Origin: Selenomonadales bacterium
Lineage (GTDB): Bacteria > Bacillota > Negativicutes > Sporomusales > UBA7701
DNA length: 64,000 nt
Assembly: GCA_029975165.1 (NCBI GenBank)
Contig: JARKPR010000047.1
Location: 124,001 to 188,000, forward strand
Direction of reading: 5' to 3'
Part shown: one piece after another, positions 1 to 64,000 of the stretch
Numbering within the stretch: the first letter of the stretch is position 1
Layout of the letters: every line of letters starts with the position of its first letter
Notes under the pieces: generated by a model
Told to the model about the DNA's origin: nothing
Database searches by the model: none
What the model saw: only the letters and a program-made list of their open reading frames with translations
Translations under genes and position numbers: made by a program

Positions 1-803
1 AGAAAGTTGGCGGACAGGCTGTTTCCGCCGAGCCATTCGCGGATCCAAGCTTCCGGCAGGAGGTAGCCGATGACGCCGACGAGAAACACGCCGCCCAGCA
101 GCAGCGGGAAGATGATACGCACGAACCACCAGCTTTCCTGCATCCATTGCCTGAGCTCTTCGCGGCCGATGGTCTGCCAGGCGTAGGCGGCGGTCAGCAG
201 CGTCAGGCCGCCCCACACGGCGACTTTCACCCAGTACGGCCCGCTCTGCACGAGGTAGTTGGGCAGCAGCAGGGTGAGGACGAGTAGCACGATCAGGATC
301 AGGCTCTTGCGTTCGATGAACGACGTGCCTTCCGTCGAAGTGCCGGGCGTTACGGTTCGTTGCGGGTGCGGCCGATTGCGGAAGGCGACGGTTATGACCA
401 TGCCGACGGCGAAGGCCATCAGCAGCGCGGCGATGATCCGGGCGACGACCATTTCGGCGCCGAGGATGGTGCCGGTGTAAGTTAGCGCCAGCACGTTGGC
501 GGCCGGCGCGACCCAGAGAATGATGAAGGCGGCGCCGATCCCCGCGCCGGCGTAGTACAGGCCGCTGGCCACCGGGATGACCGTGCACGAACACGCGGCG
601 ATGAGGAAGCTCGCGCCGCAGGCCAGGGGAAATGACTTGCCTTTATTGACCTGTTCGCCGAGCAACGCCAGGATCGCCTCCCGACGGATAAAGGTAACCA
701 TCGCCCCGGCCAGCAGGAAGGCCGGCACAAGGCAGGTCAGGACGTGGGTGGCGATGTAATCGTTCAGGGCGGTCAATCCGGCGCTCAGGATTCCGGTCAG
801 CAT
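1..803 (-). CDS. PF03773 (DUF318/ArsP-like) permease, C-terminus beyond window
   Basis: Reading leftwards from an ATG at 803, the frame stays open to the window edge (267 codons), so the C-terminus is missing. The protein is almost entirely hydrophobic with several membrane spans. It carries the motif CSCTVIPVASGLYYAGAG near residues 75-92, the Cys-Ser-Cys signature of PF03773 permeases (ArsP-like organoarsenical exporters and uncharacterised relatives). A charged loop around residues 155-175 separates the two halves, as is usual in the family. A second, more distant member lies at 4756-5805. The substrate cannot be read from sequence; an arsenic or metalloid role is suggested only by family and neighbours. 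The start is the only ATG near the N-terminus, with an AGAGACGAG purine stretch upstream. Confidence 0.8.
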   Translation of the reverse strand, partial: MLTGILSAGLTALNDYIATHVLTCLVPAFLLAGAMVTFIRREAILALLGEQVNKGKSFPLACGASFLIAACSCTVIPVASGLYYAGAGIGAAFIILWVAPAANVLALTYTGTILGAEMVVARIIAALLMAFAVGMVITVAFRNRPHPQRTVTPGTSTEGTSFIERKSLILIVLLVLTLLLPNYLVQSGPYWVKVAVWGGLTLLTAAYAWQTIGREELRQWMQESWWFVRIIFPLLLGGVFLVGVIGYLLPEAWIREWLGGNSLSANF

Positions 804-891
804 GATGGACTCGTCTCTTCGAATCGTCGAAGGCGCTCACCGCTCGATTTCCGCTGTCGTCATCTGGCGGCCTGCTTGGCCAAGAATTGGG

Positions 892-901
892 TGAGCGCTC
901 A
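892..901. promoter_or_regulatory. Palindrome in the permease-tag intergenic region
   Basis: The 252-bp gap between the divergent permease (start 803) and tag (start 1056) contains the perfect 10-bp palindrome TGAGCGCTCA, flanked by ATTGGG on the left and ATCC on the right. It could be an operator for either gene. No recognised regulator site matches it and no ArsR-type gene is adjacent, so the role is unknown. Confidence 0.25.
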
Positions 902-1055
902 ATCCAAATATAGACTGGTCAACCGGGCTTTTCCGTGGCAGACGTTCGATGGGGTCCAAACGACTCGACCGACATGCGGGACTTGCAGATCAGATCCGAA
1001 ACGAGATCATGGCGTTTAGCGGTAGACTTCGTGGTTTTCGGAAATAGCGAACCCA

Positions 1056-1628
1056 ATGGAACGTTGTCCCTGGTGTGAAGGCTTTGACCTCTATCGTCAA
1101 TATCACGACGAAGAGTGGGGCGTGCCGCTCCATAACGACAGGGCTCTGTTCGAGCTTCTGATTCTGGAAGGTGCGCAGGCGGGGCTGTCCTGGGCCACGA
1201 TCCTCAAGAAACGCGATCGCTATCGCCAGGTCTTCGACGGATTCCAGCCACATCTGATTGCGCACTACGACGAAGCCAAGGTAGCAGCGTTATTGGCGGA
1301 TCCGGGGATCGTCCGGAATCGGGCCAAGGTGGCCGCGACCATTCAGAACGCCAGGGCATTCCTCGAGCTGACTGCGAACGGGCGGGCCTTCAGCGACTTC
1401 CTCTGGCAATTCGTGGATGGCAAGCCGGTCCAGAATGACTGGAACTCGCTGGCCGAAGTGCCCGCCAGAACGCCTCAATCGGATGCGATGAGCAAGGCGA
1501 TGGGGCGCGCCGGATTCAAGTTTGTCGGGTCGACCCTCTGTTACGCGTTCATGCAGGCGGCAGGCATGGTCAATGACCATCTGAAGACGTGTTTCCGCCA
1601 TGAACAGGTCAAAACCGGGTTACGTTGA
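1056..1628 (+). CDS. tag: DNA-3-methyladenine glycosylase I
   Basis: This cytoplasmic base-excision repair enzyme removes 3-methyladenine from alkylated DNA. The 190-residue length equals the family norm. The zinc snap residues known from E. coli Tag are at identical positions: Cys4, His17, His175 and Cys179. The catalytic-pocket Glu38 lies in FELLILEGAQAGLSW, with Trp46 following. The ATG at 1056 begins MERCPWC, the canonical N-terminus. Its 3' end overlaps the longest possible frame of the next gene, but the likely rlmA start at 1669 leaves a 40-bp gap, so the two may be cotranscribed. Nothing unusual is seen. Confidence 0.96.
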   Translation: MERCPWCEGFDLYRQYHDEEWGVPLHNDRALFELLILEGAQAGLSWATILKKRDRYRQVFDGFQPHLIAHYDEAKVAALLADPGIVRNRAKVAATIQNARAFLELTANGRAFSDFLWQFVDGKPVQNDWNSLAEVPARTPQSDAMSKAMGRAGFKFVGSTLCYAFMQAAGMVNDHLKTCFRHEQVKTGLR

Positions 1629-1668
1629 AGGCGCACTGACGAGCGCAACGCTGCCAGGATTCAGGTCC

Positions 1669-2511
1669 ATGAACATCACGCCATTCACCGCACTTGCCTG
1701 CCCACTGGACGGGCGACCATTGCGCAGCAACGGGACCGCATGGCGCTGTGCGGACGGCCACAGTTTTGACATCGCCAGCCAGGGCTACACCCATTTGCTG
1801 CCGGTCCAGAACAAACGCTCGCGCGACCCCGGCGACAGCAAGGAGATGGTTGCCGCCCGGCGGCGCTTCCTCGATGCTGGCCATTACCGGCCGATCGCCG
1901 AGGCGGCAACGCGTGCCGTCCTGGCGGATGCAGCCCCCGGCGCAACGATTCGCTGTCTCGATGCCGGTTGCGGCGAAGGCTACTATCTGCGCCAGCTTGC
2001 CGCTGGTGCCGATGAGGCAAGGCACTTGGCGCTGATCGGGCTGGATATCTCCAAGTGGGCGGTTCTCTCTGCCGCAAAACAGGACAGCCGGATGGCCTGG
2101 GTCGTCGGCAGCAACGCCAACCTGCCGGTGTTGCCGGGCGCGCTGGATTGCGTTTTGTGCATGTTCGGATTTCCCGTCTATGCCGAACTTGCCCGGGTGC
2201 TCGCCGCAGGGGGCCAACTAGTGCAGATCGATGCCGGACCGGACCATCTGCGCGAATTGCGCGAGATCATCTATCCCGTCCTGAAAGCGGAACGCGCGAT
2301 CGATACGCCCGTGCCGCCCGGCTTTGCCGGTTTATCGAAGGAGACGCTGCGCTATCCGGTCGAGATCAGCGGGCAGCAACAGATCGCCGACCTGCTGGCG
2401 ATGACACCGCACCTGTTTCGCGCGAGCAGCGAAGGCAAAGCCAGGGTGGCGGCCCTGCAATCCCTGTCGGTTACTGTCGATGTTCGGCTGAATCGCTACG
2501 TCAGAACATGA
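1669..2511 (+). CDS. rlmA: 23S rRNA (guanine-N1)-methyltransferase RlmA
   Basis: This SAM-dependent enzyme methylates a guanine in 23S rRNA. The N-terminus holds the RlmA zinc finger: Cys11, Cys27 and His31 are present, while the second Cys of the E. coli CPLC motif is Asp14 (CPLDG). As I recall, Pseudomonas homologues have the same replacement. The RlmA signature LLPVQNKRSRDPGDSKEM follows at about residues 43-60, then the SAM motif CLDAGCGEG at 96-104. I chose ATG 1669 (MNITPF) over an upstream ATG at 1600 because the 23 extra residues have no family counterpart and overlap tag. The product is 280 aa. Confidence 0.92.
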   Translation: MNITPFTALACPLDGRPLRSNGTAWRCADGHSFDIASQGYTHLLPVQNKRSRDPGDSKEMVAARRRFLDAGHYRPIAEAATRAVLADAAPGATIRCLDAGCGEGYYLRQLAAGADEARHLALIGLDISKWAVLSAAKQDSRMAWVVGSNANLPVLPGALDCVLCMFGFPVYAELARVLAAGGQLVQIDAGPDHLRELREIIYPVLKAERAIDTPVPPGFAGLSKETLRYPVEISGQQQIADLLAMTPHLFRASSEGKARVAALQSLSVTVDVRLNRYVRT

Positions 2512-2553
2512 AAGACAGTTGTTTCCATCCCGACGGCCGGGCAGGACAGCGAT

Positions 2554-3252
2554 TCACCTCAGATCGAACAAGAGCAGTTCCGAATCCTCATCGGCCGTGA
2601 TGTCGAGCGATTCTTCCGCCTCGATCTTGGCGGCATCGCCGGTCTTCAGCGCGATGCCGTTGACGCGTACCGCGCCCTTGACGAGATGCAGGTAGGCAAG
2701 CCGCCCGGCGGCGAGCCGGTGCGAAACCCGTTCCTGCGGACTCAGCAGACTGGCGAACAGATCGGCATCCTGGTGAATGGTGACACTGCCTTCCCGCCCG
2801 TCGCGGGACGCGACCAGGCGCAGGCGGCCCCGTTTGTCCTCCGGAGCGAAATGCTTCTCCTCGTAGCCCGGCGCAATGCCGAGAGCATCCGGCTGGATCC
2901 AGATCTGGAGAAAGTGCACCGGCGCAGTCGGCGACGGGTTGAACTCACTGTGCTGCACGCCGGTGCCGGCGCTCATGCGCTGCACGTCGCCGGGGCGAAT
3001 GACCGTGCCGTTGCCCATGCTGTCCTTGTGCTGCAATTGCCCGGACAGGACGTAGCTGATGATCTCCATGTCCCGGTGGCCGTGCGTGCCGAAGCCCTTG
3101 CCGGGCTGGACGCGGTCTTCGTTGATGACACGTAGCGGTCCCCATCCCATTTCTCGCGGATCGTAGTAGTCGGCGAAGGAAAAGGTGTGATCACTTTGCA
3201 GCCAGCCATGATCGGCATGGCCGCGGTCGGAACTCTTGCGAAGGACAATCAT
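2554..3252 (-). CDS. Pirin-family protein (YhhW-like, putative quercetin 2,3-dioxygenase)
   Basis: A 232-residue bicupin. The metal ligands of E. coli YhhW are at identical positions: His57 and His59 in GTHGH, and His101 and Glu103 in QHSE. The motifs [13 protein letters not shown] and [15 protein letters not shown] are typical of pirins. YhhW has quercetinase activity in vitro, but the physiological substrate in bacteria is unknown. The gene is convergent with rlmA and transcribed alone. The start at 3252 ([18 protein letters not shown]) matches the family N-terminus. Confidence 0.93.
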
Positions 3253-3583
3253 GAAAACCTCGGTGAAGTTGTCGAAGGGAAAAGGCGGAGGGTGCGATCA
3301 GTGGCCTTCGCCATTGCCGAACATGGTCGTGCTCGTTCGTTTGTGGAACACTCGTTGTTGAGTATTTTGCTCAGGTTTGGTTCGCGGAAATTTCCGCACA
3401 AGCAGGGCACCTGACGGTAACCATCGGCTTTCGCCCTATGGGTCTTCGCGCCGGACCGCGACGACTCCCTCGACAGCAAAGGGCGGTCGATAACAGGACA
3501 GCCATGGACCTATCCGGCCGGGCACTATTCATTGCCGTAAAGGTCTCTAGCTGGACTGGTTTCTTTAGCGCATGGAGAACGAT
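3253..3583. promoter_or_regulatory. Divergent promoter region, pirin / TMEM175-like gene
   Basis: This 330-bp non-coding stretch separates two divergent genes. It contains a perfect 14-bp palindrome GCGGAAATTTCCGC at 3384-3397, a reasonable operator candidate. No strong -35/-10 pair, terminator or small gene was recognised. The ATG at 3572 is followed 12 bases later by a better-placed start, so I leave 3572-3583 as leader carrying the ribosome-binding site GGAG at 3574-3577. Confidence 0.35.
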
Positions 3584-4177
3584 ATGGGCAAGGGGCGCCT
3601 GGAAGCGTTCAGCGATGGCGTGATGGCCATCATCATCACGATCATGGTTCTGGAATTGAAGGTGCCACACGGCGAGCGTCTGGATGCCCTGACTTCCTTG
3701 ATTCCCGTGTTCTTCAGCTACGTGTTGAGCTTCGTCTATGTCGGCATCTACTGGAACAATCACCACCACATGCTGCATGCAGCGCAAAAAGTGACCGGGC
3801 CGATCCTTTGGGCGAACCTGCATCTGTTGTTCTGGCTGTCGCTGTTCCCGTTTGCCACGGGATGGATGGGAGAAAACCACTTTGCGGCGGTGCCGTCGGC
3901 CGTCTACGGTGTGGTGCTGTTCATGGCTGCCGTCGCCTACTGGGTACTCCAGAAAACCATTATTTCCTCGCAAGGCGAGGGTTCCCTCCTGAAAAAAGCG
4001 TTGGGCGGCGACTGGAAAGGCAAGTCCTCGCCGATGGTCTATGCCTTCGCCATGCTGTCCGCCTTCTGGTCGCCATCGCTGGCGCAAGGGTTGTATGCCC
4101 TGGTTGCGCTGATCTGGCTGATTCCGGACCGGCGTATCGAAAAGGTTTTGGTAAAGAGGGAAGAGCAAGCGGGTTGA
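3584..4177 (+). CDS. DUF1211/TMEM175-family integral membrane protein (putative K+ channel)
   Basis: The N-terminal signature RLEAFSDGVMAIIITIMVLELKVP (FSDG at residues 9-12) is diagnostic of the DUF1211/TMEM175 family, whose bacterial members form potassium-permeable channels. About six membrane spans are visible in 197 residues, including the conserved YWNNHHHML segment after the third. The start at 3584 is preferred over the ATG at 3572 because GGAG sits six bases upstream of it. The gene stands alone. Channel activity is inferred from family membership. Confidence 0.87.
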   Translation: MGKGRLEAFSDGVMAIIITIMVLELKVPHGERLDALTSLIPVFFSYVLSFVYVGIYWNNHHHMLHAAQKVTGPILWANLHLLFWLSLFPFATGWMGENHFAAVPSAVYGVVLFMAAVAYWVLQKTIISSQGEGSLLKKALGGDWKGKSSPMVYAFAMLSAFWSPSLAQGLYALVALIWLIPDRRIEKVLVKREEQAG

Positions 4178-4271
4178 GTCCATCTTTGATCGGGCACTTT
4201 CGTTGGAATTCAACTTTCCGGAAAAAGCGCAGTCGAATCGGGTGATCGGTGGTTCATGAGGAGGACGTAAC

Positions 4272-4664
4272 ATGTGCACTCATCACTCGACGGCGCTTCC
4301 CAGCCACGAAATTCTGTCGAAGCTCGCGTGCGACGACCCTCAGGCGTTTGAAGCATTGCGCGAGGAACTGGTCGCTTGCTTCATAGGTGAGGCCCCCGAA
4401 CGAATCCGGCCGCGCTTGTGCGGGATCCAGTTTCGGGTGGATGCCATCCGCCGGCTGTCACGGACACCGTTGGGGGCGCTCGTGAAATTACAGGCGATGA
4501 TGTGGAGCAGCTTCCTCAGGATGGACGAGGAATTGCAGTGTTTTGCGGAGTCGGCCGGCAACCGATCATGGGCGCGCAGCAAGCAGTTTGGCCTTGGCCG
4601 CGTTTCCCCCAAGAGCGCCCGTATCATCGAGTTCCGGCCGCGCGTGTCCTCTGAAAGACGGTAG
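4272..4664 (+). CDS. DUF3135 family protein
   Basis: A 130-residue soluble protein. The segment from ILSKLACDDPQAFEALR through IRPRLCGIQFRVDA to KLQAMMWSSF matches my memory of the DUF3135 family, small proteobacterial proteins of unknown function. A strong ribosome-binding site (GAGGAGG) precedes the ATG. The last 35 residues are basic and lack family resemblance. No catalytic motif or membrane segment is seen, so I assign no function. It precedes the permease operon by 91 bp, and an inverted repeat lies between. Confidence 0.7.
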   Translation: MCTHHSTALPSHEILSKLACDDPQAFEALREELVACFIGEAPERIRPRLCGIQFRVDAIRRLSRTPLGALVKLQAMMWSSFLRMDEELQCFAESAGNRSWARSKQFGLGRVSPKSARIIEFRPRVSSERR

Positions 4665-4720
4665 TCGCGGCGGCCTGACTCGGGCGATTGCATCCTTTTC
4701 GGGTTTCATTCGTCTACCTT

Positions 4721-4740
4721 GGTGAGTACCACTATTCACC
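4721..4740. promoter_or_regulatory. Inverted repeat upstream of permease operon
   Basis: GGTGA and TCACC half-sites are separated by ten bases, just 15 bp before the GTG start of the permease. The position suits an operator that represses or activates the permease-reductase-thioredoxin operon. No cognate regulator gene is adjacent, and the motif matches no regulator site I can name. Confidence 0.3.
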
Positions 4741-4755
4741 GATGGGAGTTGTCCT

Positions 4756-5805
4756 GTGTCTGCCGAATCTCAAGTTCTTCCTTCCCCCACGCTCGGTCGT
4801 TGGCTGGCTGGAATCCTCGTGGCCACCGCCCTCTGGTTGCTGGCCTACAGTAATCTGAGCGCTTTTGCCGATGCCTTCATTGCCGCACTTGGATTGACCC
4901 GCGAAACGCACTTCGGCGAAGCGGTGCATTTCTTCATCTACGACACGCCCAAGGTGTTGTTGCTGCTCACAGGCATCGTCTTCGTCATGGGCATCGTGCA
5001 GACGTTCTTCGCCCCGGAGCGTACGCGTGCGCTGCTGTCGGGCAAGCGGGTCGGCGTCGGCAATGTGCTGTCGGCGACGCTGGGCATCGTCACGCCGTTC
5101 TGCTCGTGTTCGGCGGTGCCGCTGTTCATCGGATTCCTGTCGGCCGGCGTACCGCTGGGCGTGACTTTCTCCTTCCTGATCTCCGCGCCGATGGTCAATG
5201 AAGTCGCGCTGGTGCTGCTGTTCGGCATGTTCGGCTGGAAGGTCGCGGCGCTGTATCTGGGCATGGGGCTACTGGTGGCGATCGTCGCCGGTTTTGTCAT
5301 CGGCGAGTTGAAGATGGAACGCCACCTGGAAGACTGGGTGCAAAAGATCCACGCCGGCCACGTCGATCCGTCGGTCGGCCTCAATCTCGGCTGGATCGAG
5401 CGCTTCGAGGCCGGCTGGAGCCACGTCAGGCAGATCGTTGGCAAGGTGTGGCCGTACATCCTCCTCGGCATTGGCCTGGGCGCAGCGATTCACGGCTATG
5501 TGCCGGAGGATTTCATGGCCTCGTTCATGGGCAAGGACGTGTGGTGGGCGGTGCCGGCCGCCGTCGTGCTCGGCGTGCCGATGTACACCAACGCTGCCGG
5601 CATCATCCCGATCGTCGAGGCGCTGATCGGCAAAGGCGCGGCGCTGGGTACGGTGCTGGCCTTCATGATGGCCGTCATCGCGCTCTCGGCGCCGGAGATG
5701 ATCATCCTCAGGAAGGCGCTCAAGCCGAGGCTGATCGCCACCTTTGCGGGTGTCGTGGCGATTGGAATTCTTCTCGTTGGTTACGTGTTCAATCTCGTTA
5801 TTTGA
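4756..5805 (+). CDS. PF03773 permease (UPF0718/DUF318 type)
   Basis: A 349-residue polytopic inner-membrane protein with about eight to ten spans. The motif TPFCSCSAVPLFIGFLSAG near residue 117 and a second conserved half ending in PMYTNAAGIIPI match PF03773 permeases. The family includes ArsP and SO_0444-like predicted metalloid or thiol exporters. The start is a GTG preceded by GGGAG. The gene is followed 18 bp later by a ProC-like reductase and then a small CxxC protein, which suggests that redox chemistry supports transport. The substrate is unknown; an arsenic link is inference from family and from the arr-like locus downstream. Confidence 0.87.
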   Translation: MSAESQVLPSPTLGRWLAGILVATALWLLAYSNLSAFADAFIAALGLTRETHFGEAVHFFIYDTPKVLLLLTGIVFVMGIVQTFFAPERTRALLSGKRVGVGNVLSATLGIVTPFCSCSAVPLFIGFLSAGVPLGVTFSFLISAPMVNEVALVLLFGMFGWKVAALYLGMGLLVAIVAGFVIGELKMERHLEDWVQKIHAGHVDPSVGLNLGWIERFEAGWSHVRQIVGKVWPYILLGIGLGAAIHGYVPEDFMASFMGKDVWWAVPAAVVLGVPMYTNAAGIIPIVEALIGKGAALGTVLAFMMAVIALSAPEMIILRKALKPRLIATFAGVVAIGILLVGYVFNLVI

Positions 5806-5823
5806 TAAATGAAAGGGAGGCAA

Positions 5824-6594
5824 ATGTTTGATTCAGTCAGTTTCATCGGCTCCGGCCGTGTTGCCCGCATCATGCTGGGCGGTTGGAAGAAAGCCAATGC
5901 CCTACCATCCATCATCCTCGCCTACGACTCGAATCCTTCTGCGGTGGCGACGCTACAGGCGGAGTTTCCGGGCGTTGCCGCGGCAACACTGGACGAAGCG
6001 GCCGGCGCCGATCTGGTCTTTGGCGCGCTGCACCCGCCAGCCATGCCTGAAATGCTGGCGACCATCGCCGGAAAACTGAAAGAAGGAGCGGTCTTCTGTT
6101 CGCTTTCGCCGAAGGTAAAGCTGGCGACGCTCAAGGAGAAGCTGGGCGGCTTTGCCCGCCTGGCACGGATCAATCCGAACTCCCCTGGCATCGTTGGCAA
6201 GGGCTTCAACCCGATAGCCTTTGCCGAGGAAATGCCGGTTGCCGCCCGCAGCGAGCTTCTGAATCTGCTCAAGCCATTGGGGCAATCGCCGCAGGTTGAA
6301 GAAAGACTGCTGGAAAGCTACGCCGTTATCAGCGCCATGGGGCCGACCTATTTCGGATTCCAGTTTGCCGAAGTGGAAAAGCTGGCCAACGCATTTGGTC
6401 TCGACCCTGCGGCCGCGCGCGAGGCTGTGCGTGCCATGCTGCATGGCACGGTCGACATGCTGTTCGCCAGCGATCTGCCGAGGGAGAAGCTGCTTGACCT
6501 GGTACCTGTTCGTCCGCTTGCCGAACAGGAAGGGGAAATCACCGGCATGCTGCAAAAGCAGATCGGGGGAATCTACGCCAAACTCACCAGTTGA
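5824..6594 (+). CDS. ProC-like NAD(P)-binding oxidoreductase
   Basis: A 256-residue protein with an N-terminal Rossmann fold (VSFIGSGRVARIMLGGW, residues 5-21) and the layout of pyrroline-5-carboxylate reductase or coenzyme F420-dependent NADP oxidoreductase families: FGALHPPAMPEML mid-domain, RINPNSPGIVGKG, then a helical C-terminal dimerisation domain. The canonical ProC C-terminal substrate motif is not evident, so a proline role is doubtful. ATG 5824 follows a textbook AAAGGGAGG, hence preferred over the in-frame ATG at 5809. It lies between the permease and the thioredoxin-like gene in an apparent operon. Confidence 0.77.
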   Translation: MFDSVSFIGSGRVARIMLGGWKKANALPSIILAYDSNPSAVATLQAEFPGVAAATLDEAAGADLVFGALHPPAMPEMLATIAGKLKEGAVFCSLSPKVKLATLKEKLGGFARLARINPNSPGIVGKGFNPIAFAEEMPVAARSELLNLLKPLGQSPQVEERLLESYAVISAMGPTYFGFQFAEVEKLANAFGLDPAAAREAVRAMLHGTVDMLFASDLPREKLLDLVPVRPLAEQEGEITGMLQKQIGGIYAKLTS

Positions 6595-6635
6595 TCGAGC
6601 TTTTCCGCCCGTTATCTGTCAAGAAGGAGAAAACC

Positions 6636-6866
6636 ATGAAAAACGTAAAAATTCTGGGCACCGGATGTGCCAACTGCAGGAACACATTGGCACTCGTCGA
6701 ACAGGTGGCCAAGGAGAAAGGTGTCGAAATCCAGTTGGAAAAAGTCGAGGATCTGCCCTCGATCATGGGGTTTGGGGTGATGTCGACGCCGGGGGTTGTG
6801 ATCGACGGGGTGGTCGTGCATGCTGGCGGGGTGCCGGCGAAGAGCAAGGTGGATAGTTGGTTCTGA
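6636..6866 (+). CDS. Thioredoxin-like 'redox-active disulfide protein 2'
   Basis: A 76-residue mini-thioredoxin. The N-terminus MKNVKILGTGCANC carries the redox pair Cys11-x2-Cys14, and VMSTPGVVIDG supplies the cis-proline loop. Family members (TIGR00412-type) often accompany PF03773 permeases. It probably cycles thiols for the permease or its substrate, but that is inference. The start at 6636 follows AAGGAG; the longer frame from 6591 is discarded because it overlaps the preceding stop region and adds non-homologous residues. Confidence 0.87.
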   Translation: MKNVKILGTGCANCRNTLALVEQVAKEKGVEIQLEKVEDLPSIMGFGVMSTPGVVIDGVVVHAGGVPAKSKVDSWF

Positions 6867-6952
6867 ACGCGAGTCCTGAGTCACGGAAGCGTTCGAGGAG
6901 CAGCGGGTCAAACGGAAGCCGGAAATCTGCAGAGTCGTTGATGGAGAAAACA

Positions 6953-7654
6953 ATGAAGAAGATCCAGAAATTCCTGATCGGTGCCGTTTCTGCCGCTGCC
7001 ATGGTCATGGCAGGGTGCGCCGGAAATCCGGCAACATCGGGTGGCACGGCGGTTCCGCCATCGAATTCCGGATTCCTCTCGGACTACTCGAAGCTCAGGC
7101 CCGTTGACGGTGCCGATGGCACCTATCGATATGTCGATGGCAATGCCAATCTGCGCCCGTATGACAAAATCCTGATCGATCCTGTCCAGGTGTTCGTTAC
7201 CCCCGGTCCCGACTACAGCGGTGTGCAACCGGACGTGCTCAAGCGCATGGCGGACGTGTTCCGCATGGAATTCGTCGGGGCGATGCTCTCCGGATACCAC
7301 GTCGTCGAGAAGCCGGGGCCAGACGTTTTGCGTGTCCGGCTGGCCATCACCGGCGTGCAACCGGTCCGGCCGGATCTGACTGCTACCGATTTCCTCCCGA
7401 TCAAGGCCGTATTCAACGTGGCTCGCGACGCGGCGGGTGGGGCGCCGCAAGTCGCGGAAATGTCCGCCGAGGCCGAAGTGCTGGATGCGAATGGCCGAGT
7501 GGTGGGTGCTGCGGTGTCGACGCGCAAGGCCGGCAAGACGCTGCCGCAGGGCGAGAAGATCAAATGGGCCGACTTGCAGACCATCGCGGCGACATGGGCC
7601 AAGGGGTTGCGTCAGCAGATCGATTTTTCACGGGGCTACGCGCCGAGTAAATGA
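6953..7654 (+). CDS. DUF3313-family lipoprotein
   Basis: A 233-residue exported protein. A charged N-terminus MKKIQK, a hydrophobic stretch and the lipobox VMAGC (Cys22) mark a lipoprotein signal. The mature part (YSKLRPVDGADGTYRYVD ... YDKILIDPVQVFV) matches the DUF3313 pattern of envelope lipoproteins of unknown role. ATG 6953 is chosen because GGAG lies six bases upstream, within the codons of a competing upstream ATG at 6941. It is convergent with the sigma-54 activator gene. No function can be assigned. Confidence 0.82.
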   Translation: MKKIQKFLIGAVSAAAMVMAGCAGNPATSGGTAVPPSNSGFLSDYSKLRPVDGADGTYRYVDGNANLRPYDKILIDPVQVFVTPGPDYSGVQPDVLKRMADVFRMEFVGAMLSGYHVVEKPGPDVLRVRLAITGVQPVRPDLTATDFLPIKAVFNVARDAAGGAPQVAEMSAEAEVLDANGRVVGAAVSTRKAGKTLPQGEKIKWADLQTIAATWAKGLRQQIDFSRGYAPSK

Positions 7655-7663
7655 ACTTTAGGC

Positions 7664-7685
7664 GGAGCGGGAGTCTTCCCGCTTC
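7664..7685. terminator. Weak hairpin between convergent genes
   Basis: GCGGGA (7667-7672) and TCCCGC (7677-7682) flank a four-base loop between the ends of the DUF3313 gene and the sigma-54 activator gene. The following stretch is only moderately T-rich, so terminator function is tentative. Confidence 0.4.
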
Positions 7686-7714
7686 CTTGCTTACCGCAGG
7701 TGTACCTGCTTGGC

Positions 7715-9039
<1,325 letters not shown>

Positions 9040-9043
<4 letters not shown>

Positions 9044-10500
9044 TCGGATGATCCTTGCGGGTTCAGCGGGAGAGCGACAACAAAGCGTGTCAGTGTGCTG
9101 GTGGTTTCGGCGCGGATCGCGCCTCTTAACTGCGTTACGATTTGGTAACAGATCCACAAACCGAGTCCGTTGCCGTGCTGTGAAAAGCTGGAGAACGGTT
9201 CGAAAAGCCTGGCCTGGTGTTCCGCGGAAAGCACCTGGCCGTCGTTTTCGACAACGAGGCTCAGTGCTCCCTCGCCGGTGCCGGTCCGGACCGTGACGTG
9301 GCCGTGCTGGCCGGCGGCCTGGATGGCATTGAGCACCAGGTTGATGAGCAGTTGCCGCACCGGGGTGGACGGCAGGTCGAGCGGGTCGCCAAAGTTCGTT
9401 TCCCAGTCGATCTCGACGTTCTGCTTGTGGGCGCTGGGGGCGACCAACAGCATGACATCGTCGATGTCGTGAGCGGTCAGCTGACGGCTGGTTACCTTGG
9501 CTTCCACCAGCAGCGCGGCGACCGTGTCGCGGATCTGGGAGAGTCCGCGTTCCAGCAGGTTGATCGTCTTCTGGCTCAGCGGGTCGGCCGGGCCGTAGCG
9601 CTTCAGGGTGCTCACGGAGTTGAGCATGCCGCCGAGCGGGTTGTTGATTTCGTGGGCGATGCTGGCTGTCAGACGACCGACGGCGGCCATCTTTTCCTGC
9701 TTCACGACTTCCTGCTCGAGCGCGAGCTTTTCCCTCATCGCGTCGAGCATCTGGCGGTAGGCGAGGTAAAGGGCGCCGACTTCGTCACGGTACGGGTACA
9801 GGTGCGGGTCGAGCGGGGTCAGTTCGCCCGCGTTGATGCGGCTCAGGCGCCGCGTGACCAACTGCAGCGGTGCCACCATCCGGCCACCCCAGTACCAGTT
9901 CACCGGCAACAGCACGGCCAGGATGAGCAGCGTGATCCACACCGCGTTGCGGATCGAGCGGTCGAAGCGATGCCGAATCTGATCCTTGTTGTGCGCCACG
10001 ATCAGCGTGCCGATACGAACATTGTCGCTGGCGATGGCGATGGCGATGGGGATGGCGATGAAAAAGTGCGAGGCGATCGTGCTTTCCAGGATCAGGGATG
10101 GGTGTTCCGGGTTGGCGGCAATCTCGCGGTCGAGCGTCTGGAAATCCGCGCCCAGCGAGGACAGTTCGCTCGTCACCCGGTGCTCGTTCGGGTGCGAGGA
10201 GGCAAACACGCGCCGTTCGGCGTCGAGCACGATCAGGCTCTCGGCCAGCGTTGATTCGCTGTCTTCCTTGAAGGGCAGGGAAATCGTTTCAAATGCCTGC
10301 CAGACGTTGTCGTGCAGCAGGGCGGTAAACAACGATCGCGCCATCGTCTGCCCAAGATCCTCGGAATTCTTGACCATGTCCTTGTGCAGGTTGTCCCAGG
10401 ATGTCGCCAGAAAGGAGGCGGACAGCGCCAGCGCCGTCGCCAGGATGAGAACGGCGCCCAGCAGCGGCAGCTTGTACCGGAGGCTGAGATTGAAGAGCAT
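9040..10500 (-). CDS. Membrane sensor histidine kinase of the XSR unit
   Basis: A 486-residue kinase. A first membrane span at about residues 12-32, a periplasmic domain of about 150 residues, a second span near 186-202 and a HAMP-like linker lead to the H-box SIAHEINNPLGG (His283), an N-box (LINLVLNAIQAAG) and the G2 box NGLGLW. The N-rich H-box type is the one usually paired with NtrC-like regulators. It is coupled to the regulator (4-bp overlap) and follows the binding-protein gene by 7 bp. The periplasmic domain includes an alternating Ile-Ala tract encoded by a 6-bp tandem repeat at 10030-10059. Ligand input probably comes through the PhnD-type protein. Confidence 0.92.
10030..10059. repeat. 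Hexanucleotide tandem repeat inside the kinase gene
   Basis: Five consecutive 6-bp units GGCGAT (the fourth is GGGGAT) lie in the coding sequence of the histidine kinase and encode an alternating Ile/Ala run (IAIPIAIAIA) in the sensor domain. Slippage by whole units would keep the reading frame, so the length may vary between strains. Confidence 0.8.
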
Positions 10501-10507
10501 CAGCGGC

Positions 10508-11383
10508 TCACAATTCGCCGAGTTCCCGCATCATCCTGACTACCCCGTCGTACAGGCGCTGCTCGCCGGCAACGAAACCGTCCAGGTTGAGCTTGTCGAG
10601 CAGGGCGCGTCCCGCCGGGTCCTCGTGCATGCCGAACAGCACCTGCTGGAAGGTGTCGAAGTCCTTCTGACTGACCCGGTGATAGGCCACGATCGGGGGG
10701 AAACCGAATTCCTCGGACTTCCAGACGATGCGCGTGCGCGCTACGAGTTTCGGATCGACCTTCTGCAGGCTGTCCCAGACGTAGCTATCCACCGCTGCGC
10801 CTTCGGCGAGGCCGCTGGCCACGGCCTGAATGGCCTTGGCGTGCGACCAGGTGAAGAACGTCTTCTGGAAGTAGGAGCCGGCATCCTGGCCGGCGGCGAT
10901 CAGGGCGTGACGGGGGACGACGTAACCCGTGTTCGAATGCGGGTCGGCGTAGGCGAAGACCTTGCCTTTCAGGTCGAGGATCGATTTCGTTTGCGTATCC
11001 TTGTCCGGAACGATCAGGTAGGAGCGGTACAGCGGCTTCTGCTGATACGACGCGACAGCCAGCAGGCGCACGGCCTTGCCGAGGGCGAGGTAGGGGTAGT
11101 CGCACAGCCAGGCGAAATCGAGACTGCCCTTGTCGATCAGGTCCATGGTTTCCCGATAGCTGTCCCGCTGGATGAACACGACGGGACGCTGCAGTTTCCT
11201 TTCGAGATAAATCTTCCATTCGGCCAGCATGGAGTGCTGGTTATGCAGGAAAGCAGGAGTCATTCCCACGCGGTACGGGCGAAGTGGCTCGGACGCGCTG
11301 GCCTCGGCAATCGGAGCGAGGAGAGCAGCAAGAACCAGGAGCAGGGCCGCGATCGCCCTTTTTGTCAGGGGCATGAGGTGCAT
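10508..11383 (-). CDS. PhnD/AioX-type periplasmic substrate-binding protein
   Basis: A 291-residue exported protein (signal peptide to about residue 31) of the phosphate/phosphonate-binding PhnD family. The motif LDFAWLCDYPYL places a single mature-region cysteine, Cys94, where family members bind ligand. Agrobacterium AioX uses one cysteine (Cys108) to bind arsenite, so Cys94 is a candidate arsenite ligand. No ABC transporter genes accompany it; instead it heads an operon with the kinase and sigma-54 activator, so it likely serves as a ligand-presenting sensor. It diverges from the cytochrome c-arrAB operon. The bound ligand could be arsenite, arsenate or another oxyanion; the sequence alone does not decide. 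Confidence 0.88.
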   Translation of the reverse strand: MHLMPLTKRAIAALLLVLAALLAPIAEASASEPLRPYRVGMTPAFLHNQHSMLAEWKIYLERKLQRPVVFIQRDSYRETMDLIDKGSLDFAWLCDYPYLALGKAVRLLAVASYQQKPLYRSYLIVPDKDTQTKSILDLKGKVFAYADPHSNTGYVVPRHALIAAGQDAGSYFQKTFFTWSHAKAIQAVASGLAEGAAVDSYVWDSLQKVDPKLVARTRIVWKSEEFGFPPIVAYHRVSQKDFDTFQQVLFGMHEDPAGRALLDKLNLDGFVAGEQRLYDGVVRMMRELGEL

Positions 11384-11422
11384 GGGACATCCTTTCGCTC
11401 GAATGAAGCAAGGAATCGATCG

Positions 11423-11438
11423 GTTACCGTTTGGTGAC
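11423..11438. promoter_or_regulatory. Candidate activator-binding palindrome 1
   Basis: The 16-bp imperfect palindrome GTTACCG-tt-TGGTGAC (one of two with the same 7-2-7 geometry) lies about 190 bp upstream of the -12/-24 promoter of the arr-like operon, where enhancer sites for NtrC-type proteins usually occur. It also lies just upstream of the divergent binding-protein gene, allowing autoregulation. Confidence 0.5.
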
Positions 11439-11455
11439 GCGCATTTCTGCCAGGG

Positions 11456-11471
11456 GTTACGGAACCGTTAC
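11456..11471. promoter_or_regulatory. Candidate activator-binding palindrome 2
   Basis: GTTACGG-aa-CCGTTAC has six of seven arm positions symmetric. Its centre is 33 bp from that of the first palindrome, close to three helical turns, so two activator dimers would sit on the same DNA face. Confidence 0.55.
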
Positions 11472-11623
11472 ATCTTGCCACAGCCCTGGATCTTCTGTCC
11501 GGGAGTCCTGACTCCGATATTTCGCAGACAGACACGACTGGTTTCGCAGATGGTCCAAAGGATCAATCGGTTACACCATCATACCGGCCAACCGTCGCGC
11601 TTGAGAAGACGAGATCGTCAAGC

Positions 11624-11637
11624 GGCACGATACTTGC
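11624..11637 (+). promoter_or_regulatory. Sigma-54 (-24/-12) promoter of the cytochrome c-arrAB operon
   Basis: GGCACGATACTTGC matches the sigma-54 consensus (TGGCACG-N4-TTGC) except for the first base: GG at 11624-11625 and GC at 11636-11637 are exactly ten bases apart. Transcription should start near 11648, giving a leader of about 40 nt before the ATG at 11690. The adjacent gene set encodes a sigma-54 activator, which strengthens the call. Confidence 0.85.
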
Positions 11638-11689
11638 GCTAGGGTTCCCGACCACAATCATTTTGGCTTTATTGCATGGAGCCCCTTAG

Positions 11690-12028
11690 ATGAAAACACC
11701 CCTGATCCTCGCGACCGTCGGCCTTGCCGCGACCCTGCTCAGTATTCCCGTACAGGCCGCCGATGCGGCAGCCGCTGAAGCCCTGGCCAAGAAGGAAGGC
11801 TGCCTGAAGTGCCATGCCGTGGATAAGAAGAAGGACGCCATCTCGTTGAAGGAGGTGGCCAAGAAGTATGCCGGCAAGCCGGACGGCGAAGCCAAGATCC
11901 TGGCCCAGATCACCACCGGCCAGAAGGTCAAGCTCGAGGACGGCACCGAGGAGGAGCACAAGGTCATCAAGACCAAGGACAAGGCCGAAGTGACCAACAT
12001 GATCCAGTGGATACTGTCGTTGAAATAG
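11690..12028 (+). CDS. Small monoheme c-type cytochrome, first gene of the arr-like operon
   Basis: A 112-residue periplasmic protein with a signal peptide (cleavage after VQA, about residue 23) and one heme site, Cys38-Leu-Lys-Cys41-His42. Lys and Glu are very frequent. The usual class I distal-ligand loop (Pro/Met-rich) is absent; the equivalent region reads LEDGTEEEHKVI, so His rather than Met might be the sixth ligand, or the heme may be five-coordinate. GGAG lies eight bases before the ATG. It is first behind the sigma-54 promoter and 43 bp ahead of arrA, so it most likely exchanges electrons with the molybdoenzyme. Confidence 0.88.
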   Translation: MKTPLILATVGLAATLLSIPVQAADAAAAEALAKKEGCLKCHAVDKKKDAISLKEVAKKYAGKPDGEAKILAQITTGQKVKLEDGTEEEHKVIKTKDKAEVTNMIQWILSLK

Positions 12029-12071
12029 GGACAACGAGAATACCGACCAGTAAGAAGAGGGGTACAAACAA

Positions 12072-14630
12072 ATGAAACTGACACGACGCTCATTTATCCA
12101 GTATTCAGCGGCAACGGCCTGCCTGCTGGCGGCCGGGTGTTCGACCACGGCCTCGCGGCCGGTTTCGGCGGCGATGATTCCGCGCCGGGCCAACGGCAGC
12201 AAGGCGCCACAGGGCGAGTGGATCGGCACGACCTGCCAGGGTTGCACGCAGTGGTGCGCCCTGCAGCTTTTCGTGCAGGATGGCCGCGCCGTGCGCGTGC
12301 GCGGCAACCCGCTGTCGAAGACCAACCACGGCTATTGCTGCCCGCGCGGGCACCTGATTCCGCAGCAGGTCTACGATCCGGACCGCATCAAGGTGCCGAT
12401 GAAGCGAACCAATCCGGTCAAGGGACGCGGCGTCGATCCGAAGTTCGTGCCGATCACCTGGGACGAGGCCATGGATACGGTCGCCGAAAAGATGATGGAA
12501 CTGCGGCGTGCCAAGGAAGGGCACAAGTTCATGTACATGCGCGGCCGCTATTCCTCCACGTCGACCGAGTTGCTGTACGGCACGCTGCCGAAGATCTACG
12601 GCACGGGGAATTATTTCTCGCACAGCGCCATCTGCGCCGAAGCCGAAAAGATGGGCCCTGGATTGACCCAAGGGTTCTTCGGCTATCGCGACTACGATCT
12701 GACCAAGACCAACTGCCTGGTGCTCTGGGGCGCGGATCCCCTGGCGTCCAACCGCATGGTGCCGAACGCGATCCACTATTTCCACGAGATCATGGCGCGC
12801 GGCACCATCGTCGCCGTCGATCCGCGTCTGTCGAACGTCGCGGCGAAAGCTCACGAATGGCTGCCGATCAAGCCGGGTACCGATGGCGCGCTGGCCGGGG
12901 CGATTGCCCATGTGCTGTTGACGGAGGGACTGTGGAATCGTGAATTCGTCGGTGACTTCAAGTTCGGCAACAACCGTTTCGTCGCAGGCCAAACCGTTGA
13001 CGAATCCGCGTTCGAGGAAAAGGAGACCTTTGGCCTCGTCAAGTGGTGGAACCTGGAACTGAAGGACCGTACCCCGCAATGGGCCGAGAAGGAAACCCTG
13101 ATCCCCGCCGACCAGATCGTGCGAGTGGCCCGCGCCATGGGCAAGGCCGCACCGAAGACCATTGTCTGGATGGGGCCGGGTGCGGCGATGACGCCGCGTG
13201 GCACGTATGCCGCCATGGCGGTCCACGCGCTGAACGGCATCCTGGGCTCGATCGACGTCGAAGGCGGCGTATGGCAGTCGAGCAGCGTGCCGATCGCGGC
13301 CTTCCCGAAGGCCGACGCCTATGTGGATGATTTGGCCAAGGAAATGGCCAAGGGCAAGAAACTTGACGGTCGCGGCGCCAAGGACATGCCGGCGATGATG
13401 AATGCACGTCCCGGCAGCGGCGTGGTGACCAACAACGTGGCCAATGGCCTGCTGAAGGATCCCGGCGCGGTCAAGGTGTTCATGTCGTCGTGGTCGAATT
13501 TCAACTTCTCGTGTACCGGCGCGGAACGTTGGGACAAGGCGATGGCCAAGGTGCCGTTCTTCGTGCACATGGTGACCAATGCCTCGGAAATGACCCAGTT
13601 CGCCGATATCGTCCTGCCGGCCACGTTCAATTCGGCCGAGGGTTGGTCGGTCGTCTCCAACATGGGCAATGGTTATGGCTACGCTTCGCTGCAGCAGGGC
13701 GCAGTCAAGCGCTTGTGGGACGTGAAGCAGGAAGAAACCGAAGTGATGTGGCTGCTGGCCGAGAAGCTCAAGCAAAAGGGCTTCCCGAACCTGTTCGACT
13801 ACTACTCGAAGGAATTCAAGGATCCGGAAACCGGCAAGTCTCCGACCAATGCGCTGGAGTTCTCGATCATCGCGGCGAAGATGAGCAGCGTGTCGCTGTG
13901 GAAGCCCAAGGAGCCGCTCAAGGGCGATGCGCCGTTGAAGGGCTGGGACGACTTCCGTGCCCGGGGCATGTTCAGCGGGCCGAAATACACGCTGAAAAAA
14001 GGCTGGGGCGGCAAGTTCGCTACGGCGACCAAAAAGTTCGAGTTCTACAGTGAGACGGCGAAGAAGGGATTGCTGGAACACGCCAAGAAGCACGAGACGA
14101 CGGTCGACGACATCCTGGCCGTGTCCGGCTACGTGGCCAAGGGTGAACTGGCCTTCGTGCCGCACTACGAGCCGCCCAAGCGGCACGGCAGCGAAGCCGA
14201 GTACCCGTTCACCTTCATCGACTACAAGTCGCGCCTGAACCGCGAAGGGCGATCGGCGAACACGGCTTGGTACCAGGAGTTCAAGAAAGTCGATCCGGGC
14301 GATGTGTCGTGGGAGGACGTGCTGAAAATGAATCCGGCGGATGGTGCGAAACTGGGACTCAAGACCGGGGACACGGTCAAGGTCACCTCGCCGAGCGGGT
14401 CGATCGTGACCACGCTCAAGCTGTGGGAAGGCGTGCGTCCGGGCACGGTAACCAAGTGCTACGGGCAGGGCCACTGGGCCTACGGGCGCGTGGCGGCGAA
14501 GGAGTACGGCAAGGCGCCGCGCGGGGGCAACAACAACGAAATCCTGGTTGACGACTACGACCGGCTGTCTGGCGCCACCGCGCGCAACGGCGGGTTTACC
14601 GGCGTCCGTATCCAGAAGGTTACGGCCTGA
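12072..14630 (+). CDS. arrA: ArrA-like respiratory arsenate reductase catalytic subunit (Mo-bisMGD, DMSO reductase superfamily)
   Basis: An 852-residue periplasmic molybdoenzyme. The Tat motif TRRSFIQ opens a signal ending in the lipobox LAAGC (Cys23), so it may be a lipoprotein. The cluster motif Cys55-x2-Cys58-x3-Cys62-x27-Cys90 has ArrA spacing. The RGRY motif (157-160) is described for ArrA, whereas ArxA has a GRGWG-type motif. His184, the presumed Mo ligand Cys188, Lys193 and Tyr205 align with Shewanella ArrA His189, Cys193, Lys198 and Tyr210 at a constant offset of five (numbering from memory). The predicted reaction is arsenate to arsenite, fed by ArrB and the upstream cytochrome. No ArrC quinol anchor is encoded. 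Antimonate, selenate or sulfur oxyanions, or operation in the oxidative direction, cannot be excluded. Confidence 0.85.
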   Translation: MKLTRRSFIQYSAATACLLAAGCSTTASRPVSAAMIPRRANGSKAPQGEWIGTTCQGCTQWCALQLFVQDGRAVRVRGNPLSKTNHGYCCPRGHLIPQQVYDPDRIKVPMKRTNPVKGRGVDPKFVPITWDEAMDTVAEKMMELRRAKEGHKFMYMRGRYSSTSTELLYGTLPKIYGTGNYFSHSAICAEAEKMGPGLTQGFFGYRDYDLTKTNCLVLWGADPLASNRMVPNAIHYFHEIMARGTIVAVDPRLSNVAAKAHEWLPIKPGTDGALAGAIAHVLLTEGLWNREFVGDFKFGNNRFVAGQTVDESAFEEKETFGLVKWWNLELKDRTPQWAEKETLIPADQIVRVARAMGKAAPKTIVWMGPGAAMTPRGTYAAMAVHALNGILGSIDVEGGVWQSSSVPIAAFPKADAYVDDLAKEMAKGKKLDGRGAKDMPAMMNARPGSGVVTNNVANGLLKDPGAVKVFMSSWSNFNFSCTGAERWDKAMAKVPFFVHMVTNASEMTQFADIVLPATFNSAEGWSVVSNMGNGYGYASLQQGAVKRLWDVKQEETEVMWLLAEKLKQKGFPNLFDYYSKEFKDPETGKSPTNALEFSIIAAKMSSVSLWKPKEPLKGDAPLKGWDDFRARGMFSGPKYTLKKGWGGKFATATKKFEFYSETAKKGLLEHAKKHETTVDDILAVSGYVAKGELAFVPHYEPPKRHGSEAEYPFTFIDYKSRLNREGRSANTAWYQEFKKVDPGDVSWEDVLKMNPADGAKLGLKTGDTVKVTSPSGSIVTTLKLWEGVRPGTVTKCYGQGHWAYGRVAAKEYGKAPRGGNNNEILVDDYDRLSGATARNGGFTGVRIQKVTA

Positions 14631-14653
14631 TCCACGAGCTCAAGGAGATAAAA

Positions 14654-15430
14654 ATGCAATTTGGAATGGTTATCGACCTGCAGCGCTGCGTGGGATGCGG
14701 CGCCTGTGCCTTCGCCTGCAAGGCGGAAAATACGACGCGCGATCGTGACGAGGAAGACGGTCAGAGCTACAACTGGGCCGACTTCCTGATGAAGACGGAA
14801 GGGACGTTCCCGAATACCACGCACTGGGTCATGCCGGTGTTGTGCAACCACTGTTCGGAAGCGGCCTGTGTCGAAGTCTGCCCGGTGAAGCCGAACAAGG
14901 CGATGTACAAGACGCCCGAGGGCATCACCATGCACGATCCGTCGCTGTGCATCGGCTGCCGCGAGTGCCAGACGGCGTGCCCGTACAGCAACGAGGAGCT
15001 GGATGCCACCAGCCTCAGCGGCGAGACGTATAGCGTGATCAGCTTCAACGGGCGCTACAAGCCGCTGCATCCGAAGTGGGAGGACAACACGCCGCTGATC
15101 GCCGGGGCTACCGCCTCCGGCGCCGAAACGGCGCAAAAGGCCGGCGTTCCGGTTCCTTCCATGAACGCTTTCGAGTCGAAGGATGTCGGCCCGTTGCGCA
15201 AGAAGCGCATCGTCGAGAAATGCACCTTCTGCGCGCACCGCACGCTCAACGGGCTGCAACCGGCGTGCGTCGAAGCCTGTCCGTCGCAGGCCCGCATCTT
15301 CGGCGACCTTGATGATGCCAATTCGCCCGCCGCGAAGATCCTGGCGGCGAAGAAGACTTTCGTCCTCAAGCCGGAAAAGGGCACGCGGCCGAACGTCTAT
15401 TACGTCGGAAAGTACAGCGCAAGGTCTTGA
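14654..15430 (+). CDS. arrB: ArrB-like four-cluster ferredoxin subunit
   Basis: A 258-residue iron-sulfur subunit without its own signal, expected to be exported with ArrA. Four cysteine groups for [4Fe-4S] clusters are complete: CVGCGACAFAC (from residue 12), CNHCSEAACVEVC, CIGCRECQTAC and CTFCAH with a distal ACVEAC. The opening MQFGMVIDLQRCVGCGAC and the closing region (CPSQARIFGDLDD) resemble ArrB. Compared with the ~235-residue ArrB I remember, it has insertions near residues 30-38 and 110-125. It starts 23 bp after arrA with an AAGGAG ribosome-binding site and is followed by a strong terminator. Confidence 0.88.
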   Translation: MQFGMVIDLQRCVGCGACAFACKAENTTRDRDEEDGQSYNWADFLMKTEGTFPNTTHWVMPVLCNHCSEAACVEVCPVKPNKAMYKTPEGITMHDPSLCIGCRECQTACPYSNEELDATSLSGETYSVISFNGRYKPLHPKWEDNTPLIAGATASGAETAQKAGVPVPSMNAFESKDVGPLRKKRIVEKCTFCAHRTLNGLQPACVEACPSQARIFGDLDDANSPAAKILAAKKTFVLKPEKGTRPNVYYVGKYSARS

Positions 15431-15447
15431 GCCATAATTGCCTGAAC

Positions 15448-15475
15448 GGGGCGAGCGATCCTCGCCCCTTTTTTT
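15448..15475 (+). terminator. Intrinsic terminator after arrB
   Basis: GGGGCGAG (15448-15455) and CTCGCCCC (15461-15468) form a perfect 8-bp stem with a five-base loop, followed immediately by seven T residues. It lies between arrB and the torD-like gene, so the chaperone gene is expressed by read-through or from its own promoter. Confidence 0.93.
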
Positions 15476-15489
15476 GTTTCGGAGAAACG

Positions 15490-16119
15490 ATGCCAAACCA
15501 AGCATTCGACAGGGCCGCCGCGCTGGCCGACGTGAGCCGCCTGCTGGCGGCCTGCTACTACGAACCCGGTCCGGAATTCGCCGAGGAGCGGCTCTTCGAC
15601 GCGATGATCGAAGCGGCACAGCGGATTGATGCGGCACTGGCCGAGAAGGCGTCGCTGCTGAAAACAGCCTTCGAGGCCGATTCGCAGCAGGAGCTTCTGG
15701 TCGACTACGCGCATCTCTTCCTCGGGCCGGTGGGCTTGCTGGCGCTGCCCTACGAGTCGGCGTGGCTGGAGAAGCAAGGGGTGCCGTCTTCAGAGGCGAC
15801 GCAGGCCCTGCTCGATTTGTTCGCCGATGGCGGCTTCGAGGTCGACCCGGAGTTCCGCGACTTGCCCGATCATGTTGCCGTCGAACTAGAATTCCTCTAT
15901 ACGACGTGCTTCAGGATGGCGGCGGCCATCCGTGACGGCGATCAGGCCGCAATCGTCGAGCTGACCGACTTGCGGCAACGCCTGATTGACCTGCACCTCG
16001 GACGTTGGTGCCCGGATTTTTGCGCAGCGGTCAATGCGGGGGCGCAGTGCCGCTTCTACCGGGAACTGGCCGACCTGACGGTGCAGTTCATCGCCGTGGC
16101 GCGCCGCGAAGGCGCCTGA
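15490..16119 (+). CDS. TorD/DmsD-family molybdoenzyme maturation chaperone
   Basis: A 209-residue cytoplasmic helical protein. VSRLLAACYYEPG at the N-terminus and LLVDYAHLFLGPVGLLALPYESAWLE at about residues 60-85 are hallmarks of the TorD family (the Y-x-x-L-F-x-G-P core). It should bind the Tat signal of the ArrA-like subunit and hold it until the Mo cofactor is inserted. ATG 15490 follows GGAGAA; a longer frame from 15427 would translate through the terminator hairpin and is rejected. C-terminal WCPDFCAAV contains two cysteines. Confidence 0.87.
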   Translation: MPNQAFDRAAALADVSRLLAACYYEPGPEFAEERLFDAMIEAAQRIDAALAEKASLLKTAFEADSQQELLVDYAHLFLGPVGLLALPYESAWLEKQGVPSSEATQALLDLFADGGFEVDPEFRDLPDHVAVELEFLYTTCFRMAAAIRDGDQAAIVELTDLRQRLIDLHLGRWCPDFCAAVNAGAQCRFYRELADLTVQFIAVARREGA

Positions 16120-16142
16120 CAATTCCGTTACATTTATCTCCC

Positions 16143-16652
16143 ATGACTCCTCCCGTATTCATTTTTGTTGGGCATTCCGGTTCCGGAAAGACGACGCTGG
16201 TCGAAAAACTGCTCCCGGAACTGAGCCGGCGCGGACGTCGCGTGGCGACCATCAAGCACGCGCATCACCAGGTGAAGCTCGATACCGAGGGCAAGGACAG
16301 CTGGCGTTACAAGAATGCCGGTGCCGTGATGAGCATGCTGGTCACCACTGATGCCCTGCAGTTGGTGGCCGACGCGGTCGACCGGCGTGAGCCGCTGCAA
16401 CTGGCCGAGCGCTTTCTGGGCGAGGCGGACATGGTGCTGGCCGAGGGGTTTTCGCACGCGCCGGGGCCGAAGATCGAGATCCTGCGCCGTGCCTGCGGCA
16501 AGCCGCCGCGCTGTGCGCTTGAGGATGGCCTGATCGCCATCGTTACCGATTGTCCGGAGATCTACCCGGAGTTGCCGCATTTCGGGCTCGACGAACTTGC
16601 CGGCCTGGCGGACTTTCTTCTCGGTTATTCCGAAAAAGCGGCGACTTTGTAA
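16143..16652 (+). CDS. mobB: Molybdopterin-guanine dinucleotide biosynthesis adaptor MobB
   Basis: A 169-residue GTP-binding protein with P-loop GHSGSGKTTL (residues 9-18), KHAHHQVKLDTEGKDSWRY and the VLAEGFSH motif, all typical of MobB. It assists MobA in forming the bis-MGD cofactor required by the ArrA-like enzyme, which explains its position 23 bp after the chaperone gene. The ATG at 16143 is the family N-terminus; the longer frame reads back into torD. Confidence 0.93.
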   Translation: MTPPVFIFVGHSGSGKTTLVEKLLPELSRRGRRVATIKHAHHQVKLDTEGKDSWRYKNAGAVMSMLVTTDALQLVADAVDRREPLQLAERFLGEADMVLAEGFSHAPGPKIEILRRACGKPPRCALEDGLIAIVTDCPEIYPELPHFGLDELAGLADFLLGYSEKAATL

Positions 16653-16665
16653 CGCACTGTAACGC
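16649..16665. repeat. Direct repeat GTAACGC upstream of the Gly-rich protein gene
   Basis: Two GTAACGC copies with a 10-bp period overlap the mobB stop codon. GTAAC is the half-site core of the two palindromes before the arr-like operon read on the other strand, so these may be additional weak activator sites. The rest of the 150-bp gap to 16803 shows no clear sigma-54 or sigma-70 promoter. Confidence 0.25.
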
Positions 16666-16802
16666 GCTGCCGATTTGCAATCTGGCGATGCAAAACGGCG
16701 GTGCGCCGCAACACGACGCTTACATCACACGGTTTTAATGGCGCCATGGAGCAACGGAATGGATCGAAGCTCCGGTCTGGTTGAATCGAAAAGGAGATTG
16801 CC

Positions 16803-17249
16803 ATGAAAACCACATTGATCATCAAGCGTTTTGTACAAGTTGTTTTGCTGGGCACCGCTGTGGTGTCGACGGCAATGGCCCAACCCGGTCCCGGCTGGGG
16901 AGGCGGTTGGGGCGGCGGGTGCGGCATGCAACGCGGCATGGGCGGAGGCGGCGGTTGGGGCATGGGGCCCGGCGGCGGTCGCGGCATGGGTTACGGGATG
17001 GGTTATGGTGCCGGGCCGGGCGCTGCGGTCAACCAAAACCTGACGCGCGGCTGGGAATTGACGACGCCGGAAGAGCGTACGGCGCAACAGATCAAGATGC
17101 GGGCGGTGAAGACCTACGATGAGTGTACCGCCGTGCAGACCGAACATCGAGGGATTCTGGAAACACGTGCCAAGGAGAAGGGTCTGACGCTGGTCACCCC
17201 GCGTATCAGCCCATGTGACAACCTCAAGGCACGCGGCCTGATCAAGTAG
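16803..17249 (+). CDS. Secreted Gly/Met-rich small protein of unknown function
   Basis: A 148-residue protein with a signal peptide ending VSTAMA (about residue 26). Residues 27-75 are a low-complexity Gly/Trp/Met tract (repeats of GGG, GMG, GYGMGYG). A compact C-terminal part (residues 80-148) has two cysteines (YDECTAV, ISPCDN) that may form a disulfide; a third Cys lies in the Gly-rich tract. AAGGAG precedes the ATG. Methionine-rich periplasmic segments sometimes bind copper, but there is no proof here. I do not recognise the family. It may be cotranscribed with the next gene, 33 bp away. Confidence 0.7.
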   Translation: MKTTLIIKRFVQVVLLGTAVVSTAMAQPGPGWGGGWGGGCGMQRGMGGGGGWGMGPGGGRGMGYGMGYGAGPGAAVNQNLTRGWELTTPEERTAQQIKMRAVKTYDECTAVQTEHRGILETRAKEKGLTLVTPRISPCDNLKARGLIK

Positions 17250-17282
17250 CTGATCGACTATCTTCGACGCGGGAGTCCGGCC

Positions 17283-17990
17283 ATGCTCAAACCCTTCGTG
17301 CTTTCCCTATGCCTGATTACGGCGGCCGGATCGGCGGTTGCCGCCGATCCGGTGACCGACGCCATGCAGAAGACCTACGCGCCGTATCGCGTGGCGTTGT
17401 TCAAGACCAATAACAAGGCCCAGGAGGACTCCCGGCAGGCGGTTCTCCAGGCGCAGCAGGGCTGGGCCCGGATGGCCGCGGAATTCGGCGCCAATCCGCC
17501 CGCGCCGTATGCCGGTGATTCGGAGTTTGGCGCTTCGCTGGCCGCGGTCAGCAAGGTGTACGTCAAGGCGCTGGAAGAAATCGAACGCAACCAGCTCACG
17601 GAAGCGCACGAGACCCTGGAAGAGGTCCGCGACATCATGGCCGACATGCGCCGGCGCAATCAGGTCGTCGTCTTCAGCGACCACATGAACGCCTACCACG
17701 CCGAGATGGAGCATCTCCTGAGCCATGGAGAAAAGCTCCTAGCTGCCCCGAATGGAATGCTGGAACTGACAGCCAAAACGGGGGCGCTCGATTACCTGGC
17801 CGGGAGGCTGAAAACCGAGGCGCCGGCCGGCCTACAGCAGAACGAGGAATTCGTCGGTCTGCTCAAGTCCGTCGAGAAGTCCGTGGCGGATCTCAAAGCC
17901 GCACTGTTCGCCCAGGATGCGGCTAAAGTGAAAGAGTCCATCGGCAAGCTGAAGGGGCCGTATTCGAGAATGTTCATGAAATTCGGCTGA
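17283..17990 (+). CDS. Exported helical protein of unknown function
   Basis: A 235-residue protein with a signal peptide (cleavage after SAVAA, near residue 21). The mature part is predicted helical, rich in Ala, Lys and Glu, without cysteines or heme motifs. A His/Met-rich segment SDHMNAYHAEMEHLLSHGEK at about residues 132-151 could bind a metal. The pattern resembles four-helix-bundle periplasmic proteins such as cytochrome c-prime or b562 folds without heme attachment, but I cannot name the family. It precedes the ABC transporter operon. Confidence 0.7.
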   Translation: MLKPFVLSLCLITAAGSAVAADPVTDAMQKTYAPYRVALFKTNNKAQEDSRQAVLQAQQGWARMAAEFGANPPAPYAGDSEFGASLAAVSKVYVKALEEIERNQLTEAHETLEEVRDIMADMRRRNQVVVFSDHMNAYHAEMEHLLSHGEKLLAAPNGMLELTAKTGALDYLAGRLKTEAPAGLQQNEEFVGLLKSVEKSVADLKAALFAQDAAKVKESIGKLKGPYSRMFMKFG

Positions 17991-18030
17991 GACCGGACGA
18001 AGAGCAACTCCGATGCAAGGGAAGTTCGCC

Positions 18031-18056
18031 GTCATCCCGGCCTCCGCCGGGATGAC
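18031..18056. repeat. Dispersed palindromic repeat (GTCATCCCGGC type), copy 1
   Basis: GTCATCCCGGC (18031-18041) and its exact complement (18046-18056) form an 11-bp stem with a four-base loop in the gap before the ABC ATPase gene. It resembles the short extragenic palindromes common in proteobacteria. It may act as a terminator or mRNA-stability element. Confidence 0.7.
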
Positions 18057-18105
18057 GCATCGCCGGGTTCGTTGCCCGGAAAATACAAAAACGAGGACGA
18101 CAGCC

Positions 18106-18795
18106 ATGGCGTTGATCCAGGCAGATAACATCACCAAAAGTTACCGCGTCGGCGACATGAATGTCCCGGCGCTCAAAGGGCTCAGCTTCGAGATCGGCGA
18201 GGGGGCGTTTGCCGCCTTCGTCGGCCCGTCGGGCAGCGGCAAGACGACATTGCTCAATTTGCTCGGCTGTCTCGATCATCCGTCCAGCGGCACGCTGAAG
18301 GTCAATGGCACAGATATCAGCACGTTGTCGCGCAGCGCGGCGGCGACCTTCCGCGGCGAAAACCTCGGATTCATCTTTCAGGATTTCAACCTGGTGCCCG
18401 TGCTGAGCGCCTATGAGAACATCGAATACCCGCTGCTGATGGTGCGCGGCTGGTCGCCGGAGAAGCGGCGCGAGCGGGTGGAGAGAATGATCGCCGCCGT
18501 GGGCATGACTGAGCACGCGCACAAGCGGCCGGATCAGCTTTCCGGCGGACAGAAGCAGCGGGTTGCCGTGGCCCGGGCCTTGGTCGGCGAGCCGAAGCTG
18601 GTGCTGGCCGACGAGCCGACGGCGAATCTCGATCACGATACCGCCTATCGCATCCTGGAGCTGATGAAATCGATGCGCGACAGCTTCGGCACGTCGTTCA
18701 TCTTTTCCACGCACGACCCGAAGATCATGGGTGAAGCCGAACTGACCTTTACCCTTGAGGACGGCCGCCTGGTGCAGCAAGGAGGTGAGGCATGA
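18106..18795 (+). CDS. ABC transporter ATP-binding protein, LolD/MacB class
   Basis: A 229-residue ATPase with Walker A GPSGSGKTT (40-48), the signature LSGGQKQRV, Walker B LVLADEPTANLD and the H-loop STHD. The N-terminus (ITKSYRVGDMNVPALKGLSFEI) is typical of the LolD/MacB/FtsE subfamily, which powers envelope remodelling or lipoprotein extraction rather than solute uptake. ATG 18106 fits the family start; a longer frame would read through the palindromic repeat. The gene overlaps the permease gene by four bases. Confidence 0.92.
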   Translation: MALIQADNITKSYRVGDMNVPALKGLSFEIGEGAFAAFVGPSGSGKTTLLNLLGCLDHPSSGTLKVNGTDISTLSRSAAATFRGENLGFIFQDFNLVPVLSAYENIEYPLLMVRGWSPEKRRERVERMIAAVGMTEHAHKRPDQLSGGQKQRVAVARALVGEPKLVLADEPTANLDHDTAYRILELMKSMRDSFGTSFIFSTHDPKIMGEAELTFTLEDGRLVQQGGEA

Positions 18796-20036
18796 CCTCC
18801 ACGCTGAAACTGGCCTGGCGCAACCTGACGCGCTATCGTCGCCGGACGCTGCTCACCGCGTTGCTGATCATGCTCGGCGTGATGGCACTTTTGCTTTTCG
18901 TCGCCGCCGCCGGATCATTCAAGCAGACGATGATCGGTTCGATCACCGACAGCATGCTCGGGCACCTGCAGATCCACCGCCGGGGCTATACGGCATCGAT
19001 CGACAACCTGCCGCTCAATCTGAACCTGCAGCCCAATGCCGTCGGCAAGATCGAGAGCGCGCTCAAGGCGGAACCGGAGATCGCCGCCTATTCGCTGCGC
19101 GTCAAGCTCGGCGCGATGTTCAGCAACTTCACCGAGAATACCAGCGTACGCCTGAACGGCATCGACCCGGCCGCCGAGGATGCGACGGTGCCGGCCCTGC
19201 GTCAGCGCATCAACGATGGCGACAGGACGGGACCGCTGGTGGCGCCCGGCAAGGTGCTGATTCCGACACTGATCGCGCGCGGCATGAAGGTCAAGGTGGG
19301 TGATGCCGTGGTGCTGGTGGTGACCAATGCTTCCGGCTCGGTGAACGGCAAGAACTTCGTCGTCAGCGGCATCCTCGATGGCGTAACCGGGCCGGGCGGG
19401 CGTGACGGATACATCCATATCGACGATGCACGCGATTTACTGCGCATGGACAAGCCCGAGGTCATGGAAGTCGCGGTGCGGCTCAAGTCGCTGAAGTCGC
19501 TGGCCGCGGTGCAGCAGCGCCTGAACGCCAAGCTCGACGAAATCCAGAACAAGGAAGGCAAGCCGGCCACCGAACTTCATCTGTGGTCGGATCTGTCGCC
19601 GTTCGCCAATATCGTGCGCATGATCGACATGATGACGCTGTTTATCCGCATCATGCTGGTGGCCATTGTGCTGGTCAGCGTGATGAACGTGATGCTGATG
19701 GCCGTCTACGAACGCATCCGCGAGATCGGAACCCTCGCGGCCATTGGCACGCAGCCGGGCAAACTGATGGCCATCTTCCTGGCCGAAGGGCTGCTCCTTG
19801 GGCTGGCTGGCGCGGCGGCGGGGATTGCGTTGAGCTATGCCCTGGTCGGGTACCTCAACCTCAATCCGGTTGTGTTTGCCTTCGGCCGTGAGCAGATCAC
19901 GTTGCGTCCCGTGCTCGAACTGGCCGAAGTGGCCGGCGTGCTCGGCCTGGCCGTCCTCGTCTCGGCGCTGGCCAGCCTGCAACCCGCCTGGCGCGCTGCC
20001 CGCATGGATCCGATCCAGGCCCTGCGTCACGTTTGA
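18792..20036 (+). CDS. ABC transporter permease, FtsX/LolE-like
   Basis: A 414-residue inner-membrane protein. One N-terminal span (about 22-42), a large periplasmic MacB-like domain (about 45-270) and three C-terminal spans form the 1+3 layout of FtsX/MacB/LolE permeases; the motif YERIREIGTLAAIGTQPG between spans two and three is conserved. Translationally coupled to its ATPase (ATGA overlap). With the LolA-like protein and the outer-membrane barrel downstream it suggests a dedicated system that moves a lipid or lipoprotein to the outer membrane. Cargo unknown. Confidence 0.9.
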   Translation: MTSTLKLAWRNLTRYRRRTLLTALLIMLGVMALLLFVAAAGSFKQTMIGSITDSMLGHLQIHRRGYTASIDNLPLNLNLQPNAVGKIESALKAEPEIAAYSLRVKLGAMFSNFTENTSVRLNGIDPAAEDATVPALRQRINDGDRTGPLVAPGKVLIPTLIARGMKVKVGDAVVLVVTNASGSVNGKNFVVSGILDGVTGPGGRDGYIHIDDARDLLRMDKPEVMEVAVRLKSLKSLAAVQQRLNAKLDEIQNKEGKPATELHLWSDLSPFANIVRMIDMMTLFIRIMLVAIVLVSVMNVMLMAVYERIREIGTLAAIGTQPGKLMAIFLAEGLLLGLAGAAAGIALSYALVGYLNLNPVVFAFGREQITLRPVLELAEVAGVLGLAVLVSALASLQPAWRAARMDPIQALRHV

Positions 20037-20050
20037 TTTCGGAGAAAACG

Positions 20051-20785
20051 ATGAAAGCGACCAAACTGCTGGCCCTCGTGGCACTGTGCCTCCCCTTGCT
20101 GGCTTCCGCCGTCGATGGCGTCGAACTGCTGAAGAAGGTCGACCGCAACCTGGAACCGGAGTCGTACGAGTCCTACCGCAAGCTGATCAATATCGAGCCG
20201 AACGGGGCGAAGAAGGAGTTCGTCATCTACTCGGTGAAGAAGGGCAAGGACCAGGTGGCGACGCTGTTCCTCTCGCCAGCCAGCGACAAGGGGCGCAGCA
20301 CGCTGCGCCAGGGCGACAACATGTGGCTGTACATCCCCAATGTCGGCAAGCCGATGCGCATCACCAGCCTGCAGTCGGTGACCGGTGGCGTATTCAATAA
20401 CGCCGACATCATGCGCCTCGACTACGCCGTGGAGTACGACGTGAAGTCGGTGGAGGAGAAAGAGGGGAACTACATACTCGACCTCAAGGCCAAGACCGGC
20501 GAGGTGGCCTATGACCGGCTGGTGATGACGGTGGACAAGAAGCTCGTCCTGCCCACCGAGATCGTTGCCTATGCCTCCAGCGGCATGCTCATGAAGACCC
20601 TGTATTTCAAGGATATCAAGGACTTCGGCGGCGGTATCAAGCGCCCGGGGACGATCGAGACCGACAGCCCGCTGTACAAGGGCTACAAGTCGGTGATGCT
20701 CTACTCGGGCCTGAAGAAGAAGGACTTCCCTGACGAAGTATTCACGCAGGGCTTCATGTCGCGCATGGAAGAGTTGCGCAAGTGA
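20051..20785 (+). CDS. Outer membrane lipoprotein-sorting (LolA-like) protein
   Basis: A 244-residue periplasmic protein with a signal peptide (to LLASA, about residue 19). The sequence KLINIEPNGAKKEFVIYSVKKGKDQVATLFLSP and the segment GDNMWLYIPNVGKPMRI match the 'outer membrane lipoprotein-sorting protein' family with a LolA-like half-barrel, distinct from housekeeping LolA. It starts 14 bp after the permease with a GGAG site. Presumably shuttles a hydrophobic cargo between the FtsX-like transporter and the outer membrane. Confidence 0.87.
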   Translation: MKATKLLALVALCLPLLASAVDGVELLKKVDRNLEPESYESYRKLINIEPNGAKKEFVIYSVKKGKDQVATLFLSPASDKGRSTLRQGDNMWLYIPNVGKPMRITSLQSVTGGVFNNADIMRLDYAVEYDVKSVEEKEGNYILDLKAKTGEVAYDRLVMTVDKKLVLPTEIVAYASSGMLMKTLYFKDIKDFGGGIKRPGTIETDSPLYKGYKSVMLYSGLKKKDFPDEVFTQGFMSRMEELRK

Positions 20786-20802
20786 TGGTGCGCAAACGTT
20801 CC

Positions 20803-20827
20803 GTCATCCCGGCGAAGGCCGGGGTCC
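20803..20827. repeat. Dispersed palindromic repeat (GTCATCCCGGC type), copy 2
   Basis: A second copy of the extragenic element seen at 18031, with GTCATCCCGGC then a GAA loop and GGCCGGGGTCC. It lies between the LolA-like gene and the outer-membrane protein gene and is the reason for choosing the downstream start of the latter. Confidence 0.7.
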
Positions 20828-20850
20828 GGGCGGTGGGACGGAATCAGGAA

Positions 20851-22140
20851 ATGAATTCGGCCCTTTTGATCTGCACCGTGGCACTCATGCTCGCCGCGCC
20901 GGCCGTTGCCGACGATTTCACCTTCGATGCCAGCGAATTTGACAAGAAGACCGTCGAGTTTTCCGGCTACCTGGAGCAGAAGGAAGAGGGGCTGAAAATG
21001 CGCAGCGACAGCCCCGGCTACAAGCTCGCCTATCCCGGCGAAACGCAGCGCCATCATCTGCTGCGCAATACGACGACGCTGGAACTCTCCGGCAAGCTGA
21101 ACCTTGATCCGGTCGTCGTCGATATGCGTGCCCAGGCCTTTCATGCCGATGACCAACTAATCACCACGTCCGACCGGGGCACGGTGATGGAAGGCGGGGT
21201 ACGCTGGAGCGCCGGCCCCGGACTCACCGTGGATGCAGGCAAGCGGGTCCAGCGCTGGGGCAAGGGGTATGCGTGGAGTCCGGTCGGCTTCATCGAGCGC
21301 CCGAAGGATGCGTCCGATCCTCAGTCGTCGCGGGAGGGCTTCGTCATGGCCAGCGCGGAATGGACGAAAAGCCTTGACGGGCCGGTCAGCGCCGTGGGCC
21401 TCAGCGGCTTCGTCGTACCGACCGACGGAAGCAGCCTCAACAAGGATTTCGGCGTGGAACGGGATCTCAACCCGGCCGCCAAGCTGTACCTCCTGGCGTG
21501 GGATACCGACATCGATTTTCTGTGGCGCGGCCAGGGCGCCAAGCCGCAGAGCTTCGGCTTCGACTTCTCGCGCAACATCACGTCGGCGCTCGAAGTGCAC
21601 GGTGAATGGGCGCGCTTCCGGGATGCGCCGCACAATACCGTCTCGGCCGCCGGCGTTACAGGCCAGACCGAATCCGATGCGACTTCATGGCTGCTCGGTC
21701 TGCGCTACCTGACGCAGAACGAAGTCACCTGGATCGTCGAGTATTACCGCAACGGCAACGGCTACGACGCGCGCGAACTGGATGACTACTACACCTTTCT
21801 CGACAAGGCGCTGGCGGGTGGCGCCGCTCCGGCACTGGCGGACAAGGCGCGCGCGGTGGCCCGGTCGGGCTATGGGCGGGTCAATCCGGGTACCGACTAT
21901 GTGTACGCGAAGGCCAGCGTCAGCGAGCCTTTCGGCTGGGTCTATGGATCCGCCGCGCTGACCGCCATGACCAGCCTGGAGGACCGGAGCTGGCAACTCG
22001 TCCCGGAAGTCAGTTACACCGGGTTCAACAATGTCGAATTGCGTGCGCGGGCGTTTGTCCTGCACGGTGCGTCACATACCGAGTTTGGCGAAAAACCGGC
22101 CAGCCGACGCATCGAAGTCTATGCAAGATTTTTCTTCTGA
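20851..22140 (+). CDS. Outer-membrane beta-barrel protein of the ABC/LolA-like cluster
   Basis: A 429-residue protein with a signal peptide MNSALLICTVALMLAAPAVA (residues 1-20). Alternating strands rich in aromatic and polar residues and the C-terminal IEVYARFFF with terminal Phe indicate a beta-barrel recognised by BAM. ATG 20851 is preferred: the longer frame from 20782 would place a repeat-derived peptide ahead of the signal. It closes the operon of ATPase, FtsX-like permease and LolA-like protein. I do not recognise a specific substrate. Confidence 0.8.
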   Translation: MNSALLICTVALMLAAPAVADDFTFDASEFDKKTVEFSGYLEQKEEGLKMRSDSPGYKLAYPGETQRHHLLRNTTTLELSGKLNLDPVVVDMRAQAFHADDQLITTSDRGTVMEGGVRWSAGPGLTVDAGKRVQRWGKGYAWSPVGFIERPKDASDPQSSREGFVMASAEWTKSLDGPVSAVGLSGFVVPTDGSSLNKDFGVERDLNPAAKLYLLAWDTDIDFLWRGQGAKPQSFGFDFSRNITSALEVHGEWARFRDAPHNTVSAAGVTGQTESDATSWLLGLRYLTQNEVTWIVEYYRNGNGYDARELDDYYTFLDKALAGGAAPALADKARAVARSGYGRVNPGTDYVYAKASVSEPFGWVYGSAALTAMTSLEDRSWQLVPEVSYTGFNNVELRARAFVLHGASHTEFGEKPASRRIEVYARFFF

Positions 22141-22146
22141 TACGAC

Positions 22147-22213
22147 CGGAGATAGCGGAGATAACGGATTGCATTTAGATGATCGTTTAATTACTATATT
22201 AGACAATAATTAA
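22147..22213 (+). promoter_or_regulatory. AT-rich upstream region of the octaheme operon
   Basis: A 9-bp tandem repeat (CGGAGATAG, CGGAGATAA, then CGGATT) at 22147-22170 is followed by an unusually AT-rich stretch with an inverted repeat TTAATTA (22187-22193) / TAATTAA (22207-22213). The surrounding genome is GC-rich, so this is a plausible regulator-binding and promoter region. No FNR box or sigma-54 element is present here. Confidence 0.45.
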
Positions 22214-22262
22214 ATAGTTGAACAAAAAAATCGGGTATTAGATCGAAGCGCAAGGAGGGAGT

Positions 22263-23885
22263 ATGGGGCTCGTATCCTTACGGCGTTCGGCGGGGTGTGT
22301 CCTGGCTGGACTGCTGTATCTGTTCGCGGCAAGTGGTGTAATCGCCGACACTAAACCGCTCAAGCTGAACACCACGGCGGATCATTCCAAGTTCAAGGAA
22401 CTGCAACGGGAATTTCAGTCCGGGCCCGAGGTGACGAAAGCCTGTCTGAGTTGCCATACCGAGGCGGCCGGACAGGTGCATCGGACCAAGCACTGGAAGT
22501 GGGAGTTCCTGAATCCGGCCAGCGGGCAGAAGCTGGGCAAGAAAGAGGTGCTGAACAACTTCTGCATCTCGATCGCCTCGAACTACTCGGCGTGTACCAG
22601 CTGTCACGTGGGTTACGGCTGGAAGGACGCGAGTTTCGATTTCACTTCCGAAGAGAACGTCGACTGCCTGGCTTGCCACGATACGACCGGCATCTACAAG
22701 AAACCGCCAGGGCTGGCGGGCCATCCGCAGTTGAAGGATGTCGAGAATCCACCGGGGTCGGGCAAGATCACCAAAGGCATCGATATCGCCAAGGTCGCGC
22801 AGAAGGTTGGCAAGTCGAGCCGGGATAATTGCGGCTCGTGCCATTTCTATGGCGGCGGGGGCGATGGCGTCAAGCACGGCGACCTGGACAGCTCGCTCGC
22901 CGCGCCGGACAAGGATCTCGATGTGCACATGGACGCCACCGGTCTGGACTTCACGTGCGCCACGTGTCACAAAACCTCCAGTCACGATGTCGCAGGCAGC
23001 CGCTATACGCCGACCGCCATGGACAAGGGCGGCGCCCACATGCGCGGCAAGGAGGACAAGAGCAATCCGGCGACCTGCGTGTCCTGCCATGACACGGCGC
23101 CGCACAAACAGGACGCGCGGCTCAATACTCACACCGGCAAGATCGCCTGCCAGACGTGCCACATTCCGGAGTTCGCCCGCGGTGGCGTACCGACCAAGAT
23201 GAGCTGGGACTGGTCGAAAGCGGGTGAGCGTGACGCCGAAGGCAAACAGATCGTCAGGAAAGACGCAAAAGGCCACATCATCTATGAGTCGCGCAAAGGG
23301 GCGTTCGAACTCGGCGAGAACGTCAAGCCCGAGTATTTCTGGTTCAACGGTGACGTCAATTACACCCTGGCGACCGACAAGGTCGACAAGACGGATGGTG
23401 TGACGCGCATCAACTGGCTGGGCGGCAGCCCGGACGATGGGAAATCGATGATCTGGCCTGTCAAGGTATTCCGCGGTTCACAACCGTACGACCCGGTCAA
23501 CAAGACGCTGGTCAAACCGCACACGGCGGGTAATGACGATACCGGCTACTGGAAGAATCTGGTGTGGGACAAGGCCATTGAAGTCGGCATGAAGGACGCC
23601 GGGCTGCCGTTCTCCGGCAAGGTCGATTTCGTCAAGACCGAGATGTTCTGGCCGATCACGCACATGGTCGCGCCGAAGGAGAAGGCGTTGGCCTGTACTG
23701 AATGCCACAGCAAGAGCGGCCGCCTGGCGGGGATCACCGGCATCTATATCCCGGGGCGCGATGCGAACAGCCTGGTCGACACCTTCGGCTGGGGCATCGC
23801 CCTGTTCTCGCTGGTGGGATCGGTCGGCCACGGGCTGATGCGCATCGCCTCCCGCCGCAAGCATGAGGAGAAGGAAAATGGTTGA
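22263..23885 (+). CDS. Octaheme c-type cytochrome, tetrathionate reductase (OTR) family
   Basis: A 540-residue exported cytochrome. I count eight CxxCH sites: CLSCH, CTSCH, CLACH, CGSCH, CATCH, CVSCH, CQTCH and CTECH, the number and overall length of the Shewanella OTR family. The segment FCISIASNYSACTSCH fits the catalytic-heme region of that family. Signal peptide to about residue 28. A C-terminal hydrophobic stretch (IALFSLVGSVGHGLM) before a basic tail RRKHEEKE looks like a membrane anchor. OTR reduces tetrathionate, nitrite and hydroxylamine in vitro; the natural substrate is unsettled. AAGGAGGG precedes the ATG. Its 3' end overlaps the cytochrome b gene by eight bases. Confidence 0.9.
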   Translation: MGLVSLRRSAGCVLAGLLYLFAASGVIADTKPLKLNTTADHSKFKELQREFQSGPEVTKACLSCHTEAAGQVHRTKHWKWEFLNPASGQKLGKKEVLNNFCISIASNYSACTSCHVGYGWKDASFDFTSEENVDCLACHDTTGIYKKPPGLAGHPQLKDVENPPGSGKITKGIDIAKVAQKVGKSSRDNCGSCHFYGGGGDGVKHGDLDSSLAAPDKDLDVHMDATGLDFTCATCHKTSSHDVAGSRYTPTAMDKGGAHMRGKEDKSNPATCVSCHDTAPHKQDARLNTHTGKIACQTCHIPEFARGGVPTKMSWDWSKAGERDAEGKQIVRKDAKGHIIYESRKGAFELGENVKPEYFWFNGDVNYTLATDKVDKTDGVTRINWLGGSPDDGKSMIWPVKVFRGSQPYDPVNKTLVKPHTAGNDDTGYWKNLVWDKAIEVGMKDAGLPFSGKVDFVKTEMFWPITHMVAPKEKALACTECHSKSGRLAGITGIYIPGRDANSLVDTFGWGIALFSLVGSVGHGLMRIASRRKHEEKENG

Positions 23886-24543
23886 GCGCGTCTATATCTT
23901 CAAGGGTTTCGAGCGTTTCTGGCACTGGTCTCAGGCGGCGCTGATCATGTTCATGATGCTGACCGGTTTCGAGATTCACGGTTCGTATGCCCTCTTCGGC
24001 TTCGAGAAGGCGGTGGGTTATCACAGCATCGCCGCTTGGACGCTGATCGGACTGTGGATCTTCGCCATTTTCTGGCACCTGACTACGGGCGAATGGAGAC
24101 ACTACATTCCGACGATGGAAAAAGTGCTGGTCGTCGCCCAGTATTACTCCTCGGGGATTTTCAGGCACGAGCCGCATCCGTTCAAACCGAGCCAGCTGAA
24201 CAAGCACAACCCGCTGCAGCGCCTGACCTATCTCGGCGTGCTGCTGTTCGTCAGTCCGCTGATCTGGATCACCGGATGGCTATACCTGTTCTACGGCAAT
24301 TGGACATCCTGGGGGCTGGCCAACCTGAAGCTCGAATGGGTGGCCACCGGCCACACGATCGGTGCTTTTCTGATGCTGGCCTTCTTCGTTTCGCATCTTT
24401 ACCTGGTGACGACCGGGCACACGGTAACGGCCCATATCAAGGCCATGATCACCGGCTGGGAAGAGGTGGAGTCCTCCGATGCGGCGAATACCCAGGCCGG
24501 AACCGAAAAATCTTTAAGCAACCAACCATGGAGCCCGTCATGA
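23878..24543 (+). CDS. Cytochrome b561-type membrane subunit
   Basis: A 221-residue membrane protein with four spans. Histidines in FERFWHWSQ, VGYHSIAAW, TGHTIGAF and VSHLYLVTTGH are positioned as ligands for two b hemes, as in the cytochrome b subunits of hydrogenases and thiosulfate reductases. Overlap with the octaheme gene and a 4-bp overlap with the next cytochrome gene imply coupled synthesis. It likely links the quinone pool to the periplasmic cytochromes of this operon. Confidence 0.9.
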   Translation: MVERVYIFKGFERFWHWSQAALIMFMMLTGFEIHGSYALFGFEKAVGYHSIAAWTLIGLWIFAIFWHLTTGEWRHYIPTMEKVLVVAQYYSSGIFRHEPHPFKPSQLNKHNPLQRLTYLGVLLFVSPLIWITGWLYLFYGNWTSWGLANLKLEWVATGHTIGAFLMLAFFVSHLYLVTTGHTVTAHIKAMITGWEEVESSDAANTQAGTEKSLSNQPWSPS

Positions 24544-24932
24544 AACCCGCAAAAATCCTCGGACCAACGCTTCTGCTCGCCCTGCTGAGTGTCTCGTTAT
24601 CGGCCAGCGCCTACGATGCCGACTGGAAACGGGGCCGGATCTACTATCGCAGCGTATGCACTTCGTGCCACGTCGCCTTGCCGGTCGGTCAAATCAACCC
24701 CAGCTCGAAGACGATGGCCGAATGGTCGGGATACCTGCAGGCCGACAAGCACGCCAAGGGGAAGGACTCGGTCAAGCAGTACGTGAGCAAGTCCTATCGC
24801 GCCAGCATCAAGTCGGCCAACAAGGCCGCGGAGAAGTTTGCCGACGTGCCCGATCAGGAATTGCTTGACGACGTCAAGGCGTTCCTGGTCAAGGGCGCCA
24901 AGGACGGCGAAGCTCCTGCGAGCTGCAGCTAA
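24540..24932 (+). CDS. Periplasmic monoheme cytochrome c
   Basis: A 130-residue protein with a signal peptide (to SASA, about residue 22) and one heme motif CTSCH in RSVCTSCHVALPVG. The start overlaps the stop of the cytochrome b gene (ATGA). Lysine-rich surface and small size suit a shuttle between cytochrome b and the octaheme protein. The C-terminus ends with an unpaired Cys (ASCS). Confidence 0.88.
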   Translation: MKPAKILGPTLLLALLSVSLSASAYDADWKRGRIYYRSVCTSCHVALPVGQINPSSKTMAEWSGYLQADKHAKGKDSVKQYVSKSYRASIKSANKAAEKFADVPDQELLDDVKAFLVKGAKDGEAPASCS

Positions 24933-24963
24933 TACAAGACAATCTACTCTCCAGGAGATAAAC

Positions 24964-26118
24964 ATGAATGCCAGGAAATGGGGATTTCTCGCGCTTCTCA
25001 CTGCCAGTCTGACAGTCTTTTCAGGAATCGCTTCTCTGTCCGCGCAGGCCGCCGATGCGCCGGCCATACAAGCCAAGGAGGGGTGGTACAAATCCCTCGT
25101 TGATTTCGATTTCGTTCGCCAGAACGTCGATATTCCGCCGAAGAAGGGGGTCGTGCTCATCGATTCCCGCCCGGCGGCGCGTCAGTACGATCCGGGCCAC
25201 ATTCCGGGAGCCGTCAATATTCCCGATACCCAGTTCGACAAGCAGACCGACAAGCTTCCGGCCGACAAGGCGACGCTGTTGATCTTCTATTGCGGCGGCG
25301 TCGATTGCATGCTGAGCCACAATTCGGCGTTCAAGGCCGAAAAGCTCGGTTTCACCAACATCAAGGTCTATGCGGCGGGCATGCCGGAATGGAAGGAAAA
25401 AGGCGGCCCGGTTTCGGTTTCAGCGGCCTACATCAAGAAGCTGATCGATGAAAAGGCAGTCTACGCGTTGATCGACGCCCGTCCGAAGCGGGTTTCCGAC
25501 AAGGGCATGATCCCGACTTCGATCAACATTTCCGATACCGAGTTCGACAAGCACATCGACAAGCTTCCGGCGGACAAAGCCACGCAACTGATTTACTACT
25601 GCGGCGGGCTGGAATGCGTGCTCTCCGACAAGTCGGCAGAAAAAGCGCGGAAGCTTGGCTACACCAATGTCGTGACGTATCCCGAAGGCTATCCGGAATG
25701 GGAAAAGATCCATGGTGCGGCGCCGGTGGCCGCGGCACCGGGGGGCGGTGGTGCCAGCCAGCCAACGAGCGCGGCGCTGGTTCCGGGCAAGGAGAAAGGG
25801 TCGGTGACTACCGAGTCCTTTGAAAAGGTCTGGAAGGAGAATCCCGGCGCAATCCTGCTGGTCGATGTGCGCGACGCCAAGGAATTCGCCGCCGGAACCA
25901 TCAAGGGGGCGATCAGTCTGCCGATCAATGAACTGGAGAAGAAGGCCGATACACTGCCGACCGACAAGCCTGTCGTTTTCATGTGCAGCACGGGCGCACG
26001 GTCCGGCGAAGCCTACGATACGGTGAAGCTGCTGCGCGACGAGGTCAAGGCCTACTTCCTCGACGCCAACATCAAGTTCAACGGTGACGGTACCTACAGT
26101 ATCGCCCAGAAAAAATAA
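24964..26118 (+). CDS. Secreted protein with three rhodanese domains
   Basis: A 384-residue exported protein (signal peptide to AQA, about residue 29). Three rhodanese-like domains follow: domain 1 with active-site FYCGGVDC, domain 2 with YYCGGLEC, and domain 3 with FMCSTGARSG, the CxxGxRS-type loop of classic single-domain rhodaneses. Domains 1 and 2 are similar to each other (DTQFDKQTDKLPADKAT versus DTEFDKHIDKLPADKAT), implying an internal duplication; an Ala/Gly-rich linker precedes domain 3. It is the last gene of the octaheme operon and suggests that persulfide or other sulfane sulfur is handled in the periplasm together with the cytochromes. Confidence 0.92.
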   Translation: MNARKWGFLALLTASLTVFSGIASLSAQAADAPAIQAKEGWYKSLVDFDFVRQNVDIPPKKGVVLIDSRPAARQYDPGHIPGAVNIPDTQFDKQTDKLPADKATLLIFYCGGVDCMLSHNSAFKAEKLGFTNIKVYAAGMPEWKEKGGPVSVSAAYIKKLIDEKAVYALIDARPKRVSDKGMIPTSINISDTEFDKHIDKLPADKATQLIYYCGGLECVLSDKSAEKARKLGYTNVVTYPEGYPEWEKIHGAAPVAAAPGGGGASQPTSAALVPGKEKGSVTTESFEKVWKENPGAILLVDVRDAKEFAAGTIKGAISLPINELEKKADTLPTDKPVVFMCSTGARSGEAYDTVKLLRDEVKAYFLDANIKFNGDGTYSIAQKK

Positions 26119-26154
26119 CCCCCCGGCTTGAGATGGGGACTCAGTCCCGGGGGG
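26119..26154 (+). terminator. GC-rich hairpin after the rhodanese gene
   Basis: CCCCCCGG (26119-26126) starts right after the stop codon and pairs with CCGGGGGG (26147-26154). The stem is strong but no T-run follows, so it may be a transcript-end stabiliser or a factor-assisted terminator. Confidence 0.6.
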
Positions 26155-26204
26155 TGCTGCAAACCTGCTGGGAGGCACTGCGCGACGTGACTTGCACGTG
26201 CCTT

Positions 26205-26384
26205 CTAGCCACCTCCCAGGCCGACGGTATTCTTGATTCTGAGCGCCAGTTCCTTGCAACAGCGGCAGGTGACGCACGGAATGATCAACGGAATGGCGCC
26301 GATCAGGGCGGCGACAAGAATGGGAGCCAGTGCCAGTACATGGGCGAATTGTGCCGCGTTGTGTCTGAGTGCATGCGTAGTCAT
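26205..26384 (-). CDS. 59-aa Cys-rich single-span membrane protein, unknown
   Basis: The ATG at 26384 follows AAGGAG with six-base spacing, which supports a real gene. The peptide begins MTTHALRHNAAQFAHVLALA, has one long hydrophobic segment, then the cluster PCVTCRCCKEL (C-x2-C-x-C-C) and a basic tail ending GLGGG. I do not recognise the family. The Cys cluster could bind a metal or act in thiol chemistry. Upstream on the same strand are an exact FNR box and sigma-54-like elements, and a sigma-54 activator gene is divergent. It is convergent with the rhodanese gene. Confidence 0.65.
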   Translation of the reverse strand: MTTHALRHNAAQFAHVLALAPILVAALIGAIPLIIPCVTCRCCKELALRIKNTVGLGGG

Positions 26385-26412
26385 CAAAGGCTCCTTTTTT
26401 CCGCGGGAGTAC

Positions 26413-26426
26413 TTGATCCTTATCAA
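26413..26426. promoter_or_regulatory. FNR/ANR-type box
   Basis: TTGATCCTTATCAA is an exact match to the FNR consensus TTGAT-N4-ATCAA. It lies about 30 bp upstream of the ATG of the small Cys-rich gene and overlaps the -12 part of a sigma-54-like element, which fits a repressor or co-regulator position better than a -41.5 activating position. Confidence 0.7.
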
Positions 26427-26437
26427 ACATCGTGCCA
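26422..26437 (-). promoter_or_regulatory. Sigma-54-like element upstream of the small Cys-rich gene
   Basis: Read leftwards: TGGCACG-ATGT-TTGAT. The -24 part is perfect and the spacing is right, but the -12 dinucleotide is GA instead of GC, a serious mismatch. If used, transcription would begin near 26411, giving a leader of about 27 nt before the ATG at 26384. Confidence 0.45.
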
Positions 26438-26494
26438 GCCGGGCCGGTTCGGCGCTGCATTTTCAACTTGCTGATTGTTAATGGGAAATTTTTA

Positions 26495-26514
26495 ATGGCC
26501 AGGCTTTTGGCCAT
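26495..26514. promoter_or_regulatory. Inverted repeat, candidate enhancer of the divergent sigma-54 activator
   Basis: ATGGCCA and TGGCCAT arms (7 bp, perfect) are separated by six bases. The site lies roughly 90 bp upstream of the predicted start for the small gene, a suitable distance for an NtrC-type activator. A further symmetric element TTTGTGACAAA is at 26540-26550. Confidence 0.4.
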
Positions 26515-26574
26515 GGGTATGGCCGCGTCTTCTTGGAGGTTTGTGACAAAACTGGCAGTTGATCCGTAATTGTT

Positions 26575-26590
26575 GCTATATTGGTGCCAA
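26575..26590 (-). promoter_or_regulatory. Second sigma-54-like element (leftward)
   Basis: Read leftwards: TGGCACCAATATAGCA, with GG and GC ten bases apart (complement of 26587-26588 and 26575-26576). It differs from consensus at two of the conserved positions. It would give a leader of about 180 nt for the small Cys-rich gene. Confidence 0.35.
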
Positions 26591-26592
26591 TA

Positions 26593-27942
26593 ATGACACA
26601 CGTGAAAAGCGCCATGGATTACCCGGTCAAGTCGTTGCCTGAACTGGTTTCGTTCCTGAATGAACAGTCCGAGCCGCGCATCGTGATGGATGCCCACTAC
26701 CGGATCGTTGCCGCAAATCGCGCGTATGCCGAGGCGTTCGCGCAAAACGGAACGGTGGCCGGGCGCCATTGCTATGAGGTGTCGCACCACTTCCACGCTC
26801 CCTGTGACCAGGCCGGTGAACCGTGCCCCCTGCGCATGAGTCAGGAAAGTGGCGAAGTCCAGCGGGTGCTTCACCTGCACCACACGTCGCGGGGGGAAGA
26901 GCATGTCGACATCGAAACGACTCCGATCCGCGATGAACAAGGAAAGGTCATCTATTTCGTAGAGACCATGCGCGTGGTCAAGCAGGCGTTGGGAAGTCCG
27001 GCTGCCGAAGGACTGGTTGGCCGTTCCGCGAGTTTCAAACAGATGCTGGCGCTGGCCATGCGGGTCGCGCCTACCAACGCCACGGTTTTGCTGCAGGGAG
27101 AAACCGGGACCGGTAAGGAACTGGTCGCCCGCATGCTGCACGAGGCGGGGAAGAATGCCGGGCGACCATTCGTAGCGGTCGATTGTTCCGGATTGACGGA
27201 GTCGCTGTTCGAGAGCGAACTCTTCGGCTATGAAAAAGGGGCGTTCACCGGCGCCCTTCACCGCAAGGCGGGTCTGGTGGAATCCGCGCAGGGCGGAACA
27301 TTGTTTCTTGATGAGATCGGAGACATTCCGCTTCCGCAGCAGGTCAAACTATTGCGTTTGCTCGAAAGCGGTACTTACAGGCGGGTGGGCGGCGTGGAGA
27401 CCCTGCGCGCCGATTTCCGGCTGATTTGTGCGACTCACCGCGATATCGTTCGCATGGTCGAGGAAGAGAGTTTTCGGCGCGACCTCTTCCATCGCATCAG
27501 CACTTTCCCCATTCACGTTCCTTCGCTTGCCGAGCGTATCGACGACATTCCGTTGCTGGCGGATTCCTTTCTCAAGCGGGTCGCCACAGGGCATAGCCAG
27601 CACTTATCCGCGGCGGCGGTCGAAGCGCTCAAGCGCCGGCGTTACCTCGGCAATATCCGCGAACTGCGCAACCTGATCGAGCGCGCAACGATTCTGGCCG
27701 ACGGGGACGAAATCAATGAGCGGCATTTCGAGATGGAACCGATAGCCAGTACGGAACCGCCGGGTCACCCCGATCCGTCCGCGGACCGCTTCGTGATTGA
27801 TGCCTTGCTGCCGCTCGATGAACTCGAGCGACGCTATCTGTCGTGGGCGGCCTCCCATTTCCCAGGTGATCGGGCGGCGTTGGCGGAAAAACTGGCGCTC
27901 AGCCCCCGCACGCTGTATCGAAAGCTGTCCAAAGGCGCTTGA
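26593..27942 (+). CDS. PAS-domain sigma-54-dependent transcriptional activator
   Basis: A 449-residue regulator. The N-terminal PAS domain (about 25-130) has a Cys/His-rich loop: [23 protein letters not shown], cut here to the key residues Cys, His-His, Cys and Cys, which may bind a metal, heme or cluster for redox sensing. The AAA+ domain has Walker A GETGTGKE, the sigma-54 loop GAFTGA and Walker [12 protein letters not shown] Fis-like helix-turn-helix closes the protein ([16 protein letters not shown]). No receiver domain is present, so it senses directly. ATG 26593 or 26614 could be the start; neither has a strong ribosome-binding site. It faces the small Cys-rich gene, the likely target. 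Confidence 0.88.
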
Positions 27943-27964
27943 TTGCAGCGCGCTGTCACCCGGC

Positions 27965-29257
27965 TCAAGCAATCATGCTTCTGGCAAGATCGACGAGCAG
28001 ATAGACGTTGAGCCCCGTGATGATTACGCCGAAGAAGGCCAGCAGCCAGCGGGTTCCGGCCGGGTTGGCGTGGCTTCCCATTACGGCGGTCGAGGACGTC
28101 AGGCGGACCTGCAGGTAGATGGTGAACGGCAATTGCATCGACAGGACGACCTGCGAGAGCACGAGGCCCTGCAGGGTGTCCTCGATCAGCAGGATTACGC
28201 CCAGCGAGGCGAGCAGCACGAGGCCGACTCCCAACTGCGAGTGCTTGTCCTTGATGTCGTAAGGTTCGCCGAACAGGCCGGCGAAGATGCTGCCGCCGGC
28301 GATGCCGCCGGTGATCGACGAGGCGATGCCGGCGCACAGCAGGGCGAAGGCGAAGACCAGCGCGGCGCCCTTGCCGAGGATCGGTTCGAGCAGCGCGGAC
28401 GCCTGCGACAGCTCTGCGACCTCGATGCCGACGGTGTAGAACGTGTAGGCGGCGACGATGATCATCGCGCTGTTGATCGCCCAGCCGATGCCCATCGAGA
28501 ACAGCGTGTCGAGGAATTCGTATTTCAGCTGGCGGTTGATGACCTTTTCATCTTCCAGGTTCCACTGCCGGCTTTGGATAATTTCCGAGTGCAGGAACAG
28601 GTTGTGCGGCATGACGACGGCGCCGAGCAGACTCATCACCAGCACGATCGATCCGTCGGGGATCGTCGGCGTCAGCCAGTGCCGGACGGTGGTGCCCCAG
28701 TTCACCTCGATCAGCGTCAGCTCATAGATGAAGGAAATGCCGATGATCGACACGAAGCCGATGATGATCGCCTCGATGCGCTTGTAGGAGTTGCTGTAGA
28801 GGAAGAAACCGATGAACAGCGTGACGATCACCGCGGCGAGCTTGATCGGTATATGGAACAGCATGTTGAGGGCAATCGCCGCGCCGAGGATCTCTGCGAC
28901 CTCGGTGGAGATCGCGGCGAGCACCGCCGAGCCGATCAGCAGGCGGCCGCTGCGCCGCGGCAGGTAGTGCGTGGCTGCCTCGGACAGGCACAGGCCGGTG
29001 ACGATGCCCAGGTGCGCCGCATTGTGCTGCAGGACGATCAGCATGATCGTGGACAGAGTGATGACCCACAGCAGGACGCTTCCGTAGACCGCCCCGCTCG
29101 AAACGTTGGCCGCCCAATTGCCCGGGTCGATGAAGCCGACGGTGACGAGCAGGCCGGGACCGATGTAGCGGAACAGGTCGAGCGCCGTCAGCGAGGGCGG
29201 ACGGGCGTCCTTGTTCCAGGCGACAAGACGGGCTTTCAGCCGGGAGAGCAGGTTCAT
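27965..29257 (-). CDS. Nramp-family divalent metal (Mn/Fe) transporter
   Basis: A 430-residue membrane protein with about 11 spans. The metal-site motifs are intact: GFIDPGNWA in span 1 and VVMPHNLFLHS in span 6. It imports Mn(II) or Fe(II) with protons. ATG 29257 overlaps the stop of the upstream gene by four bases; a much longer frame to 29503 is rejected. Coupling to a PanE-like reductase is unusual for mntH. No Mn riboswitch or MntR site was recognised. Confidence 0.92.
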   Translation of the reverse strand: MNLLSRLKARLVAWNKDARPPSLTALDLFRYIGPGLLVTVGFIDPGNWAANVSSGAVYGSVLLWVITLSTIMLIVLQHNAAHLGIVTGLCLSEAATHYLPRRSGRLLIGSAVLAAISTEVAEILGAAIALNMLFHIPIKLAAVIVTLFIGFFLYSNSYKRIEAIIIGFVSIIGISFIYELTLIEVNWGTTVRHWLTPTIPDGSIVLVMSLLGAVVMPHNLFLHSEIIQSRQWNLEDEKVINRQLKYEFLDTLFSMGIGWAINSAMIIVAAYTFYTVGIEVAELSQASALLEPILGKGAALVFAFALLCAGIASSITGGIAGGSIFAGLFGEPYDIKDKHSQLGVGLVLLASLGVILLIEDTLQGLVLSQVVLSMQLPFTIYLQVRLTSSTAVMGSHANPAGTRWLLAFFGVIITGLNVYLLVDLARSMIA

Positions 29258-30147
29258 GACGATCGCGATTCCAGTATCTTCACCAACGTGTGTAAAGTCC
29301 GGTTGACGCGGACGGGAACCCCGAGTTCCTCCCCCTTGCGCACGATGCAGCCGTTCAGATGGTCGATCTCGCTTCTGCGGCCGCGCTTCAGGTCCTGCGC
29401 GGTCGAGGAAGTCTGGTTGGCCATGACGCGCGGAATGCGTTGCACTCCCTCCCAGACGTCGCCGACAGGGGTAACCCCGGCCTTGGCCGCCACGGCCAGG
29501 CATTCGTCAACGACGTCGCGCAATAGCTTTTCCACTCCTTCATGCTGCACGAGTCTGCCGTAGGGCAGGGTGGTGATGGCCGAGAGAGCGTTGTAGGCGC
29601 AGTTGATGATGAGCTTGGTCCATAGCACGCCCTGGATGTTTCCGGAGATTTCTACGGGAATCCCTGCCGAGACGAACATGTCCGCCACCTCGCTGCTGCG
29701 CGGCGACTGCCCGATGACCAGTTGCCCGGCGCCATGGTGGCGCACGTGGCCGTCTCCGGCCATCTCGGTGGCCACGTAGACAGCGGCGGGGATGACTTCC
29801 TGGCGCAACTGCGCCCGCAACAGGTCGGGGTTCTCGATGCCGTTCTGCAGGCTGACGACCACGGCATCGGGTTTGAGGAACGGCGCCATCTCCGATGCCG
29901 CCTGCGCGCTGTCCGAAGTCTTGACGCAGCACAGCACCGCGTCGGCGTCCTGCACGGAGCTGCACTCGATACTAGCCGCGAGCCGAACTCTCTCGGTGAA
30001 TGACGCCGTTTCCAGCAGCAGGCCGTTGCGGTTGATCGCTTCCGCATGACGGGGGCGACCGATGAGCAGGACGTCGTACCCTGCGCGGGCCAGCATGCCG
30101 CCGTAGTAGCATCCCACCGCGCCTGCGCCCATGACTGAAATTTTCAT
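29254..30147 (-). CDS. panE: 2-dehydropantoate 2-reductase (PanE/ApbA family)
   Basis: A 297-residue NADPH-dependent reductase; the family makes pantoate for coenzyme A. The Rossmann motif MGAGAVGCYYGG is at residues 6-17, the catalytic Lys lies in WTKLIINCAYNALSA, and the C-terminal region holds DLKRGRRSEIDHLNG, the substrate-binding signature. The length is normal. Its partner is the Nramp gene (ATGA overlap). Paralogues of this family often act on other 2-keto acids, so the exact substrate is uncertain. Confidence 0.88.
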   Translation of the reverse strand: MKISVMGAGAVGCYYGGMLARAGYDVLLIGRPRHAEAINRNGLLLETASFTERVRLAASIECSSVQDADAVLCCVKTSDSAQAASEMAPFLKPDAVVVSLQNGIENPDLLRAQLRQEVIPAAVYVATEMAGDGHVRHHGAGQLVIGQSPRSSEVADMFVSAGIPVEISGNIQGVLWTKLIINCAYNALSAITTLPYGRLVQHEGVEKLLRDVVDECLAVAAKAGVTPVGDVWEGVQRIPRVMANQTSSTAQDLKRGRRSEIDHLNGCIVRKGEELGVPVRVNRTLHTLVKILESRSS

Positions 30148-30315
30148 CCGGAGTCCTCGAGTTCGCGAACCCAGAGTGTCGCCAGTGCTTGGTCAGGTCG
30201 GAAGGCTGCCCGATGGAGGATCTGGGTTGTATGTGCGGAGTGGACTTTACCGCAAAGCGTCAGGCTTAAGAATTGCGCTGCCTGACGCCGGTCGCGCCTC
30301 GCTGCTCCGGAGCGT

Positions 30316-32205
30316 CTATCGAACGAAACGCTTGCTCTCGCTGACCACTTCGTCGATGCGACTCTGGTAGCGAGCGACCACGTTGTTCCTGGATTCGCGC
30401 GCGACCGGATGATCGTTGCTGTCGTGAACCCGGTAGCGGAAGAAGTCGCTGCTGTTGAACGGGAAGGTCACCTTGTTTTCTTCGTCGAAAACCGCCATGT
30501 AGTTGTAGTCTCCGACCACGAAGTAAGGGGTCTGTGAAAAAAGGTCGCCTGTCGAACTGTAGGAGTGCGGATCCTGGGTGACGCCAAGTTCTTCAAGAAG
30601 CGTCTGCGAAATCTGCAGATGGGAGGTGCGGTGCTTGATCGCCTCGGCCTTGTGGCCGGGCATCCAGAGCACCAGAGGAACGCGAATTTGTTCCTCGGGG
30701 AAACTGGCGTTGTGGCCGTGGCCCCAATGCCCTTTTTCCATGAATTCCTCGCCGTGATCGCCGGTAAACAGCACGATCGTGTTGTCGAGCATTCCCGAGG
30801 TTTTCAGATAATCGAGCAGCCGACCGACTTCACGGTCCACATGGTGCGCGGCGTTCAGGTAGCGCGCGTGGATTTTGTCGACGTTTTCCTTCAGGTTCAT
30901 CCTGATGTAATTGAGGTCCTTCTCGTAATCTGCGCGAACCACCCCCTCGGCGGGAAAGGTGTATGGCGCATGTGTCGATTCAAAGAACATGAAACCGTAG
31001 AAAGGTCGCGCCGGATCGCGGTGCTCGAGTTTGCCGATGATGTCGGTGATGTTCTGGCTATCCCGTTTCCAGGGGTCGCCCGACTGGAGTTCCTGCATGT
31101 ATTGCTCGGAAATTCCGGAGAACAACGTGTGTCGAAGTTCCGGGTAGTCGAAGCTCTGGCTGGTGTGCAGCGCCAGCTGATAGTCCTTGCTGCGCAGGAA
31201 ATTCATCAAGGCCGGGGCAACCCGTTGCTGCTCGAAGCTGTACCAATAGGGGCTGTAGATGCCATAGAACATGGAGAACAGCCCCATGCGTGTCCGATTC
31301 CCGCCGCTGTAATGCTGCTCGAAGCGAAGGGCCTGGTTGGAAAACTTCCAGAGATTGGGGGTGATTTCCGGATCGAGCAAGTCCCAGCGGAACGATTCGC
31401 CGACGAGCATGATTACATTCGGATATTTGGCCAAAGGCTTCGACTGCAGGTTCTTGCCCGGGTATTCAACCTCGCCGCCGGCGATACGCAGCGTTTTCAG
31501 CGCGGTACGCTCGATGCCCATGCGCTTGAACAAGCCGGCGGCGCTCGCGTGCAGGTGGAACGGAACGACGTCGGCGGCGGCGATGTAGTCCTCCTGTCCC
31601 GTGTAGGTGCTGTACGCGTAGACACTTTCTTCGGACACGAAGACCAGCGTGAGAAAGCACAAAACGGCGAGTATCGCCCGACGCGAAACGAGAGTGTGTG
31701 ACCGTTGATAGCGATGCAGGAGCCACAATGGTGCCGCGGTGGACAGGCAGAGCAGAGCGACCTGGAGGGCGGCGGTGAGCATGGTGGAGTCGGTCGCGCC
31801 CAGCGCGGCGATTCCTCCGGGGGTGGTCAGCAGATTCCAGACAAAGCCGTTGAAATGGTATTCGTACAGGGCGTATAGGCGATAGTCGGCGTACAGGCTG
31901 ACGAGCAGCAACGTCACGGTCAAGTAAGCCGTGGCGTAGCCAACTGCCCGGCGCAGAACTTCGCGTTTCGTTACAAGACCCAGAGCCCAGGAGACGAAAG
32001 CCGTCAATGTGATGGGGATGGCCAGGAAAAGTGCGGCGTAAGCCGCGGACGTGCCGCCAAGGAAGACTTTGGCCAGAAAAGTATCGGTCGCAGCAAAAGG
32101 CCAGAACATGGCCATGGTCGCGAAGACCATGAAGTAGGACAGGACAAAGTAGCTTCGCAACACCCGCCGTGATGGGCTGGCCGGAATACTGAGCTTCGAT
32201 TGCAT
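30316..32205 (-). CDS. YejM/PbgA-like inner-membrane sulfatase-fold protein (DUF3413) with intact metal site
   Basis: A 629-residue protein: about five N-terminal spans (DUF3413-like, with EYHFNGFVWNLLTTPGG resembling YejM), then a periplasmic alkaline-phosphatase-fold domain. E. coli YejM has lost catalytic residues, but here GESFRWD, the nucleophile region GGNRTRMGLFSMFYG, and TGDHGEEFMEKGHWGHG supply a complete-looking metal and nucleophile set. It may hydrolyse or transfer a phospholipid head group, or regulate LPS levels as YejM does. ATG 32205 has AGGGA upstream and replaces a longer frame from 32244. It is divergent from the lipid A sugar operon. Confidence 0.85.
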   Translation of the reverse strand: MQSKLSIPASPSRRVLRSYFVLSYFMVFATMAMFWPFAATDTFLAKVFLGGTSAAYAALFLAIPITLTAFVSWALGLVTKREVLRRAVGYATAYLTVTLLLVSLYADYRLYALYEYHFNGFVWNLLTTPGGIAALGATDSTMLTAALQVALLCLSTAAPLWLLHRYQRSHTLVSRRAILAVLCFLTLVFVSEESVYAYSTYTGQEDYIAAADVVPFHLHASAAGLFKRMGIERTALKTLRIAGGEVEYPGKNLQSKPLAKYPNVIMLVGESFRWDLLDPEITPNLWKFSNQALRFEQHYSGGNRTRMGLFSMFYGIYSPYWYSFEQQRVAPALMNFLRSKDYQLALHTSQSFDYPELRHTLFSGISEQYMQELQSGDPWKRDSQNITDIIGKLEHRDPARPFYGFMFFESTHAPYTFPAEGVVRADYEKDLNYIRMNLKENVDKIHARYLNAAHHVDREVGRLLDYLKTSGMLDNTIVLFTGDHGEEFMEKGHWGHGHNASFPEEQIRVPLVLWMPGHKAEAIKHRTSHLQISQTLLEELGVTQDPHSYSSTGDLFSQTPYFVVGDYNYMAVFDEENKVTFPFNSSDFFRYRVHDSNDHPVARESRNNVVARYQSRIDEVVSESKRFVR

Positions 32206-32290
32206 TGATTTCCCTGGGTACGTGGAAACGGATCGCGCAGCCAATGGTCAGGCTGGCTTCATTATCAGTTCGCCAGTCTAGTTTTGCGAG

Positions 32291-32307
32291 CTTAAGCCAG
32301 TCTTAAC
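32291..32307 (+). promoter_or_regulatory. PmrA/BasR-like box 1
   Basis: CTTAAG-CCAGT-CTTAAC matches the PmrA direct-repeat pattern CTTAA(T/G)-N5-CTTAA(T/G) except for the last base. Confidence 0.55.
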
Positions 32308-32323
32308 GTGGCCGATTTTGATG

Positions 32324-32340
32324 CTTAAGCTACTCTTAAG
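32324..32340 (+). promoter_or_regulatory. PmrA/BasR-like box 2
   Basis: CTTAAG-CTACT-CTTAAG is a perfect direct repeat with N5 spacing, 33 bp (three helical turns) from box 1. A TATCTT hexamer at 32351-32356 could serve as -10, with the box replacing the -35. The orientation points to the GT2-ArnT operon. Confidence 0.6.
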
Positions 32341-32467
32341 CTTGGTGGCGTATCTTTCCGCCTTTTTCCCGGCAGGATCACCAAGAGCCACTTCTCCGTC
32401 TGTGTGCGGTGCCAGCGCCGGCTATAGTGAGCAGGAGCCAATATCAATAATGTTTCAGGGAGCCACA

Positions 32468-33460
32468 ATGAACACTCTGCCCACGTCGGTGTCGGATCGA
32501 GCGCCGGGCGCGGAGAAGCCGAGCATCAGCTGCATCGTTCCGGCCTTGAATGAATACGACAATCTGCTCCTCCTGTTACCCGCACTGGCGGAACTTCTTG
32601 AAGGGATCAGTTCCGCCTGGGAAATTCTCCTGGTCGACGACGGCAGCAAGGACGCCACGCCGCAATTGATGGCGAGTCTTTCGGCAACGCCGGGTTACCG
32701 GTATATCCAGCTGTCGCGCAATTTCGGCAAGGAAGCCGCGCTCACGGCCGGATTGGAGGCGTCGACCGGCGATGTCGTCATCTGCCTCGATGCGGACCTG
32801 CAGCATCCGCTCTCTCTGATTCCCGATATGGTGAAGCGCTGGAACGCCGGCGCCGATATGGTCTATGCGGTGAGGCAGGATCGCATGGATGAATCCTGGC
32901 TGAAGCGCATTGGCGTTCGCGTCTTCTACCGCATTCTGGGGAGCAACCGCCGGATCGATATTCCGGAAAATGCCGGGGACTTCCGCCTGATGGACCGTCG
33001 GGTGGTGAATGCCCTCCTTAACCTCCCGGAACGCACTCGCTTCATGAAAGGGCTTTACGCCTGGGTTGGTTTCAACACCGAGTCGATATTCTATAAGCCC
33101 ACGGAACGGGTTCACGGCGCAAGCAACTTCCACCCGTTCAGACTCGTCAGTCTTGCCGTCGACGGGATCACCGCGTTTTCGACCTGGCCACTGCACATGC
33201 TGAGCGTGACCGGCAGCCTGCTTGCCCTGTGTTCCTTTGGCTACGGCGGCTATCTGGTGCTCGATTATCTCTTGCACGGGCATGAAGTGTCCGGGTGGAC
33301 AACCATTGTTACGGCCATGTTCTTCTTTTCCGGAATCAACCTGCTGGCCTTCGGTACGATTGGCGCCTATATCGGCCGCATCTTCGACGAAGTGAAGCAG
33401 CGCCCCCTTTACGTCATTAGGCAACAACTGGGACAGCAGAACGCGGAAAACAAGAAATGA
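32468..33460 (+). CDS. GT2 polyprenyl-phosphate glycosyltransferase (ArnC/LgmA/FlmF2-like)
   Basis: A 330-residue enzyme. The GT-A domain has IVPALNEYDNL, VDDGSKDAT and the metal motif CLDADLQHP; two C-terminal membrane spans follow. This is the ArnC/GtrB/DPM1-type layout that loads a sugar onto undecaprenyl phosphate on the cytoplasmic face. ATG 32468 has GGGAG upstream; the frame from 32318 would start inside the predicted PmrA box. The gene overlaps the ArnT-like gene by four bases. With the downstream deacetylase, the sugar is probably an N-acetylhexosamine. Confidence 0.9.
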   Translation: MNTLPTSVSDRAPGAEKPSISCIVPALNEYDNLLLLLPALAELLEGISSAWEILLVDDGSKDATPQLMASLSATPGYRYIQLSRNFGKEAALTAGLEASTGDVVICLDADLQHPLSLIPDMVKRWNAGADMVYAVRQDRMDESWLKRIGVRVFYRILGSNRRIDIPENAGDFRLMDRRVVNALLNLPERTRFMKGLYAWVGFNTESIFYKPTERVHGASNFHPFRLVSLAVDGITAFSTWPLHMLSVTGSLLALCSFGYGGYLVLDYLLHGHEVSGWTTIVTAMFFFSGINLLAFGTIGAYIGRIFDEVKQRPLYVIRQQLGQQNAENKK

Positions 33461-35049
33461 TTTGCTTCGGTTCGATTTTTCGTCCTGGTGCCGCGTCTCG
33501 CCTGATTGAAGGCAACTCGCCTGTGGCGGTGATTGTTGCCGCGGCGCTGTGGCTGATGCTGCTGGCCGGCTTGCGACCGCTAATGCTGCCCGACGAGGGG
33601 CGTTATGTCGGTGTTGCGTGGGAGATGGTGTCCTCGGGAAACTGGCTGGTTCCGGTCATCGACGGCTTGCCTTATTTCCACAAGCCGCAGCTGTTTTACT
33701 GGATCAGCGCCGCCGGAATGAAAATTCTTGGCGTCGGCGAGTGGGCCGGGCGCCTGCCATCGCTGCTCGCGGCTATCCTGACGGTCGGCGGGTTATTCCT
33801 GTTCCTGCGCCGTTATCGCAGCAGCCGGTTCGCGACGCTGGCGACGATCATCCTCGTAACGCAACCGCTGTTCTTCTTCGGTGCGCAATTTGCCAACCTG
33901 GATATGCTGGTCGCCGGCATGATTTCGCTGACCATCCTGTCAGGGGCCGATGCCATACTGCGCATGGAGCGTAATCAGCCCTGCCGCGGCGCTCTGGCGA
34001 CTGCTTATGCCTTCGCTGCGCTGGGCGTTCTGGCCAAGGGCCTGATAGGTATCGTCCTTCCGGGAGGCGTGCTGTTCTTCTGGCTTCTCTGGCGCCGTCA
34101 GTGGCGTTTGATGCTGCCGATGTTCCGCCTCGAGGCGATCCTGGTGTTCATGCTGATCGCGCTGCCGTGGTTTTACTGGATGCAGCATCTTTATCCCGGT
34201 TTTTACGACTATTTCGTCGTGTATCACCACTTCAAGCGCTTTTCGGAAACGGGTTTCAACAACCCGCAGCCGTTCTGGTTCTATCTCCCGGTGCTTCTGC
34301 TGCTGACGCTGCCCTGGTCTCTCTGGATCGCCAGGGCTGCCGGTCGCAACCGGCAAGGCGCCGAGTCGGACCCGCTGCGCAGCCTGATGGCCATCTGGCT
34401 GGGGCTGATCCTGGCTTTCTTCTCGCTTCCCAGTTCCAAGCTGGTCGGCTATATCCTGCCCGCGGTGCCGCCGCTGGCCTGGTTTGTCGCCGAAGTCTTC
34501 TCGTCCTGGACGCAACGCGACCCGGACGCGGCGCAACGCTGGTTTTCCCGCACACTGGGAGCGGCAACATTCATCTGCGCGGGGGCGGCGATCGCGTTGG
34601 TCTTTGCCTACAAAGATTCAACCAAGCCGCTGGCAGAATCGATCAGGCCCGTTTTTGCCGCCGGCGATCAGTTCGTCATGGTTGGAGTACACAGATACGA
34701 CGTGCCGTTTTACCTGAGGTCGTCCAAGCCGATCTGGTTCGTCGCCAATTGGAACGATCCCGGAATTCCCCGAGACGACGATTGGCGCAAGGAACTGTTC
34801 GACGCCGGACAATTCGACCCGGAAAGGGCGAAAACCGTCCTGATGACGCCCCCGGCGTTCGACAAGACAGTGTGCCACCATGCATCCGGAGCGCTGTGGA
34901 TCCTCGGAACCTCGAGGGCGGAAGGAATCTTGCCGTGGTTGAAAAACCAACCGGTTTACGCCAGGGAAAGGCAGAATGTTTTGTGGCGTTTGACTCCCGA
35001 TACAATCAACACGCTGCCTCTTTGTGACGGAAAGCCCACAGCCGGCTGA
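33457..35049 (+). CDS. ArnT-like lipid A glycosyltransferase (PMT/GT83)
   Basis: A 530-residue polytopic membrane enzyme. The first periplasmic loop carries PDEGRYVGVAWEM, with the acidic catalytic pair expected in ArnT, then KPQLFYWISA. About 11-13 hydrophobic segments precede a C-terminal soluble domain of about 130 residues. It would transfer a sugar from undecaprenyl phosphate to lipid A phosphate in the periplasm, lowering surface charge and polymyxin sensitivity. The last 44 bp overlap the convergent gtrA-like gene. No arnA/arnB genes for aminoarabinose are seen, so another amino sugar is likely. Confidence 0.9.
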   Translation: MICFGSIFRPGAASRLIEGNSPVAVIVAAALWLMLLAGLRPLMLPDEGRYVGVAWEMVSSGNWLVPVIDGLPYFHKPQLFYWISAAGMKILGVGEWAGRLPSLLAAILTVGGLFLFLRRYRSSRFATLATIILVTQPLFFFGAQFANLDMLVAGMISLTILSGADAILRMERNQPCRGALATAYAFAALGVLAKGLIGIVLPGGVLFFWLLWRRQWRLMLPMFRLEAILVFMLIALPWFYWMQHLYPGFYDYFVVYHHFKRFSETGFNNPQPFWFYLPVLLLLTLPWSLWIARAAGRNRQGAESDPLRSLMAIWLGLILAFFSLPSSKLVGYILPAVPPLAWFVAEVFSSWTQRDPDAAQRWFSRTLGAATFICAGAAIALVFAYKDSTKPLAESIRPVFAAGDQFVMVGVHRYDVPFYLRSSKPIWFVANWNDPGIPRDDDWRKELFDAGQFDPERAKTVLMTPPAFDKTVCHHASGALWILGTSRAEGILPWLKNQPVYARERQNVLWRLTPDTINTLPLCDGKPTAG

Positions 35050-35404
35050 TAACGAAAGTAAGAAAGGCGATGGCCACCAGAATCGCTGCTAGGAGAAGAT
35101 CGTAAGGAACCGATGTGGCCTTCAGGAGGAGGGCGTAGGAGAGTTCGTTAATCAGGAAACCCCCCGCCGAAAGGAGGAAGAAGCGCCTGAAAGCCGTGGC
35201 AAGCTCTTTCCTCTGGTGACGGAACGTCAGCCGGTAATGGCCCCAGAACGAGACGGAGAAAGCCACCAGCCAACCCAGCACGTTGGCGACGAGCGGTGAG
35301 ACTCCGGCCCGGTCGACACAGGTTACCGCGACCATCCAGTGCGTAGCCGCTGCCGCGCAACCAACGGCGATAAACCAGCTAACCTCCTTTATCATTTTCT
35401 TCAT
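35006..35404 (-). CDS. GtrA-family membrane protein (putative lipid-linked sugar flippase)
   Basis: A 132-residue protein with four membrane spans and the family motifs WFIAVGCAAAATHW, SFWGHYRLTFRHQ and SRLWAFRHKEAA. GtrA proteins are thought to flip undecaprenyl-phosphate-linked sugars. It lies antisense between the ArnT-like and deacetylase genes: its stop region overlaps arnT-like by 44 bp and its ATG (35404) shares the tetramer CATG with the ATG of the deacetylase. A shorter start at 35395 would remove that overlap. Confidence 0.87.
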   Translation of the reverse strand: MKKMIKEVSWFIAVGCAAAATHWMVAVTCVDRAGVSPLVANVLGWLVAFSVSFWGHYRLTFRHQRKELATAFRRFFLLSAGGFLINELSYALLLKATSVPYDLLLAAILVAIAFLTFVISRLWAFRHKEAAC

Positions 35405-36251
35405 GCACAGTACCTGTCAAAAACCGCCTGCCGCCACGACCGAAGGGCCTCAAATCAAAAGGATCGCCATTTGCGCCGACGATTTCGGCATGAATCACGG
35501 CATCGACGACGGTATCCTGGAGCTATCGGGAATGGGGCGCCTCAGCGCTGTCAGCTGCCTCGGCCAAGGCCCGACGCTGATGGCCAATGCCAAGGCCCTG
35601 AAGTCGCTTCCTGTCGATATAGGGCTGCATCTTAACTTCTCCGAGCCCATTGGTGACAACCCGCAGCAGAGACCGCTGCCGCGCCTGATCGTCGAGTGCT
35701 ACCTGCGACGGGTGCAAAAAACCGCGCTCGTGGCCGGGATCGAGACTCAGCTCGATGCTTTCGAACAGGCGTTCGGATGCGCGCCGGATTTCATCGACGG
35801 TCATCAGCACGTGCATCAGTTGCCCGTCATCCGGGATGGTCTGGTCGACGTCATCAACCGGCGCTATCCCGGTCGCTCCTTGTGGCTGCGTTCGACCAGC
35901 CCCTGTCCCGTTCCTGCTTCCTGCCGGTTGAAGGCGCGCATCATCGCTGCCCTGGGGGCAGGTGCAATGCAACAGTTGGCGCAAGGAAACGGCATTCGAA
36001 TGAACCGCCGATTGCTCGGCGTGTACGATTTCCAGGCGGACAGTGAGCTTTACCGGGAATACCTGGCGGCCTGGTTCAGGGAAGCCCGGGACGGTGATCT
36101 CCTGATGTGCCACCCGGCAAAAACAGCCAGTGCTGGCGATGTCATCGGTCCGCAACGCTGTCGCGAATTCGCGGTGTTCTGCGATACGGCCTTCCAGGAT
36201 TTGCTGGATGGGGAGTCTGTGCTTGTGTCCAGACTCTCCCAGTGCGTTTGA
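35403..36251 (+). CDS. YdjC/ChbG-family deacetylase (NaxD/LgmC-like)
   Basis: A 282-residue protein of the YdjC carbohydrate deacetylase family: ICADDFGMNHGID (metal Asp), GLHLNFSEPIG, DGHQHVHQLPVI (metal His pair) and LMCHPA near the end. NaxD in Francisella and Bordetella deacetylates undecaprenyl-P-N-acetylhexosamine before transfer to lipid A, which fits the neighbours. An N-terminal extension of about 20 residues precedes the conserved IKRIAICADD. ATG 35403 is the only ATG before the core and lacks a clear ribosome-binding site, so the start is uncertain. Confidence 0.87.
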   Translation: MHSTCQKPPAATTEGPQIKRIAICADDFGMNHGIDDGILELSGMGRLSAVSCLGQGPTLMANAKALKSLPVDIGLHLNFSEPIGDNPQQRPLPRLIVECYLRRVQKTALVAGIETQLDAFEQAFGCAPDFIDGHQHVHQLPVIRDGLVDVINRRYPGRSLWLRSTSPCPVPASCRLKARIIAALGAGAMQQLAQGNGIRMNRRLLGVYDFQADSELYREYLAAWFREARDGDLLMCHPAKTASAGDVIGPQRCREFAVFCDTAFQDLLDGESVLVSRLSQCV

Positions 36252-36367
36252 TCCGCCGGCCGGCCTGACCCGACCTGAGACTCGCTGCGTCCATCGGCGC
36301 ATGAGAAGGGGGTAGTATTCGCCCATTGGTTGTTGAACCGTACAAGAACCTTTCAGAGAGAAACCCG

Positions 36368-37156
36368 ATGAACTACGACAATTTTGAGTACCGACTGGAG
36401 AATCACGTCGCCCGCATCACGATCAACCGGCCGAAGTCCTACAACGCGCTGGATCTGGACTGCATGAAGGAGCTTTGCGATATCGTCAACCGTTGCGGCT
36501 CGGACCGCTCGGTGCGAGCCGTGGTGCTCACCGGTTCCGGCAGCAAGGCGTTTTGCGCCGGGGGCGATGTGGCTTCCTTCGCCAGGGATCCGCAGACCGT
36601 CGATCTGTTGCTCAAGGAAGTGACAGGATTCATGCACATGGCTGTCGCGCGCCTGGCCTGGATGGAAGTGCCGGTGATCGCGGCGATCAACGGCGTCACT
36701 GCCGGTGCCGGCTTGGGACTGGCCGCCGCCTGCGACCTGGCGATCGCGGCCGACAATGCCGTGTTTACCAGCGCCTATACGCAGATCGGCCTGACGCCCG
36801 ACGGCAGCGCGACGTACTATCTGCCGCGCCTGATCGGACGGCGCCGGGCCATGGAACTGTTCCTCACCAATCGCTCCCTGACCGCGCAGGAAGCGCTCGA
36901 ATGGGGGCTGGTCAACCGCGTGGTGCCGCAAGCCGACTTGGCGGCGGAAGTCGACGCGCTGGCCAACCAGCTGGCCAACGGCCCGACGCGGGCCTATGGC
37001 GGAGTGAAGAAGCTGATGGCGCTGTCGCTGAACGACTCGCTGGAATCGCACATGGAACGCGAAACCCGGCAGATTGTTGAACTGAGCCGTTCGCCCGATG
37101 GACTCGAAGGGGTGCGCGCGTTCGTGGAAAAGCGCAAGCCGCAATTTGGCGGGTGA
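36368..37156 (+). CDS. Enoyl-CoA hydratase/isomerase (PaaG-like crotonase)
   Basis: A 262-residue cytoplasmic enzyme. The oxyanion-hole motif KAFCAGGDVASF, INGVTAGAGLGLAAACDLAIAA and IGLTPDGSATYYLPRLIG are typical of crotonases. The catalytic Glu of classical hydratases is replaced by Asp in TPDG, as in PaaG-type isomerases, so isomerase activity on an unsaturated acyl-CoA is more likely than hydration. No other beta-oxidation or phenylacetate genes are adjacent, and the pathway remains open. Confidence 0.9.
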   Translation: MNYDNFEYRLENHVARITINRPKSYNALDLDCMKELCDIVNRCGSDRSVRAVVLTGSGSKAFCAGGDVASFARDPQTVDLLLKEVTGFMHMAVARLAWMEVPVIAAINGVTAGAGLGLAAACDLAIAADNAVFTSAYTQIGLTPDGSATYYLPRLIGRRRAMELFLTNRSLTAQEALEWGLVNRVVPQADLAAEVDALANQLANGPTRAYGGVKKLMALSLNDSLESHMERETRQIVELSRSPDGLEGVRAFVEKRKPQFGG

Positions 37157-37229
37157 TCGGGTAGCAGGCACTTTCCGCCAGGACTCGCTGTCGAAGTGGC
37201 CATTGCCCTGCCCACTTCCCGGGAGCCCA

Positions 37230-37706
37230 ATGCTCGACAGCGACAACATTGCCTTCATCCAGTCCGGCGTCAGCATCAGCCTGGCGGCCTGCGGGCCGGA
37301 TCGCCTGGCGAGCATGAGCCGTGGGATGGGCTGCAAGGTGCTCGATGGCGGCCGGCGGGTGGGCGTGTTCGTCAAGCGCTCGCAGTCGGCGGAGCTCCTG
37401 GAGAATATCCGCCGCAGCGGCAAGGTGGCCAATGTCTTCAGCCTGCCCAGCAGCAACCGCACCGTGCAATTGAAAGGGGTGGACGCGCAGGTGCAGCCTT
37501 TCGATCCGGCCGATTTTTCCATCGTCGAGGCGCACGCCGCCGATTTTGTCGCGGAAGTCCTGCCCCTGGGCTTGCCCGAAGAGGTGGTGCGCACCCTGTT
37601 TGCCTGCGCCGCGGAGGATCTGGCGACGGTCGTGTATTCGCCCTGTGCCGCTTTCTCCCAGACACCCGGCCCCAAGGCCGGCGAACCGCTGGGCGGTGCC
37701 CGATGA
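37230..37706 (+). CDS. Pyridoxamine 5'-phosphate oxidase-like flavin split-barrel protein
   Basis: A 158-residue protein with a predicted FMN-binding split barrel: ISLAACGPDRLASMSRGMGCKVLDGGRRVGVFV with the substrate-binding region RSGKVANVFSLPSSNRTVQLKGV. Families of this kind bind FMN, F420 or heme. GGGAG precedes the ATG at 37230. It overlaps the next gene by four bases, and that gene also begins with a split-barrel domain, so the two may form a complex. Confidence 0.72.
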   Translation: MLDSDNIAFIQSGVSISLAACGPDRLASMSRGMGCKVLDGGRRVGVFVKRSQSAELLENIRRSGKVANVFSLPSSNRTVQLKGVDAQVQPFDPADFSIVEAHAADFVAEVLPLGLPEEVVRTLFACAAEDLATVVYSPCAAFSQTPGPKAGEPLGGAR

Positions 37707-39043
37707 GCGTGCGCATCGAAACCATCCGCGAGTGTCTGGAAGGCATCATTCCCGGACACATCGCCACCTGTGACGCAGAAGGCATGCCCAACCTGGCGTA
37801 TTTGTCGCAGGTGCAGTTCATCGACAACGAGCACGTCGCCCTGTCGTACCAGTTCTTCAACCGAACGCGGCAGAACGTTCTCGCCGGCTCGCCGGTGCGC
37901 CTGCTGCTGACCAGCCACCTGTCCGGCGCCCAGTATCGGCTGACTTTGCGCTATTTGCGTACCGAGACGGCGGGCCCGCTGTTCGAGCAGATGAAGGCCA
38001 AGCTGGCCGGCATCGCCTCCCATACAGGAATGAGCGACGTGTTCCGCCTGCTGGGATCGGACGTCTATCGCATTCTCGGCATCGAGCAGGTGCCGGGGCC
38101 GACGGTGCCGCCACCCCCGCCTCCGGTCAATTACCTGACCGCCCTGCGCCGGGCTACGCAGCGGCTGGCCGGTTGCGGAACGCTGGAGTGCCTGCTCGAA
38201 ACGGCGCTCGACTGTCTGGGCGATGAATTCGGCATCGGCCACGTCATGCTGTTGATGCATGACGACGGACGCGGGCGGCTTTATACGCTGGCCAGCCGGG
38301 GGTATCCCGAATCCGGGATCGGATCGGAAATCCCGGTAGGGGCGGGCGTGATAGGTATTTGCGCCAGGGAGCGAACGCCGATTCGCATCGGTTTCATGAC
38401 CAGTGAATATGCCTACGGCCGCACGGTGCGCGACAGCATCGCCGCCGATGGCGATGCCGACGCGCTGGAAACCGCCATTCCGTTGCCCGGCCTGCCGGAT
38501 GCGCGCAGTCAGTTGGCCGTGCCCATTACCGCCTTCGACCGTCTCACTGGCGTGCTCTACGTGGAGAGCATTGCCGACCTGCACTTCGGGTATGACGACG
38601 AGGACGCACTGGTGGCCTTTGCTGCCCAACTGGGCCTGGCCATCCAGCATCACCAACAGGCCGAGGAACTGGCCGAGGAGCCTCTGTCTTCGGAAAACGC
38701 CGCGCCGGTCGTGGCCGGATCGCCGCTGGCGGTGCGCCACTTTGGCGCCACCGACAGCGTGTTCCTGGACGACGACTACCTGATCAAGGGCGTGGCCGGC
38801 GCCATCCTGTGGGCGTTGCTCACCGATTTTGTCGAACGGCGGCGCACCAGTTTCACCAACAAGGGTCTGCGTGTGGACTCGCGCATCCGTCTGCCGGGCG
38901 TGAGCGACAACCTGGAAGCGCGCCTGGTGCTGCTGCAGCGGCGCCTGGAGGAGCGCGACGCCGGCATTCATCTGGCCAAGACCGGACGAGGAAGGTTCTC
39001 GCTCGCGGTCGACCGGCCGTTACGGCTGCTTGAAGGTGGTTGA
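37703..39043 (+). CDS. Split-barrel + GAF + winged-helix-like signalling protein
   Basis: A 446-residue multidomain protein. Residues 1-130 form a PNPOx-like FMN-binding barrel (IIPGHIATCDAEGMPNLAYLSQ). After a proline-rich linker (PPPPPP, about residue 137) a GAF domain spans about 150-325 (LLETALDCLGDEF ... LTGVLYVES). The last 100 residues (DDDYLIKGVAGAILWALL ... RRTSFTNKGLRVD) look like a winged helix. It could sense redox state or a small molecule and control nearby genes such as the E1 pair downstream. Translationally coupled to the preceding gene. Confidence 0.75.
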   Translation: MSVRIETIRECLEGIIPGHIATCDAEGMPNLAYLSQVQFIDNEHVALSYQFFNRTRQNVLAGSPVRLLLTSHLSGAQYRLTLRYLRTETAGPLFEQMKAKLAGIASHTGMSDVFRLLGSDVYRILGIEQVPGPTVPPPPPPVNYLTALRRATQRLAGCGTLECLLETALDCLGDEFGIGHVMLLMHDDGRGRLYTLASRGYPESGIGSEIPVGAGVIGICARERTPIRIGFMTSEYAYGRTVRDSIAADGDADALETAIPLPGLPDARSQLAVPITAFDRLTGVLYVESIADLHFGYDDEDALVAFAAQLGLAIQHHQQAEELAEEPLSSENAAPVVAGSPLAVRHFGATDSVFLDDDYLIKGVAGAILWALLTDFVERRRTSFTNKGLRVDSRIRLPGVSDNLEARLVLLQRRLEERDAGIHLAKTGRGRFSLAVDRPLRLLEGG

Positions 39044-39063
39044 AAAGCGTCTCGAGGCGCTGT

Positions 39064-39094
39064 TTTCTTAAATCTTCATTCACCGTTTCTTAAA
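39064..39094 (+). promoter_or_regulatory. Direct repeat TTTCTTAAA upstream of the E1 alpha gene
   Basis: Two TTTCTTAAA copies, at 39064-39072 and 39086-39094, are 22 bp apart (two helical turns) in the 135-bp region before the TPP-dependent E1 genes. This is a candidate site for a regulator, possibly the GAF/winged-helix protein encoded just upstream. Confidence 0.4.
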
Positions 39095-39178
39095 AGATTC
39101 GTAAGAGGCCTTTGCCCGTCTTGTCAGGAGTCTCGGGCGGCCTAGACTCGTCTCCACTGATCAACGACAGGAGACGCC

Positions 39179-40150
39179 ATGACCCCCCATCCCGCCAATC
39201 CCCACGAAATCGATGCGCGGCCATTGCTCGAGCAGATGCTGCTCATCCGCGCGTACGAAGAAGCGATCGTCGCCGGCAGCGACGCCGGCGCGATCCCCGG
39301 CACCTGCACGTCGGTCGGTCAGGAAGCCGCCGCCGTGGGCGTGGTCAACGCCCTGGGCGCGGATGACGTGATCCTTACCAACCATCGCAGTGCCGGACAC
39401 CTGCTGGCGCGCGGAGCCGATCCCGGCCGCCTGCTGGCCGAGGTGATGGGGCGCCGTGACGGCTACTGCAAGGGACGCAGCGGTTCGCTGCACATCTCGG
39501 TAAAGGAGCTCGGGGTCGTGCTTACCTCCACCATCGTCGGCGCAGAACTTTCCATGGCCCCGGGCGTTGCGCTGTCGCAGGCCATGCTCGGCTGGCCGGG
39601 AATCGTCGCCTGTTTCTTCGGCGACGGCGCGGCCTGCGAGGGCAGTTTCCACGAATCGCTCAACCTCGCCGCGCTGTGGAACCTGCCCATCCTTTACGTA
39701 TGCGAGAACAACCACTGGCAGGCGTTCGTGCATCGCCGCGAGGCCATGAGCCGCGAGCATGTCTCGGAATGGGCGTCGTCGTATGGGATCCCGGCGCAGA
39801 CGGTGGATGGCAACGACGTTGCCGCCGTGCTGGCGGCCGCCCGCGCCGCCGCGGAGCAGGTGCGCGCCAGTTGTCGCCCGTATCTGCTGGAAACCTGGAC
39901 CTACCGCACCCGCGGCCATTTCGAGCCGGATGACCAATCCTATGTCGACCCGGCCGAGCGGGCCGCCTGGCTGGCGCGCGACCCCATCACCCTGTGCCGC
40001 GATCGCCTCCTGGCTGCGGGTGCGCTGAATCCGTCACAGGCCGCCGCCATCGACGACAGGGTTGCCACGCGCATCCATGCCGCGCGCGCCTTCGCCGAGG
40101 CATCCCCTTATCCCGCCGCGGATGAATTGACCCGCGACGTCTACGCCTGA
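39179..40150 (+). CDS. TPP-dependent 2-oxo acid/acetoin dehydrogenase E1 alpha subunit
   Basis: A 323-residue subunit. The thiamine diphosphate motif GDGAACEGSFHESLNLAALWNLPILYVCENN begins near residue 141 and is complete (shown here only by its GDG and NN ends in family terms). SVGQEAAAVGVV and the phosphorylation-loop-like region YRTRGHFEPDDQSY are typical of AcoA/PdhA proteins. CAGGAG precedes the ATG. The beta subunit follows, but no E2 or E3 gene does, so it either uses components encoded elsewhere or has another acceptor. Confidence 0.9.
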   Translation: MTPHPANPHEIDARPLLEQMLLIRAYEEAIVAGSDAGAIPGTCTSVGQEAAAVGVVNALGADDVILTNHRSAGHLLARGADPGRLLAEVMGRRDGYCKGRSGSLHISVKELGVVLTSTIVGAELSMAPGVALSQAMLGWPGIVACFFGDGAACEGSFHESLNLAALWNLPILYVCENNHWQAFVHRREAMSREHVSEWASSYGIPAQTVDGNDVAAVLAAARAAAEQVRASCRPYLLETWTYRTRGHFEPDDQSYVDPAERAAWLARDPITLCRDRLLAAGALNPSQAAAIDDRVATRIHAARAFAEASPYPAADELTRDVYA

Positions 40151-40169
40151 TCCCGAGGAGTTGTCCACC

Positions 40170-41138
40170 ATGCCTGCCCTGACCCTTTACGACGCCATCG
40201 GCGCCGCGCTGACCGAGGAAATGCGCCGCGACCGCCATATCATTGCCTTCGGCGAAGGCATCGCCACCAAGCGCCACGATCTGGTGGCCGAATTCGGCGC
40301 CCTGCGCGTGCGCAACACGCCGCTGGCCGAGGGCATCATCGCCGGCACGGCGGTCGGCGCCGCGGCCACCGGCCTGCGTCCGGTCGTCGATATGCTCTTC
40401 GCGCCGTTCCTGTGCTACGCCATGGACGAACTGGTGAACAGCGCCGGCAAGCTGCGCTACATGTCCGGCGGGCAGTTTGCCTTTCCGCTCGTGACGCTGG
40501 CCATGACCGGCGCCGGCTGGGGCGTCGGCGCCCAGCACAACCACAACGTCGAGGCCTGGTTCGTGCATAGTCCCGGCCTCAAGGTGGTGATGCCGAGCAA
40601 TCCGGCGGACGCCAAGGGGCTGCTCAAGGCCGCCATCCGCGACGACAATCCGGTTCTCTTCTTCATCGATATCGGCCTGCTCTACCAGCCCGGTGATGTG
40701 CCTTTGGACGAGGAGGTCGTGCCTCTAGGCAAGGCCGCCGTTGCGCGCGAGGGCAGTGACGTGACCGTGGTGTCCTACGGCAAGACGGTGCATCACTGCC
40801 GGCAGGCAGCGGAAATGCTGGCCACCGAAGGGATTTCGGCGGAGATCATCGACCTGCGCAGCCTCAAGCCGTGGGACGCCGCAACCGTGCTCGCCTCGGT
40901 GGAAAGAACCGGCCGCCTGGTGGTGGTGCACGAAGCCAACCGCGTGTGCGGGGTCGGGGCCGAGATCGCCGCCGTGGTGGCGGAAGAAGCCTTTGCCTGC
41001 CTCAAGGCGCCGATCGTCCGCCTGGGCGGGCCGGATGCGCCGGTGGCCTCCAGCTATCCGCTGGAGCAGGCCTTCGTTCCCCAACCGGAAGCCATCGCGG
41101 CTGCGGCGCGAAGGCTGTGCCGCCGTCAGATAGCCTGA
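40170..41138 (+). CDS. TPP-dependent dehydrogenase E1 beta subunit
   Basis: A 322-residue subunit of the AcoB/PdhB type: GEGIATKRHDL, RVRNTPLAEGIIAGTAVGAA, the MTGAGWGVGAQHNHNVEAWF region and the C-terminal transketolase domain with EIIDLRSLKPWD and VHEANRVCGVGAEI. The ATG at 40170 lies nine bases after GAGGAG; a TTG at 40161 is a less likely start. It starts 19 bp after the alpha gene. Substrate (acetoin, pyruvate or a branched oxo acid) cannot be decided by eye. Confidence 0.9.
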   Translation: MPALTLYDAIGAALTEEMRRDRHIIAFGEGIATKRHDLVAEFGALRVRNTPLAEGIIAGTAVGAAATGLRPVVDMLFAPFLCYAMDELVNSAGKLRYMSGGQFAFPLVTLAMTGAGWGVGAQHNHNVEAWFVHSPGLKVVMPSNPADAKGLLKAAIRDDNPVLFFIDIGLLYQPGDVPLDEEVVPLGKAAVAREGSDVTVVSYGKTVHHCRQAAEMLATEGISAEIIDLRSLKPWDAATVLASVERTGRLVVVHEANRVCGVGAEIAAVVAEEAFACLKAPIVRLGGPDAPVASSYPLEQAFVPQPEAIAAAARRLCRRQIA

Positions 41139-41176
41139 TTTTCAACGTGCGCCAGACGAACCAAGGAGGAATCACG

Positions 41177-41773
41177 ATGCATCGCATATTCGATCGAACC
41201 GCTATTACCACCATTGCCGCCATGACCGCCGGCCTGTTGACCTGCACCACGCTTTCGACGGCAGCCCTCGCCGAAGGCCGCGACGCGGCCCTGATCAAGC
41301 GCGGCGCCCTGCTGGTGAGCGTTGGCGACTGTGTGACCTGCCATACGCCGTTCAAGATGGGGGCCAACGGCCCGGAAAAGGATATGGCCAGAGGGTTGTC
41401 CGGCCATCCCGAAGGCTTGAAGCTGACGCCGCCCCCGCGCCTGGACGCGGAATGGAACTGGGGCGGGTCGGCCACCATGACCGCCTTCGTCGGACCGTGG
41501 GGTATCAGCTATTCCGCCAACCTGACACCGGACCGGGAAACCGGCATCGGCGCCTGGAAAGAGAAGGATTTCATCCAGGCCATGCGCACTGGAAAGCACC
41601 TCGGCGTGGCCCGGCCGCTCCTGCCGCCGATGCCCTGGCAGGGCCTTTCCGGCTTGCCCGAGAAGGATTTGCAGGCGATCTACGCCTACCTGATGTCCCT
41701 GCCGGCAGTCAAAAACCGTGTGCCGGAGCCTGTGCCGCCGGATGTGCTCGCGGCCAAGGTGGCGGGGAGGTAG
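41177..41773 (+). CDS. Periplasmic monoheme cytochrome c following the E1 pair
   Basis: A 198-residue protein with signal peptide (to ALA, about residue 32) and heme motif CVTCH in RGALLVSVGDCVTCHT. The LTPDRETGIGAWKEKDFIQAMRTGKH segment and PMPWQGLSGLPEKDLQAIYAYL resemble cytochrome subunits of periplasmic alcohol and aldehyde dehydrogenases. AAGGAGG precedes the ATG. It lies 38 bp after the E1 beta gene, an unusual pairing because E1 enzymes are cytoplasmic. Confidence 0.87.
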   Translation: MHRIFDRTAITTIAAMTAGLLTCTTLSTAALAEGRDAALIKRGALLVSVGDCVTCHTPFKMGANGPEKDMARGLSGHPEGLKLTPPPRLDAEWNWGGSATMTAFVGPWGISYSANLTPDRETGIGAWKEKDFIQAMRTGKHLGVARPLLPPMPWQGLSGLPEKDLQAIYAYLMSLPAVKNRVPEPVPPDVLAAKVAGR

Positions 41774-41826
41774 GTGTGTCGCGGGCAAGAATGTCGATGC
41801 TCCCTTGAGCAAGCAGCATTTTTGGT

Positions 41827-41840
41827 TTGACCTTGGTCAA
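41827..41840. promoter_or_regulatory. FNR/CRP-type palindrome TTGACC-TT-GGTCAA
   Basis: The 14-bp near-perfect palindrome TTGACCTTGGTCAA has the half-site spacing of CRP/FNR-family sites. Its centre is 41.5 bp before a predicted start near 41875, and CATTAA at 41862-41867 could be the -10, so class II activation of the HDOD gene is plausible. Confidence 0.5.
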
Positions 41841-41912
41841 TGCACTGCCATACTGAATCATCATTAACCTCGGCTCTTTGCCGCCAGTTCAGGCGAGGGC
41901 TCGTCAAGTCGC

Positions 41913-43313
41913 ATGCTCGATTTTTTTCGACGCTTGTTTTTCCGGTCAGCCGAAGGCACTGTCCCGGTCGCCGTTGGGCAGGGAGAAAGTCGTCGCGACA
42001 AGGACGACTTCGCCCGCCTGAACAGCGAGGCGCCGCTCAAGAGCGCTCGTCAGGCCGGGCATGCGTTCGTTCGCCGGGAGGCGGTGCTCAATCGCGTCGA
42101 AAGAATCGCGGGTTATGAGTTTTCCCTGCTGACGAGTCTGCAGACCCGCACGTCGCTGGGCGGGGATGCGGCGAAACGAGCCTACGATACCGCGCTCCTG
42201 GCCCAGTTGGCGCTGCATGGCGTGACATCGTTGCTCGGCAACCGCCTGGCCTTCATCGCCCTGTCGGGGGGATCGCTCGATAACACCCTGATCGATCGGC
42301 TGCCGCCGCGGAATACCGTGCTGATTCTCGATCTGGAGGACGAGGCGACGAATCGGGAGGGGCTTCATGCCCGACTGGCCGAGCTGAAACGCAAGGGCTT
42401 TATCCTTGGTTTGAACCATGCCGAGGCTGCCGATGGCGCTTCGCCCCTGCTCGCCGAAGCGGACTTCATCCAGGTCGATGTGACCGCTTTCAACGCGCTG
42501 GATTTGCGCGAGCTGTGCCGTCATCTAAAGAAGCTGCGCCTCGCGGGACAATCGGCTCCTCAACTGGTGGCACGGAATGTCCAGAGCCATGACGACTATC
42601 AGTTCTGCTACAAGTCCGGCTTCGACCTTTTCCAGGGGGAGTTCATCTCGAGCCGCGAGAGTCTCCATCCCGTCGGCGGCGGGGTCAATCACATGGCTGT
42701 CCTGAGCATCGTGGATATGCTGCTTCGCGAACAGAGTTTTTCCGCCATTGCCGAGCAGTTGAAGAACGAGCCGACCCTGAGCTACAAGCTGCTGCGCTAC
42801 ATCAATTCGGCGGCCATGGGATTGCAGCAACCCGTCGACAACCTCACCGAGGCATTGGTCCTCCTCGGGCGGTTGAAGTTTGCCCGCTGGACCTCGCTGC
42901 TGCTTTTCGATTTCGCGAATCCGACCTATCAGGAAATCTCGCTGGCCGAGCGCGCGCTGACGCGGGGCCGCACGCTGGAACTCCTGGCCGGCAGGGGAAA
43001 TGTCCCGAACGACCCGGCGCGCCTTTTTCTGGTCGGACTGTTCTCGCTGCTCGACAAGGTTCTGGGCCAGCCGCTTCCGGAGCTTCTGGAAAAAGCGGCG
43101 CTGCCGGATGTCGTGCGTGAAGCACTGCGGGGGAGTGCGGGCCATTACGCCAACGCGCTGGCGCTGGTGAGGCTCGGGGAGTCGGATTCCGGCGCCAGTC
43201 CGGAACAGCTGGCCGGCGCATTGGCGTCGTGCGGGATCGAGGATGCCTGCTACATGCAGGCAGCGATAGCCGCGTTGGTGTGGACGGACCAGACGCTGGC
43301 GGGCGTGGCCTGA
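41913..43313 (+). CDS. HDOD-domain protein with degenerate EAL domain (YuxH-like)
   Basis: A 466-residue cytoplasmic signalling protein. Residues about 45-255 resemble an EAL fold (VLNRVERIAGYEF, LILDLEDEAT, GFDLFQGEFIS) but lack the EAL and DDFG catalytic motifs, so no phosphodiesterase activity is expected. The HDOD domain (about 265-460) begins at VLSIVDMLLREQSFSAIAEQLKNEPTLSYKLLRYINS. Such proteins link c-di-GMP or stress signals to motility and surface behaviour. It converges on a GGDEF-EAL gene 10 bp away. Confidence 0.88.
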   Translation: MLDFFRRLFFRSAEGTVPVAVGQGESRRDKDDFARLNSEAPLKSARQAGHAFVRREAVLNRVERIAGYEFSLLTSLQTRTSLGGDAAKRAYDTALLAQLALHGVTSLLGNRLAFIALSGGSLDNTLIDRLPPRNTVLILDLEDEATNREGLHARLAELKRKGFILGLNHAEAADGASPLLAEADFIQVDVTAFNALDLRELCRHLKKLRLAGQSAPQLVARNVQSHDDYQFCYKSGFDLFQGEFISSRESLHPVGGGVNHMAVLSIVDMLLREQSFSAIAEQLKNEPTLSYKLLRYINSAAMGLQQPVDNLTEALVLLGRLKFARWTSLLLFDFANPTYQEISLAERALTRGRTLELLAGRGNVPNDPARLFLVGLFSLLDKVLGQPLPELLEKAALPDVVREALRGSAGHYANALALVRLGESDSGASPEQLAGALASCGIEDACYMQAAIAALVWTDQTLAGVA

Positions 43314-43323
43314 ACGTCAATCA

Positions 43324-46086
43324 TCACTGTTCGTCGACGAGGCAGGGCTGCTCTGCATTTATACCACGCACGCGGTTCTCGAATTCCTGAACAGGCAGCG
43401 GCTTGCTGAAGAAATATCCCTGGTAAGCATGGCAGCCGGCGTGTGCTAGGAAGTCTCTCTGCTCGGCCGTTTCGACGCCTTCCGCGATCACCTGCAGGCC
43501 GAGGCTCTCGGCCAGGGCGATGATCGTCGTCGCGATTGCCGCATCGTTCGGGTCGACGAGAATATCCCGCACGAACGACTGGTCGATCTTCAACTGCTCC
43601 AGGGGCAGCAATTTCAAATAGGACAGGGAGGAATAGCCGGTGCCGAAATCATCGAGCGAGAAGGAGATGCCCTTGTCCTTCAGCGCCCGCATTCTTTCGA
43701 TGACTTCCTGGACGTTTTCCACCAGCAGACTTTCCGTCAGTTCCAGTTTCAGTCGTTCAGGATTGGCCAGGGTTCTGGCCAGCGTCGAAAATACATGGTC
43801 GACGAAATCGGGATGGTGAAATTGCCGCGCGCTGACATTGACGGCGATCGTCAGATCGGCCATTTTCGGTCGATCCGCCCATTCCGTCAGCGTGACGCAA
43901 ACGGTATCCAGCACCCATTGGCCCAGTGGCAGGATCAATCCCGTTTCCTCGGCCAGCGGAATGAACGCCGCTGGGGAGACTAGGCCGCGTTCGGGATGAT
44001 TCCAGCGGACCAGTGCTTCGGCGCCGCTGATGCGGCCATCGGCCTGGATCTGAGGTTGCAGGTGCAGAACCAGTTGGCCTCGCTCGATCGCCTGCCGCAG
44101 GTCTCCCTCCAACGTGGCGCGTTCCATTACGCGGGTTTGCATTTCCGGGTCGTAGAAGCGCAGGCAGTTGCGCCCGGTGTCCTTGGCCTTGTACAGGGCC
44201 AGATCGGCCTGCTGGAGCAGACCATCGACCGATGCTTCGCGCCCGTGGATCAGTGCGGCGCCAATGCTGGCCGTGCAGTGGTACTCGGTGTCGATGATCC
44301 GAAAGACCGGAGCAAATGCGTCAAGAACCCTCGCCCCGGCAGCTTCGGCCTGTAGCGCCGCGTCGCGCGGGTTACTGCTCAGCCCGTTGAGCAGCACCAC
44401 GAATTCGTCGCCGCCGAGTCGGGCAATGGTTTCAGCCTCGCGGATGCAGCGGGTGAGTCGCTGCCCGACCAACTGCAGAAGCCGGTCGCCATTGTCATGG
44501 CCGAGAACACTGTTGAGCGTCTTGAAATCGTCGATGTCGATCAGCAACACCGCGCCGCAGGTTCCTGTCCGCGCGCATCTGGCGATTGCCTGCTTCAGGC
44601 GGTCGATCAGTAATCGTCTATTCGGCAACCGGGTCGTCGGATCGACGAAAGCCAGCTCCCGGATCTTCTGCTCGGTCTTCCGGGCTTTCGTCAGGTCGGT
44701 TAGCGACGCCACGAAATGGGTGACGACGCCGTGGTCGTCCTTCACTGCGGAAACGCTCACCCACGCGGGGTACGTTTCGCCGTTTTTGCGCCGATTCCGG
44801 AGTTCCCCTTGCCACTCGCCGGAGCTTCGGATGCTCTCCAAAAACCCATCCTTCGAATCCGACTCGAGCAGGTTCGGCCGCAGTATGGCCAACGTCCGGC
44901 CAACGGTCTCGTCTCCGCCAAAGCCCGTCGATTCAGTAAACGCCTTGTTGACCGTCAGCACCTCGAATTTCGCATTGGTGATCGCCATGGCTTGCTGCGA
45001 CTCGAAGGCGACGGAGGAAATCTTCAGTCCGGCGCGCTGCTCGCTGAGCAGACGATTCCGCGCGACCAGGATGTCGGTCAGATCGTTCAGGGAGCCGACG
45101 ACGGATTCGATATCGTCTCCGCCGGAATCGGTTGCGACCTCGCCGGTCTCCTCGGCGACCAGTCGCTCGGCTTTTTGCCGCAGTCGGCGCAGCGGTATCA
45201 GATTGAGCCGCAACAGAAGCAGCGTGACCAGAACCGCCACTGCGATCGATGCGAGCGTGTTGCGCGCGGCTTTTTCATTGCTTTCGTTGATGGCGTTGTA
45301 CGCGGGCGAACTGTCGATCTCGGCGATGAGAACCCATCCGTCATCGACGATGAAGATCGGCAGATAGGCCTGGGTAAGGCGGGATCCTTCGATGGAGCGG
45401 AATGCCGCGTCCTTGTGCTGGAATGCCTCCTTGATGGCCGCGGCATCGGGCGTGGTTCCTCGCGGTCTGCTCGACGCCGCGACCTCGCCTGTGCGAGAGA
45501 CCAGAGAGAGTTCGGCGCCGATTTCCTGGCTGAGCGCCTTGACGAATCCGTCATCGATCCGTTTTCCGGTGCATACCGCGCCGACGACGCGGTCGCCGAT
45601 TCGTATCGGTTCGACATACGTGATCAACGGCCCGTTCTTTTCCCTGACGCTTACCAACGTCGCATTTCCGGCCAAGGCTTCATCAATGCCCCAGTACGTC
45701 GCCGGATCTCCTCGTCGTTGCGGTTCCTGCGCCCGGTAGATCACCATGCCTTGTTCGTCGGTGATTTCAAGGACGTCGACCCTGGCTTGTTGAAAGGTCC
45801 GGTCGAGCAGTTCGGCAACGGCTTCGGTTCGCCTGTCGCCGGACGTGCTCAGCGCGTTCGCCAGATCCTGCTGGAGCATAAGCGAGACCGACTGCACCCA
45901 CTCCGATTCGTGTCTGATCATCGGTTCGAAGATCAGCGCCACGGTCCTGGCTTTTTCGACCTCGCGCTGCTTGACCACATAGCCGCGCAGATCGCTTGCC
46001 GTGGTGTGGTTCAGCCATAGCAGGACCAGTGCCAGGGCGATGAACGAGACGGCCAGGCTTCCTTTTAACCCCAGCGGGTTTCTCAT
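43324..46086 (-). CDS. CACHE-HAMP-PAS-GGDEF-EAL c-di-GMP enzyme
   Basis: A 920-residue membrane protein. Two spans (about 8-26 and 273-292) bracket a periplasmic CACHE-like sensor with the typical GPLITYVEPIRIGDRVVGAV segment. HAMP (to about 345), PAS (about 360-480), GGDEF and EAL domains follow. The active site LGGDEF is intact, while the inhibitory site is REAE instead of RxxD. The EAL domain has EALVRW, DDFGTGYSSL and EGVET, so phosphodiesterase activity is expected. The gene is 38 bp downstream of a PstS-like binding protein, which may deliver the signal to the CACHE domain. Confidence 0.92.
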   Translation of the reverse strand: MRNPLGLKGSLAVSFIALALVLLWLNHTTASDLRGYVVKQREVEKARTVALIFEPMIRHESEWVQSVSLMLQQDLANALSTSGDRRTEAVAELLDRTFQQARVDVLEITDEQGMVIYRAQEPQRRGDPATYWGIDEALAGNATLVSVREKNGPLITYVEPIRIGDRVVGAVCTGKRIDDGFVKALSQEIGAELSLVSRTGEVAASSRPRGTTPDAAAIKEAFQHKDAAFRSIEGSRLTQAYLPIFIVDDGWVLIAEIDSSPAYNAINESNEKAARNTLASIAVAVLVTLLLLRLNLIPLRRLRQKAERLVAEETGEVATDSGGDDIESVVGSLNDLTDILVARNRLLSEQRAGLKISSVAFESQQAMAITNAKFEVLTVNKAFTESTGFGGDETVGRTLAILRPNLLESDSKDGFLESIRSSGEWQGELRNRRKNGETYPAWVSVSAVKDDHGVVTHFVASLTDLTKARKTEQKIRELAFVDPTTRLPNRRLLIDRLKQAIARCARTGTCGAVLLIDIDDFKTLNSVLGHDNGDRLLQLVGQRLTRCIREAETIARLGGDEFVVLLNGLSSNPRDAALQAEAAGARVLDAFAPVFRIIDTEYHCTASIGAALIHGREASVDGLLQQADLALYKAKDTGRNCLRFYDPEMQTRVMERATLEGDLRQAIERGQLVLHLQPQIQADGRISGAEALVRWNHPERGLVSPAAFIPLAEETGLILPLGQWVLDTVCVTLTEWADRPKMADLTIAVNVSARQFHHPDFVDHVFSTLARTLANPERLKLELTESLLVENVQEVIERMRALKDKGISFSLDDFGTGYSSLSYLKLLPLEQLKIDQSFVRDILVDPNDAAIATTIIALAESLGLQVIAEGVETAEQRDFLAHAGCHAYQGYFFSKPLPVQEFENRVRGINAEQPCLVDEQ

Positions 46087-46124
46087 GGTGCCGCTGTCCG
46101 GTTGATGATCACGTTTGTAGTCTC

Positions 46125-46994
46125 CTAGCGGCTTGCGGATTGCGTGGGCGCAGGAAGCAGGCCATTGGCGCGAAGTAGCTGTGCGCCCTGCGGCGAGGAG
46201 ATGAACTGGAGGAATGAACGTCCGGCCTCGGTCAGCGAGGATTCCTTGTAGATCAGGCCGACCTCCGTCCAGAGGGTATAGCGTCCGGCGTCCACGTTGT
46301 CCGCATTCGGTTCGATCGAGTCGAGCTGCAAGGCGATCAGTTTCGTTTTCGCTCCGGAAAGCGCCGATCGGTTGAGGAAACCGAAGCTGGCGGGAAAGCG
46401 GTCCAGCAGTTCGATCAACTGCGTATCCAGATGCACGATTTTCACGTTGTCGTGGTACTGCAGGTTTTCAAAGGCCTTGATCTCCCGCATTATGCCCTGC
46501 AGCGAAGCATCCGTTTTTTCCCTGCCGATGGCACGAATCGCACCGGGTTTTCCGCCGAGGTCACTCCAGTTGGCGATCTTTCCCGTGAATATGTCGATGG
46601 CTTGTTGCGTGGAGATGTTCGGTACGGTGACGCCGGCTCCGCCTACGAAGGCCACGGGGTCGCGGCCGATGGGGCTATAGATCAGGCCGAGACTCAGCTC
46701 CTTGCCTTTGAGGGGGCGGCCGACGCGGCCCATCGTGGCCGTTCCCTCGGTGACTTCACGCAGCGCGCCGGAAGTGCCGATGGTCGGCGGCACGACAACC
46801 CGGTGCCGGGTCTGCTGGTGGTTGTAGGCGTTTGCCAGTTCCTTCAGGATGTACTCCGGGTTGCCGCTTCCCGGGATAACCAGCGTTTCCGCGCTTGCCA
46901 CGGGCATGAATGCCAGCATGGTGAGGCAGAGAGTTGCGGCGCGCCCGATGAATTTCGAGTTCAGGCGTGTCGTGCCGGATATTGTGATGTTCAT
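46125..46994 (-). CDS. PstS-like periplasmic oxyanion-binding protein
   Basis: A 289-residue exported protein (signal peptide to ASA, about residue 35) of the phosphate-binding family PBP-like-2. IPGSGNPEYILKELANAYN, TIGTSGALREVTEGTATMGRVGRP and IFTGKIANWSDLGGKPGAIRAIGREKTDASLQGI resemble PstS-type anion-binding loops. No Pst permease or ATPase genes adjoin; its operon partner is a CACHE-GGDEF-EAL enzyme, so a sensory role is more likely than import. Confidence 0.85.
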   Translation of the reverse strand: MNITISGTTRLNSKFIGRAATLCLTMLAFMPVASAETLVIPGSGNPEYILKELANAYNHQQTRHRVVVPPTIGTSGALREVTEGTATMGRVGRPLKGKELSLGLIYSPIGRDPVAFVGGAGVTVPNISTQQAIDIFTGKIANWSDLGGKPGAIRAIGREKTDASLQGIMREIKAFENLQYHDNVKIVHLDTQLIELLDRFPASFGFLNRSALSGAKTKLIALQLDSIEPNADNVDAGRYTLWTEVGLIYKESSLTEAGRSFLQFISSPQGAQLLRANGLLPAPTQSASR

Positions 46995-47036
46995 TCGCTT
47001 GTTCTATCGAGAGGTGAACGACAGGGAAGCAAATGT

Positions 47037-47052
47037 AGACCACTATAGGTCT
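47037..47052. promoter_or_regulatory. Inverted repeat upstream of the PstS-like gene
   Basis: AGACC and GGTCT arms (perfect, 5 bp) surround ACTATA 43 bp upstream of the PstS-like start. The core may overlap the promoter (TATAGT on the minus strand). The remainder of the 267-bp gap up to 47262 shows nothing clear. Confidence 0.3.
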
Positions 47053-47261
47053 GTATCGCAAATCCGGTGTTTTGCCTTTGCGTGCCTTTTGCTTGAAAAA
47101 CGGTGTTCGGAGCGCTTGTTCTTCTTTGTGATTTCGGTTGTTGTTCAATGCGTTGCCGTCGGAAGATTTGCGCGGCGAAGGGCTCGAGTTCGGATTGCCG
47201 CACCCGACCGGGATCATCGCGGGGCCGGGAAGCGGATCTCCGGAGGGGACGTGTTCGGCGA

Positions 47262-47615
47262 TCAGGCCGCCTTTTCGCCGCCGAATTCCTCATACGCCTG
47301 CAGGGCTTCCGCCGCGGTCATCACCGACGGACCGCCGCCCATGTAGATGGCGACCTGCAGCATTTCCTCGAATTCCTTGCGCGTTACGCCCATGCGCACG
47401 CAGGCCTGGGCGTGGAAGGCGAGGCAGCCCTGGCAGCGGGCGGCGATACCGATGGCGGTGGCGATCAGTTCCTTGGTCTTGGCCGACAGCGCACCGTCGG
47501 CGTGAGTGGCCTTGGCCATCTGCTGGAAACCCTGCATGGACTCGGGGATTTCCTTGTTCATCTCTTTGAGTTTGCCGCCGATGTCGGTGGCGAGTTGCTT
47601 GTAGCTTGCGGTCAT
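47262..47615 (-). CDS. Carboxymuconolactone decarboxylase/AhpD-family protein
   Basis: A 117-residue helical protein with the AhpD-type redox motif Cys-x2-Cys-x3-His (CQGCLAFH) preceded by LIATAIGIAAR and followed by ACVRMGVTRKEFEEML. Such proteins act as peroxidase partners or thiol-dependent reductases. It is divergent from thioredoxin 2 and shares a 74-bp promoter region with it, which suggests a joint thiol-stress response. Confidence 0.9.
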   Translation of the reverse strand: MTASYKQLATDIGGKLKEMNKEIPESMQGFQQMAKATHADGALSAKTKELIATAIGIAARCQGCLAFHAQACVRMGVTRKEFEEMLQVAIYMGGGPSVMTAAEALQAYEEFGGEKAA

Positions 47616-47648
47616 GCTTATCTCCTTGGATTTTGTGAAACAGCCCCG

Positions 47649-47660
47649 ATATTGTAATAT
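47649..47660. promoter_or_regulatory. Palindrome ATATT-GT-AATAT between ahpD-like and trxC
   Basis: A perfect 5-2-5 palindrome in the short AT-rich gap between the divergent AhpD-like and thioredoxin 2 genes. It is a candidate operator able to control both genes. Confidence 0.35.
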
Positions 47661-47689
47661 AAGAAAACACTAATATGAAGAGGCGACGT

Positions 47690-48148
47690 ATGGAAGACAC
47701 GATTCAACTGGTGTGCCCGCATTGCGATACGATCAATCGCGTGTTGCCTGACCGCCTGCAAGAACGGCCGGTGTGCGGGCGATGCAAGCAGTTGCTCTTG
47801 ACCGAGGAACCGATGGAACTGACGACGCAGAATTTCGATCGTCACGTGAACAATTCCGATTTGCCGATTCTCGTCGATTTCTGGGCGCCCTGGTGCGGTC
47901 CGTGCCGGACGATGGGGCCGGTGATTGCCGAAGCTGCGCGCGTGCTGGCGCCGAACGTGCGTGTCGGCAAGCTCAATACCGAGGATGAGTCCGCCATCGC
48001 CGCACGCTTTGCCATCCGCAGCATCCCGACCCTGGCCGTCTTCCGGCGCGGAACTCTGGTCCAGCAACAGGCGGGGGCCGTGCCCCTCCCGCAGTTGCTG
48101 GCCTGGGTCCGGGCAGCCGTGCCGGGCGCGGGGAGAGGACACGCATGA
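47690..48148 (+). CDS. trxC: Thioredoxin 2
   Basis: A 152-residue cytoplasmic thioredoxin. The N-terminal zinc ribbon CPHCDTINR ... CGRCK is typical of TrxC, and the redox site WCGPC follows in DFWAPWCGPCRTMGP, with the cis-Pro loop SIPTLAVF. ATG 47690 has GAGG six bases upstream and gives the usual N-terminus; an ATG at 47675 is less likely. The gene overlaps the next transporter gene by four bases. Confidence 0.94.
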   Translation: MEDTIQLVCPHCDTINRVLPDRLQERPVCGRCKQLLLTEEPMELTTQNFDRHVNNSDLPILVDFWAPWCGPCRTMGPVIAEAARVLAPNVRVGKLNTEDESAIAARFAIRSIPTLAVFRRGTLVQQQAGAVPLPQLLAWVRAAVPGAGRGHA

Positions 48149-49119
48149 GCGCGCACGACTCCACGCCCGCCGCAGGAAGCCTGGCCCACTTTCCCGTTTC
48201 CCTGATTTCCACGGTGATGGGGCTGACCGGACTGGCCATCGCCTGGCAGAAGGCGCATCTGGTCTTCGGCATCTCGTCTGCGGTATGGATCGGCATCGCC
48301 ATGTTCGCGAGTGCCGTATTCGTATCGCTGGTCGGCCTCTATGCGGTAAAGCTTGTGCGCTTTCCCGATGCGGTGCGCGGCGAGTGGCGCCATCCGGTGC
48401 GCGTCAGCTTTTTTCCCACCATATCCATCAGCCTGATGCTGCTGGCTGCCGTATGGGGCGAAGCCGCTCCCTCGGTGGCCTTCTTCCTGTGGGCGACCGG
48501 CGCTGTGTTGCAGCTGCTGTTCACGCTGTCGATCCTGAGCAGCTGGATGTTCCACACGCATTACGACATCAAGCACGCCAATCCGGCATGGTTCATTCCG
48601 GTGGTCGGCAACCTGTTCGTGCCGATCAGCGGCGCGCGCTTCGCCTCGCCTGAACTCGGCTGGTTCTTCTTCAGCATCGGCATCTTCTTCTGGCTGGTGC
48701 TGATGATCATCATTTTCTACCGCGTATTCTTCCACGAGCCGGTGCCGCCGCGCCTGCAACCGACACTGTTCATCCTGCTTGCGCCTCCGGCCGTCGGCTT
48801 CATCGCCTATGGCGTGCTCGTGCCGGAGCTCGATACGCTGGCGCGCCTGCTGTACTACTTCGCGCTGTTCATCGCACTGCTGCTAGGTGCCAACGCGCCC
48901 CGCTTTGTGCGCGGCGGGTTCTTCATATCGTCGTGGGCGTACTCGTTCCCGCTGGCGGCGATCACCATCGCTTCGTTCTCCATGGCGCAGCGTAGCGGGC
49001 TGTCGTTCTTCCTCGGCTTGGCCGGGGCGCTGCTGGCGGTCGCGACCGCGGTTATCGGGCTGCTCGTCGTCAAGACTCTCGGCGCAGCCATGCGCAACGC
49101 GATCTGCGTGCCGGAGTAG
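48145..49119 (+). CDS. TDT/SLAC1-family transporter (TehA-like)
   Basis: A 324-residue membrane protein with about ten spans. AHFPVSLISTVMGLTGLAIAW and the MFHTHYDIKHANPAWFIPVVGN region mark the tellurite-resistance/dicarboxylate transporter (TDT, SLAC1-like) family, which conducts anions. Coupled to trxC by an ATGA overlap, so thiol redox control and anion efflux (tellurite, sulfite or similar) may be linked. Substrate uncertain. Confidence 0.9.
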   Translation: MSAHDSTPAAGSLAHFPVSLISTVMGLTGLAIAWQKAHLVFGISSAVWIGIAMFASAVFVSLVGLYAVKLVRFPDAVRGEWRHPVRVSFFPTISISLMLLAAVWGEAAPSVAFFLWATGAVLQLLFTLSILSSWMFHTHYDIKHANPAWFIPVVGNLFVPISGARFASPELGWFFFSIGIFFWLVLMIIIFYRVFFHEPVPPRLQPTLFILLAPPAVGFIAYGVLVPELDTLARLLYYFALFIALLLGANAPRFVRGGFFISSWAYSFPLAAITIASFSMAQRSGLSFFLGLAGALLAVATAVIGLLVVKTLGAAMRNAICVPE

Positions 49120-49216
49120 CCGCGAGAACCCGCCATCAATCCCCAAGGCATAATCCCGCCCGCACGACCCGGGCTGACGTCCGCCGATGGACGAAGCAGT
49201 ACTGCCGGAGATACTT

Positions 49217-49248
49217 CAACCCCGGTGAAGCGCACTTCACCGGGGTTG
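49217..49248. terminator. Bidirectional hairpin between TDT transporter and EB_dh protein
   Basis: CAACCCCGGTGAAG (49217-49230) and its exact complement (49235-49248) form a 14-bp stem with a four-base loop, located between convergent genes. No long T-run is present on either side, but the symmetric placement suggests termination of both transcripts. Confidence 0.7.
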
Positions 49249-49270
49249 TGCTTTGAATCCGCTCTTTAAC

Positions 49271-50317
49271 TCACTTCTTGAAAGTCATGAATAGCGGGTC
49301 ATCGACCGTCGCATGGCGGACTTGGGCGTTGTCAAAGGCGGCGAATCCGAAGGCATAGCGCTTGTTGAGCTTGTCGAACTGCACGTCAAACTTGCTGCCA
49401 GTAACCAGTTTGCGACTGATCACCGAGGTTTGGACGCCATCGCTCCACTTGTGGACGATCCTGATGTCCGCTCGGTCGCCTTTCAGTTCATTGGCAATGT
49501 ACGAGGCCACTTCGTCCCCCGCCTTGAAGCGGCTATCGTCGAAGGCTACTTCATCGCCGCGCTTGATGTAATAGGTACCACCTTCATTGGCTGCCTTGCC
49601 ATCGCGGCCCATGAACTCCGGCTTGCCATCCACCAACTTGATCGGCGTGTAATCGCCTTCGGGGTTGCCCGGATCGCTCTTGCGGCCGGCATTGGGGCTT
49701 TCCTTTGCGTCATAACGGGTATGGTCGACGTACTGGTCATCGACGAATCCCCACGGCACTGTGCGGCTGCCCTTCATATGCCAAATATCGCCCAATTGCC
49801 CTTCTGCGGCGGTGTACTTGTTGCCGTAGGGTTTGCCTTGGCCCTCATGGCACATCGCCGCGCATCCTTTCTTGTCGAATCCCTTGATCGAGTCGCCGAT
49901 CGGCCAGATGAACGCCCATTTGTCTTCATAGTAAACGTTGTCGTCGCCGCCCTTGTTCTCCGGATCGGCGAGTTTCTTCCACGTTCCATCGGCCTGTTTC
50001 TGGAACGGGCCCCGACGCCGCGAATCCGTCGGATCGTTGTACTGGACCAGCATGTAAAGCATGTCCTTGGTGTAAACGGCTTTCAACGTGGCGTTGGTTG
50101 CTCCCTGGCCTCCGGCGAAGTTCGCGCCACCCGTCAGTTCGAACTTCAACGGTTTGGCCTTGGCCCACGCAGGGTCTTTGTCCAGCGATCCGAGATTGGG
50201 GGCCGAAGCCACCTTGACCGCGACCAGCGTGTCAGCCGCCAACGCTGACTGGCAGCCCACGAAAGCCATCGTGACAAGAGCAAACGCCGTGTTTGCGGAA
50301 ATCATGCTCTGTTTCAT
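49271..50317 (-). CDS. Ethylbenzene dehydrogenase-type heme-binding protein with CxxxCH motif
   Basis: A 348-residue exported protein (signal peptide to ALA, about residue 27). The body matches the EB_dh/DUF heme-binding fold seen in the gamma subunits of ethylbenzene dehydrogenase-like enzymes (KAVYTKDMLYMLVQYNDPTDSRR ... KWAFIWPIG). An added GCAAMCHEGQ segment near residue 152 has Cys-x3-Cys-His rather than CxxCH and could bind a c-type heme. No molybdoenzyme subunits are adjacent, so it probably acts alone as an electron carrier or sensor. The start follows a purine-rich AAGGGGACGC. Confidence 0.85.
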   Translation of the reverse strand: MKQSMISANTAFALVTMAFVGCQSALAADTLVAVKVASAPNLGSLDKDPAWAKAKPLKFELTGGANFAGGQGATNATLKAVYTKDMLYMLVQYNDPTDSRRRGPFQKQADGTWKKLADPENKGGDDNVYYEDKWAFIWPIGDSIKGFDKKGCAAMCHEGQGKPYGNKYTAAEGQLGDIWHMKGSRTVPWGFVDDQYVDHTRYDAKESPNAGRKSDPGNPEGDYTPIKLVDGKPEFMGRDGKAANEGGTYYIKRGDEVAFDDSRFKAGDEVASYIANELKGDRADIRIVHKWSDGVQTSVISRKLVTGSKFDVQFDKLNKRYAFGFAAFDNAQVRHATVDDPLFMTFKK

Positions 50318-50881
50318 TGCGCGTCCCCTTTGAATGAAAATCCTTTGATCTGAAGTGTCGTAAAAGATCGTTTTTAACTCCCGTGAATATGACTACGAGT
50401 TTATCGATAGGTTGCCTTACGCAACATCGGAAAAAAGCTATTTCTCGTATCAGATAATTCCTATATGGCGTTTTTCGGATGGATCTGAACACACGACGCA
50501 GGGCCAGGGTAATTGGCGGATACGCTTGTTTGACCCAATTCGGTCCAGGTTGTGGCGCGCTGATCAACGCATCCGTGGTGCCCAGTGCAGGCGGCGCCGG
50601 AAATAGCGGCGCATAATAGCGGTACGGGTGCCTGCGTGGTTGCGCTTCATGCGCCGCAGGTGTGAAGGTCCGCATTGCTCGGCCAGCGTATTGTCGGAAA
50701 ATTTCGCCCGACACGGCGATGCGGACATAGCAGCCGGCGTAACGTCCGGCCACCCGCGTTTATTCGTCACTTATGTCTGACGGGCCCCAATCAACAATCG
50801 TGACGCTGTACTTCCCATTCGCCCGGTGCATGGCGAAATGGGGTTTCAATGTTTCCCCAGGAAGCATTGATCCACCGAGAC
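50318..50881. other. Intergenic region without recognisable gene
   Basis: This 564-bp gap separates the EB_dh-type gene from the CBS gene, both on the minus strand. The part nearest the EB_dh gene is AT-rich (50330-50480) and probably holds its promoter. Frames of 60-170 codons exist but have no ribosome-binding sites, family resemblance or plausible composition. No RNA gene or insertion sequence remnant was recognised. Confidence 0.6.
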
Positions 50882-51295
50882 CTACTTCGTCAGGTAGCAC
50901 TCTTTGTTCAGTTCGATCAAAGCGGCCAATATCGTGCTTCGATTAATCATTCCGACCGGCTTGTTGTTCTTGATTACCGGATAGTTGCGCGGCGCGGTCA
51001 CCGCCATGGTTTGCGCAAGCTCGACGATGGAGGTCTCGGGGGTCGTGCTTCTCACCGTCGTGGTCATGACGCTGGTGACGCAGGGCGATTCATCGCAATA
51101 GAAAGAGTCATTGAGAACCTTGGTCAGGCAATCCTGTTCCGACACGTAGCCGATCACTATCCCGTCGCTGTTCACAACCGGTGCGCCGGTAATTTTTTCC
51201 TTGCATAGAAACAATACCGCGTCGCGCACAGAGGCTTGCGCGGACAGGACATGTGGCTTGGAATCCATGTAATCCTTCACCAGTATCGACTGCAT
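50882..51295 (-). CDS. Tandem CBS-domain protein
   Basis: A 137-residue protein made of two CBS domains (about 8-65 and 75-130): VKDYMDSKPHVLSAQASVRDAVLFL with TGAPVVNSDGIVIGYVSEQD, then VMTTTVRSTTPETSIVELAQTM with NYPVIKNNKPVGMINRSTIL. Such stand-alone CBS pairs bind adenine nucleotides and act as energy sensors. AGGAGG lies four bases before ATG 51295. It is divergent from the PBP1A gene. Confidence 0.92.
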   Translation of the reverse strand: MQSILVKDYMDSKPHVLSAQASVRDAVLFLCKEKITGAPVVNSDGIVIGYVSEQDCLTKVLNDSFYCDESPCVTSVMTTTVRSTTPETSIVELAQTMAVTAPRNYPVIKNNKPVGMINRSTILAALIELNKECYLTK

Positions 51296-51533
51296 AGGGC
51301 CTCCTAGCTGTGCGTTGCGATTCATGATGTTCGTGAAGGCGAAGTGCCGTTGCTGTGAGCGCTTGCCTCGTCGAAAGTTCAACCCCAAAACGCCGCACCG
51401 CCGTGTCTTTGCGGTGATGGATTCCGCTCCCGGCAAACCGGAACAGAAAGCGGCGATCCGCATCTTGCTGCTGTAGGGGGTAGACTGCGCCTTTCGGCGA
51501 CTGGCTTGCCAGCCCCTCATCCAGGATCGACGC

Positions 51534-53870
51534 GTGCGTTTCTTTTCGACAGCAGTCAAGTTTCTTGCCTTGCCCTTTGCGACAGCCAGTTACCGCAATG
51601 ACCTGCGGCGCACCTTCCTTGCGCTGGGTACTGTCGCTGCCCTGGTGGTGCTTGTGCTGGTCAGCGCCATGCTGGTGAGCGTCCTGCCCAACCTGCCGGC
51701 GTTCGATGTCGTGACGAACTATCGCCCGAAGATACCCTTGCGGATTTATACGGCCGATGGCGCGCTGCTTGGGGAATTTGGCGAAGAACGCCGGGATTTC
51801 ACGCCGATCCAGGAGATTCCCCCGGTCTTGAAGGATGCGCTGCTGGCGATCGAGGATGCGCGATTCTACGAGCACGGCGGCGTCGACTACCGAGGGGTCC
51901 TGCGGGCGCTGGCGGCCGATCTGGTCGGCGGTTTTAATCAGGGAGCCTCGACGATCACGATGCAGGTGGCGCGCACGTTCTTCCTCTCGCCGGTAAAAAC
52001 CGTGAAGCGCAAACTGACCGAAGTGGTGCTGGCCTACCGCATCGAATCGGCGTTGAGCAAGGACCAGATCCTCGAGCTCTACATGAACCAGATCTACCTT
52101 GGCCAGCGAACGTATGGCTTCGCCAGTGCGGCCCGCACCTATTTCAGAAAGCGCCTCCAGGACCTGACGCTGGCGGAAGCGGCCATGCTGGCCGGCATCC
52201 CGCAAAACCCCGCCAAGCACAATCCGGCCGTCAATCCGGTACGGGCCAAGGCCCGCCAGGAACTTGTTTTGAAGCGCATGCTGCACCTGGGAAAGATCAC
52301 CCAGGCGCAGCATGACGGGGCCGTCCGCGAGCCACTCAAGATCAGTCAGCGCCTGGAGTTCGAGGTCCGCGCCGATCATGTCGCCGAGATGGTGCGCCGG
52401 GAACTCTATGCGCAATACAAGGGCGAGGCCTATACCCAGGGCTTCAATGTCTATACCACGCTCGACAAGGCCGAACAGAACGCAGCCTACGACTCGGTCC
52501 GGCGCAATGTGCTGGCCTACGACCAGCGCCATGGTTACCGGGGGCCGGAAGGTTTCGTCGAACTTCCGGACGATGCGGACGACCAGGAAGAGGCCATCGA
52601 CCAGATACTGGCCAGGCATCCCAGCAGCGACAATCTGATAGCGGCTGTCGTTACCGAAGTCTCGGCCAGGCGCGTGCGCGCCGAACCCGCATCCGGCGAC
52701 ACTCTGGAAATCACGGGCGACGGGCTGCGCTTCGCCGCCCGTGCGCTGCAGCCGAACGCCAGGATGGATTCCAGGATTCGCGTCGGTTCGGTGATACGCG
52801 CCAGCCAGGACGGCAAGGGGCGGTGGTCGATCACGCAGATGCCGGAAGTCGACGCCGCATTCGTGGCGCTGAATGCCGAGGACGGTTCCTACCGGGCCTT
52901 GGTGGGCGGCTTCGAGTTTTCCCGCAATCAATTCAATCACGTCACCAGTGCCTGGCGCCAACCGGGATCGAGCATCAAGCCTTTCGTTTATTCGGCCGCG
53001 CTGGAAAAGGGCTTCTCACCCGCTACCCTGCTCAACGATGCACCGCTCTCGCTGCCGGGAGGCGAAGGCGGGCAGCCCTGGGAGCCCCGCAATGACGACG
53101 GCTTCGACGGCCCGATCAGTCTGCGTCAGGCCTTGGCGCGCTCGAAGAACGTCGTCGCGGTCCGGCTGCTGCAAGCCATCACTCCGCACTATGCGCGCGA
53201 CTACCTGCAGCGCTTCGGATTCGACGCCGCCAAACAGCCGGACAATCTGACCATGACGCTCGGCAGCGGCTCGGTCACCCCGCTGCAGATGGCCTGCGCC
53301 TACGCGGTGTTCGCCAATGGTGGATTCACGGTCGCCCCCCGGCTGATCCAGAAGATCACCGATGCCCGCGGCAACGTGCTGTGGGAAGCGCCGCAGCAAC
53401 CGGAGAGGCAGGAAGATCAACGGGCCATCGACGTCCGCAACGCCTTCATCATCGACAGCATACTGCGCGAAGTGGTCAGAAGCGGCACCGGCGTCGCGGC
53501 GTCCCAGCGCCTGGGGCGTACCGACCTGGCCGGCAAGACCGGCACCACCAGCGACGCGGTCGATGGCTGGTTTGCCGGCTACGCCGGCAACGTGGTGGCC
53601 GTTTCGTGGATGGGGTACGACCAGCCCAGATCGCTCGGCGGCCGCGAATTTGGCGCGACGCTGGCGTTGCCCATCTGGATCGATTACATGCGCCAGGCGT
53701 TGTCCGGCAAACCCCCCAGCGAAAGAAAGCCGCCGCCGGGCGTTTCCTACGTCGATGGCGACTGGGTGTACGATGAATTCAAGGGCAGCGACGGCGTCAA
53801 GACACTGGACGTGGAAGTGTCGCCGTTCAAGTCCATCTTCGACGCGATAAAGAAGGTGTTTGGGGGCTGA
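51534..53870 (+). CDS. mrcA: Penicillin-binding protein 1A
   Basis: A 778-residue bifunctional peptidoglycan synthase. One N-terminal span (about 28-58), then the GT51 glycosyltransferase (EDARFYEHGGVDYRG, QGASTITMQVAR) and the transpeptidase with GSSIKPF (catalytic Ser), the SKN-type motif RSKNVVAV and KTGTT. The GTG at 51534 is the chosen start, giving MRFFSTAVKFLALPF. Transcribed alone. Confidence 0.95.
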   Translation: MRFFSTAVKFLALPFATASYRNDLRRTFLALGTVAALVVLVLVSAMLVSVLPNLPAFDVVTNYRPKIPLRIYTADGALLGEFGEERRDFTPIQEIPPVLKDALLAIEDARFYEHGGVDYRGVLRALAADLVGGFNQGASTITMQVARTFFLSPVKTVKRKLTEVVLAYRIESALSKDQILELYMNQIYLGQRTYGFASAARTYFRKRLQDLTLAEAAMLAGIPQNPAKHNPAVNPVRAKARQELVLKRMLHLGKITQAQHDGAVREPLKISQRLEFEVRADHVAEMVRRELYAQYKGEAYTQGFNVYTTLDKAEQNAAYDSVRRNVLAYDQRHGYRGPEGFVELPDDADDQEEAIDQILARHPSSDNLIAAVVTEVSARRVRAEPASGDTLEITGDGLRFAARALQPNARMDSRIRVGSVIRASQDGKGRWSITQMPEVDAAFVALNAEDGSYRALVGGFEFSRNQFNHVTSAWRQPGSSIKPFVYSAALEKGFSPATLLNDAPLSLPGGEGGQPWEPRNDDGFDGPISLRQALARSKNVVAVRLLQAITPHYARDYLQRFGFDAAKQPDNLTMTLGSGSVTPLQMACAYAVFANGGFTVAPRLIQKITDARGNVLWEAPQQPERQEDQRAIDVRNAFIIDSILREVVRSGTGVAASQRLGRTDLAGKTGTTSDAVDGWFAGYAGNVVAVSWMGYDQPRSLGGREFGATLALPIWIDYMRQALSGKPPSERKPPPGVSYVDGDWVYDEFKGSDGVKTLDVEVSPFKSIFDAIKKVFGG

Positions 53871-53991
53871 CGGGGGAAGGGCTTCAGTCGCCGTCGTCCG
53901 GGCTGGCGAAGCGAAGTGCCGCTGCCGTCGAGCCTTCATGGCAGGGAGGCTTTACAGTGTTCTCTCGGATGAAGGAAGCGCTGACGAAAAA

Positions 53992-54861
53992 CTACCCCGC
54001 CCTGATTCTGCCCAGCCTGCGCCCCAGGCCATTGACCCACAGCGAGAACAGGATCACCGTGCCGCCGAGCGCCAGCGTGCGCAGGTTGGCGTCGCGGTTC
54101 CAGATCAGCAGGTTGACGATCAGGCCGGCCGGAACGTGCAGCTCGTTCATGATGGCCAGCGTGCCGGCATCGACCAGCGTGCTGCCCTTGATCCACCAGT
54201 ACATGCCCAGCGCGGTGGCGAACAGGCCCATCCAGGCCAGCACGCCCCACTGCATGGCCGTCTGCGGCAGCTTGGCCAGGTCGCCGAAGAGCAGGAAGGA
54301 AGGCAGCGCCAGCACCAGCGCGCCGAGGAAGAAGTGACCGAAGAAGCGGTGCAGCGGCACGTCGGTCGGGTACTTGGCCAGCAACTGGCGGCACAGCACC
54401 TGGCCGGCGGCGAAGGTGGCGTTGGCCACCTGCAGCAACAGGAAGCCGATCAGGTAGTCGCCCTCGATCTTGTGGAAGCGGATGATGATCCCGCCGCTCA
54501 CGGCCACGCCGGCGGCGACGAGTGCCCACGGGTTGAAGCGCCTGGCCAGGCTGTCATCGAGCAGGGTCACGTAGATGGGCGTAAGCACGGTGAACAGCAG
54601 CACTTCCGGCACCGTCAGCACGGTAAAGCTGCGGTACAGGCACAGGTAGGTGACGCCGAACTGCAGCGCCCCGGCCAGCCAGAAGCCGCCGAGCAGGCGC
54701 CAGGGCAGGTTGCGCCAGCGGGTGAAGGGGATGAACACGGCGGCGGCGATGGCCACACGCATGAGCACGGCGAAATCGCTGTCGACCTTGCCGGCGAGGT
54801 ATTGGCCGATCAGGCTGAAGGAGAAGGCCCAGACGATGGTGACGAGGATCAGGTATGGCAT
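53992..54861 (-). CDS. EamA/DMT-family transporter
   Basis: A 289-residue protein with about ten spans and two EamA repeats (LILVTIVWAFSFSLIGQYL; GQVLCRQLLAKYP then MYWWIKGSTLVDAGTLAIMNELHVP). It is a drug/metabolite transporter, probably exporting amino acids or related metabolites. ATG 54861 starts the family N-terminus; a longer frame to 54915 lacks it. Convergent with mrcA. Confidence 0.9.
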   Translation of the reverse strand: MPYLILVTIVWAFSFSLIGQYLAGKVDSDFAVLMRVAIAAAVFIPFTRWRNLPWRLLGGFWLAGALQFGVTYLCLYRSFTVLTVPEVLLFTVLTPIYVTLLDDSLARRFNPWALVAAGVAVSGGIIIRFHKIEGDYLIGFLLLQVANATFAAGQVLCRQLLAKYPTDVPLHRFFGHFFLGALVLALPSFLLFGDLAKLPQTAMQWGVLAWMGLFATALGMYWWIKGSTLVDAGTLAIMNELHVPAGLIVNLLIWNRDANLRTLALGGTVILFSLWVNGLGRRLGRIRAG

Positions 54862-54951
54862 AGGGGAATTTCGGAGAAAAAAACGATGCAGCGACCAGGG
54901 AGAGAACCGCTGCACCGGCGGACAGCCGCACTAGGCATCGTAATGCGGCGG

Positions 54952-55674
54952 CTATTCCGGTGAGTAGATCGGATTTCCGCAATCTTGCGACATTGCCGCT
55001 TCCTGGCTTGATAGCGAGTGACGCATCCGGTAGAGGTTAGAGACGAGATTGATGCCACCATGTCCTTCTACGGAAGCGGGCGAAAGGACGCTTTCAGCGA
55101 TCTTTACGACGGCGGCTTCGTCGTAGCCGGTGACCAGTACCACCCAGTCCACGCCGCCATCCTTGCCGCGGATACGCTGCTCCTGCGTCATTTCGGGCGT
55201 GAGAGCCGCTTCGAACAGGTGGGCGCTGACCAGTCCGGGGGTTCCCGGCAGAGGTGGCAAGGTTTCGTTGACGAGCCATTCGTGCAACACCCTTTCCCGG
55301 CCCGGTTCAGGGCTGAGACGGATCAGCAGCCCGCAGTTCCCGAGACCGAAGCCGCGGCTGAACGTGACGCGGCAGAAACCCCGGTTCATGCCGCGATAGT
55401 GCATCATCATCCGCGCCGTCCACGGACTGGGGTTGTTCAACCGATCAAGGTAGGGTGGCGACGCGAGCGTATCGAGATCGGCGACCTCGTACATCACGAA
55501 GTAGCGGGCACCTCCGCTCACGGCGGTCCAGCGCGAGCCGCGCAGGAAACCGGGGATCGACATGCGTTCGTGCAGGTGTTCGAGCGAGTGCCAGTGATCG
55601 TGTTCGACAATGCCCTCGGGGGCGATGTCGAACGAGAGAATCATTGCCGCTTTTCCGAGTAGTGCCATTTTCAT
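54952..55674 (-). CDS. Conserved protein with dimeric alpha/beta-barrel-like repeats, unknown
   Basis: A 240-residue soluble protein. Two similar halves appear (EHDHWHSLEHLHERMSIPGFLRGSRW and HEWLVNETLPPLPGTPGLVSAHLF), a pattern of stress-responsive or EthD-like ferredoxin-fold barrels where H-x-x-H-x3-R-x-x-x-P-G-F marks the first repeat. No cofactor motif is evident. It lies between two transporter genes on the same strand and may belong to a small-molecule pathway with them. Confidence 0.72.
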   Translation of the reverse strand: MKMALLGKAAMILSFDIAPEGIVEHDHWHSLEHLHERMSIPGFLRGSRWTAVSGGARYFVMYEVADLDTLASPPYLDRLNNPSPWTARMMMHYRGMNRGFCRVTFSRGFGLGNCGLLIRLSPEPGRERVLHEWLVNETLPPLPGTPGLVSAHLFEAALTPEMTQEQRIRGKDGGVDWVVLVTGYDEAAVVKIAESVLSPASVEGHGGINLVSNLYRMRHSLSSQEAAMSQDCGNPIYSPE

Positions 55675-55704
55675 TTCCTCACGAGGGGCGCAGATGAATT
55701 GCCG

Positions 55705-56928
55705 TCACGCCTTGCTTGCCGCCGGCGCTGCAATTGTTGTTTCCGGGTGCCGGATGTCCGGCAGGAATACGGCGAGCAGGCCGATCAGCGGCAGGAACGC
55801 ACACAACTTGTAGACGGCAACGATGCCCCACAGGTCGGCGAGTTGTCCGAGGACGGCTGCGCCAATGCCGGCCAGGCCGAAGGCCAGGCCGAAGAACAGC
55901 CCGGATACGGTGCCGATGCGGCCGGGAAACAGTTCTTGCGCGTAAACCAGGATGGCCGGGAATGCCGAAGCCAGCATGAAGCCGATGATCATCGTCAGCA
56001 CGACCGAAAGCCCGGGGCCGACATAGGGCAGGGCCAGGGTGAACGGCGCCACGCCGAGAATGGAGACCCAGATCACGCGTTTGCGCCCGATGCGGTCACC
56101 GATCGGTCCGCCAAGCAGTGCTCCGGCGGCCACTGCCGCGAGGAAATAGAACAGGTGATATTGGGCCGTCTGCGTGTCGAGGGCGTACTGGTGCATCAGG
56201 TAGAAGATCAGGTAGCTGTTGATGCTGGCCAGGTAGAAGAATTTCGAGAAGATGAGCGCGAGCAGGACGGCGAGGGTGCGCAGGATGTGGTGGCGCGGCA
56301 GGTCGTGTCCGGAAGAAACCGGGGTCTTTGCCGGCTGGCGCTGCTGATGCCGGTACCAGCGGCCGATGCCGATCAGCACGATCATGGCCAACAGGGCAAT
56401 CAGCGAGAAGATCGCTATGCTGCGCTGTCCGTAGGGCAGCACGATCCAGGCGGCGAGCAGCGGCCCGGTTGCCGATCCGGCATTGCCGCCGACCTGGAAG
56501 ATCGACTGCGCCAGACCATGGCGCCCACCCGACGCCATGCGGGCCACGCGCGCGGATTCCGGATGGAAGATCGACGATCCGGTGCCCACCAGTGCGGCTG
56601 CCAGCAGAACGACGGGAAAGCTCGCTGCCACCGAGAGCAAAAGCAGGCCAGTCAGCGTGCACGCCATGCCCAGAGCCAGGGAGTAGGGCTTGGGGTGCCG
56701 GTCGGTATAAATGCCGACGACAGGCTGCAGCAAAGAGGCCGTGCATTGGAAGGTTAGCGTGATCAGCCCGATCTGCGTGAAGTTCAGGCCGAACCCGGTC
56801 TTGAACAGCGGGTAGATGGCCAGCATCAGCGACTGGATCGTGTCGTTGAGGAAGTGCGAGAAGCTGATGGCGCCGAGTACCTTGAAGGCGGGCTGGCGGA
56901 CGGCGGTGGTGTTCGTGGAGGTGGTCAT
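55705..56928 (-). CDS. Fsr-like major facilitator (fosmidomycin-resistance family)
   Basis: A 407-residue MFS protein with 12 spans. SHFLNDTIQSLMLAIYPLFKTGFGLNFTQIGL and GTGSSIFHPESARVARMASGG are signatures of the Fsr family, and the second half holds GDRIGRKRVIW. Probable drug or metabolite efflux. Followed 30 bp later by the alpha/beta-barrel protein gene. Confidence 0.92.
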   Translation of the reverse strand: MTTSTNTTAVRQPAFKVLGAISFSHFLNDTIQSLMLAIYPLFKTGFGLNFTQIGLITLTFQCTASLLQPVVGIYTDRHPKPYSLALGMACTLTGLLLLSVAASFPVVLLAAALVGTGSSIFHPESARVARMASGGRHGLAQSIFQVGGNAGSATGPLLAAWIVLPYGQRSIAIFSLIALLAMIVLIGIGRWYRHQQRQPAKTPVSSGHDLPRHHILRTLAVLLALIFSKFFYLASINSYLIFYLMHQYALDTQTAQYHLFYFLAAVAAGALLGGPIGDRIGRKRVIWVSILGVAPFTLALPYVGPGLSVVLTMIIGFMLASAFPAILVYAQELFPGRIGTVSGLFFGLAFGLAGIGAAVLGQLADLWGIVAVYKLCAFLPLIGLLAVFLPDIRHPETTIAAPAASKA

Positions 56929-57104
56929 TCTGTACTGAGGGAAGAGGGTTGGGGATGGGTGAGCGCGTGAATTCCGTCAGCTCGCGCCAGACGAGGCGCC
57001 CTGTAATCGACATCATGAGCACTATACGAGATTGCGTGAATGTTCGTCTCCCCGGCTAACGGTCAAGGCTATTCGTCGAAGGGAATGGGCGTGCCGCCAA
57101 GCGC

Positions 57105-57650
57105 CTATTTCCGGGCAGAAACCAGCACGTCCTGAAGCCGGGCGAGATCTTCCTGCAGCAGCAACGGGTCGTGGTCGCGCATGGGCTGGAAAACGACTTC
57201 GCGTCCCCTCCGACGCAGTTCCTCCTGCAGCGCCTTCATGAAAATCCCGGATTCCTCGCGCAAACCCTCCGGCCCGTGGTGAATGGCGCAGCCTGGGCTG
57301 CGCGGGTTGCCGCCGACGACGGCCAGCAACTCGCATCCCTGCGACAGATAGCCCTCGATGCGGTCGGCCGTGTCCACGGCCAGCGCGTGGCAGCGGCTTC
57401 GTCCGTGTTCGCTGTCGAGCGCCTGGCGCAGGCTTTGTCCCACGGCTCGTCTGCGCTCGAAGCCGAGCGCGGTGACTTCCGGGCAAGGCATTTGCAGGAT
57501 ACCCACATCATGCGCATGGCACTGTTGCAGCAAGGCGAAATTCATTGCCGGAAAACAGGCAGCGCCGGTATCCCGAGCATTCTGGTTGAGCACGCACTCG
57601 ATGACGGCGATGAAACGGCGGCCTCTGGTGACTTCCGTCGGCGCGGTCAT
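57105..57650 (-). CDS. TudS-related (CD3072-type) putative desulfidase
   Basis: Three conserved cysteines, in IECVLNQN, LQMPCPEV and PRSPGCA, correspond to the three-Cys ligation of an [4Fe-4S] cluster in TudS thiouracil desulfidases, whose fourth iron removes sulfur from the substrate. The motif GNPRSPGC and the EESGIFMKALQEELRRRG helix fit the CD3072 subgroup. The start is uncertain: ATGs at 57692, 57668 and 57650 are in frame; I favour 57650 (MTAPTEV, 181 aa). It is divergent from a TSUP-type transporter. Confidence 0.78.
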   Translation of the reverse strand: MTAPTEVTRGRRFIAVIECVLNQNARDTGAACFPAMNFALLQQCHAHDVGILQMPCPEVTALGFERRRAVGQSLRQALDSEHGRSRCHALAVDTADRIEGYLSQGCELLAVVGGNPRSPGCAIHHGPEGLREESGIFMKALQEELRRRGREVVFQPMRDHDPLLLQEDLARLQDVLVSARK

Positions 57651-57726
57651 TCCGAGCAGTCCTTTCATTACGGCAACGGATTTTCGGAGCATGGTGCGGT
57701 GTTCCCTAACTTATAATCCGGCGATC

Positions 57727-57740
57727 GTTTGAAAACAAAC
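57727..57740. promoter_or_regulatory. Inverted repeat in the tudS-like / TSUP promoter region
   Basis: GTTTG-AAAA-CAAAC lies in the short gap between the divergent desulfidase and TSUP genes, next to a TATAAT hexamer. A shared operator is possible. Confidence 0.3.
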
Positions 57741-57765
57741 CGGTGTTTGTGAAAGGGTAGCAGAG

Positions 57766-58134
57766 ATGCACGTGGCGATTCTGATTCTGATTGGCCTGGG
57801 GGCCGGGATGAGTTCCGGAGTGTTTGGCATCGGCGGCGGTGTGTTGATTGTGCCGGCCTTGGTCTATTTGCTCGATTTTCCGATGCACAAGGCCATCGGC
57901 ACCAGCCTCGCCGTGCTGTTGCCACCGATCGGCGCGGCTGCCGTTTTCGCCTATTACCGCGCCGGGCAAATCGACTGGCAGGCGGCCGTGATTCTTGCCG
58001 CAACGGTGTTTATCGGTGCCTGGCTCGGTGCGATGGTGGCGACCAGCCTGAACGAGAACTGGCTGCGCAACCTGTTCGGCGTGTTCTTGATCGGCTTGGG
58101 CGGCTACACGCTGTTTTTCAGCAAGGCGGCCTGA
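57766..58134 (+). CDS. Half-length TSUP (TauE/SafE) family transporter
   Basis: A 122-residue protein with four spans: LIGLGAGMSSGVFGIGGGVLIVPAL and AIGTSLAVLLPPIGAAAVFAYYRAG match one repeat of TSUP exporters, whose full-length members have two such repeats in about 250 residues. It may function as a dimer. TSUP proteins move sulfite, sulfoacetate or other sulfur anions, consistent with the divergent desulfidase gene. An AAGGGTAGCAGAG leader precedes the ATG. Confidence 0.88.
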   Translation: MHVAILILIGLGAGMSSGVFGIGGGVLIVPALVYLLDFPMHKAIGTSLAVLLPPIGAAAVFAYYRAGQIDWQAAVILAATVFIGAWLGAMVATSLNENWLRNLFGVFLIGLGGYTLFFSKAA

Positions 58135-58145
58135 CCAGATTGTCG

Positions 58146-59546
58146 TCACAGGATCGAATGGTCCCCGGAAAAACTGCCGGAAGCGGCGGCTGCACGTTCG
58201 ATCGCTGAAACGACCTGGGGAATCTCTTCAGGAGCCAGCGAGCCGAAGCCGATCCTGAACCGGTCGGCGCCGTCCGCGGCGTTGTGCCAGTAGTCGATTC
58301 CCGGTGAAATGAGCACGCCGCCCTTCGCGCACTCCGCAACGAAGCGGTTCGGGTCGATATTCCCGCCGACTCGGCCGAGCAGGCAGAGTCCGCCGGGCGG
58401 GTCTTCGAACGACACATGCCTCTCCATTCTTGCCAGCGCGGCGCGCAATGATTCCCTCGTGGCGCGATAGCGTGGGCGCACGCGCTCCAGGTGCCGGTGG
58501 TAGTTGCCCTGGCGAATGAAGCGTGCCAGTGCGCGCTGCAGGAAAGCTGAACACCCCAGGTCGTCGGCAACCTTCAGCGAAAGCAGGCGGGTAATGAAGC
58601 CGGGATCGCCCGAGACACCGGCCAGGCGCAATGCCGGAAGCAGGCACTTGGAAAAGGTGCGGATACGCACGATACGGGCCTTCGGGTAGTCGGGGGCGAG
58701 CGCTGCCAAGCGTGTCGGCGCCTCGCCAAGGTAGTCGAGGTCGCCGAGGTAATCATCCTCGATGAGCGTGAAACCACCAGCGCTGGCGGCTTCCATGACG
58801 CGCCGCCGCGCGGCGTCCGACCAGCTCCTTCCTGTGGGGTTGCAGAAGGTCGGGCAACAATAGAAGGCGGCGACCGTGCCGGGAGACGAGATCGCCTGCA
58901 GCGCCTCTGGATCCGGCCCATCGTCGGTCATTCGGATGGGGATGAGGCGCGCCCCGGCGCCGTTGAAGGCCATGCGTGCCCCGGGGTAACAGGGGTCCTC
59001 GATGGCTACCGCCGTTCCAGGTTCCAGCGAGCGGGCGATCAGGGTGAGCGCCTGCTGCGCTCCCGCGGTGATCAGCATGCCGCTGGCCGGCTCCGATTCA
59101 ACGCCGATTTCACGGTCGAGACTCGCGATTGCTTCACGCAAGCCGAGATGCCCGCGGTATTCCTCGTAGCCGCCAATGGAGCAATCGGACGACGCCAGTT
59201 CGAAAATCAGGCTGGCGAACTCGGCGACCGGATGAATTCGCAAGTCCGGCTCGATGCGGTTGAGCTGGAAATCCTTTCGTTCGGTGGGCTGGCCGGGTTT
59301 GATGCCGACGACACGGAATCCGGAACGCGGCGACGCGGCGACCAGTCCGCGCGAACACAGTTCGCGATAGGCCGCCACCACGGTTGCCGGGCTGATGCCC
59401 AGCCGGCCGGACAGGGCGCGCACCGACGGCAGCGCCGTTCCCGGCGTCAGGCGACCGTCCCGGATGGCTTCCGCGTAAGCGCCGGATATCTGCGCGCGAA
59501 CCGGAATACTTGCATCGTGATCAATCTGTACCAGTACAGAAATCAT
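58146..59546 (-). CDS. MocR-family transcriptional regulator (GntR helix-turn-helix + aminotransferase domain)
   Basis: A 466-residue regulator. The GntR winged helix is at about 5-75 (LPSVRALSGRLGISPATVVAAYREL). A fold-type I aminotransferase domain follows with CNPTGRSW and the PLP lysine in RTFSKCLLPALR. MocR regulators sense PLP or amino acids and control vitamin B6, GABA or amino-acid genes. The divergent gene encodes an aminotransferase, the likely target. A palindrome lies in its first codons (59526-59539). Confidence 0.92.
   Translation of the reverse strand: MISVLVQIDHDASIPVRAQISGAYAEAIRDGRLTPGTALPSVRALSGRLGISPATVVAAYRELCSRGLVAASPRSGFRVVGIKPGQPTERKDFQLNRIEPDLRIHPVAEFASLIFELASSDCSIGGYEEYRGHLGLREAIASLDREIGVESEPASGMLITAGAQQALTLIARSLEPGTAVAIEDPCYPGARMAFNGAGARLIPIRMTDDGPDPEALQAISSPGTVAAFYCCPTFCNPTGRSWSDAARRRVMEAASAGGFTLIEDDYLGDLDYLGEAPTRLAALAPDYPKARIVRIRTFSKCLLPALRLAGVSGDPGFITRLLSLKVADDLGCSAFLQRALARFIRQGNYHRHLERVRPRYRATRESLRAALARMERHVSFEDPPGGLCLLGRVGGNIDPNRFVAECAKGGVLISPGIDYWHNAADGADRFRIGFGSLAPEEIPQVVSAIERAAAASGSFSGDHSIL
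59526..59539. promoter_or_regulatory. Palindrome CTGTAC-CA-GTACAG at the MocR start
   Basis: A 6-2-6 palindrome covers the first codons of the MocR gene; the related half-sites CTGTATTG (59571) and CTGTCAG lie between it and the aminotransferase gene. Repeated CTGTA half-sites in a divergent MocR promoter suggest the regulator's own binding sites. Confidence 0.5.
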
Positions 59547-59629
59547 ACAAATGACCTCATTATTTCTTGTCTGTATTGTAACACATCAATAGAATCGGAC
59601 TTATCTGTCAGAATTTCCAGGAGCCAGTC

Positions 59630-60814
59630 GTGGACACCGCTTTCGCCCAGCGCATGAATGCCATGAAACCGTCTTCCATCCGGGAGATGCTCAAAATGAC
59701 TGAACGGCCCGACGTCATCTCGTTCGCCGGCGGACTGCCGGCTCCCGAGCTGTTTCCGGTGGAGAACATCCGTGCCGCCGCCGAGCGCGTTCTCGGCGAG
59801 TGTGGCGCCAGGGCATTTCAGTACGGAGTCAGCGAAGGAATCGCTCCGCTCAGGGAACAGATTGCCGCGGAAATGTCCTGCCGCCGTGTCGCGTGCGCTG
59901 CCGATGATATCCTGATCACCACAGGGTCGCAGCAGGCGCTAGACCTGCTGGGGAAAGTTTTCATCGATGCCTGTGACGTCATCCTCACGGAAACCCCTAC
60001 CTACATGGCGGCCATCCAGGCCTTCCAGTGTTTTCAGGCCGACTTCCGGCCGGTGGCGACCGATGAACTGGGCGTCATCCCGGAAGCCGTCGATGAACTG
60101 GCCGCCGAAGGCAGGGCGCGCTTTCTCTACGTCATTCCGAATTTCCAGAATCCGACGGGGCGCACCCTTTCCCTGGAACGCCGCCGACAACTCGCGGAAA
60201 TCGCCGCACACAGAAATCTCCTGATCGTCGAGGACGATCCCTACGGCCGGCTCCGCTACCGGGGCGAACACCTGCCGCCGATCAAGTCGTTCGACGAAAG
60301 CGGGCGGGTCATCTACCTGAGCACATTCTCGAAAACCGTGGCGCCCGGGTTTCGCACCGGGTGGATTGTGGCTTCGGGGCCGATGCGCGACAAACTGGTG
60401 ATCGCCAAACAGGCGGCGGACCTGCACACGTCGAGTTTCGATCAACTGGTGCTTGACCGCTACCTTCGGGATTTCGACAACCGGCAGCATGTCGAGCGGG
60501 TTTGCGCGGCCTACGGCGAACGTTATGCCGTGATGGACGAAGCCTTGCGCCGGCACATGCCGGAAGGATTCTCCTGGACGCGCCCGGAAGGCGGGATGTT
60601 TCTGTGGGTGAGCGGCCCCCCGACGATGAACGCAATGGCCGTCCTTGCCGAGGCGCTTGCAGCGGGGGTGGCGTTCGTTCCCGGCGCCGATTTCTTCCCG
60701 CGTGGCGGCGGCGAGAATCACATGCGGCTCAACTTCTCCAATGCCGGGTCCGAGGTCATCCGCGACGGTATCGCGCGCTTGGCCGCGATCTGCGCGCGCG
60801 TGGCAGGAAACTGA
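59630..60814 (+). CDS. PLP-dependent aminotransferase (class I/II, LysN/2-aminoadipate type)
   Basis: A 394-residue enzyme. DVISFAGGLPAPELFP, QYGVSEGIAPLREQIA, NFQNPTGRTLS and the PLP lysine in STFSKTVAPGFRTGWI are typical of the 2-aminoadipate/valine-pyruvate-like group. The start is GTG at 59630, with AGGAG upstream. Divergent from the MocR regulator, which probably controls it. Exact amino donor unknown. Confidence 0.9.
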   Translation: MDTAFAQRMNAMKPSSIREMLKMTERPDVISFAGGLPAPELFPVENIRAAAERVLGECGARAFQYGVSEGIAPLREQIAAEMSCRRVACAADDILITTGSQQALDLLGKVFIDACDVILTETPTYMAAIQAFQCFQADFRPVATDELGVIPEAVDELAAEGRARFLYVIPNFQNPTGRTLSLERRRQLAEIAAHRNLLIVEDDPYGRLRYRGEHLPPIKSFDESGRVIYLSTFSKTVAPGFRTGWIVASGPMRDKLVIAKQAADLHTSSFDQLVLDRYLRDFDNRQHVERVCAAYGERYAVMDEALRRHMPEGFSWTRPEGGMFLWVSGPPTMNAMAVLAEALAAGVAFVPGADFFPRGGGENHMRLNFSNAGSEVIRDGIARLAAICARVAGN

Positions 60815-60827
60815 TGACGACAAAAAA

Positions 60828-60845
60828 GGCAGCGAACTCGCTGCC
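60828..60845. terminator. Bidirectional terminator
   Basis: GGCAGCG (60828-60834) and CGCTGCC (60839-60845) form a seven-bp stem with a four-base loop, preceded by six A residues and followed by CTCTTTT, so it can end both the aminotransferase and the DUF3334 transcripts. Confidence 0.88.
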
Positions 60846-60866
60846 TCTTTTGGAATGCAGTGTTCT

Positions 60867-61559
60867 TTACATGCCGAGGGATTTCAGCAGTTCGTCGTTG
60901 TCGTCGTTATCCGGAAGCGAAGGCAGCGGCTCGCTGGCTTTCGAGTTGCCGTTGGCTTGCGCGATCAGTTCGTCGGGATCGGGCGCGGCATGCGGTTCAA
61001 AGTCGTAGATCTTGATGAATTCCGTGTGGTCGATGGCCAGTTCGAGGTAGAAAATATTGTTGCCCCCGGTGTAGAACGTCACGCGGCGCGCCTCGGGCTG
61101 GTCAAGGTTGGCGTCGACGCTGAGCATCACCTGCTTGTTGATGGCCAGCATCTTTGGCTGGTTCTGGGTGATGTGGGTCTGTAGTTCGCGCCCGATCTTG
61201 CCCGTAAAGTCGCCGACGATCTGATTCATCAGTTCGCCCATGACGTTGCTGACTTCGTCCGAGGTAAAGGAACTCGCCAGTCCGTCTTTCGGAATCCCCA
61301 TGCTCAGCATGTAGCTCTCGTAGATTTCCATGGCCGCCTGGGCCGAGAAATTGAGGATCACCAGCCCGGAGAATCCGCCGTCGAACAGCACGAAGCAGCC
61401 GATATCGGGCTTCAGACAGGTCTTGCTGATACGCTGCACCATCGCCGAATAACGGATCTGGCTGTGCGTGGCCATGGTGAGTACCTTGGTGACCGAATCG
61501 CACAGACTGACCAGCACGTCCTCGGTGCCGAAAACAACGGTCTTTTCTTTTGGGCTCAT
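60867..61559 (-). CDS. DUF3334 family protein (CheX-like)
   Basis: A 230-residue soluble protein. The stretch EVSNVMGELMNQIVGDFTGKIGRELQ with the preceding SAMVQRISKTCLKPDIGCFVLFDG matches DUF3334, a family with a CheX/CheC-like fold. The pattern of the CheX-type active helix (E-x2-N-x2) is visible as EVSNVMGELMNQ. The C-terminal 35 residues are acidic and disordered. A chemotaxis or surface-sensing role is possible but unproven. Confidence 0.8.
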   Translation of the reverse strand: MSPKEKTVVFGTEDVLVSLCDSVTKVLTMATHSQIRYSAMVQRISKTCLKPDIGCFVLFDGGFSGLVILNFSAQAAMEIYESYMLSMGIPKDGLASSFTSDEVSNVMGELMNQIVGDFTGKIGRELQTHITQNQPKMLAINKQVMLSVDANLDQPEARRVTFYTGGNNIFYLELAIDHTEFIKIYDFEPHAAPDPDELIAQANGNSKASEPLPSLPDNDDNDELLKSLGM

Positions 61560-61690
61560 GACGTTATCGCCAGTTGTTGGAGAAATGTGTCATGTATAGC
61601 ACGTTTGCAGAGGCTATGGGGAGTTCGTCGTCGAACTGATGATTGCGAGTGAGAGAGACTGTGATCCTGTTGGGGATTCGATACAAAAAA

Positions 61691-61725
61691 ACAGGCTGCC
61701 GGAATGGGGTAATCCGGCAGCCTGT
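61691..61725 (-). terminator. Intrinsic terminator of the glp genes
   Basis: ACAGGCTGCCGGA and TCCGGCAGCCTGT form a 13-bp perfect stem with a nine-base loop; on the minus strand it is followed by a run of seven T residues. It ends the glpD-glpK transcript 26 bp after glpK. Confidence 0.95.
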
Positions 61726-61750
61726 AACCACATCAATCGTTTATTTTCGG

Positions 61751-63268
<1,518 letters not shown>

Positions 63269-64000
63269 TCATTTCTGTGGGGCGTCGCATTCCTCGAAAT
63301 ACTCGTCGAACTTGGCCTTGGCCTGTTCCTCGAACAGGATTTCGCACGCCTCCATCAAGCCCTCTGCCCGGCGAATATCCTCCTTCCGGACGACGAGCGC
63401 AATCTTCGAGCGCCGTCGCAGGAAGTCTTCCAGCTTGGTGATCATTTCCTGTTGCTTGGCCAGGCGAATCTCGCAGCGGATGTAGTCGGTTCCCTTGATC
63501 AGGATTTCCGCCTGGCGCGGGTCCTCGCGGATGTCGGCAAGCAATTCGAGCGCCTGCCGGTCGTAGCGGCGCCATAGCCGCTGGCTGAGCTGTTCAATCG
63601 CATCGGGCGAGGTGTAGCCGTCGAGGTTCATCAGTTTCGCCTGCTGCAGGTATTCCTCGCGCACCGAAGAATGCGGCTCGCCGTACCACTTGTAGTCGGG
63701 GTTTTCGAGACGCACGCCCATCGCCGATACGTAGTCCGCGACCTCGTTGCCGACGTTGACGCAATCGGTCAGCTTGCCGCCGAAGATACTGATGTGGGCC
63801 GTGTCACGGCTGACGTCGATCTCGTGCTTGCGCGACATCTGCAGCCAGTCGCGTTCGTTTCCACTGCCATTGCCCGTGCTTACGACCAGCGGCCGGACGC
63901 CGCAGCGTTCGGCGATGATGTCCTCGCATGTCAGCGGTTTCTTCAGGTTGAGCCGCTTGTTGATGTTTTCGAGCACGAAATGGCGGTCTTCCTCGGTCAC
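63269..64000 (-). CDS. glpD: Aerobic glycerol-3-phosphate dehydrogenase, C-terminal part
   Basis: The frame is open to the window edge; 243 C-terminal codons are present. FGGKLTDCVNVGNEVADYV and the helical C-terminal domain (EYLQQAKLMNLDGYTSPDAIEQLSQRLWRRYDRQ, key family positions only) match GlpD. The FAD-binding N-terminus and start lie outside the window; the GTG at 64000 is internal. It oxidises glycerol-3-phosphate and feeds the quinone pool, with glpK directly downstream. Confidence 0.92.
   Translation of the reverse strand: MTEEDRHFVLENINKRLNLKKPLTCEDIIAERCGVRPLVVSTGNGSGNERDWLQMSRKHEIDVSRDTAHISIFGGKLTDCVNVGNEVADYVSAMGVRLENPDYKWYGEPHSSVREEYLQQAKLMNLDGYTSPDAIEQLSQRLWRRYDRQALELLADIREDPRQAEILIKGTDYIRCEIRLAKQQEMITKLEDFLRRRSKIALVVRKEDIRRAEGLMEACEILFEEQAKAKFDEYFEECDAPQK

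Follow-up and report, generated by a model that had tools for sequence, protein, structure and literature searches.

The window (the whole stretch of 64,000 nucleotides that was analysed) carried an operon of a cytochrome c gene, arrA, arrB, arrD and mobB facing a divergent arrX-arrS-arrR unit, best explained as a locus of a Propionivibrio-like betaproteobacterium in which arsenate would be reduced with electrons passed through cytochromes and in which a neighbouring sensor would control transcription (probability of roughly 0.5 for this statement as a whole). Its narrower part, an arsenate reductase serving arsenate respiration in a freshwater betaproteobacterium, is very probable from the sequence comparisons. 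The contig was probably mis-binned; no 16S was found in the bin of its own genome, and physiology was not taken from that bin because it was doubtful.

Every gene named in an earlier note on this DNA (cytochrome c, molybdoenzyme, ferredoxin, TorD-like chaperone and MobB, facing a binding protein, kinase and regulator) was located by profile or domain matches (Table 1). The kinase and the regulator lay outside the interval treated in that note (10508-16652). All genes were under purifying selection (dN/dS 0.05-0.16 against a relative with a 95% identical ArrA), and a chance reading was therefore dismissed.

Table 1. Features of the arr locus, in window coordinates.
Feature	Position (strand)	Assignment	Evidence
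arrR	7715..9157 (-), start probably near 9043	NtrC-type sigma-54 response regulator	Pfam Response_reg, Sigma54_activat, HTH_8; orthologues adjoin arr in relatives
arrS	9040..10500 (-)	Membrane sensor histidine kinase	Pfam HAMP, HisKA, HATPase_c
arrX	10508..11383 (-)	Periplasmic PhnD-type sensor, AioX/ArrX/ArxX subfamily, AioX/ArxX branch	Solved relatives, pocket residues, tree
CGGCACGATACTTGCG	11623..11638 (+)	Candidate sigma-54 promoter	About 52 bases 5' of the cytochrome c start
Cytochrome c gene	11690..12028 (+)	MtoD-like periplasmic monohaem cytochrome c; conserved His replaces the usual Met ligand	MtoD 4xxl E 2.9e-26; alignment
arrA	12072..14630 (+)	Molybdopterin catalytic subunit (852 aa), Tat signal, RGRY	Closest solved structure Shewanella ArrA, PDB 6cz7, E 1.8e-276; NF041714 (see text); tree
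arrB	14654..15430 (+)	Four-cluster [4Fe-4S] subunit	NF041715 E 3.6e-74, 249.2 bits (cut-off 450); 16 Cys in four groups
arrD	15487..16119 (+), ends approximate	TorD-like chaperone	PRK04976 TorD E 7.8e-20; PF02613
mobB	16140..16652 (+)	Molybdopterin-guanine dinucleotide synthesis adaptor	TIGR00176 117.4 bits, above its cut-off

The [4Fe-4S] cysteine pattern of the 852-aa protein (Cys55-x2-Cys58-x3-Cys62-x27-Cys90), RGRY (residues 157-160), His184, Cys188, Lys193 and Tyr205 aligned with Shewanella ArrA residues at an offset of +5 (Shewanella numbering from PMC10654088), as the earlier note had claimed. The pocket His, Cys and Tyr were also kept in both ArxA rows (2/2) and the Lys in one of the two, so that among these features RGRY alone separated ArrA from ArxA; tested as (R/K)GRY, it was present as RGRY in 89/89 Arr rows and in 0/2 ArxA rows, which carried YGRGWG. 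The window protein had neither the XGRGWG motif nor a place in the ArxA clade. In a tree of 97 rows, built without AnrA and SrdA, ANA-3 ArrA branched within the ArrA clade and ArxA beyond it; the window protein fell deep inside ArrA, in a betaproteobacterial clade with Sulfuritalea (clade support 100). A plasmid search returned one ArxA as its sole match.

The NCBIfam NF041714 score of the window ArrA was 1046.8 bits against a cut-off of 1600, which is a naming threshold and not a biological definition. ArrA-clade proteins of Bacillus, Arcobacter, Sulfurospirillaceae, Geobacteraceae and Sulfuritalea scored 961-1130 bits and ArxA 438-470 bits, and in this scored set the cut-off was passed by two Shewanella proteins alone. 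Sulfuritalea includes a demonstrated arsenate respirer (PMC6397845). The nearest solved structure, RGRY and the tree position with Sulfuritalea thus supported the ArrA-type arsenate respiration proposed earlier, with arsenate as the predicted substrate and arsenite as the predicted product.

No NrfD-type ArrC was found at the window locus, in agreement with the earlier note, and hence no NrfD/PsrC-type ArrC adjoined arrAB; among betaproteobacterial arr loci the count was 0/35. As a novelty this does not stand, since ArrC-less Arr was previously published and is common; how ArrC-less ArrAB connects with the quinone pool was not settled there, Shewanella CymA being the worked-out case (PMC2500031). 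The small cytochrome c encoded by the first gene of the operon was homologous to bis-histidine MtoD, with one CxxCH and, in the alignment, a His at the distal ligand His95 (bis-His ligation predicted). The earlier suggestion that it takes the place of ArrC held in part: an electron-carrying role as a shuttle is plausible, but the protein cannot itself be the quinol oxidase because it is soluble-type and monohaem. A better reading is that it ferries electrons between ArrAB and a cytochrome-b/multihaem module.

Such a cytochrome was near 12/35 betaproteobacterial arr loci, on either side of arrABD, vs. 0/59 other loci; about two thirds of the betaproteobacterial loci, some truncated by contig ends, showed none within 4 kb. 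A near-identical Propionivibrio genome held a second MtoD-like copy inside an mtrA-mtrB-heptahaem-cytochrome b operon. The copies were homogenised: the arr-linked c resembled the cytochrome-operon copies more than its own positional orthologue, with a nearly identical mature part, which suggests gene conversion.

Multihaem-c/cytochrome-b modules were present at several of the 35 betaproteobacterial loci. A nine-haem/6-TM cytochrome b protein adjoined arr in seven loci, a heptahaem cytochrome with cytochrome b preceded arrA in L037 and L044, and a close relative (L023) had the order cytochrome b-MtoD-like c-arrABD, with the same cytochrome b as in the Propionivibrio mtr operon. A module of heptahaem cytochrome and PhsC-like cytochrome b lay elsewhere in the near-identical Propionivibrio genome, and beside arr in some relatives. 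In the window, an octahaem cytochrome (TIGR04315) with a PhsC-like cytochrome b (22263-24543) was rejected as the arr quinol dehydrogenase. Such a pair directly precedes arrA in loci L055 and L088, but the window octahaem protein was closer to relatives' copies on other contigs (60-75%) than to arr-linked copies (46-51%), and the pair was therefore treated as a neighbour.

In the proposed mechanism, ArrX-S-R would sense a periplasmic arsenic oxyanion and switch on the operon, the sigma-54 element at 11623 being its probable promoter. The ArrA-ArrB pair would be exported in soluble form. Electrons from quinol would enter a membrane module of cytochrome b and heptahaem c, in place of the ArrC anchor, and would pass through the MtoD-like bis-His cytochrome c and ArrB to the molybdenum site of ArrA, where arsenate would be reduced to arsenite. 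The odds on this electron path in full are about even. The potential of MtoD (+155 mV) is above that of the As(V)/As(III) couple (+60 mV; PMC2500031), so that donation by an MtoD-like c would be uphill under standard conditions unless its potential differs. This was counted against the best explanation, together with the absence of interaction between MtoD and either MtoA or ImoA in Sideroxydans (PMC13390432), the loci lacking the cytochrome, and the grouping of the sensor with arsenite-binding AioX/ArxX.

A NapC/CymA-type tetrahaem quinol dehydrogenase encoded elsewhere in the genome might also pass electrons straight to ArrAB, leaving the small c a bystander or the servant of another client. 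CymA supplies ArrAB in Shewanella (PMC2500031), many betaproteobacterial loci show no MtoD-like c within 4 kb, and the MtoD-like c of locus L141 lies between NapB- and NapC-like genes. This deserves some weight but is unlikely, given the recurrence of the cytochrome beside arrABD in this clade only, its place at the head of the window operon and the near identity of its mature part to the cytochrome-operon copy.

The best solved relatives of arrX were AioX (6esv, E 7.9e-56) and ArrX (6x6b, E 6.6e-36), and six of seven sensor pocket residues (Tyr88, Cys106, Tyr131, Ser161, Ser163, His192, Asp210) were identical, Ser163 being replaced by Thr. Best match and pocket placed it in the AioX/ArrX/ArxX subfamily, with an arsenic oxyanion as its predicted ligand, and bore out the AioX-like sensor unit of the earlier note; in the sensor tree it grouped with the AioX/ArxX branch. 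Control of arr by such a unit had been regarded as non-standard, but arrXSR is already published, with an ArrX that binds arsenate (PMC5908839), and X homologues were near 30/79 non-Arx loci scanned. The element CGGCACGATACTTGCG matched 9/11 sigma-54 consensus positions. It had no significance in a window-wide scan, so that its weight comes only from its position: most relatives in which XSR is divergent have a similar element in the corresponding gap.

Because the sensor is of AioX/ArxX type, arsenite sensing or arsenite oxidation may apply. The usual acceptor of Aio is a c-type cytochrome, a role to which a potential near +155 mV would be well suited. Tested AioX/ArxX members bind arsenite, but X trees agree better with the organism than with the enzyme (PMC5908839). 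RGRY, the position inside ArrA and not ArxA, and the arsenate respiration demonstrated within Sulfuritalea (PMC6397845) make it improbable that this ArrA-type enzyme is mainly an arsenite oxidase like Arx or Aio, with the MtoD-like c passing electrons on to an oxidase, into nitrate respiration or outward. A different oxyanion, whether antimonate, selenate or one of sulfur, is very improbable as main substrate given the full ArrA pocket with RGRY, the clade position and the neighbouring arsenic-type sensor, although antimonate reduction is also ascribed to ArrAB (PMC11521347), the tree was without AnrA and SrdA, and arsenate is a predicted substrate.

Like ArrAB of Shewanella sp. ANA-3 (PDB 6CZ7), the window enzyme is a two-subunit form without ArrC, alignable over its full length with the motifs above; it differs in identity (about 50%), in its MtoD-like c at the operon head and in its divergent XSR, whereas Shewanella uses CymA and its scanned loci are without XSR. 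With arrAB of Rhodocyclaceae/Burkholderiaceae, including Sulfuritalea, it shares the ArrA clade (77% to the ArrA of a Sulfuritalea genome), a TorD-like arrD and the lack of ArrC. Those were screened for arrDE, whereas no ArrE was recognised beside the window arr; the available portions of the two sources hold no description of a cytochrome role (PMC11283718, PMC6397845). The sensor unit has the three parts, pocket residues and NtrC-type regulator of AioXSR, ArxXSR and ArrXSR, but combines an AioX/ArxX-branch X, with Thr for Ser163, with an ArrA enzyme. The ArxA loci of Cereibacter azotoformans pORIO3 and Thioalkalivibrio AKL19 likewise have XSR adjoining a related molybdoenzyme that is accompanied by a ferredoxin and a TorD-like gene, but ArxA carries YGRGWG, branches outside Arr, and has a further ferredoxin as well as an NrfD-type subunit. 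The cytochrome resembles MtoD of Sideroxydans lithotrophicus ES-1 (PDB 4XXL) as a small class I cytochrome c with a distal His for Met; it is encoded with a molybdoenzyme, whereas the MtoD gene accompanies mtoAB and a gene for a tetrahaem quinol oxidoreductase, and the partners of MtoD are unsettled (PMC13390432).

The enzyme type is known; what appears new is a betaproteobacterial Arr predicted to be supplied by an MtoD-like c and other cytochromes and not by a membrane anchor. Members of this clade were reported as dominant among mine-tailing arsenate reducers (PMC11283718). It is a rather doubtful further idea that betaproteobacterial Arr shares an MtoD-like c pool with Mtr/Mto-type extracellular electron transfer; if so, the pool would join the arsenic couple to an extracellular couple (iron, solid surfaces), and would allow extracellular electrons to drive arsenate reduction, or those of arsenite oxidation to be passed outward. 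For the quinone link of ArrC-less Arr, the MtoD-like c and the cytochrome b/multihaem module that recur in this clade provide named candidate genes. Arr in turn may be a client of MtoD-type cytochromes, the presumed partners of which were not confirmed in recent work (PMC13390432).

The divergent gene set described in the earlier note was present, with both arms found (table below), and every gene of the locus had a dN/dS of 0.05-0.16 relative to L178, the arr locus of a relative whose ArrA was 95% identical. The catalytic protein carried a Tat signal and the Cys pattern; this pattern and the residues named in the note were in register with Shewanella ArrA, which was also the closest solved structure (6cz7, E 1.8e-276).

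Genes at and around the arr locus (positions in the window)
Feature	Position	Strand	Remark
ArsP_1-type permease, Thioredoxin_3 protein	4756-6866		near regulator
arrR-arrS-arrX	7715-11383	minus	
cytochrome c-arrA-arrB-arrD-mobB	11690-16652	plus	
ABC transporter ATPase, permease, LolA-like protein, 452-aa protein	18013-22140		no Pfam match for 452-aa protein
Octahaem tetrathionate-reductase-family cytochrome	within 22263-26118		TIGR04315, 645 bits (cut-off 375)
PhsC-like cytochrome b, small CxxCH protein, triple-rhodanese protein	within 22263-26118		grouped with octahaem cytochrome
Sigma-54-type regulator	26581-27942		after octahaem/rhodanese group
PF09459 (ethylbenzene-dehydrogenase-type haem-binding family) protein	49274-50317		

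A phylogeny of 97 proteins, among them ArxA and other molybdoenzymes, placed the protein on the ArrA side, in a betaproteobacterial clade (21 rows, SH-aLRT 100) that was sister to a clade with Geobacteraceae; ArxA and the other molybdoenzymes fell outside Arr. The motifs by which the literature distinguishes ArrA from ArxA (PMC6549141) were RGRY in 89/89 Arr rows and YGRGWG in 2/2 ArxA rows of the alignment. The other residues cited in the note were mostly common to ArxA as well and therefore do not decide between the two. The protein scored below the NCBIfam ArrA cut-off, as did ArrA-clade proteins of Bacillus, Arcobacter, Sulfurospirillaceae, Geobacteraceae and Sulfuritalea; of the proteins tested, only the two from Shewanella passed it. 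Arsenate respiration is reported for Sulfuritalea hydrogenivorans sk43H (PMC6397845), and Sulfuritalea belongs to the same clade through locus L036 (77% identical), a link at the level of the genus. PMC11283718 already reports arrA from Burkholderiaceae and Rhodocyclaceae.

Positions 4072-20332 were 99.98% identical over 16.3 kb to a contig of a Propionivibrio genome (G425), in whose family 21/399 genomes carried this arrA, and the tetranucleotide make-up of the window was Propionivibrio-like. A far part of the window's contig (G000:C4) had no match to that genome. The kin of the labelled genome were Bacillota-like, and one "same phylum" genome matched Bacillus sp. ISL-41 with 93% identity at its arr locus. 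Mis-binning or a chimeric contig is probable, and the labelled bin was not used for any statement on the host.

The note had considered XSR control of arr not to be the standard arrangement; however, arrXSR is published from Firmicutes, Epsilonproteobacteria and Chrysiogenetes, with arsenate binding by ArrX demonstrated (PMC5908839), and an X homologue occurred at 30/79 non-Arx loci, so arrXSR as such is not new. Less usual is an AioX/ArxX-type X at arr loci: X of betaproteobacterial arr loci, which may sense arsenite or arsenate, grouped with AioX and ArxX (support 99) and kept their TPxF loop, with Thr replacing Ser163 in all aligned rows of the group. A candidate sigma-54 element faced the operon in the window, and most relatives whose XSR unit is divergent had one too, as expected with an NtrC-type regulator; it is weak evidence alone. 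A markedly different PhnD-type protein adjoined a kinase and regulator in Geobacteraceae-like Arr loci and L053 (L038:2435, L041:3715, L053:4048, L074:3845); Gly and Lys in place of Cys106 and Asp210 mark it as a predicted sensor of another kind.

Among neighbouring genes, the ABC transporter ATPase and permease had counterparts behind the arr/cytochrome cluster of two other loci, L093 (87 and 79% identical) and L023. The window has an ArsP_1-type permease and a Thioredoxin_3 protein near the regulator; a permease and thioredoxin-family genes lie downstream of arx on plasmid pORIO3. A related octahaem/cytochrome b pair immediately preceded arrA in L055 and L088.

ArrC-less Arr is known, and two-subunit Arr may be joined to the quinone pool differently between species (PMC2500031). 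Within 4 kb and on the same strand as the operon, an NrfD-type gene was found at 0/35 betaproteobacterial loci versus 25/59 others, and an MtoD-like cytochrome c at 12/35 versus 0/59, counts that are only descriptive because the loci share ancestry and some are truncated where contigs end. At 7 loci there was also, within 5 kb, a fusion of a nine-haem protein with a 6-TM cytochrome b, and a heptahaem protein and PhsC-like cytochrome b preceded arrA in L037 and L044. In L044, a protein encoded between the cytochrome b gene and arrA (L044:6791-7864) looked by eye similar to the PF09459 protein of the window.

The closest solved structure to the operon's cytochrome c was MtoD (4xxl), a bis-His haem protein with a potential of +155 mV (PMC4412085); the distal His was kept in the aligned arr-linked homologues. 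Caution is due here, as a potential of this size would be favourable for arsenite oxidation; the supposed partners of MtoD in Sideroxydans showed no interaction with it (PMC13390432). The note's cytochrome in place of ArrC needs refining: a soluble monohaem protein cannot itself act as quinol oxidase, but it may connect to one.

In G425 a second copy of the cytochrome c gene ended an operon of multihaem MtrA-like, MtrB-like barrel, heptahaem and cytochrome b genes (Mtr names assigned by inspection), and in three related genomes, G426, G741 and G818, such a copy likewise followed cytochrome b. The arr copy of G426 (L023) did so too (cytochrome b-cytochrome c-arrA-arrB-arrD). Both G426 contigs started at the same base inside cytochrome b; their copies differed by ~2% and so are not one sequence assembled twice. 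In the mature part, the window's arr copy had 98.5-99.3% DNA identity to the second copies in G425 and G818 and 92.6% to its positional orthologue in G818, with unrelated flanks and less similar signal peptides relative to the second copy. The two G426 copies were 98.5% alike and only ~86% identical to the window's. Homogenisation is not universal, since the two copies of G818 were 91.9% alike. The simplest reading of these identities is gene conversion, which suggests that the copies share partners. Beyond gene content, we infer every step of a path in which quinol would reduce a cytochrome b/heptahaem module, this module the MtoD-like cytochrome c, and the latter ArrB and then ArrA, with arsenate as the final acceptor.
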